DNA from: Clostridia bacterium
GTDB taxonomy: Bacteria; Bacillota; Clostridia; Oscillospirales; Acutalibacteraceae
Direction: 5' to 3'
Assembly (NCBI GenBank): GCA_017521925.1
Contig: JAFXBG010000011.1
Coordinates: forward strand, 1 to 50,517
Length of the DNA stretch: 50,517 nt
Shown in pieces: positions 1-50,517 of this stretch; position 1 is the stretch's first letter, and every line of letters starts with the position of its first letter. The notes beneath the pieces are model-generated. The model saw only the letters and a program-made list of their open reading frames with translations. It had not been told where the DNA came from and made no database searches. A program made the position numbers and the translations under genes.

Positions 1-2
1 AC

Positions 3-2882
3 ACAGAGATTACATTAAACGACGGTAATACCTTCAGCAAGAACACAAGCAATAACCACGGTGGAGCTGTTTGTCTTTCCGGTAGTACAATGACAGCCAC
101 AGGCAATAACACATTCTCAGAAAACTCAGCCACAAAACACGGCGGTGCAATATATGTAACATATACTGAGAATGAAGATGAAACCGATAATCCAGGTGTT
201 CTTACAATGACAGACGGTAAATTTACTGCAAACTCTGCAATGGGCGGCGGTGCAGTAAGCATCCGTACAGGCTGTGAGGCAAGCTTTGACGGCACAGTAT
301 TTGACAGCAACTCCGTTGAAGGCTTTGACGGTGAAGAAGAAAAAGATAACAACGGTAACGGTGAAGGCGGCGGTGCAATTTATGTCGGCTACGGTACATT
401 GAATCTTGATAATGTTACATTAACAGATAATATTGCTTCAGGCTTCGGCGGTGCAATTGACTCTGTGAAGTCAACAGTTACCATTACAAACGGCACATTC
501 AGCGGTAACGAAGCACTTTACGGTGGTGCAATTTATGCATTTGAAAATAGTGGTGTTACAATTAACGGCACAACCTTCACCGCTAATAAGTCAACCTTTG
601 TAACCGATTATGACGGAAGCAAGGGCGGCGGTGCAATAAGCATTAAAGGCGGTACTCTTACTGTAACAGAAGCAACCTTTGATGGTAACATTTCTGACTA
701 TTACGGTGGTGCAATTCTTGCCAACGGCACAACAGTTGTAATCGACGGCAATACAGTAATCAAAAACTCTGTTGGTAAAACAGGTTCAGCACTTCATTTC
801 AGAGGTGTATCAAAGGTAACAATGACTGATGTAAGACTTGTTGACAATAAAGACGCAGCCAACGGTGTTATTTATGTAAATACCGGAACTCTTGATATGA
901 CAAATGTTACTGCAAGCGGTAACTCAGCAAGCAGCGGCGGCGTAATGTTTATCAGCGGTGCAAGCACTAAGGTAACTGTTGATAAATGTTCATTCACTTC
1001 CAACAGTGCAAAAACAGGCGGTGCCGTAAGTCTTACGAATGGTACACTGGTGATTACTGAAAGCGAATTCACTAAAAACACTGCAAATCTCGGCGGTGTT
1101 GTTTATAACGAGAAAGGCTCACTGACAGTAAGTGATTCTTCATTTACTGAAAACTCAGCAACCAAGACTTCTACTGGCTCCAGAGGTAACGGCGGTGCAA
1201 TAGTAGTGGCAGGCGGTACTTTAACTGCCAGCGGCAACACATTTACATCCAACACAGCCGAAAACAACTCAGGTGCAGTATATGTAACTTATTTCACTGA
1301 TGATAACGGCACGGTGACAAATTCAACTGCAAATATTACAGGCGGTACATTCGAAAAGAACTCAGCTGCTACAGGCGGTGCAATCAGTATCTCTACAGGT
1401 TGCAGTGTAAACCTTGACGGTACAAGCTTTATTGAAAACAGTGCATCCACAGCAGGTGCAGTCAATGTAGGTGAGGGCGGTATGCTGACTTTAAGCAATA
1501 CAACCTTCAATGCTAACTCCGCAACAGGTAACGGTGGTGCTATTTACGCACGTAACGCAGAGATTACTTTAAATAGCGGTAATACTTTCAGCAATAATAC
1601 AAGTGCAGGCAACGGTGGTGCAATTAGCCTTGCCGGCACTAAGATGACAGCTAACGGCGATAACAAATTTATCGGAAACTCTGCCACAAAGCATGCAGGT
1701 GCAATTTATGTATCATATAGCGAAAATGCAGACAAAACCAAAAATCCCGGTGTTCTTACAATGACAGGCGGCACATTTAGCGAAAACTCTGCAATGGGAG
1801 GCGGTGCAGTAAGCATCCGCACAAGCTGTGAGGCAAGCTTTGACGGCACAGTATTTACCGATAATATTTCTGAAGGCAACGACGGTGTTGATGACGGTGA
1901 CGGCGAAGGCGGCGGTGCTATTTACGTCGGCTATGGTAAGCTTACCCTAAAAGATGTTACAGCAACAGGCAACACATCCTCAGACTTCGGTGGTGCAGTG
2001 AATGTGGTAGGTGCATCTACAATTCCCGCAACACTTGATATTACAGGCGGTGAATTTAAATCCAACACTGCAACAACCGGTGGCGTACTCCACGTAATGG
2101 GTACAGGTACAGTGGTTACTGTTTCCGACTCGGCTGTTTTTGAGAGCAACAAAGCCACAAAAGGCGGTGCGTTCTATATCAACAAGAATGCGGTTGTTAA
2201 TGTAAGCAACTCTTCATTTAATAAGAACTCCTCAACAGGCGGTGACGGTGGCGCAATACTTATTGCTGACACAACCGCAAACGGAACTTATAAGACAACC
2301 CTTAATTTAACAAGCGTTACCTTTACAGGCAATACCGCTTATGCAAAGGGAGGTGCGTTGTCTACCGACATTACGAGCAGAAATCTTGTAATTAATGCCG
2401 AGAACTGTACCTTTAAAGAGAACGCATCAGGTAAGGATAATGAATCACGTGCAGGCGGCGGTGCAGTAGAAATACAGAACGGAAACTGCCCCGGTACTGC
2501 AGACCCTGCTGAGATTACAATTGTATTTAAAAATTGTAACTTTGAGGGTAATAGTGCAACTTCAACAGGTGGTGCCATAGAAATCCGTACTAACAGTTGT
2601 ATAAAGATCGACGGTATTACCGCAACTAACAATGTTGCCTCACAAAACGGTGGCGTTGTTTATGTAACTTCTAATCACTCCAGATTATATCTTACAGGTG
2701 ATGTAACACTAAGTGGCAATACAGCAAGCAAGGGTACATTTGCTTATTTGTATCATACTTCTACTTACAATAATCCTCCCAGAATTTACACAACCCATAG
2801 CAACACAGCTTCATGGGTAAGTCAGGTTGCAAGTTATGATAACACTGTCAGAATCACCTACGACCTGACAGAAATGCCTTGA
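3..2882 (+). CDS. Pmp-like beta-helix repeat protein (5' end outside window)
   Basis: Repetitive, probably secreted protein; 959 residues are visible and the frame is open across the left edge, so the N-terminus and any signal peptide are missing. Almost all of it is short turns of about 20-30 residues carrying GGAI, GGAV or GGVV after N-S-A or N-T-A steps, the pattern of Pmp/autotransporter-type right-handed parallel beta-helices. A longer period is superimposed: modules starting near nt 90, 1221 and 1644 share the order TGNNTF-like, GAIYVTY-like, acidic loop, GTVF-like. I see no catalytic motif, LPxTG anchor or dockerin; the C-terminus simply ends after a Tyr/Thr-rich stretch. It lies 18 bp upstream of the dockerin protein gene and is probably co-transcribed with it. 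Adhesion or glycan binding is a guess; the fold is the firm part. Confidence 0.85.
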   Translation, partial: TEITLNDGNTFSKNTSNNHGGAVCLSGSTMTATGNNTFSENSATKHGGAIYVTYTENEDETDNPGVLTMTDGKFTANSAMGGGAVSIRTGCEASFDGTVFDSNSVEGFDGEEEKDNNGNGEGGGAIYVGYGTLNLDNVTLTDNIASGFGGAIDSVKSTVTITNGTFSGNEALYGGAIYAFENSGVTINGTTFTANKSTFVTDYDGSKGGGAISIKGGTLTVTEATFDGNISDYYGGAILANGTTVVIDGNTVIKNSVGKTGSALHFRGVSKVTMTDVRLVDNKDAANGVIYVNTGTLDMTNVTASGNSASSGGVMFISGASTKVTVDKCSFTSNSAKTGGAVSLTNGTLVITESEFTKNTANLGGVVYNEKGSLTVSDSSFTENSATKTSTGSRGNGGAIVVAGGTLTASGNTFTSNTAENNSGAVYVTYFTDDNGTVTNSTANITGGTFEKNSAATGGAISISTGCSVNLDGTSFIENSASTAGAVNVGEGGMLTLSNTTFNANSATGNGGAIYARNAEITLNSGNTFSNNTSAGNGGAISLAGTKMTANGDNKFIGNSATKHAGAIYVSYSENADKTKNPGVLTMTGGTFSENSAMGGGAVSIRTSCEASFDGTVFTDNISEGNDGVDDGDGEGGGAIYVGYGKLTLKDVTATGNTSSDFGGAVNVVGASTIPATLDITGGEFKSNTATTGGVLHVMGTGTVVTVSDSAVFESNKATKGGAFYINKNAVVNVSNSSFNKNSSTGGDGGAILIADTTANGTYKTTLNLTSVTFTGNTAYAKGGALSTDITSRNLVINAENCTFKENASGKDNESRAGGGAVEIQNGNCPGTADPAEITIVFKNCNFEGNSATSTGGAIEIRTNSCIKIDGITATNNVASQNGGVVYVTSNHSRLYLTGDVTLSGNTASKGTFAYLYHTSTYNNPPRIYTTHSNTASWVSQVASYDNTVRITYDLTEMP
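87..310 (+). repeat. Internal coding repeat, copy A
   Basis: Copy A of a repeat of about 220 bp inside the beta-helix gene; the matching copy starts 1554 bp (518 codons) downstream. The stretch coding for VSIR-T-CEASFDGTVF is nearly base-identical in both copies, which suggests duplication or gene conversion more recent than the general divergence of the turns. Confidence 0.75.
1641..1864 (+). repeat. Internal coding repeat, copy C
   Basis: Counterpart of the repeat at 87-310, in the same reading frame. A third, more diverged copy starts near 1221. Confidence 0.75.
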
Positions 2883-2900
2883 TGTTAATGAGGTGACAGA

Positions 2901-5900
2901 ATGAAAAAATTATTAAAGATAACAGCATTTATATTATTATGTACAATTATCCTGGGCGAGAGTCTTACTCTCGTCCAGGCAGAGGCTGTATACCAATCTG
3001 ATTCAATGGCAGATTATGTTCCGCCAAGTGAGCCCAATTCATTTGTGAGCAACGTATATCTGAGCCAAATCAACCAGGAAGCTCCTTTTTTCGATGTTAT
3101 ACTGCCCCATATTGCGGCTAATATTGAGGAGTACAATAAACACTCCATAACTCCTCATTTTGACAAGCTTCCTGTCCTCAATAATCCTGAGAATTTTCAG
3201 GGTTTAGGTCATACAACATATGCAAACATTAACGGCAAAACTGTTACTGCCGAGTCACTTTTCAGAGTATATAATGAGTCTTCAAGCGACCCTAATGCAG
3301 GTCTGGGACTTCTTGTTTACCAGTGTATTCAGTATAAGCGTGCCCATCCTGATGAGGATGTAAAGATTACATTTTCATCTTACCGTACATCCTGTACTGC
3401 GGCAGTTTGCGTAATCCCCGAAAGCAAATATTACGGATATATGCGTTCACTTTACGGCACTGACTATGATGAGCACGGCTTTGTGCGTATATCCTTTATG
3501 CTTACAGAGGCAGCACGAATGGGTATCGAGGTTACTATGGTAAACCAGCTTAACTCTTATGCAGTAAAGCAGTACGATCCCTCCACAGGTAAAACAAAAT
3601 CCAGAAGTGCTCTTAATTTCAAAACATATTTCAATCAGGCTTTAAAAAGCGACTGTTACAATTCATATGCTCCCGGCAAAAAGGTTTCCGACTTTATGAA
3701 CTGCGTAAATGTTGGTTGGAACGTTACTGATAAAACTGCCGATATGCAACACGTAAAGAGTGCAACTGCATCTCATTACCTTGCTACCGACGGCACAGAG
3801 CATACCTCTGCAGTTTTCTTTGGTAGTGCAAACCTTGACGATAATAACTACAAAGGCTGTAACGGTAATAATGGTGCACAGTCAGGTGTTATTGTTTCTG
3901 ACCATGATGACCTTTACAGAGTTACATACAACTATATGCAGTTGATGACAGAGTACCCCGGTGTTGAGGATATATACGAGCTTCGTAAGGTTGTTAACGA
4001 AATGAACGAAGCACAGGCTGCTCTTATAGAAAGCGGCAGAGGAGATGAGATTCCTGCCGACGAGCAGATTATATACTTAGGTACAGAAAACGACCCTGTG
4101 TTTGAGATGTATTTTACTCCTTTTGGCGGCAGTGTTGACGCTTGGGATACTAAGTTTAACCCTATATGTAAATATTTAGAGAAGTTCTCTCTTTCTGACG
4201 ACTATGTAGAGCTTATATGGAACGAATTCGGCTTTGGTGATTGTCAGATAGCTGATACTATGTCCGCAAAGGTTGAAAAAGCATACTGCGAAAACCCAAA
4301 TATCAACAATAAAATTGCTATCCGTGTTGATGAATTCAATACAGATGCAATACAGAAGCTTACACTCGGTAGTGAAATAGGATACAGAAGCATTAAAGAT
4401 GGCACAAATATCCATTCAAAGGATATTATTATGAGCTATTCCGAGGATGGTGTACGTCACAATGTGTGCTTGCTTACATCCTGTAACTTCTATCCCATTG
4501 CATTCAGCTACCGAACAAACTCATTGCTGGTTATTCACGAAACAGAAGATACAGATGGTAATTTCTATGAAGTTATGGGAGAAAAGTACTCTTACGGTAT
4601 GAAGAGTAACCATCTTCAGGTAAATCCTGCCAACCTTGTGCTTGAGGTAGGCGATACCTATAAGCCTGAGGTTATGTATTCAGAAAACGGCTCTCTCAAA
4701 TGGTCTACCAGTAAAAAAGCTGTTGCTACAGTAAGTGCTGACGGTGTAATCTCAGCTAAGAAAACTGGCAGTGCAACAATTACTGTTACAGATGGTACAT
4801 ATACCTACAAAGTAAATGTTACTGTAGTTGAGTGCAGCGACTGTGCTGATTCAAAGGGCTTTACAGGTAGCCTTGACGAGAAGTTTGTGCTTACAAACAA
4901 GCTCGGCACCACACCTCAGACCTTTGAGGCGGTAATTTCTATCAAAGAATCACAGCTCAAAGAAAACGCCACAATTTTTGGCAGTGACGGTGATTTCAAT
5001 TCTGCTCTTGTTTACTATGTGAATGAACTTGGTCAGCCTTGTGTAATGATTCGTGACACAGACCATCACTATAAAAAGAATACATATGTATTTGACAAAG
5101 CTTATGTTGCAACAGGTGAGAAGGTTCATCTCAGCATTGTAACTGATATCAATGCCAAGACCATAAGCTGTTATATTGACGGAAAGCTTGTCCAGACTAT
5201 CAAAAGTGTCAAGAGCAAGCTTCCTTTCGAAGAAAAGTTCAACCCCGTAATCGGCGGTGAGCATAAATACGGAAATGCCGCTTATTTCACAGGTGTAATA
5301 TCATCTGTTGCTCTTTGGTCAGATGTACGTACAGCCGATGAAATCGCTGCAAGCTTTACAGATGGTTTTGATAAAGCTGATAAAAATCTTTTAGCAGCCT
5401 TTGACCTTTCACTTTGCGAGGATTGCAGAAGATTCGACCTTTCTGCAAACCAGAATGACCTTCAGCGTTTTGTTTTATGGCAGGATAAAGAGGATGTTGA
5501 GCCTGTAGGGGAGTATGAATATTCTTTTGCCGTTGTAGGCGATACCCAGACTCTTGCAGAGCGTGATCCCCTTGCAATGGAAGCTCTTTATGACTGGATA
5601 CTTGACAATAAAGACAGCCAGAATATTCAGTACGTTATCGGTGTAGGCGATATTACCGAGAACAGCACAACTGATGAATGGGCATATGCCACAGAGTATA
5701 TCAATAAGCTTAACGGCGAGATTCCTTATGTGCTTGCCCGTGGTAACCACGACACGATTGAGGATTTCAACAAAAACCTTACAAATGGTTTCTATGAAAC
5801 TACTGTTGACGGTGTGATGACTGAAGGAGATTTGACAAACTCTTACAGATATTTCAGTATCAAGGGTACAGATTACCTTATTATGACTCTTGACTTTGCA

Positions 5901-7793
5901 CCCAGTTCAGCAGCACTTGAATGGGCAAACAAGGTTATAAGCGAGCATCCCGACCATAAGGTTATCATTACTACCCACGCATATCTCTATCGTGACGGTA
6001 CAACAATAGATGCAGGCGACTGCTATCCTCCTTCTTACTACAAGGAGAAATACCCCGATATTTATCCTGATGCTCAGAACGGTAACGATATCTGGGAGAA
6101 ATGCATTTCTAAGCACGACAATGTGCTTATGGTGCTTTCAGGTCACGACCCCTGGCAGGATATTATTTATCGTCAGGACGAAACCGTAAACTGCAACGTA
6201 GTAACCCAGATGCTCATAGACCCTCAGCATATGGACGAGTATATTGGTTCAACTGCAATGGTTGCAATGCTTTACTTCTCAGAAGACGGCAAAACCCTTA
6301 CAGTTCGTTACTATTCTGTAGCTAAAGACCAATACGGTTCTGAACTCAGCCAGTTTACTCTCAGTTTAGAGCCTGAGCATTCTCCCAAATATACTGTAGT
6401 TAAAGCAACTCTTGAGGAAAACGGTCAGAAGACAGCTATCTGCGATAAGTGTAATCAGATTACTTCAGTAGAGCCTGTTTACCGTCCTGATACCATCACA
6501 ATTTCTCAAACCGAGTTTGTTTATACAGGTACAGAGTTAAAGCCTTCAGTAGTTGTTAAGGATGTTAAAGGCACTACACTTGAAAAAGACAAGGATTACA
6601 CCGTAACTTATTCAGGTGCATCAAAGCTTCCCGGTAAATATACTGTAAAGGTTGAGTTTATAGGCGATTATTCAGGAGAAAAGACTCTGGACTATGCAAT
6701 TTATCCCGGTAAAACAGACGGCTTAACATCAAAGGAGACTGCTTTTGATATTTCTCTCAGCTGGACACAGGTTGCCGCAATTGACGGATATGAAGTTTAT
6801 ATGTATAATGCCGAAACCAAGTCCTTTGAGCTTCTTGCATCTGTAACCGAGAATAAGTACTTTGCTTCAAATCTTGATTCAAACACAGAGTATAAATTTA
6901 AGGTGAGAGCTTTTGCGACGGAAGATGACGGTACAAAGGTTTATGGTGTATTCTCATCTGAGTATTCAGCAAAAACTCTTGAGTATAAGAAACCTATAAA
7001 TGTGTATACAGACAAGACTACAGATATATCTGTAGAAACATATTATGATGCTCAGCTTTCAGCACAGGTTATAGAGAATCAGGATGTTGTGGATTTAGTC
7101 AGCAGCTTATTTAAAGGTTATGATTTAGAAAAGCTTTATTCTGTTGAACTTATAGATAATGGCGAAGTGATTGATATTGATGAATCAATTAAGGTCAGAA
7201 TCCCTGCTGAAAGTGATACTCATATCTATCTTTTAAGTGAAAGCGGTGTGCTTGTAAATATGCATGCTGCATATGAAGACGGATATATGATCTTTATTAC
7301 TGATGAACTTGGTATCTTTGCTGTTGCTGTAAAGTCTGAAGTACCTGAGGAAACGGATCCCACCGAGCCCTCAACTCCTTCTGACGATACTAAGCCTACA
7401 ACCCCCTCCGGCCCCACCGGTCCTTCCGAGGGTGATGACAGCAAACCTTCAGATTCAACTGAGCCTTCTACAGATAAACCCGAAGACCCATCCAAGCCTA
7501 CTGATTCCTCTGAACCCTCTAAACCTTTTGACCCATCCAACCCCTCTGAGCCTTCCGACCCTGTGGATGATAAGGGTATTCTGGGTGATGTAAATGGTGA
7601 CGGTAAGGTTAATATCAAGGACGCAACTCAGATTCAGAAGTTTGCGGCTAAGCTTATTGAGCTTACAGATGCAGAGTTTATGCGTGCAGATGTAAATGCA
7701 GATACAAAGGTAAATATTAAAGATGCAACAGCTATCCAGAAGTATGCTGCAAAGCTTGAAACAGGTTTACCAATAGGCAAAAAAATAGTTTAA
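2901..7793 (+). CDS. Secreted dockerin protein with PLD-like and metallophosphatase domains
   Basis: A 1630-residue exported chimera. Order: signal peptide (about 1-28); phospholipase-D-like region (about 100-350) with H284-x-K286 and a GSAN box at 308-311, but no clear second HKD set; Big_2 Ig-like domain (about 575-650); LamG/concanavalin-like domain (about 655-815); calcineurin-type metallophosphatase (about 872-1120) with GD881, GD917, GNHD 948-951, H1026 and GH1082; an Ig-like domain; a fibronectin III-like domain; a Pro/Ser/Thr linker (about 1480-1555); and a C-terminal type I dockerin (about 1560-1630) with two D-x-N-x-D-type calcium loops. The dockerin predicts docking to a cohesin on the cell surface or in a cellulosome/amylosome-type complex. 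The phosphatase motif set is complete, so phosphoester hydrolysis is likely; the substrate is unknown. RBS GAGGTGA precedes the ATG. Confidence 0.85.
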   Translation: MKKLLKITAFILLCTIILGESLTLVQAEAVYQSDSMADYVPPSEPNSFVSNVYLSQINQEAPFFDVILPHIAANIEEYNKHSITPHFDKLPVLNNPENFQGLGHTTYANINGKTVTAESLFRVYNESSSDPNAGLGLLVYQCIQYKRAHPDEDVKITFSSYRTSCTAAVCVIPESKYYGYMRSLYGTDYDEHGFVRISFMLTEAARMGIEVTMVNQLNSYAVKQYDPSTGKTKSRSALNFKTYFNQALKSDCYNSYAPGKKVSDFMNCVNVGWNVTDKTADMQHVKSATASHYLATDGTEHTSAVFFGSANLDDNNYKGCNGNNGAQSGVIVSDHDDLYRVTYNYMQLMTEYPGVEDIYELRKVVNEMNEAQAALIESGRGDEIPADEQIIYLGTENDPVFEMYFTPFGGSVDAWDTKFNPICKYLEKFSLSDDYVELIWNEFGFGDCQIADTMSAKVEKAYCENPNINNKIAIRVDEFNTDAIQKLTLGSEIGYRSIKDGTNIHSKDIIMSYSEDGVRHNVCLLTSCNFYPIAFSYRTNSLLVIHETEDTDGNFYEVMGEKYSYGMKSNHLQVNPANLVLEVGDTYKPEVMYSENGSLKWSTSKKAVATVSADGVISAKKTGSATITVTDGTYTYKVNVTVVECSDCADSKGFTGSLDEKFVLTNKLGTTPQTFEAVISIKESQLKENATIFGSDGDFNSALVYYVNELGQPCVMIRDTDHHYKKNTYVFDKAYVATGEKVHLSIVTDINAKTISCYIDGKLVQTIKSVKSKLPFEEKFNPVIGGEHKYGNAAYFTGVISSVALWSDVRTADEIAASFTDGFDKADKNLLAAFDLSLCEDCRRFDLSANQNDLQRFVLWQDKEDVEPVGEYEYSFAVVGDTQTLAERDPLAMEALYDWILDNKDSQNIQYVIGVGDITENSTTDEWAYATEYINKLNGEIPYVLARGNHDTIEDFNKNLTNGFYETTVDGVMTEGDLTNSYRYFSIKGTDYLIMTLDFAPSSAALEWANKVISEHPDHKVIITTHAYLYRDGTTIDAGDCYPPSYYKEKYPDIYPDAQNGNDIWEKCISKHDNVLMVLSGHDPWQDIIYRQDETVNCNVVTQMLIDPQHMDEYIGSTAMVAMLYFSEDGKTLTVRYYSVAKDQYGSELSQFTLSLEPEHSPKYTVVKATLEENGQKTAICDKCNQITSVEPVYRPDTITISQTEFVYTGTELKPSVVVKDVKGTTLEKDKDYTVTYSGASKLPGKYTVKVEFIGDYSGEKTLDYAIYPGKTDGLTSKETAFDISLSWTQVAAIDGYEVYMYNAETKSFELLASVTENKYFASNLDSNTEYKFKVRAFATEDDGTKVYGVFSSEYSAKTLEYKKPINVYTDKTTDISVETYYDAQLSAQVIENQDVVDLVSSLFKGYDLEKLYSVELIDNGEVIDIDESIKVRIPAESDTHIYLLSESGVLVNMHAAYEDGYMIFITDELGIFAVAVKSEVPEETDPTEPSTPSDDTKPTTPSGPTGPSEGDDSKPSDSTEPSTDKPEDPSKPTDSSEPSKPFDPSNPSEPSDPVDDKGILGDVNGDGKVNIKDATQIQKFAAKLIELTDAEFMRADVNADTKVNIKDATAIQKYAAKLETGLPIGKKIV

Positions 7794-7803
7794 TATTACG
7801 CAG

Positions 7804-7833
7804 AAAGCTCCCGGTTTTTCGGGAGCTTTTCTT
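7804..7833 (+). terminator. Rho-independent terminator
   Basis: AAAGCTCCCG and CGGGAGCTTT form a perfect 10-bp stem with a 6-nt loop, followed by a T-rich tail, just after the dockerin gene. Confidence 0.9.
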
Positions 7834-7876
7834 TGTGCTGAAAGCAACATTTTTATGCTTTCTTTTTGTAAAATTG

Positions 7877-7911
7877 TTGACACATCAACAGCTGTTGTGG
7901 CATACTATAAT
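7877..7911 (+). promoter_or_regulatory. Candidate regulated promoter with palindrome
   Basis: TTGACA (7877-7882) and TATAAT (7906-7911) are consensus boxes but 23 bp apart; CATACT at 7901 would give 18 bp. The perfect 12-bp palindrome CAACAGCTGTTG (7886-7897) lies between them and could be an operator. It is the only clear promoter-like sequence before the flavoenzyme/aconitase-X operon. Confidence 0.45.
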
Positions 7912-7962
7912 CAGACAGTTTTTAGATTTAAACGGATAATTTTTCAGAAAGGATGTATATTA

Positions 7963-10032
7963 ATGAACAATGTAAATGATAAGTACAAGGCTCTGTTTAC
8001 GCCTTGGAAAATCGGCAATGTAGAGATTAAAAACCGCATAGTAATGTGTCCTATGGGCGGCACATCTCTGTTTGGTTGGTTCGAGCTTACAGGTTGCCAT
8101 TTTGACAAAGAAGCCGCAAACCTTTTCTTAGAGCGTGCCAAGAATAATGTTGGTCTTATTATTCCCGGTATTGCCCCTCTTCGCGATACCTTCTGGGGTA
8201 AGTGGCTGTGGCAGAATCCCAAAATGTTCGAAGAACTTAAGGTGTTTATGGACGAGCTTCATAAGACAGGTGCAAAGCTTTTTGTTCAGCTTACAGCAGG
8301 TATGGGTCGTTCCTGGGCTATTACCGAGCTTGTAGCACCTCTTCATAAAAATAAGTTTACCCGTGCTTTAGTAAAGCCGATTATAGATACTTCTCACGAG
8401 CTTGCTTCTCCTTCTCCTCAGCCGTCCCGTTGGGCTCATGATATTGAGTGCCCTGAGATGACAAAAGAGCAGATTCATGAGATAATAGAAGCTTTTGCAA
8501 AAACAGCAAAGCTTTGCAAGGATGCAGGTGTAGATGGCGTTGAGGTTCATGCTGTTCACGAGGGTTACCTTCTTGACCAGTTTGCTATTGAGTTTTTCAA
8601 TAAGCGAGAAGATGAATACGGCGGCAGTTTTGAAAATCGTTATCGCTTTGCAACAGAGGTTGTTAAAGAAATTAAAAAAGCATGCGGCAAAGATTTTCCT
8701 GTATCTCTCAGATATTCCGTAGAGTCCAAGATGAAGGGCTTCTGCGAGGGTGCTATGCCAGGTGAAGATTACGTTGAAGTAGGCAGAAATATGGAGGAAT
8801 CCGAAAAAGCCGCCAAGTATCTTCAGGACGCAGGTTACGATATGCTCAATGCCGACAATGGTACATACGACTCCTGGTACTGGGCGCATCCGCCTATGTA
8901 TATGCCCGAAAATTGCAATCTTGACGATGTGGCTCATATCAAAAAGTTTGTGGATATCCCCGTGGTTTGTGCAGGAAGAATGGATGCCGAGGTTGGCGCA
9001 AAGGCTGTTGCCGAGGGCAGAATCGATGCCGTCGGAGTTGCCCGTCAGTTTCTCACAGACCCTCAGTGGGTAACAAAGCTTATTGAGGACAGACTTGAGG
9101 ACATCAAGCCTTGTATATGCTGTCACAGCGGTTGCTTTAATTTCTCCTCATCCAAGGGTCACGCAAATACTCAGGACCTTACAGACACTATGGGACTTTC
9201 ACGTTGTGCTCTTAATCCTGAAACAATGCAGTCTAAAAAATACAGCATAGCTCCTGCAAAAAAGACTAAGAATATCGCTGTAATCGGCGGCGGTATAGGC
9301 GGTATGGAAGCCGCAATACTCTTAGCAAAGAGAGGCCATAAGGTAACTCTTTATGAAAAGAGCGGAACTTTAGGCGGTGTGTTTGTTGTTGCCTCTGCAC
9401 CTGAATTTAAAGAAAAAGATAAAGACCTTATTAAATGGTACATCCGTGAGCTTTCTAAATATCCTGTTGATGTAAAAATGAATACAGAGGTTAAGGATAT
9501 AAAATCCTTGAATGCCGACGAAATTATTGTTGCTACAGGTGCGGTTGCTAAGAAAATCCCCGTAAAGGGAAGCGATACTGCAGTTGAGGCTGTGGATTAT
9601 CTCCTTGGCAACAAGACTGTTGGCGAAAATGTTGTTGTAATCGGCGGCGGTCTGACCGGATGTGAAATTGCTTATGACCTTTATCTTAAGGGCAAGAAAC
9701 CCACTATTGTAGAAATGCAGGATGACCTTATTACCACCAAGGGCATCTGCCTTGCAAATACAAGCTACCTCCGTGATTTCTTCAAAACCAACAAAGTTCC
9801 TGTATACCTTGAAACTTCACTGTCTGAAATCGGTGACGGCAAGGTAACACTGAAAGATAAAGAGGGTAAGACCTTTGACGTAAATACTGATTCTGTAATT
9901 CTTTCTGTTGGATATAATCCCGCACCCCTTGTTAAAAAAGGCAGACATATCCACGTTATCGGCGATGCTGCTGAAGTTGGTAACTTACGTACCGTTATCT
10001 GGGGTGCCTGGGACACTTGTATGAAACTTTAA
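7963..10032 (+). CDS. Old Yellow Enzyme-family NADH:flavin oxidoreductase (BaiCD/enoate reductase type)
   Basis: A 689-residue Fe-S flavoenzyme of the 2,4-dienoyl-CoA reductase/enoate reductase/BaiCD group. The N-terminal half is an FMN TIM barrel (PWKIGNVEIKNRIVM start; FNKREDEYGGSFENRY signature near residues 210-225). Next come a [4Fe-4S] cysteine set (C-x2-C-x3-C in CICCHSGC, then C-A-L-N-P) and a C-terminal FAD/NAD(P)H-binding half with two GxGxxG-type motifs (GGGIGGME and GGGLTGCE). The family reduces activated C=C bonds; the substrate here is unknown. ATG 7963 is chosen because AGAAAGGA lies 9 bp upstream; an in-frame ATG at 7855 has no ribosome site and lies upstream of the likely promoter. 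The AcnX pair follows 12 bp later. Confidence 0.88.
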   Translation: MNNVNDKYKALFTPWKIGNVEIKNRIVMCPMGGTSLFGWFELTGCHFDKEAANLFLERAKNNVGLIIPGIAPLRDTFWGKWLWQNPKMFEELKVFMDELHKTGAKLFVQLTAGMGRSWAITELVAPLHKNKFTRALVKPIIDTSHELASPSPQPSRWAHDIECPEMTKEQIHEIIEAFAKTAKLCKDAGVDGVEVHAVHEGYLLDQFAIEFFNKREDEYGGSFENRYRFATEVVKEIKKACGKDFPVSLRYSVESKMKGFCEGAMPGEDYVEVGRNMEESEKAAKYLQDAGYDMLNADNGTYDSWYWAHPPMYMPENCNLDDVAHIKKFVDIPVVCAGRMDAEVGAKAVAEGRIDAVGVARQFLTDPQWVTKLIEDRLEDIKPCICCHSGCFNFSSSKGHANTQDLTDTMGLSRCALNPETMQSKKYSIAPAKKTKNIAVIGGGIGGMEAAILLAKRGHKVTLYEKSGTLGGVFVVASAPEFKEKDKDLIKWYIRELSKYPVDVKMNTEVKDIKSLNADEIIVATGAVAKKIPVKGSDTAVEAVDYLLGNKTVGENVVVIGGGLTGCEIAYDLYLKGKKPTIVEMQDDLITTKGICLANTSYLRDFFKTNKVPVYLETSLSEIGDGKVTLKDKEGKTFDVNTDSVILSVGYNPAPLVKKGRHIHVIGDAAEVGNLRTVIWGAWDTCMKL

Positions 10033-10044
10033 AGGAGATTTGTT

Positions 10045-11319
10045 ATGATACTTACTAAAGAACAGCAAGCTATTTTAAACGGCGAGCAGGGCGAAACTCT
10101 CTCTAAGGTTATGAAAACCCTTGTAATGTATGGAGATGCTTTCGAAGCCGAAAAGCTTGTACCCATTACTTCAAAATACAACCACCTGGTAACCAGCTTC
10201 GGTTTAAAGGTTATGTCTCCTGTGTATGACCTTATGCAGCAGCTGCTTGATGCAGGGGTAATGTCAGCCCAGAAGTTTTCTGTTGACCCTCGTCCTATTG
10301 ATAAGAACGTACCTGCAAATTTCTTACAGAACTTAGTGTTCAATAAGTTTATGTATACCAAACAGAGTTTTTACGAAGACCAGCTTAAAAAGCTTGGACT
10401 GCTTAATGAAGATGCTTTTACCTGCACCTGTTATATGGATGAGGTAGGTAACAAACCCAAGAAGGGCGATGTACTTTCCTGGGCAGAGTCCAGTGCCGTA
10501 GTATATGCTAACTCTGTTTTAGGTGCAAGATGTAACCGCAACTCAGGTATTATTGATATTATGGGTTCAATTGTAGGCTATGTTCCTTATTTTGGTCTGC
10601 TTACCGATGAGGGCAGAAAGGCTACCTGGGTGGTTAAAATTAATACCACCAAAAAGCCCGAGGCTCAGCTATTGGGCTCGGCAATCGGTATGAAGGTAAT
10701 GGAAGATGTTCCTTACGTTGTAGGTCTTGATAAGTGGATTGGCAACGAGCTTTCAGATTCTGCCTGTGCTTATCTTAAGGATTTTGGTGCGGCAACTGCA
10801 TCAAACGGTGCCGTTGGTCTTTATCATATCGAAAATCTTACTCCCGAAGCAGTCGAAATGGGCGAGAAGCTTATTGCTGAGGGTGCAAAGGAATATATTA
10901 TTGATGATGCTGAGCTTAAACGTGTTCAGGATAATTATCCCGTAATGTGGAAAAACGCAGACGCTACTCCTAAGCTTTGCTTTGTAGGCTGTCCTCATCT
11001 GTCGATAGAACAGCTTAAAACATGGACAGTAGATATAGAAAAAGCGCTTGAAACTACAGGTAAGAAAAAGGTAGTAATCCCCACAGTTTTCACAGCGGCT
11101 CCCAAGGTGCTTGAGGCATTTAACAAGACAGAATACGCCGAAAGACTTAAGGCTACAGGTGTTATTACATCCTACATCTGTCCTCTTATGTATATGAACA
11201 ATCCTCTGTGTAAGAAGATGCCTGTTATCACATCCTCAAACAAGCTTCGTACATATACCAGTGCAAGGTACTATACAGATGCAGAAATCCTTACAATTAT
11301 TACAGGAGGTAAAAAGTAA
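10045..11319 (+). CDS. Aconitase X catalytic (large) subunit
   Basis: A 424-residue DUF521/AcnX large subunit. The family dehydrates hydroxy acids with a small Fe-S cluster; characterised members act on cis-3-hydroxy-L-proline (bacteria) or mevalonate 5-phosphate (archaea). Visible family features are the N-terminal LTKEQQAILNGEQG block, NSVLGARCNRNSG near residues 153-165 and VGCPHLS near 313; the Cys in the last two are candidate cluster ligands (inference). The RBS AAAGGAG overlaps the stop of the flavoenzyme, and the stop codon overlaps the ATG of the small subunit, so the three genes form a coupled operon. No isoprenoid or proline genes are nearby, so the substrate stays open. Confidence 0.88.
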   Translation: MILTKEQQAILNGEQGETLSKVMKTLVMYGDAFEAEKLVPITSKYNHLVTSFGLKVMSPVYDLMQQLLDAGVMSAQKFSVDPRPIDKNVPANFLQNLVFNKFMYTKQSFYEDQLKKLGLLNEDAFTCTCYMDEVGNKPKKGDVLSWAESSAVVYANSVLGARCNRNSGIIDIMGSIVGYVPYFGLLTDEGRKATWVVKINTTKKPEAQLLGSAIGMKVMEDVPYVVGLDKWIGNELSDSACAYLKDFGAATASNGAVGLYHIENLTPEAVEMGEKLIAEGAKEYIIDDAELKRVQDNYPVMWKNADATPKLCFVGCPHLSIEQLKTWTVDIEKALETTGKKKVVIPTVFTAAPKVLEAFNKTEYAERLKATGVITSYICPLMYMNNPLCKKMPVITSSNKLRTYTSARYYTDAEILTIITGGKK

Positions 11320-11762
11320 TGAAAGTTTTTAAAGGCCGAGTTGTTACCCCCGGCGAAGTTACTGCCGAGGCAGTTGTTACTCATGAAGGTTTCAATACTC
11401 TTGCTTCCTTTCAGATGGCTCTGCAATTTGGCGATAAAGAGGTAAAATGCGGTGACCAGAATAACAAAGAGCTTCACGGCAAGCCTCTTTTAGGCAAGGC
11501 TCTGTGCCTTCCGCAGACTATCGGCTCCACCACAGGCGGTCTGGTTCTTTACTGTGCCTGTGCAATGGAGAAAAATCCTGCCTGTATGCTTTTCTCAGGC
11601 CATATCGATTCTTTAGCCGCCGCAGGTGCAGTTCTTGCAGATGTGTGGGTAGAAGGTGTTACAATGCCTGTTGTTGACTCTTTAGGTGACGAGTTTTTAA
11701 ATTATGTTAAGGACGGTATGAAAGTTACCGTAAAAGCAAACGGCGAAGTAGTTGTTGAGTGA
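11319..11762 (+). CDS. Aconitase X swivel (small) subunit
   Basis: A 147-residue DUF126 protein, the separate swivel subunit of aconitase X (fused to the large subunit in type I enzymes). The GSTTGG box near residues 68-73 is at the place where the family carries its catalytic serine, and VTPGEVTAEAVVT at the N-terminus is typical. The ATG overlaps the TAA of the large subunit (TAATG), indicating coupled translation and 1:1 assembly. A strong terminator follows. Confidence 0.87.
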   Translation: MKVFKGRVVTPGEVTAEAVVTHEGFNTLASFQMALQFGDKEVKCGDQNNKELHGKPLLGKALCLPQTIGSTTGGLVLYCACAMEKNPACMLFSGHIDSLAAAGAVLADVWVEGVTMPVVDSLGDEFLNYVKDGMKVTVKANGEVVVE

Positions 11763-11783
11763 CTTTAAAATGAAATAATAAAT

Positions 11784-11826
11784 AAAGCAGATGTCTGATT
11801 GATTTCAGAACATCTGCTTTTTCTTT
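11784..11826 (+). terminator. Rho-independent terminator
   Basis: AAAGCAGATGT pairs with ACATCTGCTTT (11810-11820); an inner CTGA/TCAG extends the stem, and TTCTTTT follows. It ends the flavoenzyme-AcnX operon. Confidence 0.9.
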
Positions 11827-11828
11827 TA

Positions 11829-11857
11829 TTGCTATATTAGCTTTACTATGGTATTAT
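11829..11857 (+). promoter_or_regulatory. Promoter
   Basis: TTGCTA, 17 bp, then TATTAT with an extended TGG in front of the -10 box. It lies just after the terminator and drives the Cys-cluster protein gene. Confidence 0.6.
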
Positions 11858-11874
11858 TTTTTAGAGGTGAGCAT

Positions 11875-12354
11875 ATGGCATACGTCGGCTATGAAGGAAT
11901 GTACGAAAAAATATTTAAAATAATGGGTGACTTAACTCCTTTAAAGGCAGATTGCGGCAAGCTTTGCGGCGGTGCCTGCTGTAAAGGTGACGAAAATACG
12001 GGTATGAGGCTGTTTCCTTTTGAGGAAAGTGAGCTTCCCGTAAAAACTTTAGAAAACGGGGTCCGCCTTGTAGTATGCAATGGTAAATGTGACCGCACCA
12101 AACGTCCCTTAGCCTGTCGGATTTTTCCTTTCTTTCCTACAGTTGATGATAAAGGAAAGGTTTATGTTGAGCCTGATTTCAGAGGTGTAAGGCTTTGCCC
12201 TATGATTACTCATAGTGATGAAATTGTTTTTAACAAGCAGTTTTTCAAAGCTCTCAAAAAAGTGGGTAAAATCCTTGCGAAAGACGAAACCTGCCTGGAA
12301 TTTCTGAAAGAATCTACAAAAGAAATTGATACATATAAAGACTTTTTATTGTGA
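11875..12354 (+). CDS. YkgJ-like cysteine-cluster protein
   Basis: A 159-residue soluble protein of the YkgJ/zinc- or iron-chelating Cys-cluster type. Eight Cys are arranged as C-GKLCGGACC near the N-terminus, C-NGKC, then RPLACRIFP and RLCP, the usual order in this poorly characterised family. Metal binding is the family expectation; no activity is established. ATG 11875 is preferred over an upstream in-frame start at 11848 because AGAGGTGA ends 4 bp before it and the protein then starts at MAYVGYEG. The stop lies 11 bp before the next ATG, so it is an operon with the phosphoesterase gene. Confidence 0.78.
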   Translation: MAYVGYEGMYEKIFKIMGDLTPLKADCGKLCGGACCKGDENTGMRLFPFEESELPVKTLENGVRLVVCNGKCDRTKRPLACRIFPFFPTVDDKGKVYVEPDFRGVRLCPMITHSDEIVFNKQFFKALKKVGKILAKDETCLEFLKESTKEIDTYKDFLL

Positions 12355-12365
12355 AGGTAAGAGTT

Positions 12366-13226
12366 ATGACAAAAACAAAAAAGAGATTGTTAATAATATT
12401 AACCTCTGTATTACTTATACTAGCAATTATTATTGCCCTTATCGCCTGGGGCAATAAGGCGCTTATGGTCAATGAAATAACGGTTAACAGCGATAAATTG
12501 CCTGAGGATTTCATAGGTTTTAAAATTGCCCACGTTTCTGATTTGCATAACGATGAATTCGGTGATGGTAACTATAAACTTATTTCTTTAATAGAAAAAT
12601 GCGACCCTGATATTATAGCCATAACAGGCGATATTTTCGACTGCCATCGTACAGATGTGGATGTTGCAATTGAGTTCGCTCAAAAAGCCGCTCAGATTGC
12701 ACCTTGCTACTATGTGCCGGGCAATCACGAGCAAAGAGTTCCTGAGGCTTACGATGAGCTTTTAAAAGCTTTTGACGAAATGGGAGTTATAGTTCTTGAC
12801 AATAAAGCGGTAAAGCTTAACAGGGGAGAGCACAGCATTAACATTCTTGGTGTTTCCGACCCGGGTTTTGAAACCGACTACCTATTTGGCGATACAGAGA
12901 GTGTGCTCAGAAGTCACCTTAATGAGCTTATGACCGATAAAGAAAGCTTTAACCTGCTTCTGTCCCACAGACCTGAGCTTTTTGATGCTTATGCTGATTT
13001 TGATGTAGATTTAGTTCTTACGGGCCATGCTCACGGCGGTCAGTTCCGACTTCCTTTTGTTGGCGGCCTTTATGCACCTAACCAGTGGTTTTTCCCTGAG
13101 TACGACGCAGGACTTTACACCGAGGATAACACAAATATGATAGTCAGCCGAGGTTTGGGCAACAGCCTTTTTCCCTTCAGAATCGGCAACCGCCCTGAGG
13201 TTGTATTGGTCACACTAGAGAATTAA
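12366..13226 (+). CDS. Membrane-anchored metallophosphoesterase (YkuE/YaeI-like)
   Basis: 286 residues: a basic N-terminus and one membrane segment (about 7-28), then a calcineurin-type phosphoesterase domain outside the membrane. Motifs: H-x-SDLHNDEFG near 50-60, ITGDIFD near 90, PGNHE near 120, and LTGHAHGGQ near 220, a full metal-binding set. Relatives include YkuE and YaeI (UDP-diacylglucosamine or lipid-linked phosphoester hydrolysis has been proposed); the substrate cannot be fixed here. Translation probably starts at ATG 12366 with GAAGGTAAG upstream; GTG 12351 overlaps the previous stop and is less likely. Confidence 0.85.
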   Translation: MTKTKKRLLIILTSVLLILAIIIALIAWGNKALMVNEITVNSDKLPEDFIGFKIAHVSDLHNDEFGDGNYKLISLIEKCDPDIIAITGDIFDCHRTDVDVAIEFAQKAAQIAPCYYVPGNHEQRVPEAYDELLKAFDEMGVIVLDNKAVKLNRGEHSINILGVSDPGFETDYLFGDTESVLRSHLNELMTDKESFNLLLSHRPELFDAYADFDVDLVLTGHAHGGQFRLPFVGGLYAPNQWFFPEYDAGLYTEDNTNMIVSRGLGNSLFPFRIGNRPEVVLVTLEN

Positions 13227-13227
13227 C

Positions 13228-13262
13228 AATCATAACCACCCGTCAAACGGGTGGTTATGATT
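13228..13262. terminator. Perfect hairpin, probable terminator
   Basis: A 16-bp perfect inverted repeat with a 3-nt loop (arms AATCATAACCACCCGT / ACGGGTGGTTATGATT) directly after the phosphoesterase stop. The T-run after it is short, so termination efficiency is uncertain. Confidence 0.7.
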
Positions 13263-13277
13263 ATTTCCAAAATATGA

Positions 13278-13313
13278 TATAATTAATGTGAATTTGCACA
13301 AAAAATTCACATT
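13278..13313 (+). promoter_or_regulatory. -10 box and operator-like inverted repeat of the two-component operon
   Basis: TATAAT (13278-13283) is followed at once by AATGTGAATT (13285-13294) and AATTCACATT (13304-13313), a perfect 10-bp inverted repeat with 9-bp spacing, in the transcription start region of the response regulator gene. Autoregulation is an inference. Confidence 0.5.
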
Positions 13314-13345
13314 ACTGTGATAATTTATATTCAGAGGTGGGAAAT

Positions 13346-14020
13346 ATGTATAAAATTTTGCTCGTAGAGGACGATTTTGACATACGTGAGCTTATAGAAG
13401 ATTACTTTACTGTCAAAAGCGGTGGCAAAATATTTGTTGACACTGCGATCAATGGTCAGGAGGGGTTAGAAAAAGCTTATGAAAATACCTATGACCTTTT
13501 GCTTTTGGATGTAATGCTTCCTGAAATGAGCGGTTTTGAAATTTGCAAGGAAGTACGCAGCGAGTCAGAAGTTCCCATAATGTTCATAACAGCACGTGCT
13601 GCACAGGCGGATATGCTCCGAGGCTATGCCTTGGGATGTGACGACTATGTGGTAAAGCCGTTCCCGCTTCCTGTGCTGTTTGAAAAGGTCAACGCCCTTA
13701 TCAAACGCTCAAAAGGTCTTATCAAGAGTACAGTGTTATCTGCAGGAACACTTACTCTGAACCCCTCAAACGGAAAAGTGGTTTCTTCGGGTGTGCAGGT
13801 TGAACTTACCTCAAAGGAGTTTTCTATATTAAGAATTCTTATGGAAAACAAAGGCAGGATAGTCAGCAGGGATGCTTTAATCAGAGCGTTATGGGGGTTT
13901 GAAAGCGACGTGGTAGAACGTACGGTTGACTCCCATATGAAAAATTTACGGAAGGCACTGGGCGAAAACTCAGACCTTATTAAGACGGTAAGGTCAAAGG
14001 GTTATATTTTGGAGGAATAA
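13346..14020 (+). CDS. OmpR/PhoB-family response regulator
   Basis: 224 residues: receiver domain (1-118) with acidic E8/D9/D10, phosphoacceptor D55, T82 and K104 all present, then a winged-helix OmpR-type DNA-binding domain (about 128-222) ending in TVRSKGYILEE. It is partnered with the histidine kinase 2 bp downstream. ATG 13346 is chosen because AGAGGTGG lies just before it; GTG 13337 is inside that ribosome site. The position next to envelope and phosphoesterase genes does not identify the stimulus. Confidence 0.93.
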   Translation: MYKILLVEDDFDIRELIEDYFTVKSGGKIFVDTAINGQEGLEKAYENTYDLLLLDVMLPEMSGFEICKEVRSESEVPIMFITARAAQADMLRGYALGCDDYVVKPFPLPVLFEKVNALIKRSKGLIKSTVLSAGTLTLNPSNGKVVSSGVQVELTSKEFSILRILMENKGRIVSRDALIRALWGFESDVVERTVDSHMKNLRKALGENSDLIKTVRSKGYILEE

Positions 14021-14022
14021 AT

Positions 14023-15765
14023 ATGAAGGATAGGAGCAAACGTCAGAAGAAAAAGCTTTTGCTCAGTGTGTTTTCCGTACTGTTGGCAGCATGGTCGTTG
14101 ATTTCGGCGATTTTCTGTTACGCAGTTGTCAGGATAGAAATCAACAATCAGTTCAACGAGGAAAAGTACAACGAAGAAAAAATCATATCAGAGCTGCAGG
14201 ATGATTATCTTTATCAGTTAGCTGACGGCGAAATTTACAGCACCTTTTATAACGATGTGGAAAAAGCCAGACATAAAAACGGCTATACCGCAGGTTCGTA
14301 TTATACTAAATTCAATAAGGATATGCAGCTTCTGGCAGTATTTGATTGTGAATACAAGGCTTGTTTTGATACTGACAAAGCTATCTTTTCAATCTTTTCA
14401 GGCAGAGTTTCAGGGGAGTATGACGGCGATATAGGCGGTTTGCTGGATTTAGAGGACTTTAAAGCTTCTATGAGCGAAAGTGATTTTAAAACCATAGCTG
14501 ATGCTCTGGCTGAAGAGCCTGACGAGTATGGTAAAAAATATTATCTTGTGTGTACCGAGTTTTACCATGACGAGGAATACGTGCTGATTAAACCAAAAAC
14601 AGTCGACCTCGTATACCGTGAGAATGAGTATGACTGGCATATGAGCGGCAATATTGTAAGGTCTTTTTCGCTTAATCCCAAAGGTACAGAAAAGCTTAAA
14701 TTTTACAAAATGGACAGAGACCACAGCAACATAATCCCCGCTGAGTTTGTCCTTGACAATTTCAAAAGCAACGGTCTTATAGAATTTGACGGAAATATAG
14801 AAAGCTTTGTTTCTGATTTGAAAGACAAAAATGCCATAGAAAATCCCGAAATAGAAACAAAAGGTCCCTTTACTTATATTTTTAAAAACGTAAGCCCTAT
14901 TGAAGTTGTAGTAAAAGAAACCGTAACAATGATGGATGGCGGCAGTTACGAAATTCAGACAATGCTTAATACTGGTTACTTGGTTTATGCTAAACAGCTT
15001 AGTATCTTCGATAATTGTAAGGACTTTATGTTCTTAGGTCTTATGGGGATTTTTATTTTCTTTATTCTTCTGGGTGCGGTTATGTACATTATGCTTTCCA
15101 AGATTATTAACACTCAGATAAACGAAGAGAAAAAACGCCGCGAAATATCAGGTGCCCTTGCTCACGACATTAAAACCCCTCTCTTCATAATAAGCGGATA
15201 TGCCCAGAACCTAAAGGAAAATATCAACGCGGACAAGCAGGAGCACTATATTGACCGTATTATCGAACGCAGCAAAGAGGTCAACGACCTTGTGCATAAA
15301 ATGCTTGACCTGTCACGCCTTGCATCTCCTGATTATGTTGTTATGAAAGAGAGTCTGGATTTAAATGAGCTTGTGGAAAGTGTGCTTTCCGATTATCGTA
15401 ATCTTAATGATAATAAGAGCATAAAGCTCAGTGTGATTTCTCCTTCTGTAATAGAAGCTGACAGAAGTCTTATGGCAAGAGCTGTTACCAATCTTATGGA
15501 AAATGCCGTAAGTTATTCAGATGTTCAGACGGTAATTGGTGTTGAATTAAGTGACAAATACATAAGCGTTTCCAATGTTTCAAGTCTTATTGCAGAAAGC
15601 GAAATAAAGCATCTTACCGAGCCTTATTACAGAGGCGAAAAATACCGCAAAACCAAGGGAAACGGTCTGGGACTTTCTGTAGTTAAATCTATTGCCGAAA
15701 TGCACGGCTTCAGCCTTGATATATCCCTTAATGGCAATGTGATTACATTTAAAATAATATTTTAA
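14023..15765 (+). CDS. Sensor histidine kinase
   Basis: 580 residues. TM1 (about 11-34), a large extracellular sensor region (about 35-330) with no family I recognise, TM2 (about 335-360), then HisKA with H381 in ALAHDIKTPL and a HATPase domain: N box NLMENAVSY, G box KGNGLGLSVVKS. The DxGxG box is degenerate (VSNVSS in its place), as in several Firmicutes kinases of the VanS/BceS-like range. RBS GGAGGA lies 6 bp upstream. The acidic sensor domain of about 300 residues suggests a peptide, cation or envelope signal, but nothing in the sequence decides this. Confidence 0.9.
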   Translation: MKDRSKRQKKKLLLSVFSVLLAAWSLISAIFCYAVVRIEINNQFNEEKYNEEKIISELQDDYLYQLADGEIYSTFYNDVEKARHKNGYTAGSYYTKFNKDMQLLAVFDCEYKACFDTDKAIFSIFSGRVSGEYDGDIGGLLDLEDFKASMSESDFKTIADALAEEPDEYGKKYYLVCTEFYHDEEYVLIKPKTVDLVYRENEYDWHMSGNIVRSFSLNPKGTEKLKFYKMDRDHSNIIPAEFVLDNFKSNGLIEFDGNIESFVSDLKDKNAIENPEIETKGPFTYIFKNVSPIEVVVKETVTMMDGGSYEIQTMLNTGYLVYAKQLSIFDNCKDFMFLGLMGIFIFFILLGAVMYIMLSKIINTQINEEKKRREISGALAHDIKTPLFIISGYAQNLKENINADKQEHYIDRIIERSKEVNDLVHKMLDLSRLASPDYVVMKESLDLNELVESVLSDYRNLNDNKSIKLSVISPSVIEADRSLMARAVTNLMENAVSYSDVQTVIGVELSDKYISVSNVSSLIAESEIKHLTEPYYRGEKYRKTKGNGLGLSVVKSIAEMHGFSLDISLNGNVITFKIIF

Positions 15766-15882
15766 CGCAGAAAGTTTTTAAAATTTATGCTTTCGGCTAA
15801 ATACTATGGAACATAAAGTAAGTGGCTGACAAATCGGTTGCAATTTGTAGATTTAAAAGTTTTCATAGAGAATCCTCAAACA

Positions 15883-15924
15883 AAAATGCCTTCTCCTTAA
15901 TCGTGGGAGAAGGTATTTTGTCTT
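15883..15924 (+). terminator. Rho-independent terminator
   Basis: AAAATGCCTTCTCC and GGAGAAGGTATTTT form a stem with one G-T pair and a 9-nt loop, followed by GTCTT. The 117 bp between the kinase gene and this hairpin hold nothing I recognise. Confidence 0.75.
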
Positions 15925-15925
15925 G

Positions 15926-15954
15926 TTTACAAAAGTATTAACTTGTGATATACT
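15926..15954 (+). promoter_or_regulatory. Promoter of the ABC-F gene
   Basis: TTTACA, 17 bp, then TATACT with an extended TGA before the -10 box; the leader before the TTG start is short. Confidence 0.65.
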
Positions 15955-15986
15955 GTATCGGTAACTTTTTAGGGGAGGCGAAAACG

Positions 15987-17882
15987 TTGGCTATACTCAG
16001 TGCAAGAGATATTTCTGTTACATTTATTGAACGTACTCTTTTTGAAAATGTAAGCTTCGATATCGAAAAGCGTGACAAGGTAGGATTTATCGGCTCAAAC
16101 GGTACAGGCAAAACTACGCTTCTCAAGGTTTTAAGCGGTGAGCTTGCACCTACTAAAGGTGACGTTTATACCGCAAAAGACACCAAGGTAGGCTATATGC
16201 ACCAGCATGTTCTGGAACATCCTCAAAGAAGCGTAACAGATGAGCTTTTATGTGTTTTTGACCATCTTAAAGAAATGGAACTTCGCCTTGAATATCTGAA
16301 CAAGGAAATGGAAAAAGGCGAAAACTTAGATGCTCTTATTATTGAGCATACCGCACTTTTAGAACGTTTTGAACGTGAAGGAGGACTTACCTACAAAAGT
16401 CGTGCAAAGTCAGCACTGTTAGGCCTTGGTTTTACAGAATCGGATATGCAAAGACCAAGCGGTACTCTTTCAGGCGGTCAGGCAAGTAAGCTTTCTCTTG
16501 CAAGACTTCTTTTAAGCGGTGCCGATATTCTGCTTCTTGACGAGCCTACAAACCACCTTGATATTGAGTCTGTAAGGTGGCTTGAGCAGTATATCAAGGA
16601 CTTTCAGGGCACAGTAATTATCGTCAGCCATGACAGATATTTTCTTGATGCTGTAACTAACAAAACCATTGAGCTTGCTCATCTTAAAACTACGGTTTAT
16701 ACAGGTAACTACACAACCTTTATTGAGAAAAAACAGCGTGAGCAGGAAGCAATCCGCCGTAAATTCATTAACGACAGCAAAGAGATTAAACGTATTGAAG
16801 GCATTGTTGAACAGCAAAAGCGATGGGGCAGAGAGCATAACTTTATCACTGCCGCTTCTAAGCAAAAGGAAGCAGACCGAATCAAGGCTCAGCTTGTTGT
16901 TCCCGACGGTGAGGAAGAAACCCTTACTCTTAAATTAGAGCCCAAACGCGAAAGCGGTAACGATGTGCTTATTGTTAAGAATCTTTCCAAGTCTTTTGAC
17001 ACAAAAGTGCTTTTCAAAAATGTGGATATGCACATCCGAAAAGGCGAGAGGGTGTTTATCCTGGGCGGTAACGGCACAGGTAAAACCACTCTTTTTAATG
17101 TTCTTACAAAGAAATATGATGCGGTGTTTGATGAATTAACTTTTGGTGCAAGGGTTGATATGGGGTATTTTGACCAGATGCAGTCTGACCTTAATGTTGA
17201 GAATACCCCTGTTGAGGAAATAAGCGACGCCTTTCCTTCTATGAGCAACACACAAATCCGCACAGTATTAGGCCGTTTCCTGCTTAAAGGTGATAATGCG
17301 CTTAAGAAGATTTCCACCCTTTCAGGCGGTGAACGGGCGAGAGTGGCACTTTTAAAACTTATGCTTGCAGGCTCTAACTTCCTTCTTCTTGACGAGCCTA
17401 CCAATCACCTGGACACAGCCTCACGAGAAGCTCTGGAGGATACGTTGCTTGATTACGACGGTACAATGCTTATTATCAGTCATGACCGTTATTTCATAAA
17501 TAAGTTGGCAACAAGAATTCTGGAACTTAAAGAGGACGGCGTAAAGGAATATCTTGGCAATTACGATTATTATGCGGAAAAGCAAAAAGAAATTGCAGTT
17601 TCTGTTTCGTCTGTAAAGTCAGATGCTAAACCCAAAGTCAATGATTATAAGCTTCGCAAAGAGGAGCAGGCAAAAGAGCGTAAACGCCTGACTGCAATCC
17701 GCAAAGCCGAAGAGCTTATTGAGGAGCTTGACCGGAAAATTGCTGAAACCGAAGAAAAACTTTCAAGCGATGAGGTAATAAGCGATTATGAAAAGCTTGT
17801 GGAGCTTACTAAAGTGCTTGAAGAGTTGCAGACTCAGCAGGAAGAAGCCTACTCTGAGTGGGAAAGTCTGCAGGAACAATAA
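15987..17882 (+). CDS. ABC-F family ATPase (Uup/YfmM/YdiF type)
   Basis: 631 residues with two ABC domains on one chain and no membrane segments. Walker A motifs GSNGTGKTT and GGNGTGKTT, signatures LSGGQ and LSGGE, and two LLLDEPTNHLD Walker B motifs are intact. A basic/charged linker separates the domains, and a C-terminal coiled coil (about 545-631) resembles the Uup DNA/ribosome-binding tail. ABC-F proteins act on the ribosome in translation control or protect it from antibiotics; a housekeeping Uup/YdiF-type role is likelier here than resistance (inference). The start is TTG 15987, with AGGGGAGG 8 bp upstream; the upstream in-frame ATG at 15945 sits within the promoter. Confidence 0.9.
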   Translation: MAILSARDISVTFIERTLFENVSFDIEKRDKVGFIGSNGTGKTTLLKVLSGELAPTKGDVYTAKDTKVGYMHQHVLEHPQRSVTDELLCVFDHLKEMELRLEYLNKEMEKGENLDALIIEHTALLERFEREGGLTYKSRAKSALLGLGFTESDMQRPSGTLSGGQASKLSLARLLLSGADILLLDEPTNHLDIESVRWLEQYIKDFQGTVIIVSHDRYFLDAVTNKTIELAHLKTTVYTGNYTTFIEKKQREQEAIRRKFINDSKEIKRIEGIVEQQKRWGREHNFITAASKQKEADRIKAQLVVPDGEEETLTLKLEPKRESGNDVLIVKNLSKSFDTKVLFKNVDMHIRKGERVFILGGNGTGKTTLFNVLTKKYDAVFDELTFGARVDMGYFDQMQSDLNVENTPVEEISDAFPSMSNTQIRTVLGRFLLKGDNALKKISTLSGGERARVALLKLMLAGSNFLLLDEPTNHLDTASREALEDTLLDYDGTMLIISHDRYFINKLATRILELKEDGVKEYLGNYDYYAEKQKEIAVSVSSVKSDAKPKVNDYKLRKEEQAKERKRLTAIRKAEELIEELDRKIAETEEKLSSDEVISDYEKLVELTKVLEELQTQQEEAYSEWESLQEQ

Positions 17883-17885
17883 TTG

Positions 17886-17912
17886 GCTCTCCTTTAAAAG
17901 GAGAGCTTTTTT
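17886..17912 (+). terminator. Rho-independent terminator
   Basis: GCTCTCCTT and AAGGAGAGC with a 3-nt loop, then TTTTTT, just after the ABC-F stop. Confidence 0.9.
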
Positions 17913-17969
17913 ATGCAATTAAGATTAAAAATGTGATTATTTGTCAAAATAATTAGAATATACTATATC

Positions 17970-17998
17970 TTGACCTTTTTTGGCCATAGTAGTAAAAT
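17970..17998 (+). promoter_or_regulatory. Promoter
   Basis: TTGACC, 17 bp, TAAAAT, about 50 bp before the glycerophosphotransferase start. Confidence 0.55.
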
Positions 17999-18048
17999 TA
18001 TCTTGTAAAATGTATTATTCATATAGTTAACCAAGCAAAGGAGTAATT

Positions 18049-19248
18049 ATGTTTACAGTTATTAAAAGTGCAATGGTTCAAGGAGTGTTTTTCCTTAATA
18101 TAAGAAAAAATATTGATGCATTTATTGCCAAAGTTACCCGTAAAATGTTTTACAGTCACGGCAAGGTTCAGGACAACAAGCTGTTTGTTATGACCTTTGA
18201 CAATGACTATACCTGCAATGCCAGATATATTGTTGACGAAATTATCAGACAGAAGCTTCCTATCGATATTGTATGGGCAGGCAACAAAGCTACTATGGAT
18301 TCCAACCATTTTCCTCCTCAGGTAAGAGTTGTAAGACGTACAAGCTTTGAAATGTACGAGGAGCAGGCTACAGCAAAAATCTGGATAGATAATGCTCTTA
18401 ACTGCCTTTGGTATGATATGCCCAAAAAGAAAAACCAGATTTACATCAACACCTGGCACGGCAGTATGGGCATCAAAAAGCTTCAGGGCAACGACAAGTG
18501 GATGTCTTTTGCAAAAAGATGCAAAAAGACAACGGACTATATGATTGCCAACAGTACCTTCGAAGAAGATGTTTACCGTGATACCTTCTGGCCTGATACT
18601 CCTATCTGGCAGTGCGGCCACGCAAGAAACGATATCCTTTTTGAAAAAGGTATCCAGAGTAAACTCAGAGAAGAAGTTGCAGACTATTTTGAAGTGGATA
18701 CAGACAAAAAGCTTCTTCTTTACGCACCTACTTTCAGAGATACAGGTGACGTTTCTTGTTATAATATTGATTACAAGGCACTGAAAGAATCCCTTGAGAA
18801 AAAATACGGCGGTCAGTGGGTTATCCTTGTGCGTATGCATTATAAAAACCGCACAGGTGCAGCTGCGTTCAAGCCTAACTCCTGGCTTAAGGATGCAGGC
18901 GATTACCCCGATATGCAGAAGCTTATTGCTGTTGCTGATTTCGGTATTACCGACTATTCCAGCTGGGCTTATGACTATGTGCTTACCCGCCGTCCTATGA
19001 TACTTTATGCTCCCGATGCAGAGCTTTATGCAAGCGGCAGAGGCCTTTATTATTCTCTTGAAGAAACACCTTTCCCCATAGCACACAACAACAAAGAGCT
19101 TAATAGTGCTGTGCTTGACTTTGACGAAGAAAAATTCCAGCCTGCTATTGATGAATTCCTTAAAGCCAGAGGCTGCTATGAAAAAGGTACCGCCGCAAAG
19201 CAGATTGTAGAGAACATCAAAAAGCTTATGAATATCACCGACAACTGA
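18049..19248 (+). CDS. CDP-glycerol glycerophosphotransferase family protein (TagB/TagF-like)
   Basis: 399 residues, GT-B-like transferase of the Glyphos_transf family that moves glycerol- or ribitol-phosphate from CDP-polyol onto teichoic-acid or capsule acceptors at the inner membrane face. Family blocks seen: NTWHGSMGIKKL near 137-148, NSTFEEDVYRDTF near 168, GHARNDI near 190, LLYAPTFRDTG near 223, VRMHYKNR near 262, and ITDYSSWAYDYVLTRRPMILY near 300-320, which contains the donor-binding region. No transmembrane segment; binding is probably peripheral through the basic N-terminus. RBS AAAGGAG lies upstream. It is monocistronic, followed by its own terminator. It fits the neighbouring (broken) ATP-grasp gene in a surface-polymer context. 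Confidence 0.88.
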   Translation: MFTVIKSAMVQGVFFLNIRKNIDAFIAKVTRKMFYSHGKVQDNKLFVMTFDNDYTCNARYIVDEIIRQKLPIDIVWAGNKATMDSNHFPPQVRVVRRTSFEMYEEQATAKIWIDNALNCLWYDMPKKKNQIYINTWHGSMGIKKLQGNDKWMSFAKRCKKTTDYMIANSTFEEDVYRDTFWPDTPIWQCGHARNDILFEKGIQSKLREEVADYFEVDTDKKLLLYAPTFRDTGDVSCYNIDYKALKESLEKKYGGQWVILVRMHYKNRTGAAAFKPNSWLKDAGDYPDMQKLIAVADFGITDYSSWAYDYVLTRRPMILYAPDAELYASGRGLYYSLEETPFPIAHNNKELNSAVLDFDEEKFQPAIDEFLKARGCYEKGTAAKQIVENIKKLMNITDN

Positions 19249-19264
19249 ATGAATTTATCCTTAG

Positions 19265-19294
19265 AACCGCCGGAAGAAATTTCGGCGGTTTTCT
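19265..19294 (+). terminator. Rho-independent terminator
   Basis: AACCGCCG pairs with CGGCGGTT (19283-19290), extended inward by weaker pairs, with a T-rich end. Confidence 0.8.
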
Positions 19295-19335
19295 GAATTT
19301 TTGGTGACGGCTAACTGAAATTTACCTTTTTCTCC

Positions 19336-19363
19336 TTGAACCTTGATTTATAATATTTATAAT
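19336..19363 (+). promoter_or_regulatory. Promoter
   Basis: TTGAAC, 16 bp, TATAAT, upstream of the interrupted ATP-grasp gene; the promoter looks intact. Confidence 0.5.
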
Positions 19364-19395
19364 TAACATAGATATATAGAACAGAAGGTTTTAGA

Positions 19396-20397
19396 GTGAA
19401 ATTCAGTTATGTTTTGCGCAGGGTATTTTCCATGAACTCCCGCGGAATGCTTGAAAAAGTAAAAGAGGTAAGTGATAAAAGCGGTAAAAGCAAATTGACT
19501 GTATTTTTTGATATGGTTTATTGTGGGTTTAAGTATCAGGCAGGTTATATGGATTATGGACTTTTTGAGATGTATAACCTTAATAAAGCCCAGCGGAAAA
19601 CCGTGGTTACGCGAGGTATAAATAATTCATTAATATAGCGGTTCAATAATCCTGATTATAGGTTTGTTTTTGATGACAAACGTAAATTCAATGAAACATT
19701 TTCTTCGTTTATAAGCAGGGATTGGCTTGATTTGGAAAAAACGCAGAATAAAGATTTTGAAAACTTTATAAATAAGTACCCGCAGTTTTTTGCCAAGCCA
19801 TATAACGGAATGTGCGGTAAAGGTATAGAGAAGATAAATGCATCGGATTTTAGCTCTGTGAACGAATTGAAAACTTATCTTTTTAGCAAAAGTCTAATGC
19901 TTCTGGAAGAACCTATTACCCAGCATTACATAATGAACAGTCTTCATCCGTATTCTGTCAATACCTGTAGGGTTATAACTATTGTAAAAGACGGCAAACC
20001 TTATGTTGTGGCAGCTTATCTGAGGATTGGTAACGGCGGTCACGTGGACAATTTCAACTCGGGCGGTATGGTTGTACCTATAGAAGAGGGCATAGGAGAG
20101 GTTATTTACCCTGCTATTAACAAAAAAAGCGAGCTTTTTGAAGTTCACCCCATTACAGGTGTTTGCATAAAGGGGTTTAAAATCCCTATGTGGACTGATG
20201 TTGCTGAGCTTGCCAAAAAGGCGGCTTTGGTTGTGCCTCAGGTGGGATTGGTAGGATGGGATATTGCCCTGACAGAGAAAGGCCCCCTTATTGTTGAGGG
20301 CAACGACTTCCCCGGTCATGATATCTACGGTTTACCCCCTCACCGAAAAGACGGAATAGGAGTTTTGCCGAAGTTTGAAAAAATTTTATACAACTGA
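19396..20397 (+). pseudogene. Sugar-transfer-associated ATP-grasp protein, interrupted by one in-frame TAG
   Basis: A 334-codon frame that reads as one family protein except for TAG at 19636-19638 (codon 81). Before it come 80 codons starting at GTG 19396 (AGAAGG 7 bp upstream) with the typical FFDMVYCGFKYQAGYMDYG block. After it the same frame continues at once with RFNNPDYRFVFDDKRKFN and the ATP-grasp core: FFAKPYNGMCGKGIEKI, LLEEPITQH, and IVEGNDFPGHDIYG near the end. Homologues accompany surface polysaccharide and teichoic-acid genes. There is no frameshift and no further damage, so this is either a very young nonsense mutation (for example AAG or CAG to TAG), strain polymorphism, or amber readthrough. 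A TTG at 19732 could in theory restart the distal part, but it has no good ribosome site. Confidence 0.8.
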
Positions 20398-20401
20398 TAC
20401 T

Positions 20402-20436
20402 AAGCTCTGTTTTTATAGCAGAGCTTTTATTTTTTG
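20402..20436 (+). terminator. Rho-independent terminator
   Basis: AAGCTCTG and CAGAGCTT with a 9-nt loop, followed by TTATTTTTT. Confidence 0.85.
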
Positions 20437-20481
20437 TGTCAATGTTAATCTTTTATTCATAAATTAAATTTAAAACAGGGT

Positions 20482-20492
20482 TATAATATAAT
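20482..20492 (+). promoter_or_regulatory. Overlapping -10 boxes
   Basis: Two overlapping TATAAT sequences (20482 and 20487) before the dehydratase-like operon; no convincing -35 box is visible, so activator dependence is possible. Confidence 0.35.
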
Positions 20493-20536
20493 ATTATGTT
20501 ATAAAATGTCGAATTTTGACTTAAAGGAAGATGTTC

Positions 20537-21793
20537 ATGCCAAGCAAAAAGCCACCTGTTGATTTTACAAAGCAGATGAAAAAGGAATATACAATTATCG
20601 CTCCGGATATTTTTCCAACTCATATGGAAATTTTGCAGGAGCTTTTCAAAATGCAGGGCTATAACCTTTTTGTGGCTCATTATGAGGGCAAAGAGGTTAT
20701 CGATACAGGTCTTAAGTATATGCACAACGATATGTGTTATCCTGCTATCTGTTCAACAGGTCAGCAGATTTATGCTTTGCAGTGCGGTGATTTTGACCCC
20801 GACAAATGTGCACTTATCCAGTTTCAGACAGGCGGCGGATGCCGTGCCTCCAACTACATCTGGCTTCTTCGTAAGGCTCTTAAAAATATGGGTTGGGGTC
20901 ATATTCCCGTAATTTCCTTGAGCCTTACAGGTATCGAGAAGTATTCAGGCTTTAAATTTACCCTGCCCTTGATGCTCAAGGCGATTATGGCAATTATCTA
21001 CGGCGATATGCTTATGCTTCTTAAAAATCAGACTACCCCTTACGAGGTCAGCAAAGGCGATACACGCAAAGTCCTTGACAAATGGGTTGCTGAAATTGTG
21101 GCACAGTTTAAAGCCCATAAAGGACTTTCGCCTAAAAAGTTCAGAGAAAACTTAGAGGGTATTGCCAGGGATTTTGCAGAAATTAAGCTCAATAAAACTC
21201 CAAAAATCAAGGTGGGTATTGTTGGCGAGATTTACGTTAAGTTCTCATCCTTCGGCAATAACGGACTTGAAAAGTTCCTTGAGTCTCAGGGTGTAGAGTA
21301 TATGGTGCCCGGTGTGCTTGGCTTTTTCCAGTATTGTTTTTCAAATATTGAAACCGACTATAAATATTACGGCGGCAACTGGTTTGTTAAACAAGGCGGT
21401 AAAATTGCAGAATTCGCCGCCGCAAAAATCGAGGGCATTATGCTTGATGTGTTAAAGAAATATCCTCAGTTTACTGCACCTGCACCTTTCAGTCATATCA
21501 AAGAGCTTGGCGAAAAGGTTATTGACAGAGGCGTTAAAATGGGCGAGGGATGGCTTTTGCCGGCTGAAACTGCCGAGCTTATTGAGAAAGGCTACAACAA
21601 TGTTATTTGTACCCAGCCTTTCGGCTGTTTGCCTAATCATATTGTAGGCAAAGGTGTAATCCGCAGTATGCGTGAGATTTATCCCAATGCCAATATTTTT
21701 CCCATAGACTTTGACGCAGGTGCATCAAAGGTAAATCAGGAAAACCGCATTAAGCTTATGCTTTCTGTTGCACAGGAGGAAATGAACCTATGA
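20537..21793 (+). CDS. 2-hydroxyacyl-CoA dehydratase/HgdB-like Fe-S protein
   Basis: 418 residues of the HgdB/BcrB/DUF2229-related group, predicted to carry an Fe-S cluster that receives electrons from an ATP-driven activase. Cys clusters: DMCYPAICSTGQ near 62-73, QTGGGCRASN near 95, ICTQPFGCLPNH near 358-369. Partner: the double activase, whose ATG overlaps this stop (ATGA). The group includes true dehydratases and the double-cubane-cluster reductases (YjiM type); no CoA-binding alpha subunit or CoA-transferase is nearby, so a reductase of unknown small substrate fits better than amino-acid fermentation (inference). ATG 20537 is preferred because AAAGGA is 8 bp upstream; ATG 20531 sits only 2 bp from it. 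Confidence 0.75.
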   Translation: MPSKKPPVDFTKQMKKEYTIIAPDIFPTHMEILQELFKMQGYNLFVAHYEGKEVIDTGLKYMHNDMCYPAICSTGQQIYALQCGDFDPDKCALIQFQTGGGCRASNYIWLLRKALKNMGWGHIPVISLSLTGIEKYSGFKFTLPLMLKAIMAIIYGDMLMLLKNQTTPYEVSKGDTRKVLDKWVAEIVAQFKAHKGLSPKKFRENLEGIARDFAEIKLNKTPKIKVGIVGEIYVKFSSFGNNGLEKFLESQGVEYMVPGVLGFFQYCFSNIETDYKYYGGNWFVKQGGKIAEFAAAKIEGIMLDVLKKYPQFTAPAPFSHIKELGEKVIDRGVKMGEGWLLPAETAELIEKGYNNVICTQPFGCLPNHIVGKGVIRSMREIYPNANIFPIDFDAGASKVNQENRIKLMLSVAQEEMNL

Positions 21794-24720
21794 AAAGAAT
21801 AGGTCTTGACGTAGGCTCCACCACCGTAAAGTGTGTGGTACTTGACGAAAACTCAAAAATAGTTTTTTCTACATATAAACGCCACTTCTCTAAAATTTCA
21901 GAGATGACTGCAGAGCTTTTAAAAGAAGTGTATTCTGCTACCAACGATTCTGAAATGTATATTGCTGTTTCAGGCTCCGCAGGTATGGGTATGGCGAACG
22001 ATTTGCACATTCCCTTTGTGCAGGAAGTTTATGCAACCCGCAATGCCGTTAAAAAGATTAGCCCCGAAACCGATGTTGTAATTGAATTAGGTGGCGAGGA
22101 CGCAAAAATTCTTTTCCTTACAGGTGGTCTTGAGGTAAGAATGAATGGTACTTGTGCAGGCGGTACAGGTGCTTTTATAGATCAGATGGCATCTCTTCTC
22201 AACGTTACTCCCGAGGAGCTTAATATTCTTGCAAAGAATAAAGAAAAGGTCTATACAATTGCATCCCGTTGCGGTGTTTTTGCTAAAACCGACGTTCAGC
22301 CCCTAATAAATCAGGGTGCCAGAAAAGAAGATATATGTGCAAGTATATTCTATGCTGTGGTTAACCAGACTGTGGGCGGTCTTGCCCAGGGCAGAGAAAT
22401 CAAGGGTAATATCCTTTATCTCGGCGGACCTCTTACCTTTATGTCAGAACTTCGTTCAAGCTTTGACGATGTTCTCAACCTTAAGGGAACCCTTCCTGAA
22501 AATTCTCTTTATTTTGTGGCAATGGGTGCAGCTTTTTCCTCTGCCGCAGAGGCTAAAAATCTTAGAGACCTGGCTGAAACAATAGAAACCTACAGTGCTA
22601 AAGGCGGATACGCAAGCTGTCGCAGACTTTTTGAAAATGAGGCAGACTACGAAGCTTTTAAACTAAGACATCAAAAAGCATCTGAGGGAACCAGTGAGTT
22701 AACGGAACCTGAAAAAGAAATGTACCTTGGTATTGATGCAGGTTCAACTACCGTTAAATGTGTGCTTTGCTCAGAGTCAGGGGATATTTTCCGCCCATAT
22801 TATACCTCCAACAGCGGCAACCCTGTGCCGGTTATCAGGGATTACCTTATTAATCTTTTCAAAGATTATCCTGATCTTAAGATAAAATCCTCTGCAGTTA
22901 CAGGTTACGGTGAGGATATTATTAAAAGTGCTTTCCACGTGGACTACGGTATTGTAGAAACAATTGCCCACTATACTGCCGCCAAGAAGTTTAAGCCTGA
23001 GGTTGACTTTATTCTTGATATAGGCGGTCAGGATATTAAGTGTTTTAAAATCAGGGGCGGTGCAATTGACAATATCTTCTTAAACGAAGCTTGTTCCTCA
23101 GGTTGCGGTTCGTTTTTGCAGACTTTTGCTCAGGCTCTGGGCTATTCTGTAGAGGAATTTGCAAAGCTTGGCTTATTTGCCGACAGACCTGTTGATTTGG
23201 GTTCCCGCTGTACTGTGTTTATGAACAGCTCTGTTAAACAGGCTCAGAAAGACGGTGCCTCAGTTGAAAATATCTCTGCAGGACTTTCCACAAGTGTTGT
23301 AAAGAACGCCCTTTACAAGGTTATCCGATGTGCAAAGGCAGAGGATTTAGGTAATAATATCGTAGTTCAGGGTGGTACTTTCTTAAGTGATGCCGTGCTC
23401 AGGGTTTTTGAGCAGGAAACCGGCAGAAATGTAATACGTCCTGCTTATTCTGCAATTATGGGTGCCTATGGTGCCGCACTTTACAGCCTTTCTAAGTTTA
23501 AGAAAAAGGGCAGAGAGTCTAAGTTGATTTCTCTGGAAGAATTGATGAACTTTAATCACAGCGTTAAGGCGATTACCTGTCACGGCTGTGAAAATCATTG
23601 CCGACTCACCATTAATACCTTTGGCAAAGGCGACAGATACATCGCAGGTAATCGTTGTGAAAAACCCTTACAGAATGCAAAAGGTGTTGTTTCCTATAAC
23701 CTTTATGAGTATAAAAATAAGCTCCTGGACGCTTATCGTGAGCTTCCTTCGATAGAAGGAAAGCCTACTGTTGGTCTTCCTTTAGGACTAAATATGTACG
23801 AACTTCTGCCTTTCTGGGCAAGCTTCTTTTATGAGCTTGGATTTAATGTTAAGGTTTCGCCTAAGTCTAACCGCAAGCTATACCTTAAAGGTCAGCATAC
23901 AATTCCCTCTGATACAGTCTGTTACCCTGCCAAGCTTATGCACGGACACATTGAGGCTCTTATTGATGAGGGTGTAGATGCAGTTTTTTATCCCGATATG
24001 ACTTATAATCTTGATGAAAAAATGGGTGATAACCATTTTAACTGTCCTGTGGTTGCTTATTATCCTCAGGTTATCAAGTCCAATGTAGGTGTTGTCGAGA
24101 AAACAAAGTTTATCTCTGACTTTATCGGTCTGCACGATAAAAAGCAGTTTGAAATACATATTGCTCCTATTTTAGAAAAGTACTTCGGCAAGTTTGATAA
24201 AAAGAGCATTAAGCGTGCTTCAAACAAAGCCTATGAGGCATATAATAAATTCTTTGCTGATGTAAGAGAAAAAGCTGAGGAATATCTTACCATTGCTGAA
24301 AAAGAGGACCTGCCTGTTATTGTTCTTTCAGGCAGACCATACCACATTGACCCCGAAATAAGCCACGGTATTGATACCCTTATCTGTTCTGAGGGAGCAG
24401 TGGTAATTACCGAGGACTCCGTGAGCCATAATTATGAAAAGTTCAGGGTAAATGTCAGAAACCAGTGGACATATCACGCACGCCTTTATGCTGCTTCCAG
24501 ATTTGTGGCAGAGCATAAAAGAGGACATAAGGTTAATCTGGTTCAGCTTGTATCTTTTGGTTGCGGTGTTGATGCTGTTACTACTGACGAGGCTCGCTCT
24601 ATCATAGAAGAAAGCGGGAAAATCTACACTCAGCTTAAAATTGACGAAATTTCCAATATGGGAGCAGTCAGAATAAGACTCAGAAGCCTGCTTTCTGCGG
24701 CGGCTGACAGAAATGATTAA
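21790..24720 (+). CDS. Acyl-CoA dehydratase activase with two BadF/HgdC ATPase domains
   Basis: 976 residues. Two ASKHA-fold ATPase modules in tandem: the first (about 1-265) has GLDVGSTTVKCV, ELGGEDAKI and GTCAGGTGAF; the second (about 314-570) has GIDAGSTTVKCV, DIGGQDIKC and ACSSGCGSF. The family's cluster cysteines appear in each half (GTCAGG with ASRCGVF; ACSSGCG with GSRCTVF). The C-terminal third (about 590-976) is a DUF2229-type domain starting with ITCHGCENHCRL and GNRCEKP, a further Cys-rich region. Such activases couple ATP hydrolysis to a low-potential electron transfer onto the partner protein, encoded upstream and overlapping by 4 bp. The activase and the DUF2229-type region are on one chain here, while the HgdB-like part is separate. 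Confidence 0.83.
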   Translation: MKRIGLDVGSTTVKCVVLDENSKIVFSTYKRHFSKISEMTAELLKEVYSATNDSEMYIAVSGSAGMGMANDLHIPFVQEVYATRNAVKKISPETDVVIELGGEDAKILFLTGGLEVRMNGTCAGGTGAFIDQMASLLNVTPEELNILAKNKEKVYTIASRCGVFAKTDVQPLINQGARKEDICASIFYAVVNQTVGGLAQGREIKGNILYLGGPLTFMSELRSSFDDVLNLKGTLPENSLYFVAMGAAFSSAAEAKNLRDLAETIETYSAKGGYASCRRLFENEADYEAFKLRHQKASEGTSELTEPEKEMYLGIDAGSTTVKCVLCSESGDIFRPYYTSNSGNPVPVIRDYLINLFKDYPDLKIKSSAVTGYGEDIIKSAFHVDYGIVETIAHYTAAKKFKPEVDFILDIGGQDIKCFKIRGGAIDNIFLNEACSSGCGSFLQTFAQALGYSVEEFAKLGLFADRPVDLGSRCTVFMNSSVKQAQKDGASVENISAGLSTSVVKNALYKVIRCAKAEDLGNNIVVQGGTFLSDAVLRVFEQETGRNVIRPAYSAIMGAYGAALYSLSKFKKKGRESKLISLEELMNFNHSVKAITCHGCENHCRLTINTFGKGDRYIAGNRCEKPLQNAKGVVSYNLYEYKNKLLDAYRELPSIEGKPTVGLPLGLNMYELLPFWASFFYELGFNVKVSPKSNRKLYLKGQHTIPSDTVCYPAKLMHGHIEALIDEGVDAVFYPDMTYNLDEKMGDNHFNCPVVAYYPQVIKSNVGVVEKTKFISDFIGLHDKKQFEIHIAPILEKYFGKFDKKSIKRASNKAYEAYNKFFADVREKAEEYLTIAEKEDLPVIVLSGRPYHIDPEISHGIDTLICSEGAVVITEDSVSHNYEKFRVNVRNQWTYHARLYAASRFVAEHKRGHKVNLVQLVSFGCGVDAVTTDEARSIIEESGKIYTQLKIDEISNMGAVRIRLRSLLSAAADRND

Positions 24721-24753
24721 ACAAAGCAGTTTTTTTGAATAAAATATGTTAAA

Positions 24754-24802
24754 AATGATACCTCTTTTTCTGTTGACATTGACTCGAAAAAGGGGTATTA
24801 TT
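24754..24802 (+). promoter_or_regulatory. Promoter embedded in a long inverted repeat
   Basis: TTGACA (24773-24778), 17 bp, TATTAT (24796-24801). The arms 24754-24770 and 24786-24802 form a 17-bp stem with two G-T pairs; the -35 box lies in the loop and the -10 box in the right arm. It may both terminate the activase operon and drive the antiporter, or be an operator. Confidence 0.6.
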
Positions 24803-24846
24803 TCGTAGGTTAAAATCCGAATAAAATAGAAATCAGGCGATTGAGT

Positions 24847-26133
24847 ATGACAAATGTAGTTCTTTGTCTGGGTATTGCAATTCTTGCAGGACTTTTAATG
24901 ACAAGATTTTGCAAACCTTTAGGACTTCCTGCTGTTACAGGTTACCTTGTGGCAGGTATTCTTATCGGCCCTTACTGCTTAGGTCAGTTGGGTATAGAGG
25001 GGCTTGGTTTTACTAGCCTTCATTATGTTGAGAGCCTTTCGGTTATTTGTGATGTTGCTCTTGGCTTTATTGCATTTACAATCGGCAATGAGTTCAGAGT
25101 TGCTCAGGTTAAGGCTATCGGTAAACAGGCGGCTATTGTTTCTACCTGTGCGGCATTGCTTGCAACAATCCTTGTAGGCGGCGGAATGTTGGTAATTCAC
25201 CAGTTTATGCCCGATGTTGTAAGTGTTCCCACAGCTCTTATTATGGCGGCTATAGCAGCGGCTACCGCTCCTGCGGCTACTTTGATGGTTGTTAAGCAGT
25301 ATAAGGCTAAAGGCCCTGTTACAACTATCCTTCTTCCTGTTGTAGCTCTTGACGATGCTATCGGTCTTATTATTTTCGCAGTTTGCTTTGGTGCCGCTAA
25401 AGCTTTTGCAACAGGCCACCTCAATGTGCTTTCTCTTATTTTAGAGCCTGTAATTGAGATTGTAGCATCCCTTGCGGTAGGTTCAGCATTAGGTGCAGGT
25501 CTTGCATTTGTTGAGCGTTTCTTCCATTCCAGAAGCAAGCGTCTTTCCTTAACAGTTGCTTTTGTTCTTTTAGGTGTTGCAATTTCTACACTTAAGTTTA
25601 ATGTTGGCGGTGTTCACGTAGGTTTCTCATCCTTGCTTCTCTGTATGATGATGGGTACAGTTTTCTGTAATCTTTGTGACTTTTCAGAGGAGCTTATGGA
25701 CAGACTCGACCGTTGGACCGGTCCTTTGTTTGCACTTTTCTTTGTAATTTCAGGTGCAGAGCTTGAGCTTTCTATCTTTACTCAGTGGTCTGTTGTACTT
25801 GTTGGTGTGGCATACATTGTGCTTCGTTGTCTTGGTAAGCATTTTGGTTCTTACTTCAGTGCAAAGGCTACAAAGTGCGAACCTACAATTACAAAGTACC
25901 TTGGCATTACATTGTTCCCTCAGGCAGGAGTTGCTCTTGGTATGATGGCTATTGTGGCAGGTTCTCAGGAGTTTGCAGGCAGTCATGAAGTTGAGATTAT
26001 CAGAAATCTTACACTCTTCTCAGTAATGATTTACGAGCTTGTAGGTCCTATGATGACCAAAGTTGCTCTTACAAAAGCAGGCGAAATCAACCCCGAGCAC
26101 AGAAAATCTGCCCGTGGTGTTATGCACAGATAA
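24847..26133 (+). CDS. Cation:proton antiporter (CPA2/KefB-like)
   Basis: 428 residues, about 12 hydrophobic segments, Na+/H+ exchanger family of the CPA2 type, which trades H+ for Na+ or K+ across the membrane. Characteristic parts: GLPAVTGYLVAGILIGP near 27-43, a central TAPAATLMVVKQY followed by LDDAIGLIIF near 168-177, whose acidic pair matches the transport site of electrogenic exchangers, and a PQAGVALGM block near the end. No RCK/TrkA-N domain follows, so nucleotide gating is not encoded in this chain. ATG 24847 is used; TTG 24841 is an alternative with a similarly weak ribosome site. Monocistronic, with its own promoter and terminator. Confidence 0.88.
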   Translation: MTNVVLCLGIAILAGLLMTRFCKPLGLPAVTGYLVAGILIGPYCLGQLGIEGLGFTSLHYVESLSVICDVALGFIAFTIGNEFRVAQVKAIGKQAAIVSTCAALLATILVGGGMLVIHQFMPDVVSVPTALIMAAIAAATAPAATLMVVKQYKAKGPVTTILLPVVALDDAIGLIIFAVCFGAAKAFATGHLNVLSLILEPVIEIVASLAVGSALGAGLAFVERFFHSRSKRLSLTVAFVLLGVAISTLKFNVGGVHVGFSSLLLCMMMGTVFCNLCDFSEELMDRLDRWTGPLFALFFVISGAELELSIFTQWSVVLVGVAYIVLRCLGKHFGSYFSAKATKCEPTITKYLGITLFPQAGVALGMMAIVAGSQEFAGSHEVEIIRNLTLFSVMIYELVGPMMTKVALTKAGEINPEHRKSARGVMHR

Positions 26134-26143
26134 AAGTTTTTAT

Positions 26144-26175
26144 AGTCCCTGTGATTTTTTCACGGGGACTTTTCA
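26144..26175 (+). terminator. Rho-independent terminator
   Basis: AGTCCCTGTG and CACGGGGACT (one T-G pair) with a 7-nt loop, then TTTTC. Confidence 0.85.
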
Positions 26176-26267
26176 TGTCAATTTTAATAATGGTTGTTGA
26201 AAAGGCAGGGGTTAAGTAGGGCAAATTGGAGATTATAGGTAAATATGGCTTAAACTCTAAAATTTAC

Positions 26268-26297
26268 TTGACAAATATCGGGTAAATAGGGTAAAAT
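26268..26297 (+). promoter_or_regulatory. Promoter of the T-box operon
   Basis: TTGACA, 18 bp, TAAAAT, about 35 bp before the first leader helix. Between the antiporter terminator and this promoter (26176-26267) I see nothing else. Confidence 0.65.
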
Positions 26298-26330
26298 AAA
26301 TCTAATTTCTTTTATTATGTATTAGTGTAA

Positions 26331-26590
26331 ATGTAATGACGGAGAATGGTTTTTTAAGGATTTCTCAGAGAGCCTGAGTATGGTGTAATCAGGTAAATCC
26401 AAATTAAGCTTCTCACTCCCGAGCAGGTTTACCCAAAGGCTAAGGCTTAGTAGGTATTCACGGTTAGCTTCCGTTAAAGGCTTAAAGTGGTTGTTTTTTT
26501 AATAAAGACAGCAATACGGGTGGTACCGCGGTTAATTATCGTCCCTGAAGCATAAGTATAGCTTCGGGGCGTTATTTATTTTTTTATATT
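26331..26590 (+). ncRNA. T-box leader, branched-chain amino acid type
   Basis: A tRNA-sensing leader in the gap before the isopropylmalate-synthase-like gene. Stem I: GAGAA (26342-26346) pairs with TTCTC (26410-26414), GGATTT with AAATCC (26395-26400), and a distal hairpin CCTGA/TCAGG follows the AGAGAG bulge and carries GGTGTAA. The T-box GGGTGGTACCGCGG (26518-26531) is canonical; its TGGT bulge predicts a tRNA with discriminator A. The specifier lies in AAATTAAGC (26401-26409): AUU (Ile, 26403-26405) or UUA (Leu, 26404-26406); I cannot decide between them. Uncharged tRNA stabilises the antiterminator; otherwise the hairpin at 26540-26571 ends transcription. It therefore links the downstream genes to amino acid starvation, i.e. 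a biosynthetic use. Confidence 0.9.
26540..26590 (+). terminator. T-box-controlled terminator
   Basis: CGTCCCTGAAGC pairs with GCTTCGGGGCG (one bulge) around a short loop, followed by TTATTTATTTTTTTA. The 5' arm shares sequence with the antiterminator region after GGTACCGCGG. Confidence 0.85.
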
Positions 26591-26617
26591 TTTCATTAGC
26601 AAGGAGACAAGAGAAAA

Positions 26618-28024
26618 ATGAATTCGGTAAGAATTTCTGACGTAACTTTAAGGGAAGGCACAACCCACAAGGGTGCGACCTTAAGCTTCAAGGAAAAAAT
26701 CGAAATTGCAAAGCTTCTTGACAAGCTTGGCGTTGATGTTATTGAAATGGCAGCTATTGAAAATACTGCCACAGATACCTTACTGCTAAAAACACTATCT
26801 TCTCTCCTTAAAAACTCTCAGCTTGCAGTTGTTGCAGGTACAACAAAAGAACAGATTGACCAGGCTGCTGCGGCTATCAGCACAGCAAAATCAGGCAGAA
26901 TTATTGTTTCACTCCCTACATCAAATGTAAGAATGGAGTACATAAGCCATGCAAAGCCTGCCGCCATGATTGAAAAAATCAAGGACCTTGTGTCGTATGC
27001 TTCTGAGCGTTGTGGCTTTGTTGAGTTTGAGGCAGAGGATGCCACCAGAAGCGAGCATGAATTTTTACATAAGGCAGTAAACGCTGCTTTGGAGGCAGGT
27101 GCAAAGGCTGTAACAATTTGTGACACAGCTTCTGCTTCGCTTCCTTCTGAGTTTGAAGCGTTAATTGCCGGTCTTTATGAGGCTTGCCCCAAGCTTAAAG
27201 ATGTACAGCTTGGTGTTGCTACTTATAATGAGCTTGGTATGGCTAATGCCTGTGCAGTGTCTGCATTTAAGTGCGGTGCTGAATACATTAAAACCTCCGT
27301 TTCTGAAACAAAGCTTAATTCTACTGAGGGCTTTGTTCACCTGATCCGTTTAAGAGGTGAACAGATGGGTGTTTCGGTTGGTCTTAATGTTACAGAACTT
27401 TCCCGTACTGCAACCCAGATTAAAACAATTGCAAAAACACGCAGAGGGGACAATACTCCCTTTGATAATAAAATCGGCGATACTGCAGATATCGCTATCA
27501 GCAAAACCAGTGATATTTCAGAAATCAGCAAGGCTATCAAAGAACTTGGATATACACTTTCTGATGATGATACAGCAAAGGTTTATGAGGCATTCCTCTT
27601 AACTGCCTCTAAAAAAGAGGTTGGTGCAAAAGAGCTTGAGGCTATTGTAGCCTCTGAGGCTTTGCAGGTGCCTCCCACATATAAATTAACCAGCTATGTA
27701 ATTAATTCAAGTAACGTAATTGCTCCTACAGCACACATTGTTGTTGACAAAAAAGGCGAGGAGCTTTGCGGACTTTCAACAGGTGACGGTCCCATTGATG
27801 CTGCACTTTTAGCATTAGAGCAGATTGTAGGCTGCCACTACGAGCTTGACGATTTCCAGATTCAGGCTGTTACAGAGGGCAGAGAGGCTATGGGTGAAGC
27901 TCTTATCAAACTTCGTTTTGACGGTGTTCTTTATTCAGGCCGCGGTATTTCTACCGACATTATGGGAGCAAGTATCAAGGCTTACCTCAATGCTCTTAAT
28001 AAAATCGTATACGAGGAGGACTAA
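26618..28024 (+). CDS. Isopropylmalate/citramalate synthase-like protein lacking the HxH metal motif
   Basis: 468 residues: an HMGL-like DRE-TIM barrel (about 1-280) and a C-terminal LeuA-type allosteric/dimer domain (about 345-465, ending GRGISTDIMGASIKAYLNAL). The family condenses acetyl-CoA with 2-oxoacids in Leu or Ile synthesis. Key differences: the usual TLRDG is TLREG (R12, E13), and the HxHND metal site of LeuA reads V-A201-T-Y203-N204-E, so both metal-ligand histidines are absent. The allosteric domain is retained. It may be a divergent synthase with other chemistry, or a regulatory or scaffolding subunit. First gene after the T-box; RBS AAGGAGA; 2 bp before the fusion gene. Confidence 0.8.
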   Translation: MNSVRISDVTLREGTTHKGATLSFKEKIEIAKLLDKLGVDVIEMAAIENTATDTLLLKTLSSLLKNSQLAVVAGTTKEQIDQAAAAISTAKSGRIIVSLPTSNVRMEYISHAKPAAMIEKIKDLVSYASERCGFVEFEAEDATRSEHEFLHKAVNAALEAGAKAVTICDTASASLPSEFEALIAGLYEACPKLKDVQLGVATYNELGMANACAVSAFKCGAEYIKTSVSETKLNSTEGFVHLIRLRGEQMGVSVGLNVTELSRTATQIKTIAKTRRGDNTPFDNKIGDTADIAISKTSDISEISKAIKELGYTLSDDDTAKVYEAFLLTASKKEVGAKELEAIVASEALQVPPTYKLTSYVINSSNVIAPTAHIVVDKKGEELCGLSTGDGPIDAALLALEQIVGCHYELDDFQIQAVTEGREAMGEALIKLRFDGVLYSGRGISTDIMGASIKAYLNALNKIVYEED

Positions 28025-28026
28025 GA

Positions 28027-30546
28027 ATGAAACTGTCTTTTTCCACCAACGGCTGGAACGGTTTTACTTGGGAAGATTTTTATACAATGGCAAAGGATTT
28101 AGGTTTTGCCGGTATTGAAATTCACGACGTAAGAGAGCAGGCTTTTCAGGGTGCCAATGGCCCCTTAAAGCAGGAGAATGTAACCAAAACAGCCAGAAAA
28201 ATGGCTAACTTAGGTCTTTCAATTCCCTGTATAAACGTTCTTTGCGACATTTCAAATAAAGATAACTTTGATGATAACGTTACTGAGATTATCGAGCATA
28301 TTTCTCTGGCTAAAAAGCTTAACTGTCCCTTCGTAAGGCTTAGGGCAGGTGCTGAGGGCGGTGCGGAGGTTGACGATATCTGTGCAGAGGTTTTAGCATC
28401 TGTAAAAGGTTTTGCAGAAGAAACCGAGGTAGTGATTCTTGTGGAGACTGTTGGTATTTATGCTGACACCAAAAGACTCGCCGACCTTTTGAATCGCTTT
28501 GCCTGTGATAATATCTCAGCACTCTGGGATTTTAACCACCCCTACAGAGTAGGCGAAAGTCCCGAGCAAACCCTTACAAACTTAGGTGCATATGTAAAAC
28601 ACGTACATATAAAAGATTCCGCTACCACTGATGATGGTTTTGAATACCGCCTTATGGGTGAGGGTGATATGCCGATTGAAAGAATGATGCTTTCTCTTCG
28701 TTCTATTAACTACGAAGGTTTCATTTCTTTCGAGTGGCGTAGCGAATGGATAGAGGAAATCGGCGATGCAGGTATTGTGTTCCCTCATTTCATAAATTTT
28801 ATGAGCCGTTTTGAGCCTGCGAAAACCTCTGCTGATACCCTTTATTATAACAAAGCAAAAACCGGTAAATTTGTATGGAAAAAGGAAACTCTTATTAACA
28901 AAACCTTCCCCGAGGTTTTAGACAAGATGGCTGACCTTTTCCCTGACCAGTATGCCTTCAGATACACAACACTTGACTATACCCGTACATATTCCCAGTT
29001 CAGAGATGACGTTGACGAGTTTGCACGTACACTTATTTCCTTAGGTGTAAAAGCAGGCGACAAGGTTGCGGTATGGGCTACCAACGTTCCTCAGTGGTTT
29101 GTAACCTTCTGGGCAACAACCAAAATCGGTGCAGTTTTGGTTACTGTTAATACAGCCTATAAAATTCATGAGGCTGAGTATCTTTTCCGTCAGTCCGATA
29201 CTCATACTTTGGTTATGATTGAAAACTGCCTTGATGCTGACTACGCAGGTATTATGCAGGAGCTTTGTCCTGAGCTTAAAGATACAAAACCCGGTGAGCC
29301 TTTACATTCAAGACGGCTTCCTTTCCTCAGAAACATTATTACAGTAGGCTTCTCAATGCCTGGATGTCTTACATGGGAACAGTCTTTAGGTTTAGCTTCC
29401 AAAGTTCCCCTTGAAGAGGTTAAAAGAAGAGCCTCTTTAATCGACCCCAATGATGTATGTAATATGCAGTATACCTCAGGTACCACAGGTTTCCCCAAGG
29501 GTGTTATGCTTACTCATTATAATATTGTTAACAACGGTAAGTGTATCGGCGACAGAATGGACCTTTCCACTGCTGACAGAATGATGATTCAGGTGCCTAT
29601 GTTCCATTGCTTTGGTATGGTGCTTTCTATGACAGCCGCCATGACTCACGGTGCTCAGCTTTCGCCAATTCCTTACTTCTCAGCCAAGAATTCTTTGGCT
29701 TGTATCAATAACGAGCGAATCACTTGTTTCCATGGTGTTCCCACAATGTTCATAGCGTTACTTGAGCATGAAGATTTCAATAAAACTGACTTTTCTTATG
29801 TCCGTACAGGTATTATGGCTGGTTCACCTTGCCCCATTTCTGTTATGGAAGATGTCGTTAAGAAAATGAATATGTCAGAAATTACAATTGTTTACGGACA
29901 GACTGAGGCTTCTCCAGGCTGTACAATGAGTACAACTACTGACCCTCTTGATATCAGGGTTGGTACTGTAGGCAGAGCATTGCCTCAGATTGAATGTAAA
30001 ATTGTAAATCCTGAAACAGGCGAAGAAATGCCCGACGGTGAAACAGGTGAGTTTGTAGCACGTGGCTACAACATAATGAAGGGTTATTATAAAATGCCCC
30101 AGGCTACAGCCAATGCTATTGACAGCGACGGCTGGCTTCACACAGGCGACCTTGCCTGCAAGAATCCTGACGGCAACTTCCGTATTACAGGCAGACTTAA
30201 GGATATGATTATCCGCGGCGGTGAGAATATTTACCCCAAGGAGATAGAGGAGTTTATCTATACTCATCCTGCAGTCAGCGACGTTCAGGTTATCGGTGTT
30301 CCCGATGAACAGTACGGCGAGGAGATTATGGCTTGTATCATACTTAAAGAAGGTGAAAGCCTTACCGAGGCTGACGTAAAGCGATATGTGCTTGACCATA
30401 TGGCAAAGCATAAGGTACCTAAGTATGTTGATTTTGTCGAAGCTTTCCCCATGAATGCCGCAGGCAAAATTCTTAAGTATAAAATGCGTGAAGACGCAGT
30501 TAAAAAATACAATCTGTCAAAGGCAGATAAAATCGAAACAGCTTAA
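28027..30546 (+). CDS. Fusion: xylose-isomerase-like TIM barrel + AMP-forming acyl-CoA synthetase
   Basis: 839 residues in one uninterrupted frame. Residues about 1-262 form an AP-endonuclease-2/sugar phosphate isomerase-epimerase barrel (STNGWNGFTWEDF start; acidic and His ligands in VETVG, DFNHP, HVHIKD and FEWRSEW). Residues about 275-835 are an acyl-CoA synthetase: YTSGTTGFPKG at 482-492, YGQTEASPG, TGDL, GRLKDMIIRGGENIYP, and catalytic K814 in AAGKILK. The synthetase half would activate a carboxylic acid to acyl-AMP and acyl-CoA. The barrel's substrate is unknown. Being coupled to the LeuA-like gene and followed by ilvE places it in branched-chain metabolism. RBS GGAGGA overlaps the end of the previous gene. 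Confidence 0.85.
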   Translation: MKLSFSTNGWNGFTWEDFYTMAKDLGFAGIEIHDVREQAFQGANGPLKQENVTKTARKMANLGLSIPCINVLCDISNKDNFDDNVTEIIEHISLAKKLNCPFVRLRAGAEGGAEVDDICAEVLASVKGFAEETEVVILVETVGIYADTKRLADLLNRFACDNISALWDFNHPYRVGESPEQTLTNLGAYVKHVHIKDSATTDDGFEYRLMGEGDMPIERMMLSLRSINYEGFISFEWRSEWIEEIGDAGIVFPHFINFMSRFEPAKTSADTLYYNKAKTGKFVWKKETLINKTFPEVLDKMADLFPDQYAFRYTTLDYTRTYSQFRDDVDEFARTLISLGVKAGDKVAVWATNVPQWFVTFWATTKIGAVLVTVNTAYKIHEAEYLFRQSDTHTLVMIENCLDADYAGIMQELCPELKDTKPGEPLHSRRLPFLRNIITVGFSMPGCLTWEQSLGLASKVPLEEVKRRASLIDPNDVCNMQYTSGTTGFPKGVMLTHYNIVNNGKCIGDRMDLSTADRMMIQVPMFHCFGMVLSMTAAMTHGAQLSPIPYFSAKNSLACINNERITCFHGVPTMFIALLEHEDFNKTDFSYVRTGIMAGSPCPISVMEDVVKKMNMSEITIVYGQTEASPGCTMSTTTDPLDIRVGTVGRALPQIECKIVNPETGEEMPDGETGEFVARGYNIMKGYYKMPQATANAIDSDGWLHTGDLACKNPDGNFRITGRLKDMIIRGGENIYPKEIEEFIYTHPAVSDVQVIGVPDEQYGEEIMACIILKEGESLTEADVKRYVLDHMAKHKVPKYVDFVEAFPMNAAGKILKYKMREDAVKKYNLSKADKIETA

Positions 30547-30579
30547 TATTTATAATTTATAGACAAAGGAGAATAAAAA

Positions 30580-31644
30580 ATGCTGGATATCAAAATTACC
30601 AGAACTCAGACTCCTAAAGAGAAGCCTGATCAGAGCAAACTTGGTTTCGGTAAAATCTTTACCGACCATATGTTTATTATGGATTACACAGAGGGCAAAG
30701 GCTGGCACGACCCCAGAATCGAGCCCTACCACAACTTAAGTCTTTCTCCTGCATCAATGGTTTTCCATTATGGCCAGGAAATGTTTGAAGGCTTAAAGGC
30801 TTACCGTGGTGCTGACGGCAAAGCTCGTCTTTTCCGCCCCGATATGAACGGTAAGCGTACAAACGACACTAACAAGCGTCTTTGCATCCCCGAGCTTCCT
30901 GTTGAAGATTTTGTTGAAGCAGTAAAGGCAGTTGTAAAGGTTGACGAGGACTGGATTCCCACAGCTCCCTCCACATCTCTTTACATCCGTCCCTTTATTA
31001 TTGCAACTGACGACTTCCTCGGTGTTGCACCTTCTAAGACATATATGTTCATTATCATCCTTTCACCCTCAGGGGCCTACTACGAAAGCGGTCTTGCTCC
31101 TGTTGGTATCTGGATTGAGGACGATTACGTAAGAGCTGTAAAAGGCGGTATCGGCTTTGCAAAAACAGGCGGTAACTACGCAGCATCCTTAGCAGCTCAG
31201 GTTAAAGCTCACGACGGCGGTTACAGCCAGGTGCTCTGGCTCGACGGTGTTGAGCGTAAGTATATCGAAGAAGTTGGCGCTATGAACATCTTCTTCAAAA
31301 TCGACGGCAAGGTTGTTACTCCTGCTCTCTCAGGTTCAATTCTTCCCGGTATCACAAGAAACAGTGTTATCAATCTTTGCAAGGATTGGGGTCTTGAGGT
31401 AGAGGAAAGAAAAATTTCCGTTGATGAGCTTATCGAAGCTCAGAAGAACGGTAAGCTTGAGGAGTGCTTCGGTTCAGGTACAGCTGCTGTTATTTCTCCT
31501 GTGGGCACACTTCGCTATAAGGACGAGGTAATGACAATCGGTACAGGTGAAACAGGTGAATTAAGCCAGAAGCTTTACGACACAGTTACAGGCATTCAGA
31601 ACGGCACAGTAGAGGATAAGTTCGGCTGGGTTGTGAACGTATGA
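30580..31644 (+). CDS. ilvE: Branched-chain amino acid aminotransferase
   Basis: 354 residues, PLP fold type IV, the longer BCAT form that interconverts Val/Leu/Ile and their 2-oxoacids with 2-oxoglutarate/glutamate. The PLP lysine is K227 in VERKYIEEVGAMN; GGNYAASL precedes it, and SGSILPGITRNSVI and SGTAAVISPVG are the usual cofactor and substrate blocks. RBS AAAGGAG. It sits 33 bp after the synthetase fusion, and its stop overlaps the ATG of the ATPase gene (ATGA), so it is part of the T-box transcript. In this operon it would run toward amino acid synthesis, accepting 2-oxoacids made by the downstream ferredoxin oxidoreductase (inference). Confidence 0.95.
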   Translation: MLDIKITRTQTPKEKPDQSKLGFGKIFTDHMFIMDYTEGKGWHDPRIEPYHNLSLSPASMVFHYGQEMFEGLKAYRGADGKARLFRPDMNGKRTNDTNKRLCIPELPVEDFVEAVKAVVKVDEDWIPTAPSTSLYIRPFIIATDDFLGVAPSKTYMFIIILSPSGAYYESGLAPVGIWIEDDYVRAVKGGIGFAKTGGNYAASLAAQVKAHDGGYSQVLWLDGVERKYIEEVGAMNIFFKIDGKVVTPALSGSILPGITRNSVINLCKDWGLEVEERKISVDELIEAQKNGKLEECFGSGTAAVISPVGTLRYKDEVMTIGTGETGELSQKLYDTVTGIQNGTVEDKFGWVVNV

Positions 31645-32309
31645 TAAAGACCCCTAAAAGAATAACTCTTTTTGCCGGCCACTACGGTTCAGGCAAAACC
31701 AATATCGCTGTTAATTATGCCTTGAAGCTTAAAGAAATGGGAAAGAATGTAGAGATTGCCGACCTTGATATCGTTAATCCCTACTATCGTACCAAAGACA
31801 GCGAAGAAGAGCTTACTAAAGCAGGTATCAGGGTTATATCCTCAGAGTTTGCTAACTCTAACGTGGATTTTCCTGCAATGCCCGGCGAGGCTTACTCAAT
31901 AATCGATAATAAGGATACATACGCAGTCTGCGATGTAGGCGGTGACGACAGAGGTGCCTATGCTCTTGGCAGATTCCGCGAGGGCATAATGGCAGAAGAT
32001 TACGAGATGTATCTGGTAATCAATAAGTTCCGCCCCTTGACCAGCGATGTTGATTCGCTAAAAGAGATTAAAGAAGAAATCGAAGCTGCCGCAGGTATTC
32101 CTTTTACCGCTATTGTAAATAACTCGAATTTAGGCAGAGAAACCACCGCGGAGGCAGTGCTGAGCTCTCTTGAGTATGCTGAAGAGGCAGCTGAAAAGCT
32201 TAACCTTCCCGTTAAGCTTACGGCGGTTCATGAATCTTTATTTGATGAGCTTAAAGATAAAATAGAAAACTTGATGCCATTAGTTTTGCAACAGCGGAAC
32301 TTCTGGTAA
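31641..32309 (+). CDS. ParA/MinD-like P-loop ATPase
   Basis: 222 residues. Walker A GHYGSGKTN near residues 13-21, a switch I-like DLDIVNPYYRT near 43-53, and CDVGGDDRGAYALG near 95-108 in the Walker B position: a SIMIBI-class NTPase. No transmembrane segment. It overlaps ilvE by 4 bp and precedes the ferredoxin and VOR genes. Relatives often sit next to 2-oxoacid:ferredoxin oxidoreductase operons in Clostridia; a role in cofactor or Fe-S assembly or enzyme positioning is possible, but none is established to my knowledge. Confidence 0.75.
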   Translation: MIKTPKRITLFAGHYGSGKTNIAVNYALKLKEMGKNVEIADLDIVNPYYRTKDSEEELTKAGIRVISSEFANSNVDFPAMPGEAYSIIDNKDTYAVCDVGGDDRGAYALGRFREGIMAEDYEMYLVINKFRPLTSDVDSLKEIKEEIEAAAGIPFTAIVNNSNLGRETTAEAVLSSLEYAEEAAEKLNLPVKLTAVHESLFDELKDKIENLMPLVLQQRNFW

Positions 32310-32311
32310 TT

Positions 32312-32357
32312 TTGACAAATGAGTGAGTTTGTTTTATGATATATACATAACCCACTC
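32312..32357 (+). promoter_or_regulatory. Internal promoter with operator-like repeat before the VOR genes
   Basis: TTGACA (32312-32317), 17 bp, TATGAT (32335-32340). Flanking the -10 box are GAGTGAGTT (32321-32329) and AACCCACTC (32349-32357), an inverted repeat with 8 of 9 pairs. The ferredoxin/oxidoreductase genes can therefore be transcribed separately from the T-box transcript; the XRE-cupin protein at 34991 is a candidate ligand-sensing regulator (inference). Confidence 0.65.
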
Positions 32358-32372
32358 TAAGGAGGAAATAAA

Positions 32373-32576
32373 ATGGCAAAGGTTACTTTTGACAAAGACA
32401 GATGTAAAGGTTGTTCTCTTTGCGTAGGTGTATGTCCTAAGGGCATTGTGGCTCTCTCTTCTGAGCTTAACGCAAAAGGCTACCATCCCGCACAGGTTAC
32501 AGCAGAGGAAAACTGCATCGGCTGTGCTTTCTGTGCTACTATGTGTCCCGACTGCGTAATCACAGTTGAGAAGTAA
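32373..32576 (+). CDS. 2x[4Fe-4S] ferredoxin subunit of the 2-oxoacid oxidoreductase (delta)
   Basis: 67 residues with two complete C-x2-C-x2-C-x3-C sets (CKGCSLCVGVCPKG and CIGCAFCATMCPDC), the separate delta subunit of VOR/KOR-type enzymes. It wires the thiamine-diphosphate subunit to free ferredoxin. RBS AAGGAGG; first gene after the internal promoter; 14 bp before the alpha subunit. Confidence 0.92.
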   Translation: MAKVTFDKDRCKGCSLCVGVCPKGIVALSSELNAKGYHPAQVTAEENCIGCAFCATMCPDCVITVEK

Positions 32577-32590
32577 GGAGGATAAGTTTT

Positions 32591-33652
32591 ATGGCAGATA
32601 AAGTATTGATGAAAGGTAACGAGGCTATGGCTGAAGCCGCTATTATGGCAGGCTGCCGTCACTACCTTGGTTATCCTATTACACCCCAGACAGAAATCGC
32701 CGCTTATATGAGCAAGCGTATGCCTAAGGTAGGCGGTACATTCTTACAGGCAGAAAGTGAAATTTCCGCTATTAATATGGTTATAGGCGTAGCCGCAGCA
32801 GGTAAAAGAGCTATGACATCTTCTTCAAGCCCCGGTATTTCTCTTAAGGGCGAGGGTCTTTCTTACCTTGCAGGTTGCGACCTTCCTGCTTTTGTTGTTA
32901 ACGTTCAGCGTGGCGGCCCCGGTCTTGGCGGTATTCAGCCTTCTCAGGCAGACTACTTCCAGGCTACCCGTGGCACATCCCACGGTGACTATCATATGAT
33001 TGTTCTTGCTCCTAACTCAGTTCAGGAAATGGTTAACCTTACTTTCCAGGGCTTTGATATGGCAGACAAGTACAGAATGACAGTTATGCTTCTTGCAGAC
33101 GGTACAATGGGTCAGATGATGGAGCCTGTTTCCCTTGATATGGGCGAGGTTAAGTCTTACGACAAGCCCTGGGCAGTTACAGGTACAAACTGCGAAAGAG
33201 AGCACAACATTGTTAACTCTCTTTTCTTAAAGCCTGAGCTTTTGGAGCAGAAGAACTTCGAGCGTTTTGAGCGTTACGCTTACATCGAAGAAAATGAGGC
33301 AATGTATGAGGAATACCTTATGGATGATACCGAGGTTTGTATCGTAGCTTACGGTATTTCTGCAAGAATTGCAAAGAACGCTATTGATGCCGCACGTGCA
33401 AAGGGCATCAAGGTTGGTATGTTCAGACCCATTACACTCTGGCCTTTCCCCAAGAAGGAAATCAGAGCTATTGCAGACAGAGTTAACTCTTTCATCAGCG
33501 TTGAGCTTTCCATGGGTCAGCTTATTGAAGACGTTAAGCTTTACACAGAATGCACAAAGCCTGTTTACCTCTGTAACCGTACAGGCGGTATGATTATGAC
33601 TCCCGAAGAGGTTCTGGCTAAGATTGAAGAAGCAGTAGGAGGTAATAAATAA
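32591..33652 (+). CDS. vorB: 2-oxoacid:ferredoxin oxidoreductase alpha subunit (VorB-type)
   Basis: 353 residues, pyrimidine-binding/transketolase-like subunit. KGNEAMAEAA at the start, GYPITPQTEI near 28-37, QAESEISAINMVIGVAAAGKRAMTSS-type block near 55-78, and NVQRGGPGLGG near 98: typical of VOR/KOR alpha chains, closest in feel to the short VorB type. The complex interconverts a 2-oxoacid plus CoA and the acyl-CoA plus CO2 with ferredoxin; it is reversible, so it can carboxylate. The ilvE and acyl-CoA synthetase neighbours favour branched-chain 2-oxoacids over 2-oxoglutarate, but that is inference. The stop overlaps the beta ATG (TAATG). Confidence 0.9.
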   Translation: MADKVLMKGNEAMAEAAIMAGCRHYLGYPITPQTEIAAYMSKRMPKVGGTFLQAESEISAINMVIGVAAAGKRAMTSSSSPGISLKGEGLSYLAGCDLPAFVVNVQRGGPGLGGIQPSQADYFQATRGTSHGDYHMIVLAPNSVQEMVNLTFQGFDMADKYRMTVMLLADGTMGQMMEPVSLDMGEVKSYDKPWAVTGTNCEREHNIVNSLFLKPELLEQKNFERFERYAYIEENEAMYEEYLMDDTEVCIVAYGISARIAKNAIDAARAKGIKVGMFRPITLWPFPKKEIRAIADRVNSFISVELSMGQLIEDVKLYTECTKPVYLCNRTGGMIMTPEEVLAKIEEAVGGNK

Positions 33653-34407
33653 TGGCAGTTGTATTCGAAAAGCCTAAGGCATTAACTGATGCTACACTTC
33701 ACTATTGCCCCGGCTGTACTCACGGTATTATTCACCGCCTTGTTGCCGAGGTTCTTGACGAGCTTGGCGTTCAGGGCAAAACAGTAGGTATCGCATCCGT
33801 TGGTTGCTCAGTTATGTCCTACGATTATTTTGATGTTGATATGGTTCAGGCAGCTCACGGCCGTGCTCCTGCAGTTGCTACAGGCGTAAAGAGAGCTAAC
33901 CCCGAGAACATCGTTTTCACATATCAGGGTGACGGCGACCTTGCCGCTATCGGCACTGCTGAGACAGTTCACTCAGCCGCAAGAGGCGAAAACATCACAA
34001 TTATTTTCGTAAATAATGCAATTTACGGTATGACAGGCGGCCAGATGGCTCCCACAACTCTTCCCGGTCAGGTTACTCAGACCTCTCCCTACGGCAGAGA
34101 TACAAACACAGTAGGCTTCCCCTTAAAGGTTTGTGAGCTTCTCTCAAACGTTGACGGTGCCACATATCTTGAGCGTGTTGCAGTAAATAACGTAAAAAAC
34201 GTAAAGGCTGCTAAAAAGGCTATTAAAAAAGCATTTACATATCAGACAGAGGGCAAGGGCTTTACTCTTATCGAGGTTCTTTCCACTTGCCCCACAAACT
34301 GGGGTCTTACACCTCCCAATGCTCTTAAGTGGCTTGAGGAGAATATGATTCCTTATTATCCCTTGGGTGTATACAAGGATAAATACGCAGAGGAGGAGAC
34401 TAAGTAA
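33652..34407 (+). CDS. 2-oxoacid:ferredoxin oxidoreductase beta subunit (thiamine diphosphate)
   Basis: 251 residues. CPGCTHGIIHRL near 19-30 carries family cysteines, and GDGDLAAIG followed by NNAIYGMTGGQMAPTT is the thiamine-diphosphate/Mg site. VorA/KorB type. It overlaps the gene before and the gene after through TAATG, so alpha, beta and gamma are translated as a coupled set. Catalyses decarboxylation of the oxoacid, or carboxylation in reverse. Confidence 0.93.
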   Translation: MAVVFEKPKALTDATLHYCPGCTHGIIHRLVAEVLDELGVQGKTVGIASVGCSVMSYDYFDVDMVQAAHGRAPAVATGVKRANPENIVFTYQGDGDLAAIGTAETVHSAARGENITIIFVNNAIYGMTGGQMAPTTLPGQVTQTSPYGRDTNTVGFPLKVCELLSNVDGATYLERVAVNNVKNVKAAKKAIKKAFTYQTEGKGFTLIEVLSTCPTNWGLTPPNALKWLEENMIPYYPLGVYKDKYAEEETK

Positions 34408-34943
34408 TGACTACTAATATGCTTATTGCAGGCTTCGGCGGTCAGGGTATCCTTTTTACAGGTAAGTTCCTTGCTTACGAAGGCCTTTTAGAGGGCAGAG
34501 AGGTAAGCTGGCTTCCTTCCTACGGTCCTGAAATGCGTGGCGGTACTGCTAATTGCTCCGTTATCCTTTCCGATACTCCCGTAGGTTCTCCCATTGTATC
34601 TAATCCTGACACACTTTTAGTTATGAACTTACCTTCCCTTGATAAGTACGAGGATGCCACCCAGGCAGGCGGCAAGATTTTTGTTGACTCTGCACTTATC
34701 GGCAGAAAGGTAAACCGTACTGATGTAGAGGCTTTCTACATCCCCGCAACAAAGCTTGCATCTGACGAAGGACTTACAGGTCTTGCAAATATGATTCTTT
34801 TAGGCTTCGTTATCAAGCACACAAACGTTATTCCTTTTGAGAATATCGAGCGTGCTTTAACTAAGGTAGTTCCTGCTTCCAAGCAGCACCTTATTGAGTC
34901 TAACAGAAAAGCATTAGAGCTTGGCTACAACTACGAGGGCTAA
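34407..34943 (+). CDS. 2-oxoacid:ferredoxin oxidoreductase gamma subunit
   Basis: 178 residues, the CoA-binding POR/KOR gamma domain. GFGGQGILFTGKFLAYEG near 9-26, SYGPEMRGGTANCSVILS near 41-58 and LANMILLGFVIK near 130 are the family blocks. The last member of the four-subunit set; 47 bp later comes the regulator. Confidence 0.93.
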   Translation: MTTNMLIAGFGGQGILFTGKFLAYEGLLEGREVSWLPSYGPEMRGGTANCSVILSDTPVGSPIVSNPDTLLVMNLPSLDKYEDATQAGGKIFVDSALIGRKVNRTDVEAFYIPATKLASDEGLTGLANMILLGFVIKHTNVIPFENIERALTKVVPASKQHLIESNRKALELGYNYEG

Positions 34944-34990
34944 TCCTCATAAAATAAGCTCAAAATTTATAGTATAAGGAGATAACCGCT

Positions 34991-35542
34991 ATGACCGAAC
35001 AGTTAAAAGAAATCGGCACCCGACTTGAAGAACTCAGAGATATCTGTGGTGTATCTGCAGAAGAAATGGCTGAAAAGCTTGGCATGAGCGTCGAGGAATA
35101 TCGTAACTACGAAGAAGGTCAGCTTGACTATTCCTTCAGCTTCCTGTATAATGCCGCCTCAGTCCTTGGTGTGGAAGTCGTCGATATTATGAGCGGTGAC
35201 TCTCCCAAGCTTTCTACCTGCGTTGTTACCAAAAAAGACCAGGGTATTGTTGTAAAGCGTAACCAGTCCTATAACTATATGCACCTTGCATATACCTTCC
35301 GTAACAAAAACGCAGAGCCTATGATTGTTACAACTGAGCCTACAAACAAAATTCCCGTAATGCATACTCACGAAGGTCAGGAGTTTGACTACATTCTTTC
35401 AGGCACAATGAAGCTGTATATCGAGGATATTTCCTATGAGCTTTCTAAGGGCGACAGTGTTTACTACGATTCAAGCAAACCTCACTCTTTTAAAGCTATC
35501 GGTGACAAGCCTCTTAAGTTCCTCGCAGTAGTAATAAAGTAA
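34991..35542 (+). CDS. XRE-family regulator with C-terminal cupin domain
   Basis: 183 residues: a helix-turn-helix domain (about 5-62; VSAEEMAEKLGMSVEEYRNYE) and a cupin sensor barrel (about 100-183) with the metal-ligand pattern H-x-H, E, then H in MHTHEGQEFDYILSG and SKPHSF, so a metal site is likely. Such XRE-cupin proteins sense small ligands and often regulate the neighbouring acyl-CoA or amino-acid catabolic genes. Sandwiched between the VOR genes and an acyl-CoA synthetase, it probably reports on a short-chain acid or CoA ester (inference). RBS AAGGAG upstream, 18 bp to the next gene. Confidence 0.87.
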   Translation: MTEQLKEIGTRLEELRDICGVSAEEMAEKLGMSVEEYRNYEEGQLDYSFSFLYNAASVLGVEVVDIMSGDSPKLSTCVVTKKDQGIVVKRNQSYNYMHLAYTFRNKNAEPMIVTTEPTNKIPVMHTHEGQEFDYILSGTMKLYIEDISYELSKGDSVYYDSSKPHSFKAIGDKPLKFLAVVIK

Positions 35543-35560
35543 TTAACGGAGAATTTTGTT

Positions 35561-37288
35561 ATGGCAATTTATGAAGAATATTTAGGCAGAAGCCGTGATT
35601 CTTTTGAATCCTACGAGGACTGCTGTAAAAACTATAAGCTTACATTCAAGGCTGACTTTAACTTCGCTTATGATGTTATTGACAAGCTTGCAGAGGAAAA
35701 GCCTGACAAGCTGGCGCTTCTTTATGTAGCTGAAGACGGAACTGAAAAACGTTTTACCTTCCGTGATATGATGCTTTGGTCAAACAAGGCGGCTAACTGC
35801 CTTAAAAAGCTTGGCATCAAAAAGGGCGACAGGGTCCTGTTAGTATTAAGAAGAAGTTATCTTTTCTGGATTACCCTTCTTGGTATGCACAAAATCGGTG
35901 CCATTGTTGTTCAGGCTAACGATATGCTTAAAACAGGCGAGTACATCTACCGTTGTAATGTTGGCGGTATTTCTGCCGTTATCCTTACAGGCCACGGCAA
36001 ATGTACCGAAATTTACGACGAGGGCGAGGGCGAGTATGAATATGTTCGCCTCAAGATGGTTACTGAGCATAAAAAAGCCGGTGAGCATTGGATAGACTTT
36101 GAGGAAGAGCTGGAAAAAGCCTCCGATAAGTGGACACGCCCCACAGGCAAGGCTAATACTAAGGCGTCTGACCCTATGATGATGTGCTTCTCATCAGGTA
36201 CTACAGGTTACCCCAAGATGATTGTTCACGATTTTTCTTATCCATTGGGTCATATTGCAACAGGTGTTTTCTGGCATCGTGTTGTTGACGGCGGTCTGCA
36301 CTTCACCATTTCCGATACAGGTTGGATGAAATCTGTATGGGGTAAGCTTTACGGTCAGTGGTTCGGTGAGTCTGCAATTTTAGTTTACGATTTTGAACGT
36401 TTTGTTCCTAAAAACATCTTAACCGTTCTGGAGAAATACAAGGTTACAACCTTCTGTGTACCTCCCACAATGTACCGCTTTATTTTGCAGGAAGATGTGG
36501 CTTCTTACGACCTTTCATCCATTACTCATTGCTGTACAGCAGGTGAGGCTTTACCTTCTGATGTTTTCCTTAAGTGGAAAGAAATTACAGGGCTTGAGAT
36601 TTACGAAGGCTTTGGTCAGAGCGAAACTCCCGTTTGCGTTGGTACGTTCTATCCTTGGAACAAGCCTGTGCCCGGTTCAATGGGTCTGCCTGCTCCCGGT
36701 TTTGACATTACAGTCCGTGATTTAGACGGCAACGAGTGCAAGCAGGGTATTACAGGTGAAGTTTGCATCAAAGCTCCTACCTTAGCAACCCGTCCAAGAG
36801 GACTTCTTTGCAACTACAACTGGAGCAAGGAAGATACCAAGGAAAAGTGGTACTCAGGCTACTATCACACAGGTGATACAGCATACCGCGACGAGCAGGG
36901 CTATTTCCACTACGTCGGCAGAAATGACGACGTTATCAAGTCTTCGGGCTATCGTATAGGACCTTTTGAGGTTGAAAGTGTACTTCTTGAGCATCCAGCG
37001 GTTTTAGAGGCAGCAGTAACAGCTTATCCCCACGAAACCCGTGGTCAGATTGTTAAGGCTAACCTTGTCCTCAGAGAAGGTTATAAGCCCAGCGACGAGC
37101 TTACTGAGGAACTTCAGCAGTATGTTAAGCAGAATACTGCTCCTTATAAATATCCCAGAATTATCGAATATTTCGAATCTCTGCCCAAAACATTCTCAGG
37201 CAAAATCCGCCGAGTAGAAATCCGTGACAAAGATATTGAGAAATATAGGGCTGAGAAGAGAGCTTTAGAAAAGTTCACATCTGATTAA
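35561..37288 (+). CDS. AMP-forming acyl-CoA synthetase (short/medium chain)
   Basis: 575 residues, ANL superfamily, near the ACSM/medium-chain and acetyl-CoA-synthetase-like enzymes. SSGTTGYPKM near 207-216, YEGFGQSE near 347-354, YHTGDTAYRD, GRNDDVIKSSGYRIGPFEVE near 456-475, and catalytic K548 in FSGKIRR. It converts a carboxylic acid, ATP and CoA to acyl-CoA, AMP and PPi. Located directly after the VOR operon and its regulator, it could feed isobutyrate, isovalerate or 2-methylbutyrate as CoA esters to VOR, or run with VOR in oxidative direction. It is the second synthetase in the cluster and is not fused. RBS CGGAGAA. Confidence 0.9.
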   Translation: MAIYEEYLGRSRDSFESYEDCCKNYKLTFKADFNFAYDVIDKLAEEKPDKLALLYVAEDGTEKRFTFRDMMLWSNKAANCLKKLGIKKGDRVLLVLRRSYLFWITLLGMHKIGAIVVQANDMLKTGEYIYRCNVGGISAVILTGHGKCTEIYDEGEGEYEYVRLKMVTEHKKAGEHWIDFEEELEKASDKWTRPTGKANTKASDPMMMCFSSGTTGYPKMIVHDFSYPLGHIATGVFWHRVVDGGLHFTISDTGWMKSVWGKLYGQWFGESAILVYDFERFVPKNILTVLEKYKVTTFCVPPTMYRFILQEDVASYDLSSITHCCTAGEALPSDVFLKWKEITGLEIYEGFGQSETPVCVGTFYPWNKPVPGSMGLPAPGFDITVRDLDGNECKQGITGEVCIKAPTLATRPRGLLCNYNWSKEDTKEKWYSGYYHTGDTAYRDEQGYFHYVGRNDDVIKSSGYRIGPFEVESVLLEHPAVLEAAVTAYPHETRGQIVKANLVLREGYKPSDELTEELQQYVKQNTAPYKYPRIIEYFESLPKTFSGKIRRVEIRDKDIEKYRAEKRALEKFTSD

Positions 37289-37308
37289 TTTGCAACTTGA
37301 TATTTTAA

Positions 37309-37392
37309 TGTAGTAGGGGAGGGGTCTCCCCTCCCGAAAGTTAACGGTAAATCCGAGGTTACGGGAGGCGGAACGCCTCCCCTACAGTAGTG
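37309..37392. repeat. Palindromic intergenic repeat (MITE/REP-like)
   Basis: Two GC-rich hairpins: GGGAGGGG-TCT-CCCCTCCC (37317-37335) and GGGAGGCG-GAA-CGCCTCCC (37363-37381). The outer ends TAGGGGAGG and CCTCCCCTA are inverted. The composition differs sharply from the flanking AT-rich DNA. It could act as a terminator for the synthetase gene; no other terminator is visible there. Confidence 0.65.
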
Positions 37393-37440
37393 TTTGCAGT
37401 AAAATCAGACACACTACAATTATGTTTAATTGGTGATTTT

Positions 37441-38049
37441 ATGAAACAAAAGTTTTTTGCTTTTTTTAAGCGTTTTGGAAAATTTTTCAGATATAACTTA
37501 AAAAACTGTTTACTGCTTTTCCTGACATTTTTCAAAATCGGTGCCTTTACTTTTGGCGGCGGTCTTGCTATGATTCCTTTTATCGAACGTGAAACTGCCG
37601 AAAAGCACAAGTGGATTGATAAAGAGGATTTGCTTGATATAGTAGTAATTGCCGAGTCCACACCGGGCCCTATTGCAATTAATGCCGCTACTTTTGTAGG
37701 CTACAAAACCGCAGGAGTCTTAGGGTCAGCCTGTGCAACCTTCGGTGTTGTGCTTCCTTCGTTCCTTATTATCCTGCTGTTATCGTTCTGCCTTGATAAA
37801 GTTGTTGCACTCAAGCCCGTAGCTTATGCACTATGGGGCATAAGAGCAGGTGTGCTGGCATTGATAGCAAAATCCTTCTGGTCCCTTTTCAAAAGCTCCA
37901 AGAAAAATGTGTTTTCAATAATAATGATGATTCTTGCATTTTTAGCCGTAAGCATCTTTAAGCTTGATGTAATTATTGTTGTTGCATCTGCAGCTGTTTT
38001 AGGAATTGCGGCCTACTTTATCTCAAAGAAGGGCGGTGAGAAAAAATGA
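37441..38049 (+). CDS. Chromate transporter family protein, first half
   Basis: 202 residues, CHR (ChrA) family, single-domain form. A basic N-terminus, then FKIGAFTFGGGLAMIPFIERE near 25-45 and AESTPGPIAINAATFVGYKTAG near 62-83, the two family signatures, with about five or six hydrophobic segments. Split CHR proteins act as pairs; the partner starts inside this gene's stop (ATGA). The real substrate in gut anaerobes is unknown; chromate or sulfate-like anions are the family guess. ATG 37441 is used; a GTG at 37390 would add residues encoded by the repeat edge. Confidence 0.87.
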   Translation: MKQKFFAFFKRFGKFFRYNLKNCLLLFLTFFKIGAFTFGGGLAMIPFIERETAEKHKWIDKEDLLDIVVIAESTPGPIAINAATFVGYKTAGVLGSACATFGVVLPSFLIILLLSFCLDKVVALKPVAYALWGIRAGVLALIAKSFWSLFKSSKKNVFSIIMMILAFLAVSIFKLDVIIVVASAAVLGIAAYFISKKGGEKK

Positions 38050-38636
38050 TTTATCTTGAACTTTTTCTCACTTTCTTAAAGCTGGGTGCTTTTACCTTTG
38101 GCGGCGGTGCCGCTATGATGCCATTTATTCAGGAAGAGGCTGTAAGCAAATGGGGATTTACCCCTGAGGAAATTATCAATTTTATCGCAATTTCCGAGTC
38201 TACTCCGGGACCTTTTGCGGTCAATATTGCAACCTTTGTAGGCACTGAAAAAGGCGGTTTTTTGGGTGCGGTATGTGCAACTTTAGGTTTGGTGCTTCCG
38301 TCGTTCATAATCATTCTGGTAATTGCAAAATGCTATGAAAAATTTAAAACAAATAAAGTTGTAGCGGGAGCTATGACAGGTTTAAGACCAACCTCGGTAG
38401 GTCTTATTGCAGCCGCTACGTTGTCTATCGGTATGGAGGTGCTGTTTTCTTCAGGAGTTTCCTTGGCTACAGTTATAAGCTATGAGTTTATAGCAGCTTT
38501 GGCTATTTTTCTTGCTATGTTTTTACTTTGCTTGTTTATCAAGAAATTCAACCCTATATATGTAATTCTCATCACCGCTGCACTTGGTATTGCTGTCGGC
38601 TATGGGGGAGAACTTATGGGAATTTCCATTATATAA
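38046..38636 (+). CDS. Chromate transporter family protein, second half
   Basis: 196 residues, the paired CHR half, homologous to the preceding gene: LKLGAFTFGGGAAMMPFIQEE near 9-29 and SESTPGPFAVNIATFVGTEKGG near 49-70. About six membrane segments. It overlaps the first half by 4 bp, so the two are likely made in equal amounts and assemble as a heterodimer. Confidence 0.87.
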   Translation: MIYLELFLTFLKLGAFTFGGGAAMMPFIQEEAVSKWGFTPEEIINFIAISESTPGPFAVNIATFVGTEKGGFLGAVCATLGLVLPSFIIILVIAKCYEKFKTNKVVAGAMTGLRPTSVGLIAAATLSIGMEVLFSSGVSLATVISYEFIAALAIFLAMFLLCLFIKKFNPIYVILITAALGIAVGYGGELMGISII

Positions 38637-38637
38637 G

Positions 38638-38682
38638 TAAAACCACCTGATTAAACGAATCGTTTATCAGGTGGTTTTGTTA
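38638..38682 (+). terminator. Rho-independent terminator
   Basis: AAAACCACCTGA and TCAGGTGGTTTT, extended inward by TAAACG/CGTTTA, give a long stem after the transporter pair. Confidence 0.85.
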
Positions 38683-38698
38683 AGTTTCAAACCTTTTG

Positions 38699-38836
38699 TT
38701 TGAAGTGAAGTTATTATAAATAATAGTGAAGTTCTTTTGCTTTGCAAAAAATGAAGTTAAGTTTGCCTTGATTTGCGTAGCAAACTTCACTGACTTAGTC
38801 AACTTCACTTGCCGTCAGGCAAACTTAGTTGCGACC
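38699..38836. repeat. Short interspersed inverted/direct repeats
   Basis: GTGAAGTT/TGAAGTT occurs several times and AACTTCACT twice in inverse orientation; AAGTTTGC and GCAAACTT form an 8-bp inverted repeat, with GCC-GTCA-GGC nested further along. Low-complexity, non-coding. Confidence 0.5.
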
Positions 38837-38843
38837 TTGTCGC

Positions 38844-38990
38844 TTAGCAGCAGCCACAACCGTTGTTTGTGCCGCAACCATTGTCGCAGCCGTTGCCGCA
38901 ACCGTTGTTACCATTACCGCAGCAGCAGAGGAGAATGAGGATGATGATAATCCAGCAGCAGTTACCACCGCCAAAGAAGCCGTTACACAT
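38844..38990 (-). CDS. Small Cys/Gly/Asn-rich membrane peptide
   Basis: 48 residues on the minus strand. MCNGFFGGGNCCW is followed by the hydrophobic run IIIILILL and a tail of C, G and N (CCCGNGNNGCGNGC and onward), with 12 Cys in all. ATG at 38990; the ribosome site AAAGGGGG lies 9 bp upstream (39007-39000). Small proteins with a GGGNCCW-I(n)-CC core recur in clostridial genomes as uncharacterised products. One short membrane segment with Cys clusters on one side suggests a membrane-bound metal-binding or disulfide-linked peptide (inference). Confidence 0.75.
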   Translation of the reverse strand: MCNGFFGGGNCCWIIIILILLCCCGNGNNGCGNGCDNGCGTNNGCGCC

Positions 38991-39132
38991 TTGGTTTTGC
39001 CCCCTTTCTTGTTTACATTACATACTATTAAGGTGAGCTTGTACCGGTTACAAAATATTTTAATGTGAATTAAAGTTTTTGTTTATGAAATTGTTATTCT
39101 ACATAATACAGATTTTTTGATTTGTGCAAAAC

Positions 39133-39168
39133 GCCAAATATGTTAAAGCATATTTGGCTATGTTTTTT
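39133..39168 (+). terminator. Hairpin in the intergenic region
   Basis: GCCAAATATG and CATATTTGGC, a perfect 10-bp stem with a 6-nt loop, then TATGTTTTTT. It resembles a terminator, but no upstream plus-strand gene needs one; it may insulate the promoter at 39180. Confidence 0.5.
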
Positions 39169-39179
39169 GCCAATTTTTG

Positions 39180-39208
39180 TTGTTTTTATAAGTCAAAAAA
39201 GATATAAT
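39180..39208 (+). promoter_or_regulatory. Promoter of the starch-binding-like protein gene
   Basis: TTGTTT, 17 bp, TATAAT, 47 bp before the ATG. Confidence 0.6.
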
Positions 39209-39255
39209 TGATACGATAGCAATACTATGCTAAAAATTTAATTGGAGGTTTTTTT

Positions 39256-42200
39256 ATGCAAAAGACAAGAAAACTCATCTCGTTGCTCCTTGCAGTTATG
39301 ATGGTTCTTTCTATGTGTACTGTTGGTATGGTTAGCGTTTCAGCTTTACCTGAAGACGCTATCATCAACGACGCAGAAGGCAATGACGCAAGCGGCATCG
39401 ACGGCGATATTTTTGGTCTTATGGGCGACACTGACGATAACGATACTGTTAATGTTAAAGACGCTACTCAGATTCAAAAATTCGCAGCAAAGCTCATTGA
39501 GCTTGACGAAGCAAGCACAGCTCTTGCTGATGTTAACCTTGACGATAAGGTTAACGTTAAGGACGCAACTGCTATCCAGAAATGGGTTGCTAAGTTTGAC
39601 GTTGAAGAGCCTATCAACTGCTTGGTTTATATCCCTGCAGCAGAGCCCACAACTGTAGCAACAGTTCCTACCACTGTAGCTCCTACAGAGACTACTGCAG
39701 TCGAGACTAAGCCTACTATTCCTGTAATTATTCCTACAACTGTAGCAACAGAACCCTCTGAGGTTCCCACTACAGCTAAGCCCACAGAGGCTCCTGCAAC
39801 TACTGTAGCTCCTACAACAGCTAAGCCCACAGAGGCTCCTGCAACTACTGTAGCTCCTACAACTGCAGCTCCCACAACAGTTAAGCCCACAGAGGCTCCC
39901 GCAGAGAAAGTTACAATCTACTTCACAAACAATCAGGGTTGGGAAGTAGTAAACATCTACTACTGGGGCGGCACAGGTGCTGCTTCTGCTGAGTGGCCCG
40001 GCCAGGAAATGACTTACGTTGAAACAAGCGACCTCGGTCAGGATATCTATTCTTATGAGATTGCTGCTGACGTAGCAGGTATCGTATTCAACGGTAAAGA
40101 ATCCGCAACAAGCGAAAAGGGTAACAACTACCAGACAGTAGATATTACAGAAGGTATTGTTAACAATGCAGGTTTCTATCCTGAAGAGCAGAAGGTAGAT
40201 CCTGAAGGTCCTGACAACGACAAGTGGATTTGCGGTACATACACATATGAATCCAAAGAAGAAATCACAACAGAAGCTGACGATGTTGTTGGCCCCGGCT
40301 ACTACCTTGTTGGTACTATCGGCGGTCAGGAGCTTATGACAGCTGATACTCTTACAGCAGACAGAAAGCTTACTCAGGCTTCTAACGGCGACTATGTTCT
40401 TTTCTGGACAACTACAGGCGGCGACGAATATAAGGTTGCTTACTACGATGGTACAGAAATCACAAAGTTATTCAAAGCTGAGGGTGAGGATCCCTACATT
40501 ATCGGTAAAGAATCCAATAAGATTGGCTACTGTAAGGTTGAGTTCAACCCCGAAGGTAAAGACAATTGGTCATATAAATATATGACAATTAACGTAACTA
40601 CAGAGCGTCCCGATGATCCTGAAGATACAGGAAACCAGGATGCAACCCAGAAGCCCCAGGGCGAAAAGTCTCTTATCCTTCTCAGAGGCGACTTCAACGA
40701 TTGGAAGGGCGACGACTTAACATTCTACAAGACTTCTGATCCTGATGTTGTTACAATTACAATTGAGTTAGAAGCCGGCAAGTATGAGTTCAAACTCAGA
40801 GACAGAAACGGCGAAAGCTTATGGTATGGTAACCCTGGTACAATCAAGGATACAACATATCCCGATTCTAAGAACGGTTGGGAAATGAAAGAAACCGATG
40901 GTAACTGTACATTAGAAGCAACAGGCGGTACTTACACATTCAACTTCAATACTTCTACAAAGAAGCTTACAGTTCTTCACAACGTACCTGTTGTAACAGA
41001 CCCTGCTGAAACAACAAAGGCAGACGAGCAGGAAACAACTCAGAAGCCCCAGGGTGAAAAGTCTCTTATCCTTCTCAGAGGCGACTTCAACGATTGGAAG
41101 GGCGACGACTTAACATTCTATAAGACTTCTGATCCTGACGTTGTTACAATTACAATTGAGTTAGAAGCCGGTAAGTATGAGTTCAAACTCAGAGACAGAA
41201 ACGGTGACGATCTTTGGTATGGTAACCCTGGTACAATCAAGGATACAACATATCCCGAGTCTAAGAACGGTTGGGAAATGAAAGAAACCGATGGTAACTG
41301 TACATTAGAAGCAACAGGCGGTACTTACACATTCAACTTCAATACTTCTACAAAGAAGCTCACAGTTCTTCACAACGTACCTGTTGTAACAGATCCTGTT
41401 GAAACAACAAAAGTTGACGAGCAGGAAACAACTAAGGTTGACCAGCAGGAAACAACTAAGGTTGACGAGCAGGAGACAACAAAGGTTGACGAGCAGGAAA
41501 CTACTCAGAAGCCCCAGGGTGAAAAGTCTCTTATTATTCTCAGAGGCGATTTCAACAACTGGGAAGGCGAAAAAGACACATTCTTAACAACATCCAATCC
41601 TGACATTGTTACTGTTACTATTGAGTTAGAAGCTGGTACATATAATTTTAAACTCAGAGACAGAAGTGGTGACGATCTTTGGTATGGTAACAATGGTACA
41701 ATCAAAGATTCAACAGGTGAAGGCGGTTGGACTTTCACTAAAACCGAAGGTATGGGTGGCCACTGTACATTAGAAGCTACTGGCGGTACCTACACATTCA
41801 ACTTCAACACTTCTACAAAGAAGCTTGTTGTTCTTCACAACGGTTCTGTTGTAACAGATCCTATTGAGGATAACACTGATAATGATGATCCTGATGTAGT
41901 AGATGCAGGTTACTACCTCGTTGGTAAGTTAAACGGCAAAGAGTACTGGGATGCTGCATCCATTACAGCTGACAGAAAGCTCAAGGAAACTTCCACTGAG
42001 GGCGAGTACAAGCTTAACTGGACATTCTATGATGGCGATCAGGTTAAGGTAGTATACTTTGATGGTACAAGCATAAAGACTTGGTACAAGGATAATGCTG
42101 ACAACTACAATATCGATTCCAAAAAGGCTGGAGACGGTGTATTATATTTCAGACCTGAAGGTAATGACAGCTGGTCCTACACATTCTTCACAGTACAGCC

Positions 42201-43650
42201 TGCAAACCCTAATGAGTCTGAGCCTGATTCCGAACCTTCCTCTGTTACAACAGATCCTCAGACATCTTCTTCCGTTGCAATAGTAACAGACCCCATTGAG
42301 ACAGAGTCCACAGCAACTGAGCCTTCTTCCTCTTCTGAGGCTACAGAGTCTCAGCCCGCATCCTCTTCTTCCGAGGCTACAGAGTCTCAGCCTGCTTCTT
42401 CTGAAGTAGTTGACCCTGTTATTCCCGCATATGAAGTTCATGTAGCTGAAGGTCGCGGATTCAAATTATTAGGTGCTCTTTCTTTAGCAGAGGGCAGCAA
42501 AACAGTGCTTGAGGCAACATTTGAGTTTGAAGCAGGTAATATTGGCTTTAAGATTAAAGATGCTGATAATACTAAGTGGTACGGTGGTGCTACAACCTTT
42601 ACAGATGCTTGTGAGAATGTTGTTTTCACTACTTCCAAAGATTTAGCTACTCTCGTTGCAACAGGCGGTACATACAAGTTCACAGTTGATGCTAGCGATG
42701 CTGATAATCTTGTTGTAAAAGTTGAAAAGATTGCCGGTATTGATAATCCTGATGAGAAAGTAACAATTTATCTCAAGCAGGATGGTATTGATTGGCTTTT
42801 AAATACTGCAGACAAACGTGTTGCAAAATTAATCGATAATGACACTCAGACAGAGTATACAATGAGTGTTGTTGGCGATGCTTGGGTTGTAGAAGTTCCC
42901 TCTTCTGTTACAGATATTACTTTCAAGAGATTTAAGGGTGATGACTTAAGAAATACTTGGAATGCTGGCGAAAGAGGTACTGATGTAACTTATTACGTTA
43001 TGGATGACTATAGTGGCAGATGGGAGAACCAAGAACTTGATACTTATACAGTATACTTCATTAATGCTAGTAACTGGTCCAAGGTATGTGCTTATGCATG
43101 GACAGGTGGCACCAACGGCGGTGGCTGGCCCGGTAAAGAGATGACCGAGACAGGTGTGCAGGTTAACGGCTTTGATGTATACTCAGTTGAATTTAATGCA
43201 GAATTTGAAAAAATTCAGTTCAACAATGGTTCCAACTCTGCACAGATAGACAACCTTACATTCAAAACAGGAAAATATTTTGATGCAAGAAGCAACGAAT
43301 GGTATGATACACTTGCTGATGTTCCTGCTGTTGGCGCTTTAGCTACAAACAGATTCCTTCTTGGTGATTTCAATGGTTGGAATGCAACAGAATACGAGTT
43401 TAAGCTCAAAGCAGAAGGCGATAGCGTTGGTTATGTAGAGCTTGAACTTGAAGCTAACAAAACCTATGATTTTAAGATTATCCGTGAGGGTACCTGGACA
43501 AGTTGCACTACATTTGTAACCGAAACAGTTGAAGGACTTCAGTTCAGCTCTTCTAACGGAGACAACTGTAAGATTACAACAAAGAGTGCAGGTACATATG
43601 TATTTGCATTTGGTCTGAATGACTCTAAACTCTCCGTAACCTATCCCTGA
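39256..43650 (+). CDS. Secreted dockerin protein with multiple starch-binding-like modules
   Basis: 1464 residues, no recognisable catalytic domain. Signal peptide (about 1-34); type I dockerin at the N-terminus (about 54-120, loops DTDDNDTVN and DVNLDDKVN); Thr/Pro linker (about 130-215); a CBM26-like module (about 218-315, IYFTNNQGW, YYWGG, WPGQEM); a YYLVG module (about 345-450); three homologous modules from residues 465, 596 and 751 with LRGDFNDW (LRGDFNNW in the third), KLRDR and WYGN, resembling CBM48/X25-type beta sandwiches; a second YYLVG module; a Ser/Thr linker; and four further beta modules including one more CBM26-like (VYFINASNW, WPGKEM). Such non-catalytic dockerin proteins resemble the starch adherence (Sas) proteins of R. 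bromii amylosomes. RBS GGAGG. Confidence 0.85.
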   Translation: MQKTRKLISLLLAVMMVLSMCTVGMVSVSALPEDAIINDAEGNDASGIDGDIFGLMGDTDDNDTVNVKDATQIQKFAAKLIELDEASTALADVNLDDKVNVKDATAIQKWVAKFDVEEPINCLVYIPAAEPTTVATVPTTVAPTETTAVETKPTIPVIIPTTVATEPSEVPTTAKPTEAPATTVAPTTAKPTEAPATTVAPTTAAPTTVKPTEAPAEKVTIYFTNNQGWEVVNIYYWGGTGAASAEWPGQEMTYVETSDLGQDIYSYEIAADVAGIVFNGKESATSEKGNNYQTVDITEGIVNNAGFYPEEQKVDPEGPDNDKWICGTYTYESKEEITTEADDVVGPGYYLVGTIGGQELMTADTLTADRKLTQASNGDYVLFWTTTGGDEYKVAYYDGTEITKLFKAEGEDPYIIGKESNKIGYCKVEFNPEGKDNWSYKYMTINVTTERPDDPEDTGNQDATQKPQGEKSLILLRGDFNDWKGDDLTFYKTSDPDVVTITIELEAGKYEFKLRDRNGESLWYGNPGTIKDTTYPDSKNGWEMKETDGNCTLEATGGTYTFNFNTSTKKLTVLHNVPVVTDPAETTKADEQETTQKPQGEKSLILLRGDFNDWKGDDLTFYKTSDPDVVTITIELEAGKYEFKLRDRNGDDLWYGNPGTIKDTTYPESKNGWEMKETDGNCTLEATGGTYTFNFNTSTKKLTVLHNVPVVTDPVETTKVDEQETTKVDQQETTKVDEQETTKVDEQETTQKPQGEKSLIILRGDFNNWEGEKDTFLTTSNPDIVTVTIELEAGTYNFKLRDRSGDDLWYGNNGTIKDSTGEGGWTFTKTEGMGGHCTLEATGGTYTFNFNTSTKKLVVLHNGSVVTDPIEDNTDNDDPDVVDAGYYLVGKLNGKEYWDAASITADRKLKETSTEGEYKLNWTFYDGDQVKVVYFDGTSIKTWYKDNADNYNIDSKKAGDGVLYFRPEGNDSWSYTFFTVQPANPNESEPDSEPSSVTTDPQTSSSVAIVTDPIETESTATEPSSSSEATESQPASSSSEATESQPASSEVVDPVIPAYEVHVAEGRGFKLLGALSLAEGSKTVLEATFEFEAGNIGFKIKDADNTKWYGGATTFTDACENVVFTTSKDLATLVATGGTYKFTVDASDADNLVVKVEKIAGIDNPDEKVTIYLKQDGIDWLLNTADKRVAKLIDNDTQTEYTMSVVGDAWVVEVPSSVTDITFKRFKGDDLRNTWNAGERGTDVTYYVMDDYSGRWENQELDTYTVYFINASNWSKVCAYAWTGGTNGGGWPGKEMTETGVQVNGFDVYSVEFNAEFEKIQFNNGSNSAQIDNLTFKTGKYFDARSNEWYDTLADVPAVGALATNRFLLGDFNGWNATEYEFKLKAEGDSVGYVELELEANKTYDFKIIREGTWTSCTTFVTETVEGLQFSSSNGDNCKITTKSAGTYVFAFGLNDSKLSVTYP
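40648..41040 (+). repeat. Module repeat, copy 1
   Basis: A 393-bp coding unit (131 residues) beginning at CAGAAGCCCCAGGGC. Nearly base-identical to copy 2 immediately downstream (41041-), including third codon positions over long stretches, so the duplication is recent or maintained by gene conversion. Confidence 0.85.
41041..41415 (+). repeat. Module repeat, copy 2
   Basis: Second copy of the 393-bp unit, followed by the short tandem linker repeat. A third, diverged copy starts at 41506. Confidence 0.85.
41403..41505 (+). repeat. 24-bp tandem repeat coding for ETTKVDEQ
   Basis: About four in-frame units of 24 bp (one with Q for E) form an acidic Thr-rich linker between modules 2 and 3. The length probably varies between strains. 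Confidence 0.85.
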
Positions 43651-43667
43651 TTTTAATTAAATCAACT

Positions 43668-43698
43668 AAAGGCTGACCTTCGGGTCAGCCTTTTCCTT
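43668..43698 (+). terminator. Rho-independent terminator
   Basis: GGCTGACC-TTCG-GGTCAGCC with flanking AAA/TTT and a stable TTCG tetraloop. Confidence 0.92.
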
Positions 43699-43715
43699 TG
43701 CCTAAATTTAAGATA

Positions 43716-43743
43716 TTGCCCTTTTTGCTTTTCGTGGTATAAT
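43716..43743 (+). promoter_or_regulatory. Promoter
   Basis: TTGCCC, 16 bp, TATAAT with extended TGG. It drives the cyclase/HAD/queH group. Confidence 0.6.
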
Positions 43744-43765
43744 ATCCCTATAAGGAGTGATTAGT

Positions 43766-44356
43766 ATGCTTTTATACGATATTTCAACTGATATTCTGAC
43801 AGCTCAGGTTTATGACGGTGACCCTAAGCCAAGCCTTGAATACATAAAAAGTACAGAAAATGGGGATGACTATAATCTGTCGATGTTAAGCACCTGTATG
43901 CACACAGGTACACATATTGATGCTCCGTTTCATTATGATAGTGACGGCAGTAAAATTGAAGATATGAAATTATCTGTATTTTACGGCAAATGCACCGTTG
44001 TAACCATTAAAGGCATACTTACAGGTGAAGATATGGAGCGACTCCTGCCTTATTGCAAACGACGTCTTATTCTTCACGGCGATGGTGAAGCTTATCTTTC
44101 TTACAGTGCCGCAGTTGTCATTGCTGATAGCGATATCTGCCTTGTTGGTACTGACGGAATATCTGTTTCCACAGGTTTTGACGAATACCGCACTCATATG
44201 GAGTTTGCTCGTTCAAACGTTGCGGTTTTAGAGGGTCTTAACCTAACAGGAATCCGTGACGGCGAATACACACTCTGTGCTTTTCCTTTAAAAGTAAAAG
44301 GAGCAGAAGCTGCACCATGCAGAGCTGTTCTTATGGAGCAGGAAAAGGGAATTTGA
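43766..44356 (+). CDS. Cyclase-family (kynurenine formamidase-like) hydrolase
   Basis: 196 residues, PF04199 metal-dependent hydrolase. HTGTHIDAPFHY near residues 48-59 is the family's metal-binding block, and DISTDI at the start is typical. Known members hydrolyse N-formylkynurenine, isatin or other amides; no tryptophan-degradation gene is nearby, so the substrate is open. ATG 43766 is used, with AAGGAGTG 6 bp upstream; GTG 43757 is within the ribosome site. The next gene starts 21 bp later. Confidence 0.82.
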   Translation: MLLYDISTDILTAQVYDGDPKPSLEYIKSTENGDDYNLSMLSTCMHTGTHIDAPFHYDSDGSKIEDMKLSVFYGKCTVVTIKGILTGEDMERLLPYCKRRLILHGDGEAYLSYSAAVVIADSDICLVGTDGISVSTGFDEYRTHMEFARSNVAVLEGLNLTGIRDGEYTLCAFPLKVKGAEAAPCRAVLMEQEKGI

Positions 44357-44377
44357 ATTTAGTTAAAAGGAATTTAT

Positions 44378-45025
44378 ATGAAAAAATTAGTTGTTTTTGA
44401 TTTGGACGGTACTCTGGTTGATTCAATTTTTGACCTTGGCAATGCTGTCAATTTTGCTCTTGAAAAACATAATCTGCCTTTACACCCGATGTCGGATTAC
44501 TATACCTTTGTCGGTAATGGTATGGAGGATTTGGTCCGTCGTAGTATGGGTGATAAAGGTACTGACGATGAGCTATATCTCAAAGTGCGTAAAGATTTCA
44601 ATGAGCACTATAATGCCCATTCTAACGACAACACCATAGCTTATGAAGGTGTAACAGAGCTTCTTGAGAGTTTAAAATGCAAAGGTATTAAAACCGCTGT
44701 ACTTACCAATAAAGCTCATGAATATGTAGGCGATATACTCAAAAAATGTTTTCCAAACTTTACCTTTGACCTTTTTTACGGTCAGCGTCAAGGTGTTATG
44801 CGTAAGCCTCACCCACAGGCCTTTGAGTTGTTGCTGGATGAGCTTAATATTGAAAGAGAAGAATGTTTATATATAGGCGACAGTGAGGTTGACGTAAAAA
44901 CTTCAGTTAATGCAAATGTTAAGCTTGTGGCTGTAACCTGGGGTTACAGAAGTGTAGAAACCCTTGTAGATTCAGGTGCAAAAAATATTGCTAATACTCC
45001 GAAAGAGATTTTAAATTATGTCTGA
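44378..45025 (+). CDS. HAD-family phosphatase (phosphoglycolate phosphatase-like)
   Basis: 215 residues, HAD subfamily IA. DLDGTLVDS near 7-15 with both catalytic Asp, a cap domain (about 18-85), TNKAH near 109-113, K in MRKPHPQAF, and YIGDSEVDV near 166-174. Small-molecule phosphate ester hydrolysis, possibly phosphoglycolate left by DNA repair; specificity cannot be read off. The end overlaps queH by 8 bp. Confidence 0.88.
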   Translation: MKKLVVFDLDGTLVDSIFDLGNAVNFALEKHNLPLHPMSDYYTFVGNGMEDLVRRSMGDKGTDDELYLKVRKDFNEHYNAHSNDNTIAYEGVTELLESLKCKGIKTAVLTNKAHEYVGDILKKCFPNFTFDLFYGQRQGVMRKPHPQAFELLLDELNIEREECLYIGDSEVDVKTSVNANVKLVAVTWGYRSVETLVDSGAKNIANTPKEILNYV

Positions 45026-45641
45026 GATAAAAAGAAATTACCAGAAAGAACTTGACATTTTAATAGAAAATAATATAAAAGCAGAGGTTGTACCTACGCT
45101 TTTTCTTCATGCCTGCTGTGCTCCTTGCTCAAGCTACTGTCTTGAGTATTTGAGTCAGTATTTTAAAATAACTGTGGTTTTCTATAACCCAAATATTACC
45201 GATAAACGGGAATATGACTACAGACTTTCAGAGGAGAAACGTCTTATAAGCGAAATGAATTTTAAAAATCCCGTTTCCATTATAGAAGGCGAGTATAACC
45301 CTGAAGAATTTGTAAGCCTTGCCAAAGGTCTTGAATCTGCCCCCGAAAGGGGAGAAAGGTGCCTTAAATGCTACGAGCAACGTTTAAGATATACAGCTGA
45401 GCTTGCAAAGGAAAAGGGTGCTGATTATTTTGCTACCACCCTGACTCTTAGTCCGCTAAAAAACGCAACTGCAATTAATACAATAGGGGAAAAGCTCTGC
45501 AAAGAGCTTGATACACCTTATTTGTGTACCGATTTTAAGAAAAAAGGCGGATATCTTCGCTCGATTGAACTCTCAAAAATACATAACCTTTACCGCCAGA
45601 ACTACTGCGGATGTGTATATTCAAAAAAGGCTTCGCTTTAA
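45018..45641 (+). CDS. queH: Epoxyqueuosine reductase QueH
   Basis: 207 residues, DUF208/QueH family. It reduces epoxyqueuosine to queuosine at the wobble base of GUN-anticodon tRNAs. Metal and Fe-S cysteines: HACCAPCSSYC near 27-37, ERCLKCYEQR near 112-121, and the C-terminal YCGCVY. This is the cobalamin-independent alternative to QueG. The ATG lies inside the HAD gene. No other queuosine gene is in the window, so it probably salvages or completes a pathway encoded elsewhere. Confidence 0.93.
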   Translation: MSEIKRNYQKELDILIENNIKAEVVPTLFLHACCAPCSSYCLEYLSQYFKITVVFYNPNITDKREYDYRLSEEKRLISEMNFKNPVSIIEGEYNPEEFVSLAKGLESAPERGERCLKCYEQRLRYTAELAKEKGADYFATTLTLSPLKNATAINTIGEKLCKELDTPYLCTDFKKKGGYLRSIELSKIHNLYRQNYCGCVYSKKASL

Positions 45642-45658
45642 AAGCGAGGCCTTTTTTG
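45628..45658 (+). terminator. Rho-independent terminator
   Basis: GGCTTCGCTTT and AAAGCGAGGCC (one wobble) followed by TTTTTT; the stem starts inside the last codons of queH. Confidence 0.8.
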
Positions 45659-45668
45659 AGGTAATAAG

Positions 45669-45744
45669 TAATAGGTAAGAGTTAATAAGTGCGGTAGCAC
45701 GCTGACGCGTGCGATTATAGCTATTATACCCCAAGATTACCTAT
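45669..45744. repeat. Small stem-loop element (MITE-like)
   Basis: ATAGGTAA (45671-45678) and TTACCTAT (45737-45744) are inverted ends around a GCACGC-TGAC-GCGTGC hairpin (45697-45712). Non-coding. Confidence 0.45.
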
Positions 45745-45799
45745 ATATTTAACCTATCCAGAGGAGAATTGCACCACCGTGGCTAACGATAAATACTGC

Positions 45800-45833
45800 T
45801 TGACATATAATACTATGTGTGGTATAGTATTAT
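45800..45833 (+). promoter_or_regulatory. PadR-operon promoter with overlapping operator
   Basis: TTGACA (45800-45805), 17 bp, TATAGT (45823-45828). The perfect inverted repeat ATAATACTAT (45807-45816) / ATAGTATTAT (45824-45833) with a 7-bp spacer covers the spacer and the -10 box, as expected for repression by the PadR protein encoded 19 bp downstream. Confidence 0.75.
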
Positions 45834-45851
45834 GCGTAAGGAGGTGTTGCT

Positions 45852-46172
45852 ATGGATGTTCAGATTAAAAGAGGTCTATTGGAGGTATGTGTTCTTGCAG
45901 CTTTGTGCAAGGGTGATTCTTACGGATATCAGATTATTAAGGATATTGAGCCGTATATATCAATTTCCGAATCCACACTTTATCCTATTCTCAGGCGACT
46001 TGAAGAAGGCAAGCAACTCACTGTTTATTCAATTGCCCACAACGGAAGACTAAGAAAGTATTATCAATTGACTGATGCAGGCCGTTTTCGTTTGAAGGAG
46101 TTTTCCACAGAATGGGACGAGATTTTGGATGTCTACAGATTTATCACAGGGGAGGTTGAAAGACTTGACTAA
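45852..46172 (+). CDS. PadR-family transcriptional regulator
   Basis: 106 residues, short PadR (subfamily 2) with a winged helix: GLLEVCVLAALCKGDSYGY near 7-25, the recognition region SESTLYPILRRLEEG, a beta wing, and one C-terminal dimerisation helix. It probably represses its own operon through the palindrome over its promoter. RBS AAGGAGGTG. It overlaps the next gene by 8 bp. This gene order (padR, DUF1700, DUF4097) is common in Firmicutes and is often linked to envelope or antimicrobial stress. Confidence 0.92.
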   Translation: MDVQIKRGLLEVCVLAALCKGDSYGYQIIKDIEPYISISESTLYPILRRLEEGKQLTVYSIAHNGRLRKYYQLTDAGRFRLKEFSTEWDEILDVYRFITGEVERLD

Positions 46173-46737
46173 AAATGAATTTACAAAAGTACTTAAAAGT
46201 AAAATTAACCATTTACCAAAGTCAGAACGCAGAAAGATTCTGCAGTATTACTATGAGATGATTTCAGAGCGTATGGAGGACGGTATGACAGAAGCCGAGG
46301 CTATAGATGCCCTTGGTAATATTGATGAACTTCTTTCAGAGTATTCGCCTGCTCCAAGCGAACCCAGAAGAGGCGTTCGCTTAAGAGCTTGGCATATTAT
46401 TATGCTTATTATCGGTGCGCCCTTATGGATTTCACTTGTAGCCGCAATGCTTTGTATTATGCTTGCCTTTTACATAATTATATGGGTGTTGGTTATTTGT
46501 TTTTACGTTGTGTTTGCTGCACTGGCGGCTTCAGGCTTTGCGTTGACAATGGCAAGCTTCCTGTCGTTCTTCTATGGCGGAGCACCCTATTTCTTTTTAC
46601 TCTTTGGAGCAGGTGCGTTCCTTTCGGGTCTTGCTATTATGTGGCTTATAGTATGTAACCTTTTTGCTAAGGCTATGGCTAAGGTAACAGGTAAGAGTGC
46701 AAAGGGTATTTTCAGATTCTTTTTCAAAAGAAGATAA
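46165..46737 (+). CDS. DUF1700 membrane protein
   Basis: 190 residues. The N-terminal HAAS-like helical domain (about 1-60; LKSKINHLPKSERRKILQYYYEMISERMEDG in part) is followed by three or four hydrophobic segments and a basic tail. The family is a predicted membrane partner of PadR and DUF4097 proteins. The start is TTG 46165, with GGGGAGG 9 bp upstream, inside padR; ATG 46129 would extend into the regulator without a ribosome site. Confidence 0.85.
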   Translation: MTKNEFTKVLKSKINHLPKSERRKILQYYYEMISERMEDGMTEAEAIDALGNIDELLSEYSPAPSEPRRGVRLRAWHIIMLIIGAPLWISLVAAMLCIMLAFYIIIWVLVICFYVVFAALAASGFALTMASFLSFFYGGAPYFFLLFGAGAFLSGLAIMWLIVCNLFAKAMAKVTGKSAKGIFRFFFKRR

Positions 46738-46752
46738 GGAGGGTGTAAAAGA

Positions 46753-47784
46753 ATGAGAAAATCACTTAAAGTAGTTTTGATTATTGCCTCAAGTTTGGTT
46801 GGTTTTGGAATTTTGTGTATGTGTTTGGCTGTAGCTTTCGGAGGTGCAGACATGTTATTTAGGAATAATGTAAAAAGCGACGTAAAGATTATGTCAGCTA
46901 CTTTTGACGAAGTAGATATTATTAATATCAAGGATGTTTCAAATGATGTTAAAATCCTGAAGTCCGAGGATAATCAGGTTAAAGTAACCTATGGAGTAAG
47001 CGATAAATTCTCTTACTACCTTAAGCAGATTGACGGCACACTTTATGTTGAGTATGACGATTTCATGCATTGGTACGACTACATAATTCCTTTCGGCAGA
47101 ATAATTGAGCCTGATTTGATTGTCGAGGTCCCCGAAAAAATGTTAAATGAGCTTAGCGTAAAATGTACAAGCGGTGACATTGAAGCAAAAAGCGTAAACT
47201 CGCTTGTGACAAATCTTAAAACCACCAGCGGCGACGTTGAGGTTGGCGGTAACGTAGGCGACTTAACTGCAACTGCTACAAGCGGTGGTGTTAAGCTTAA
47301 TGCAGATATTCAGGCAGATGTGGCAGTTGTAAGCACAACAAGCGGTAAGCTTGAGTTAAGCGGTAACGTTAAGGGTGATGTAATAGCTGACAACACAAGC
47401 GGTGGTATTGTTTTAGAAAATTTAAAGTGCATGAATGTTGATGCTAAAACTTCCAGCGGAAAAATCAAGGGCGAAAATCTTACACTTGCATCCATTAAGG
47501 CCGACACAATCAGCGGTGGAATTGTTTTAGATAATGCTATCTGTACCGGTGATATGACCTTAGAGGCAACAAGCGGAAGTATAAACCTTGAGTCAGTTGA
47601 TGCCGAAAATTACGATTTACACACAACAAGCGGCGGTATCAAAGCCGAAATAATCACACCTAAACTTTATAATGTAAAATCCACCAGCGGCAGCGAGAGA
47701 ACACCTCAATTAGATGCAAACGCAAAGGGCATTTTAACAGCAAAAACCACCAGCGGTAACATTAAAATTGAATTAGCAGACTAA
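46753..47784 (+). CDS. DUF4097 beta-helix adhesin-like protein
   Basis: 343 residues. One N-terminal membrane segment (about 8-28), then an extracellular repetitive beta-helix built on T-S-G-G/T-T-S-G-x-I steps (KTTSGDVEVGG, TTSGKLELSG, NTSGGIVLEN and so on), the DUF4097 signature. Function unknown; members of PadR operons probably sit at the cell surface during envelope stress. RBS GGAGGG. It ends at a terminator shared with the convergent HAD gene. Confidence 0.88.
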   Translation: MRKSLKVVLIIASSLVGFGILCMCLAVAFGGADMLFRNNVKSDVKIMSATFDEVDIINIKDVSNDVKILKSEDNQVKVTYGVSDKFSYYLKQIDGTLYVEYDDFMHWYDYIIPFGRIIEPDLIVEVPEKMLNELSVKCTSGDIEAKSVNSLVTNLKTTSGDVEVGGNVGDLTATATSGGVKLNADIQADVAVVSTTSGKLELSGNVKGDVIADNTSGGIVLENLKCMNVDAKTSSGKIKGENLTLASIKADTISGGIVLDNAICTGDMTLEATSGSINLESVDAENYDLHTTSGGIKAEIITPKLYNVKSTSGSERTPQLDANAKGILTAKTTSGNIKIELAD

Positions 47785-47790
47785 AATAAA

Positions 47791-47826
47791 ACAGTCGCCG
47801 AGTTAAACCTCAGCGACTGTTTTTTT
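47791..47826. terminator. Bidirectional terminator between convergent genes
   Basis: ACAGTCGC and GCGACTGT arms (extended by GAG/CTC-type pairs) with TTTTTTT on the plus side and AAA/TTTT on the minus side. The minus-strand gene's last codons and TAA lie inside the hairpin. Confidence 0.85.
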
Positions 47827-48618
47827 AATGAATTTTGCTACTCCGTCATTTTCGTTAGAGTCCGTAAAATCTGTTGCAAAGGGTATAAGTTCAGGCTTTG
47901 CATTTGCTACAGCTACGGCTTTGTCTGCAATTTTAAAAAGCTCAATGTCATTTATCTCGTCGCCGAAAGCTACCAATTCGTCACAACCTAACATCTCTTT
48001 AAGCTTTAAAGCAGCGTTTGCTTTTGTGGCGTTTTTGGGCATAATCTCAAGCCAGTAATAGTCGGAATAATAATCCTTTTGATAAAGACATTTGTAAATA
48101 CCGCTGTATTTTTCATAAACAGGCTTCAGCTTTTCAGCCTCATCAATACAGGTGATGTAAAACTTATCGCCCTTTAGCAAATCTTCAAAGGATTTAACAG
48201 GATTTATCCGCTTGTCGCCTTTTCGGCTTTTAAGGTAAAGCTTTTGACCGTCAGTACTTTTGCCTTCAACAAAGCTAAGCTTTTCATTTCCGTCAATAAA
48301 GGAGTAAACCACAGGGAAAACTTCGCTTTTATTAATATCCTCAAGAAGCTCCCTTGATTTATCCTCAAAAAAGTTGCCGTAAAGAATCTCCGAGCTTATG
48401 CTGTCCATAATAAAAGCACCGTTGTAAACAATAACAGGCAGTCGGCTTTGAATGTTTGCAGTTACCTTTTTTGTGGTAACAAGCGAGCGTGCTGTGGCAA
48501 AAGAAAAGCAGATGCCTTTTTCTGTAAGTTCATTTATAGTTTTTGCTGTAAAGTCAGATATTGTTTCGTCATTTCTCAGCAAGGTACCGTCAAGGTCTGA
48601 AAGATAAAGGGTTTTCAT
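47803..48618 (-). CDS. Cof-type HAD hydrolase
   Basis: 271 residues, HAD subfamily IIB. LSDLDGTLLRND at the N-terminus with both Asp, TARS near 40, a large cap domain (about 85-185), K in NATKANAALKLKE, and FGDEINDIELF near 220. Phosphatase for sugar phosphates, FMN or similar; substrate unknown. ATG 48618 has AAGGTG 6 bp upstream; an in-frame GTG at 48624 is possible. It abuts the end of tmcAL and is co-transcribed with it. Confidence 0.9.
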   Translation of the reverse strand: MKTLYLSDLDGTLLRNDETISDFTAKTINELTEKGICFSFATARSLVTTKKVTANIQSRLPVIVYNGAFIMDSISSEILYGNFFEDKSRELLEDINKSEVFPVVYSFIDGNEKLSFVEGKSTDGQKLYLKSRKGDKRINPVKSFEDLLKGDKFYITCIDEAEKLKPVYEKYSGIYKCLYQKDYYSDYYWLEIMPKNATKANAALKLKEMLGCDELVAFGDEINDIELFKIADKAVAVANAKPELIPFATDFTDSNENDGVAKFIKKTVAEV

Positions 48619-48620
48619 AT

Positions 48621-49778
48621 TCACACCTTAATCATAGCGGTAGAAAAGTCAGCACCGCTATCCGAAATTTCCTTTTCAAAAATTGTTCTTATATCCGTGG
48701 CTTTTATGTCGCATATAAGCATTTCTCTGGCTTTTTCATCAAGATTTTTCAGTGCAGAGGCAACGCTTGTAATTACAGGCAAATCTGTGTTCTTTGAAAT
48801 CAAAGATAAAGCCTCTTTACCTTTTTCTGTCATTCCCAGAATTCTCAGATAGGGCAGAGGGGAGCTTTGTAAATCTTTGGTAATTCCAAGTATAGCAGAG
48901 GTGATAATCCGTCTGAGCCTTGCCATAGTGTAGCGTTTGGTTTTTATCTCGGATAATAATTCTTCTAAAGAACTGCATTTTCGCACAGCAGAGTAAATCC
49001 TGTTTTCAAGCCCCTCGGTGACGTCAGGAAGCTTTTCAAAATCCTCAGGACTCATACTTTTCAGCTTATACATAACTGCTCTTTCGCCAAATTGGGTTTT
49101 GGCAGGGTTGCTGAAATTTCCCTGAGGCACAAAACCGCTTGTATCTTCACCTTTAAAAATCATTTCTCTTATTAAAGATGCACTGGCAAAATTATCGCAC
49201 ACAGTATTGCCGTCGTGTTCAACAGCAATTCTTTTAATGGTGCCTGTTTCGATGTTTGAACCCTCAAGCTCCTTTATATATTCAACACCGAGGATGTTAT
49301 TGGGACTAGCCAAAATATCAGAAATATTATTGCAAAAAACTTCTTTAACTGCCTTTTCCAGAGCCTGAGGATAATAGTCGCCCTTTGCCATATTATCTTT
49401 CAATAAATCTATAACCTTATTATTGTTTGTAGCATATGCGGCTTTTCTGATAAGTTCAATGTCACCGCTTTCACTTCCGAAAAACACTTTGTCAACTACT
49501 CCTGTAGCCTTAATAATGCTTGCTCCGCCCTTGGCAAAAATCTGAGCAGATGCAACGGCATAGGCAGTAGGAAGCTCAATAATAAGGTCAGCACCGTTTT
49601 TAAGTGCAACCCTTGTCCTTTCAAATTTATCTGTAATTGCAACTTCGCCGCGTTGAGTGAAGCTTCCGCTCATAACGCATATAATACACTCATACCCCTG
49701 CTTTCGTATTTCATCAAGCAGATACTTGTGACCGTTATGAAAGGGGTTAAATTCGCAAATTACTGCGGCAATCCTCAA
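48621..49778 (-). CDS. tmcAL: tRNA(Met) cytidine acetate ligase
   Basis: 385 residues, TmcAL/YlbM family (old DUF795). It uses ATP and acetate to make N4-acetylcytidine at the wobble base of elongator tRNA-Met. CEFNPFHNGH near 8-17 is the nucleotidyltransferase HxGH motif, FTQRGE near 40-45 and FGSESGD near 100 are family blocks, and the helical C-terminal half ends the protein. The start is TTG 49778, with GAGTGAGGAA just upstream; no better ATG is in frame nearby. It is divergent from ackA, which makes acetate; that adjacency may be chance. Confidence 0.92.
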   Translation of the reverse strand: MRIAAVICEFNPFHNGHKYLLDEIRKQGYECIICVMSGSFTQRGEVAITDKFERTRVALKNGADLIIELPTAYAVASAQIFAKGGASIIKATGVVDKVFFGSESGDIELIRKAAYATNNNKVIDLLKDNMAKGDYYPQALEKAVKEVFCNNISDILASPNNILGVEYIKELEGSNIETGTIKRIAVEHDGNTVCDNFASASLIREMIFKGEDTSGFVPQGNFSNPAKTQFGERAVMYKLKSMSPEDFEKLPDVTEGLENRIYSAVRKCSSLEELLSEIKTKRYTMARLRRIITSAILGITKDLQSSPLPYLRILGMTEKGKEALSLISKNTDLPVITSVASALKNLDEKAREMLICDIKATDIRTIFEKEISDSGADFSTAMIKV

Positions 49779-49806
49779 AATTCCTCACTCCAGACTGAAA
49801 AAACTC

Positions 49807-49835
49807 TTGAAACTTTTTGATTATTGTACTATTAT
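49807..49835 (+). promoter_or_regulatory. Promoter of ackA
   Basis: TTGAAA, 17 bp, TATTAT, 43 bp before the ATG, in the divergent region with tmcAL. Confidence 0.6.
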
Positions 49836-49878
49836 ATTATATGTTTAAAAGTATTTCAATTACATTGGAGGAAGAATA

Positions 49879-50517
49879 ATGAAAATTCTTGTTATTAATG
49901 CAGGCAGCTCTTCTCTTAAATATCAGCTTTTTGATATGGATAACGAGCAGATGCTCTGTAAAGGTAACTGCGAGCGTATCGGCGGCGAAGGCTCCTTTAT
50001 CGGTCACAAAACTGCTGACGGCAGAGAGATGACCAAGGAAGGCTTTATGCCCGACCATACAGCAGCCTTTAACTTTGTTAAGGATGCTCTTATGGATGCC
50101 GAGTTTGGTGTTATCAAAAACCTCGAAGAGGTTAGTGCAATCGGCCACCGTATAGTTCAGGGTGGTGCTCTTTTCTCTGAGTCCGTTATTGTTGATGAGG
50201 ATGTTGTAAAAGGTATTGAAAGCCTTATTCCTCTTGCACCTTTACATAACAAAGGTCACGTTCAGGCTATCCGTGGCTGTCAGCAGGTATTCGGTGACAC
50301 TGTTCCCGAGGTTGTAGTTTTCGACACAGCTTTCCACTCAACTATGCCTGAGAAAGCATTTATCTATCCTGTTCCTTATGAGTTTTACGAGAAGTACAAG
50401 GTAAGACGTTACGGCTTCCACGGTACTTCCCACAGATATGTATCCGCTGAGCTTGCAAAGAATATCGGCAAGGATATTAAAGACCTTAAGCTTATCACTT
50501 GCCACATTGGTAACGGT
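49879..50517 (+). CDS. ackA: Acetate kinase (3' end outside window)
   Basis: 213 residues visible, about half of the usual 400; the frame is open at the right edge. It interconverts acetyl phosphate and ADP with acetate and ATP, the substrate-level ATP step of acetate fermentation. ILVINAGSSSLKYQLF at the start (phosphate-binding loop), GHRIVQGG near 89-96, VVVFDTAFHSTMP with the catalytic Asp near 146-158, RRYGFHGTSHRYV near 175-187, and HIGNG at the edge. RBS GGAGGAAG lies before the ATG. No pta is seen on this side. Confidence 0.97.
   Translation, partial: MKILVINAGSSSLKYQLFDMDNEQMLCKGNCERIGGEGSFIGHKTADGREMTKEGFMPDHTAAFNFVKDALMDAEFGVIKNLEEVSAIGHRIVQGGALFSESVIVDEDVVKGIESLIPLAPLHNKGHVQAIRGCQQVFGDTVPEVVVFDTAFHSTMPEKAFIYPVPYEFYEKYKVRRYGFHGTSHRYVSAELAKNIGKDIKDLKLITCHIGNG

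Follow-up and report, generated by a model that had tools for sequence, protein, structure and literature searches.

Ten genes, all on the forward strand at positions 26268-37288 of contig JAFXBG010000011.1 of an uncultured gut Clostridia bacterium, bring together two acyl-CoA ligases, a four-subunit 2-oxoacid:ferredoxin oxidoreductase (VOR) and a branched-chain aminotransferase behind a promoter-like site and a T-box leader. The question raised by this locus is whether such enzymes, which could work in either direction, serve to make branched-chain amino acids from branched short-chain acids or to break them down. Below, the window means the whole stretch of 50,517 nucleotides that was analysed.

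Organization of the operon and its leader

The features of the locus are collected in Table 1. The T-box and the same-strand gene set named in the original prediction are present, the genes with family matches and the leader with 109.3 bits to Rfam RF00230 (gathering score 93, E 2.3e-23), the sole Rfam match in the window at gathering thresholds. In the Rfam alignment, GGGUGGUACCGCGG is aligned as the antiterminator T-box sequence, and its UGGU would pair with an A discriminator; a competing terminator hairpin is present. The terminator is more stable than all 200 shuffled sequences. The leader is thus a predicted tRNA-dependent switch, and in the window operon ligase, VOR and aminotransferase stand together under predicted starvation control. 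The first promoter-like site is weak evidence when taken alone, with 24 such sites in the region against 18.4 (sd 4.1) in shuffles. A second site of equal score lies just 5' of vorD, so that part of the operon need not depend on the T-box.

Table 1. Features of the T-box operon (positions in the window)
Feature	Position	Strand	Evidence
Promoter-like site, TTGACA-18-TAAAAT	26268..26297	+	11/12 consensus positions
T-box leader, specifier CUC (leucine)	26327..26549	+	RF00230; specifier from Rfam alignment
Intrinsic terminator of the T-box, stem CCUGAAGC/GCUUCGGG and U-rich tail	26536..26592	+	fold z -4.1
leuAx, LeuA-like without catalytic HxH	26618..28024	+	PF00682 (HMGL-like) and PF08502 (LeuA_dimer)
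FUS, TIM barrel (AP_endonuc_2) and AMP-forming acyl-CoA ligase fusion	28027..30546	+	domain matches
ilvE, branched-chain aminotransferase	30580..31644	+	TIGR01123 420 bits, above cut-off 250
P-loop ATPase, ParA/CbiA-like	31641..32309	+	weak matches, below cut-offs
Second promoter-like site, TTGACA-17-TATGAT, before VOR genes	32312..32340	+	11/12 consensus positions
VorD-type ferredoxin subunit	32373..32576	+	two 4Fe-4S-type cysteine motifs, read by eye
VorB, alpha subunit of 2-oxoacid:ferredoxin oxidoreductase	32591..33652	+	NF005507 527 bits, above cut-off 399
VOR beta (ThDP) subunit	33652..34407	+	TIGR02177 131 bits, below cut-off 262
VOR gamma subunit	34407..34943	+	NF006323 119 bits, below cut-off 235
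XRE-cupin regulator, separate gene	34991..35542	+	PF07883, PF13560
Second AMP-forming acyl-CoA ligase, MacsMa/MbcS-related	35561..37288	+	3ETC 633 bits; NF047394 414 bits

All four VOR subunits (delta, alpha, beta and gamma) are encoded within 32373-34943. The vorD gene is shorter than the length limit of the open reading frame list and was read from the sequence with its frame checked; its product has homologues in relatives at 58-76% identity. The P-loop gene usually stands directly 5' of vorD in the clusters seen, and its product may possibly act in Fe-S maturation.

T-box specifiers in related genomes

Specifier reading was controlled in the window's own and five related genomes, giving UUC for pheS, UGC for cysS, GUC/GUA for valS, GCC/GCU for alaS, UGG for trpB, ACC for thrS and CUC for leuA; one control, the ilvA specifier of G148, is ambiguous. 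Among 80 named loci, a motif scan finds 53 T-boxes before leuAx, and all 52 that were parsed specify leucine (36 CUC and 16 CUG; a second candidate was offered in 10 of the 52, and the first was taken). At the other 27 loci the scan found no T-box before leuAx; contig ends and copies of leuAx internal to a longer operon account for part of these. The same 80 loci hold 46 T-boxes before an XRE-ligase gene: 22 are Ile, 14 Val, three further Val by eye (GUC, parsed as CCC by the script) and seven unparsed by the script. One Ile and one Val ligase are present in each of the 31 leuAx-carrying genomes with two T-box ligases read (four specifiers were read by eye and two taken from second candidates). 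The relatives therefore have a three-part system, where a Leu T-box precedes leuAx and FUS, while one XRE-cupin/ligase unit follows an Ile T-box and another a Val T-box, and the three ligase units would feed a common VOR and IlvE.

The system is not complete everywhere. No Ile and Val pair is seen in 16 of 44 leuAx-carrying genomes missing IlvC; in some of these the contig ends or the upstream sequence was not retrieved, and others have an additional ligase with no T-box. Two such IlvC-lacking genomes, G022 (96% complete) and G162 (90%), have the Ile unit only. G088 and G138, on the other hand, speak for the route: only the Leu and Ile units are present, LeuB and IlvA are missing and IlvC is retained, and the missing LeuB closes the citramalate route too. 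In addition, the Rfam alignment gives one example of a Tyr (UAC) T-box before a ligase, in the window's own genome, and one of a Phe (UUC) T-box before a phenylacetate-CoA ligase, in a relative.

Co-occurrence with loss of the classical pathway

We compared 200 genomes, 52 with leuAx and 148 without. LeuB is found in 4 of the 52 versus 108 of the 148 (p 3e-17), IlvC in 8 versus 103 (p 9e-12), and the operon's VorB type in 44 versus 3. For IlvC, 165 of the 200 genomes match at E 0.001, and the 111 matches of at least 241 bits were used, the next being at 43 bits; IlvC is also absent from 45 of the 148 genomes without leuAx. Read by hand in the nine genera having both leuAx states, LeuB is missing on the leuAx side only in seven, with no reverse case and two ties. 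True LeuA is present in 12 of 12 genomes with LeuB versus none of the 48 that carry leuAx and lack LeuB. Four leuAx carriers (G056, G133, G148 and G194) keep LeuB, LeuC, true LeuA, IlvC and IlvA, which shows that the branched-acid route can be redundant. At E 1e-60, VorB is not matched in three leuAx carriers (G037, G062 and G166). One of them, G166 (97% complete, LeuB absent), has leuAx-FUS without the supposed VOR partner; it was dropped as a clean leucine-only case, with VorB unmatched and no T-box found at its leuAx.

The FUS-type fusion was also tried as the marker and gives a weaker association (IlvC in 29 of 78 versus 82 of 122, LeuB in 27 of 78 versus 85 of 122; 13 matches to the ligase alone are counted as lacking the fusion and 7 fragments as carrying it). 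The reason is that the fusion also occurs by itself, mainly where LeuB is present; leuAx serves better as a marker. Class-wide, a leuAx profile matches 49 of 391 genomes, of which 45 are counted, as the four weakest matches (309-334 bits) resemble true LeuA.

These counts bear out the expectation in the original prediction that the block goes with loss of the classical genes. Together with the matched Leu, Ile and Val T-boxes they lend strong comparative support to its proposed route from acid through acyl-CoA and 2-oxoacid to amino acid, and the T-boxes speak as well for its view that starvation control indicates synthesis rather than catabolism. It is quite unlikely that the operon is catabolic, with IlvE deaminating branched-chain amino acids, VOR oxidising the products to acyl-CoA, and the ligases reversed or recycling acids, to yield ATP and reduced ferredoxin. 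VOR and IlvE are reversible, VOR also works oxidatively, VOR-type enzymes are best known from amino acid fermentation, and the second promoter-like site before the VOR genes would suit such a use; however, T-boxes turn on at starvation, Leu, Ile and Val each have a T-box with the matching specifier, and the clusters track loss of LeuA, LeuB and IlvC, the opposite of what fermentation predicts.

In the window's own genome the synthetic reading becomes narrower. This genome carries an ilvA-ridA-ilvB-ilvN-ilvC-ilvD set behind a separate Ile T-box, and also an Ile T-box ligase although that set is present. LeuB and LeuC were not found, which is weak evidence, since the assembly is 72.6% complete. 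A complete classical pathway in the same genome, with no label from branched acids, had been named beforehand as evidence against the prediction; what is found is its isoleucine/valine half. With a Leu T-box only and the classical ilv set present, the operon here most likely supplies leucine alone, so that the predicted Val/Leu/Ile product would hold for leucine here and for all three in relatives, and probably not for isoleucine and valine here. The branched-acid route appears to stand in for the classical pathway in the relatives, and the data point weakly to the same in the window's genome, for leucine only.

Acyl-CoA ligases and their likely substrates

FUS, which is associated with the Leu T-box in relatives, is a predicted isovalerate-CoA ligase. 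The XRE-cupin and ligase parts form one open frame in 51 of 56 copies examined, and are separate genes in the window. Among solved structures, the window's second ligase is closest to MacsMa of Methanosarcina acetivorans (PDB 3ETC), described in the available text as preferring 2-methylbutyrate; MacsMa is archaeal, and fusion to an XRE-cupin or control by a T-box is not mentioned in that text, unlike what is seen for the relatives' ligases. The second ligase stays below the cut-off of 850 bits of the MbcS equivalog NF047394, and falls in a small clade of its own.

Residue 256 (window ligase numbering) is Gly in 29 of 29 Ile-type ligases and Ala in 26 of 26 Val-type ones (four of the Val labels were assigned by eye); none of the other columns, of 575 in all, separates the two types without overlap. 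The split persists after thinning at 80% identity (Gly 14/14, Ala 10/10), and on the ligase tree the Ile/Val label changes at least 3 times versus 18.5 when shuffled. MacsMa has Gly at this position, four residues before its pocket Trp259 (numbering fixed by Gly459-Tyr460-Lys461). Where the T-box ligases have Gly or Ala, the window's second ligase has Met; its substrate is perhaps isobutyrate.

MbcS of Staphylococcus aureus belongs, like the second ligase, to the family of short branched acid ligases. According to the accessible part of PMC10026030, MbcS acts on 2-methylbutyrate and isobutyrate, which it activates for lipids, and hardly on isovalerate; the last point fits a separate isovalerate ligase (FUS) here. 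Slightly less probable still than catabolism is a supply of branched-chain membrane lipids by the ligases, as with MbcS, where VOR and IlvE would only interconvert pools: the second ligase is MacsMa/MbcS-like, and G166 has leuAx-FUS without a VorB match, but control by tRNA charging for three amino acids and loss of biosynthesis genes would be unexpected for lipid supply.

The LeuA-like protein

In fold and LeuA_dimer regulatory domain (PF08502, 108 bits) leuAx is common with 2-isopropylmalate synthase, LeuA. It scores below the LeuA equivalog cut-offs (310 versus 532 for NF002086, 288 versus 599 for TIGR00973), and HCHND of a solved LeuA aligns to ATYNE, the metal-binding HxH being replaced by ATY. 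Among the 80 matches listed, no homologue keeps HxH; Glu at position 13 is kept in 23, including the window, and the residue is non-acidic in 57. In contrast to LeuA, leuAx has lost HxH and mostly the R-D/E motif, and is found mostly where LeuB is absent. Given the loss of the metal-binding HxH, it is probably a catalytically dead LeuA with no working synthase activity; the LeuA likeness predicted earlier stands for fold and regulatory domain, and a synthase role does not. Least probable of all, despite the HMGL-like fold score, the retained dimer domain and the Glu kept in some homologues, is that leuAx still works as a condensing enzyme, with a specificity altered towards the citramalate or homocitrate type, in an operon with an unfamiliar product, as the motif losses and the absence of LeuB in 48 of 52 leuAx-carrying genomes stand against it. 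None of the 80 matches listed is a cultured, named carrier (all are metagenome-assembled or uncultured by title, Ruminococcus albus and flavefaciens being outside the comparison).

Proposed route and relation to known systems

We consider it very probable that the operon is an anabolic route from branched short-chain acids, induced by leucine starvation. An uncharged CUC-reading tRNA-Leu would let the T-box permit read-through transcription; FUS would convert isovalerate to isovaleryl-CoA, VOR would carboxylate this with CO2 and reduced ferredoxin to 4-methyl-2-oxopentanoate, and IlvE would turn the latter into leucine, while leuAx, by its conserved dimer domain, would probably give leucine feedback on FUS. 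In relatives, the XRE-cupin ligases under Ile and Val T-boxes would activate 2-methylbutyrate and isobutyrate for the common VOR and IlvE. The substrates, the carboxylating direction of VOR on branched 2-oxoacids, and the roles of leuAx, the TIM domain, the P-loop protein and the XRE-cupin regulator are those that we infer from sequence. We are more hesitant, and lean slightly to the doubtful side, about a general gut strategy in which each uncharged tRNA would switch on the matching acid ligase (isovalerate for Leu, 2-methylbutyrate for Ile, isobutyrate for Val, perhaps aryl acids), leuAx being a leucine sensor that controls FUS.

By their titles, the works of Allison, Bryant and Doetsch (1962), Robinson and Allison (1969) and Allison and Peel (1971) are reportedly studies of these acid conversions, the 1962 title being said to name branched short-chain acids as growth factors of ruminococci. 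The reductive carboxylation of isovalerate to Leu, isobutyrate to Val and 2-methylbutyrate to Ile in the rumen is chemistry of the 1960s-70s, discussed in the part of PMC7356843 available, and identical to that proposed for the window operon; what is added here is the set of genes, with a matching T-box for each of the three amino acids, a LeuA that is probably dead, and ligases in fused form. As late as 2020, a study of a rumen Prevotella describes the conversion of branched acids back into branched-chain amino acids as unproven, in the text at hand (PMC7709123). The genome paper of Methanobrevibacter ruminantium infers Ile from 2-methylbutyrate by reductive carboxylation, the standard pathway being interrupted; this is an archaeon, and neither a T-box nor a ligase triad is mentioned in the accessible sections (PMC2812497). 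Classical T-box ilv-leu operons have the same starvation logic, with different enzymes and carbon source. The available main text of PMC2494555 mentions no oxidoreductase, acyl-CoA or ketoisovalerate. The combination of this gene set, one switch per ligase, dead LeuA and fused ligases was not found in the open literature, with few subscription journals covered.

The operon and its relatives would thus provide candidate genes for a rumen pathway that has been familiar for sixty years chiefly through its chemistry. The T-box specifiers may be read as a regulatory code naming the product of each ligase, and residue 256 is a candidate one-residue predictor of ligase substrate. On the basis of these findings, metagenomes could be scored for branched-acid cross-feeding. 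The calling of auxotrophy would change as well, since the absence of LeuABC need not mean that a genome cannot make leucine. Caution is also due with genes that resemble LeuA in such genomes, as they may code for something else.

Gene set and T-box specifiers

The original prediction described a T-box leader followed by a gene set on one strand, and the gene, domain and T-box matches bear this description out. The genes run in the order leuAx (LeuA-like, without the catalytic HxH), FUS (a fusion of a TIM barrel and an AMP-forming acyl-CoA ligase, predicted to act on isovalerate), ilvE, a P-loop ATPase gene, four subunits of a 2-oxoacid:ferredoxin oxidoreductase (VOR), an XRE-cupin regulator and a second ligase. 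The T-box matches with 109.3 bits and has its own terminator; the gap that separates vorD from the P-loop gene holds a second promoter-like site. The source assembly measures 1.41 Mb at 72.6% completeness, and the window is its contig 11. Coordinates, together with those of some neighbouring and related loci, are listed below.

Features of the window and of related loci
Feature	Location	Strand	Content
Whole gene set	window 26268-37288	+	promoter-like site, T-box, terminator, ten genes
CoA-enzyme activase-like pair	window 20531-24720		DUF2229 / BcrA-BadF type; upstream of the operon
Chromate transporter-like pair	window 37390-38636		upstream of the 1464 aa protein
Secreted-looking protein	window 39256-43650		1464 aa; dockerin-like repeat near N-terminus, further repeats (by eye)
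XRE-cupin/ligase, window's genome (G000) contig 10	L198 3236-5650		one 766 aa frame; XRE-cupin + acyl-CoA ligase; Ile-reading T-box
Tyr T-box, window's genome	G000:C8:85839-86084 (L285 1340-1585)		specifier UAC
Gene after the Tyr T-box	L285 1601-3271		AMP-forming acyl/aryl-CoA ligase
Phe T-box locus, G148 contig 33	L284 4896-6784		specifier UUC; before PaaK-type phenylacetate-CoA ligase + ACT-domain protein

In the Rfam alignment the specifier of the window T-box is CUC (leucine), with the conserved A directly after it. The specifier rule was controlled on T-boxes that precede genes with an established amino acid, from the window's own genome and five relatives; the expected amino acid was read for pheS, cysS, valS (GUC and GUA), alaS, trpB, thrS and true leuA, while the ilvA T-box of one relative was ambiguous. 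In the accessible part of PMC2494555, specifier and gene function agreed in all verified cases. Searching with leuAx gave 80 named loci among the matches listed, and scanning these for the T-box motif gave 53 hits upstream of leuAx, of which 52 were parsed and all 52 read Leu; the 46 T-boxes before XRE-ligase genes gave 22 Ile and 14 Val, with three more Val by eye and seven unparsed. As for the two aryl-acid ligase loci of the table, the same logic suggests tyrosine from an aryl acid at L285 and phenylalanine from phenylacetate at L284.

Replacement of the classical pathway

We sampled 200 genomes of the family, 52 with leuAx and 148 without. The original prediction had proposed that relatives carrying the gene set would lack the classical genes, and this is what we find: LeuB is present in 4/52 leuAx-positive vs 108/148 leuAx-negative genomes, and IlvC in 8/52 vs 103/148, with association p-values that ignore kinship. 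VorB of the operon type (at least 654 bits) occurs in 44/52 and 3/148, respectively. Nine genera hold both states: in seven of them only the leuAx-positive members lack LeuB, the opposite never occurs, and two are ties. LeuC-sized aconitase frames (425-457 aa) accompany LeuB in 5/5 LeuB-positive and 0/9 LeuB-negative genomes (14 tested), and true LeuA in 12/12 and 0/48 (60 tested). Judged by gene content, the gene set takes the place of the classical pathway.

In some genomes the units present, each a T-box with leuAx-FUS (Leu) or with XRE-cupin/ligase (Ile, Val), agree with the pathway gap. G088 and G138 have Leu and Ile units and no Val unit; they keep IlvC and lack LeuB and IlvA. G040, without leuAx, has only an Ile unit (by eye), and of IlvA, IlvC, LeuB and LeuA it lacks only IlvA; here the citramalate route may be another source of isoleucine. 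Of 18 genomes examined for IlvA, five lack it, and each of the five has an Ile unit.

Architecture of the units

We compared the 80 named loci with 40 FUS neighbourhoods of the family (28 with leuAx, 12 without). In both sets (the named set among the matches listed), leuAx adjoins FUS where it is present, and XRE-ligase units mostly adjoin P-loop-vorDBAC, often with ilvE too. The ligase was sought in all 52 leuAx-positive genomes and eight same-genus partners, and upstream T-boxes were read for most copies, some partial copies falling outside the set. Two T-box ligases occur in 31 of the 52, in every case one Ile and one Val; 15 have only an Ile unit, one only a Val unit, and five gave no reading: for G062 and G065 the upstream stretch fell outside the set, G174 and G194 show no T-box motif, and G166 gave no match to the ligase. 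XRE-cupin and ligase form one open frame in 51/56 copies of the named set, among the matches listed, plus the window; the five separate copies belong to the window and to four loci with ligases that group with the window's in one small clade.

FUS stands alone in 12 of the 40 loci (L045, L049, L051, L057 and eight more), and LeuB is kept in 11 of these 12 genomes. Four of the 12 show a Leu-reading T-box motif; in an Rfam scan of two of these four, L057 passed the gathering score and L045 missed it.

In the alignment, the metal-binding HCHND (HCHDD in one) of three solved LeuA proteins corresponds to ATYNE in the window leuAx. Among the matches listed, 80 leuAx homologues (79 from the named loci, plus the window) were compared: none has HxH, and just 23 carry an acidic residue at position 13. 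Conservation in leuAx is highest in the C-terminal dimer domain. Judged by its motifs, leuAx is not LeuA. In the FUS barrel, E140, D168, H194 and E236, which we take to be metal residues from their role in the family, are all kept in the window FUS and in 12/12 stand-alone FUS, and in only 16/29 leuAx-linked FUS. We infer that both barrels are drifting toward a regulatory role.

Residue 256 and the ligase substrate

Among 55 T-box-labelled ligases, no two of them identical, 29/29 of the Ile type have Gly and 26/26 of the Val type have Ala at residue 256 in window numbering, the only one of 575 columns with a full split; after thinning at 80% identity the split is 14/14 and 10/10. The labels change at least three times on the ligase tree (shuffled mean 18.5), showing that the residue tracked repeated switches. 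Of 18 unlabelled ligases, six upstream copies have Gly, six that precede the P-loop gene carry Ala, and one single-unit copy has Gly with an Ile T-box; five window-type ligases have Met (3), Leu or Ala.

The nearest solved enzyme, 3ETC, is described as preferring 2-methylbutyrate. Like the Ile-type ligases it has Gly at this position, four residues before the pocket Trp259, with both numberings anchored on Gly459-Tyr460-Lys461; the smaller side chain fits the larger acid. Isovalerate is a poor substrate of MbcS according to the accessible part of PMC10026030, and this fits the use of a separate ligase, FUS, for leucine. In the window, the second ligase carries Met at residue 256 and lacks its own T-box. 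Since G058 carries a window-type ligase together with an Ile unit, our guess by elimination is isobutyrate.

Observations that complicate the picture

All classical genes are kept in four genomes that also carry leuAx (G056, G133, G148 and G194), and no VorB match was found in leuAx-positive G037, G062 and G166. The last is 97% complete, LeuB-negative, and IlvA- and IlvC-positive, and its leuAx-FUS locus (G166:C17; L054, L270) has no detected T-box, XRE-ligase or VorB match. This leuAx-FUS must either work in another mode or be a relic, and the case slightly lowers our still high confidence that the gene set serves leucine synthesis. In G022 and G162 IlvC is absent, yet only an Ile unit was seen.

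The window's own genome has ilvA, ilvC and ilvD, with ridA, ilvB and ilvN between (by eye), under an Ile T-box; with the Ile-type ligase on contig 10, isoleucine looks doubly served. LeuB and LeuC were not found in this incomplete assembly. A congener, G074, combines Ile and Val units with a Leu T-box at the edge of one contig and leuAx-FUS at the beginning of a second; no IlvC or LeuB was found in it. Another congener, G185, carries the classical genes and gave no match to leuAx, FUS or VorB.

Distribution and novelty

Class-wide, leuAx occurs in about 45 of 391 genomes from 19 families. Among the matches listed, each of the 80 named loci comes from a metagenome-assembled or uncultured source, and many of the titles point to ruminant or other herbivore gut. 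The reductive-carboxylation chemistry has been known from rumen bacteria for decades, as stated in the accessible part of PMC7356843, and that of PMC2812497 invokes it for a rumen methanogen. Searches of the openly accessible literature yielded no description of this gene set or of its T-boxes. Therefore, the pathway is already known in kind, and what is new is a gene system that is modular and tRNA-sensed, in which LeuA is dead and the ligases are fused to sensors.
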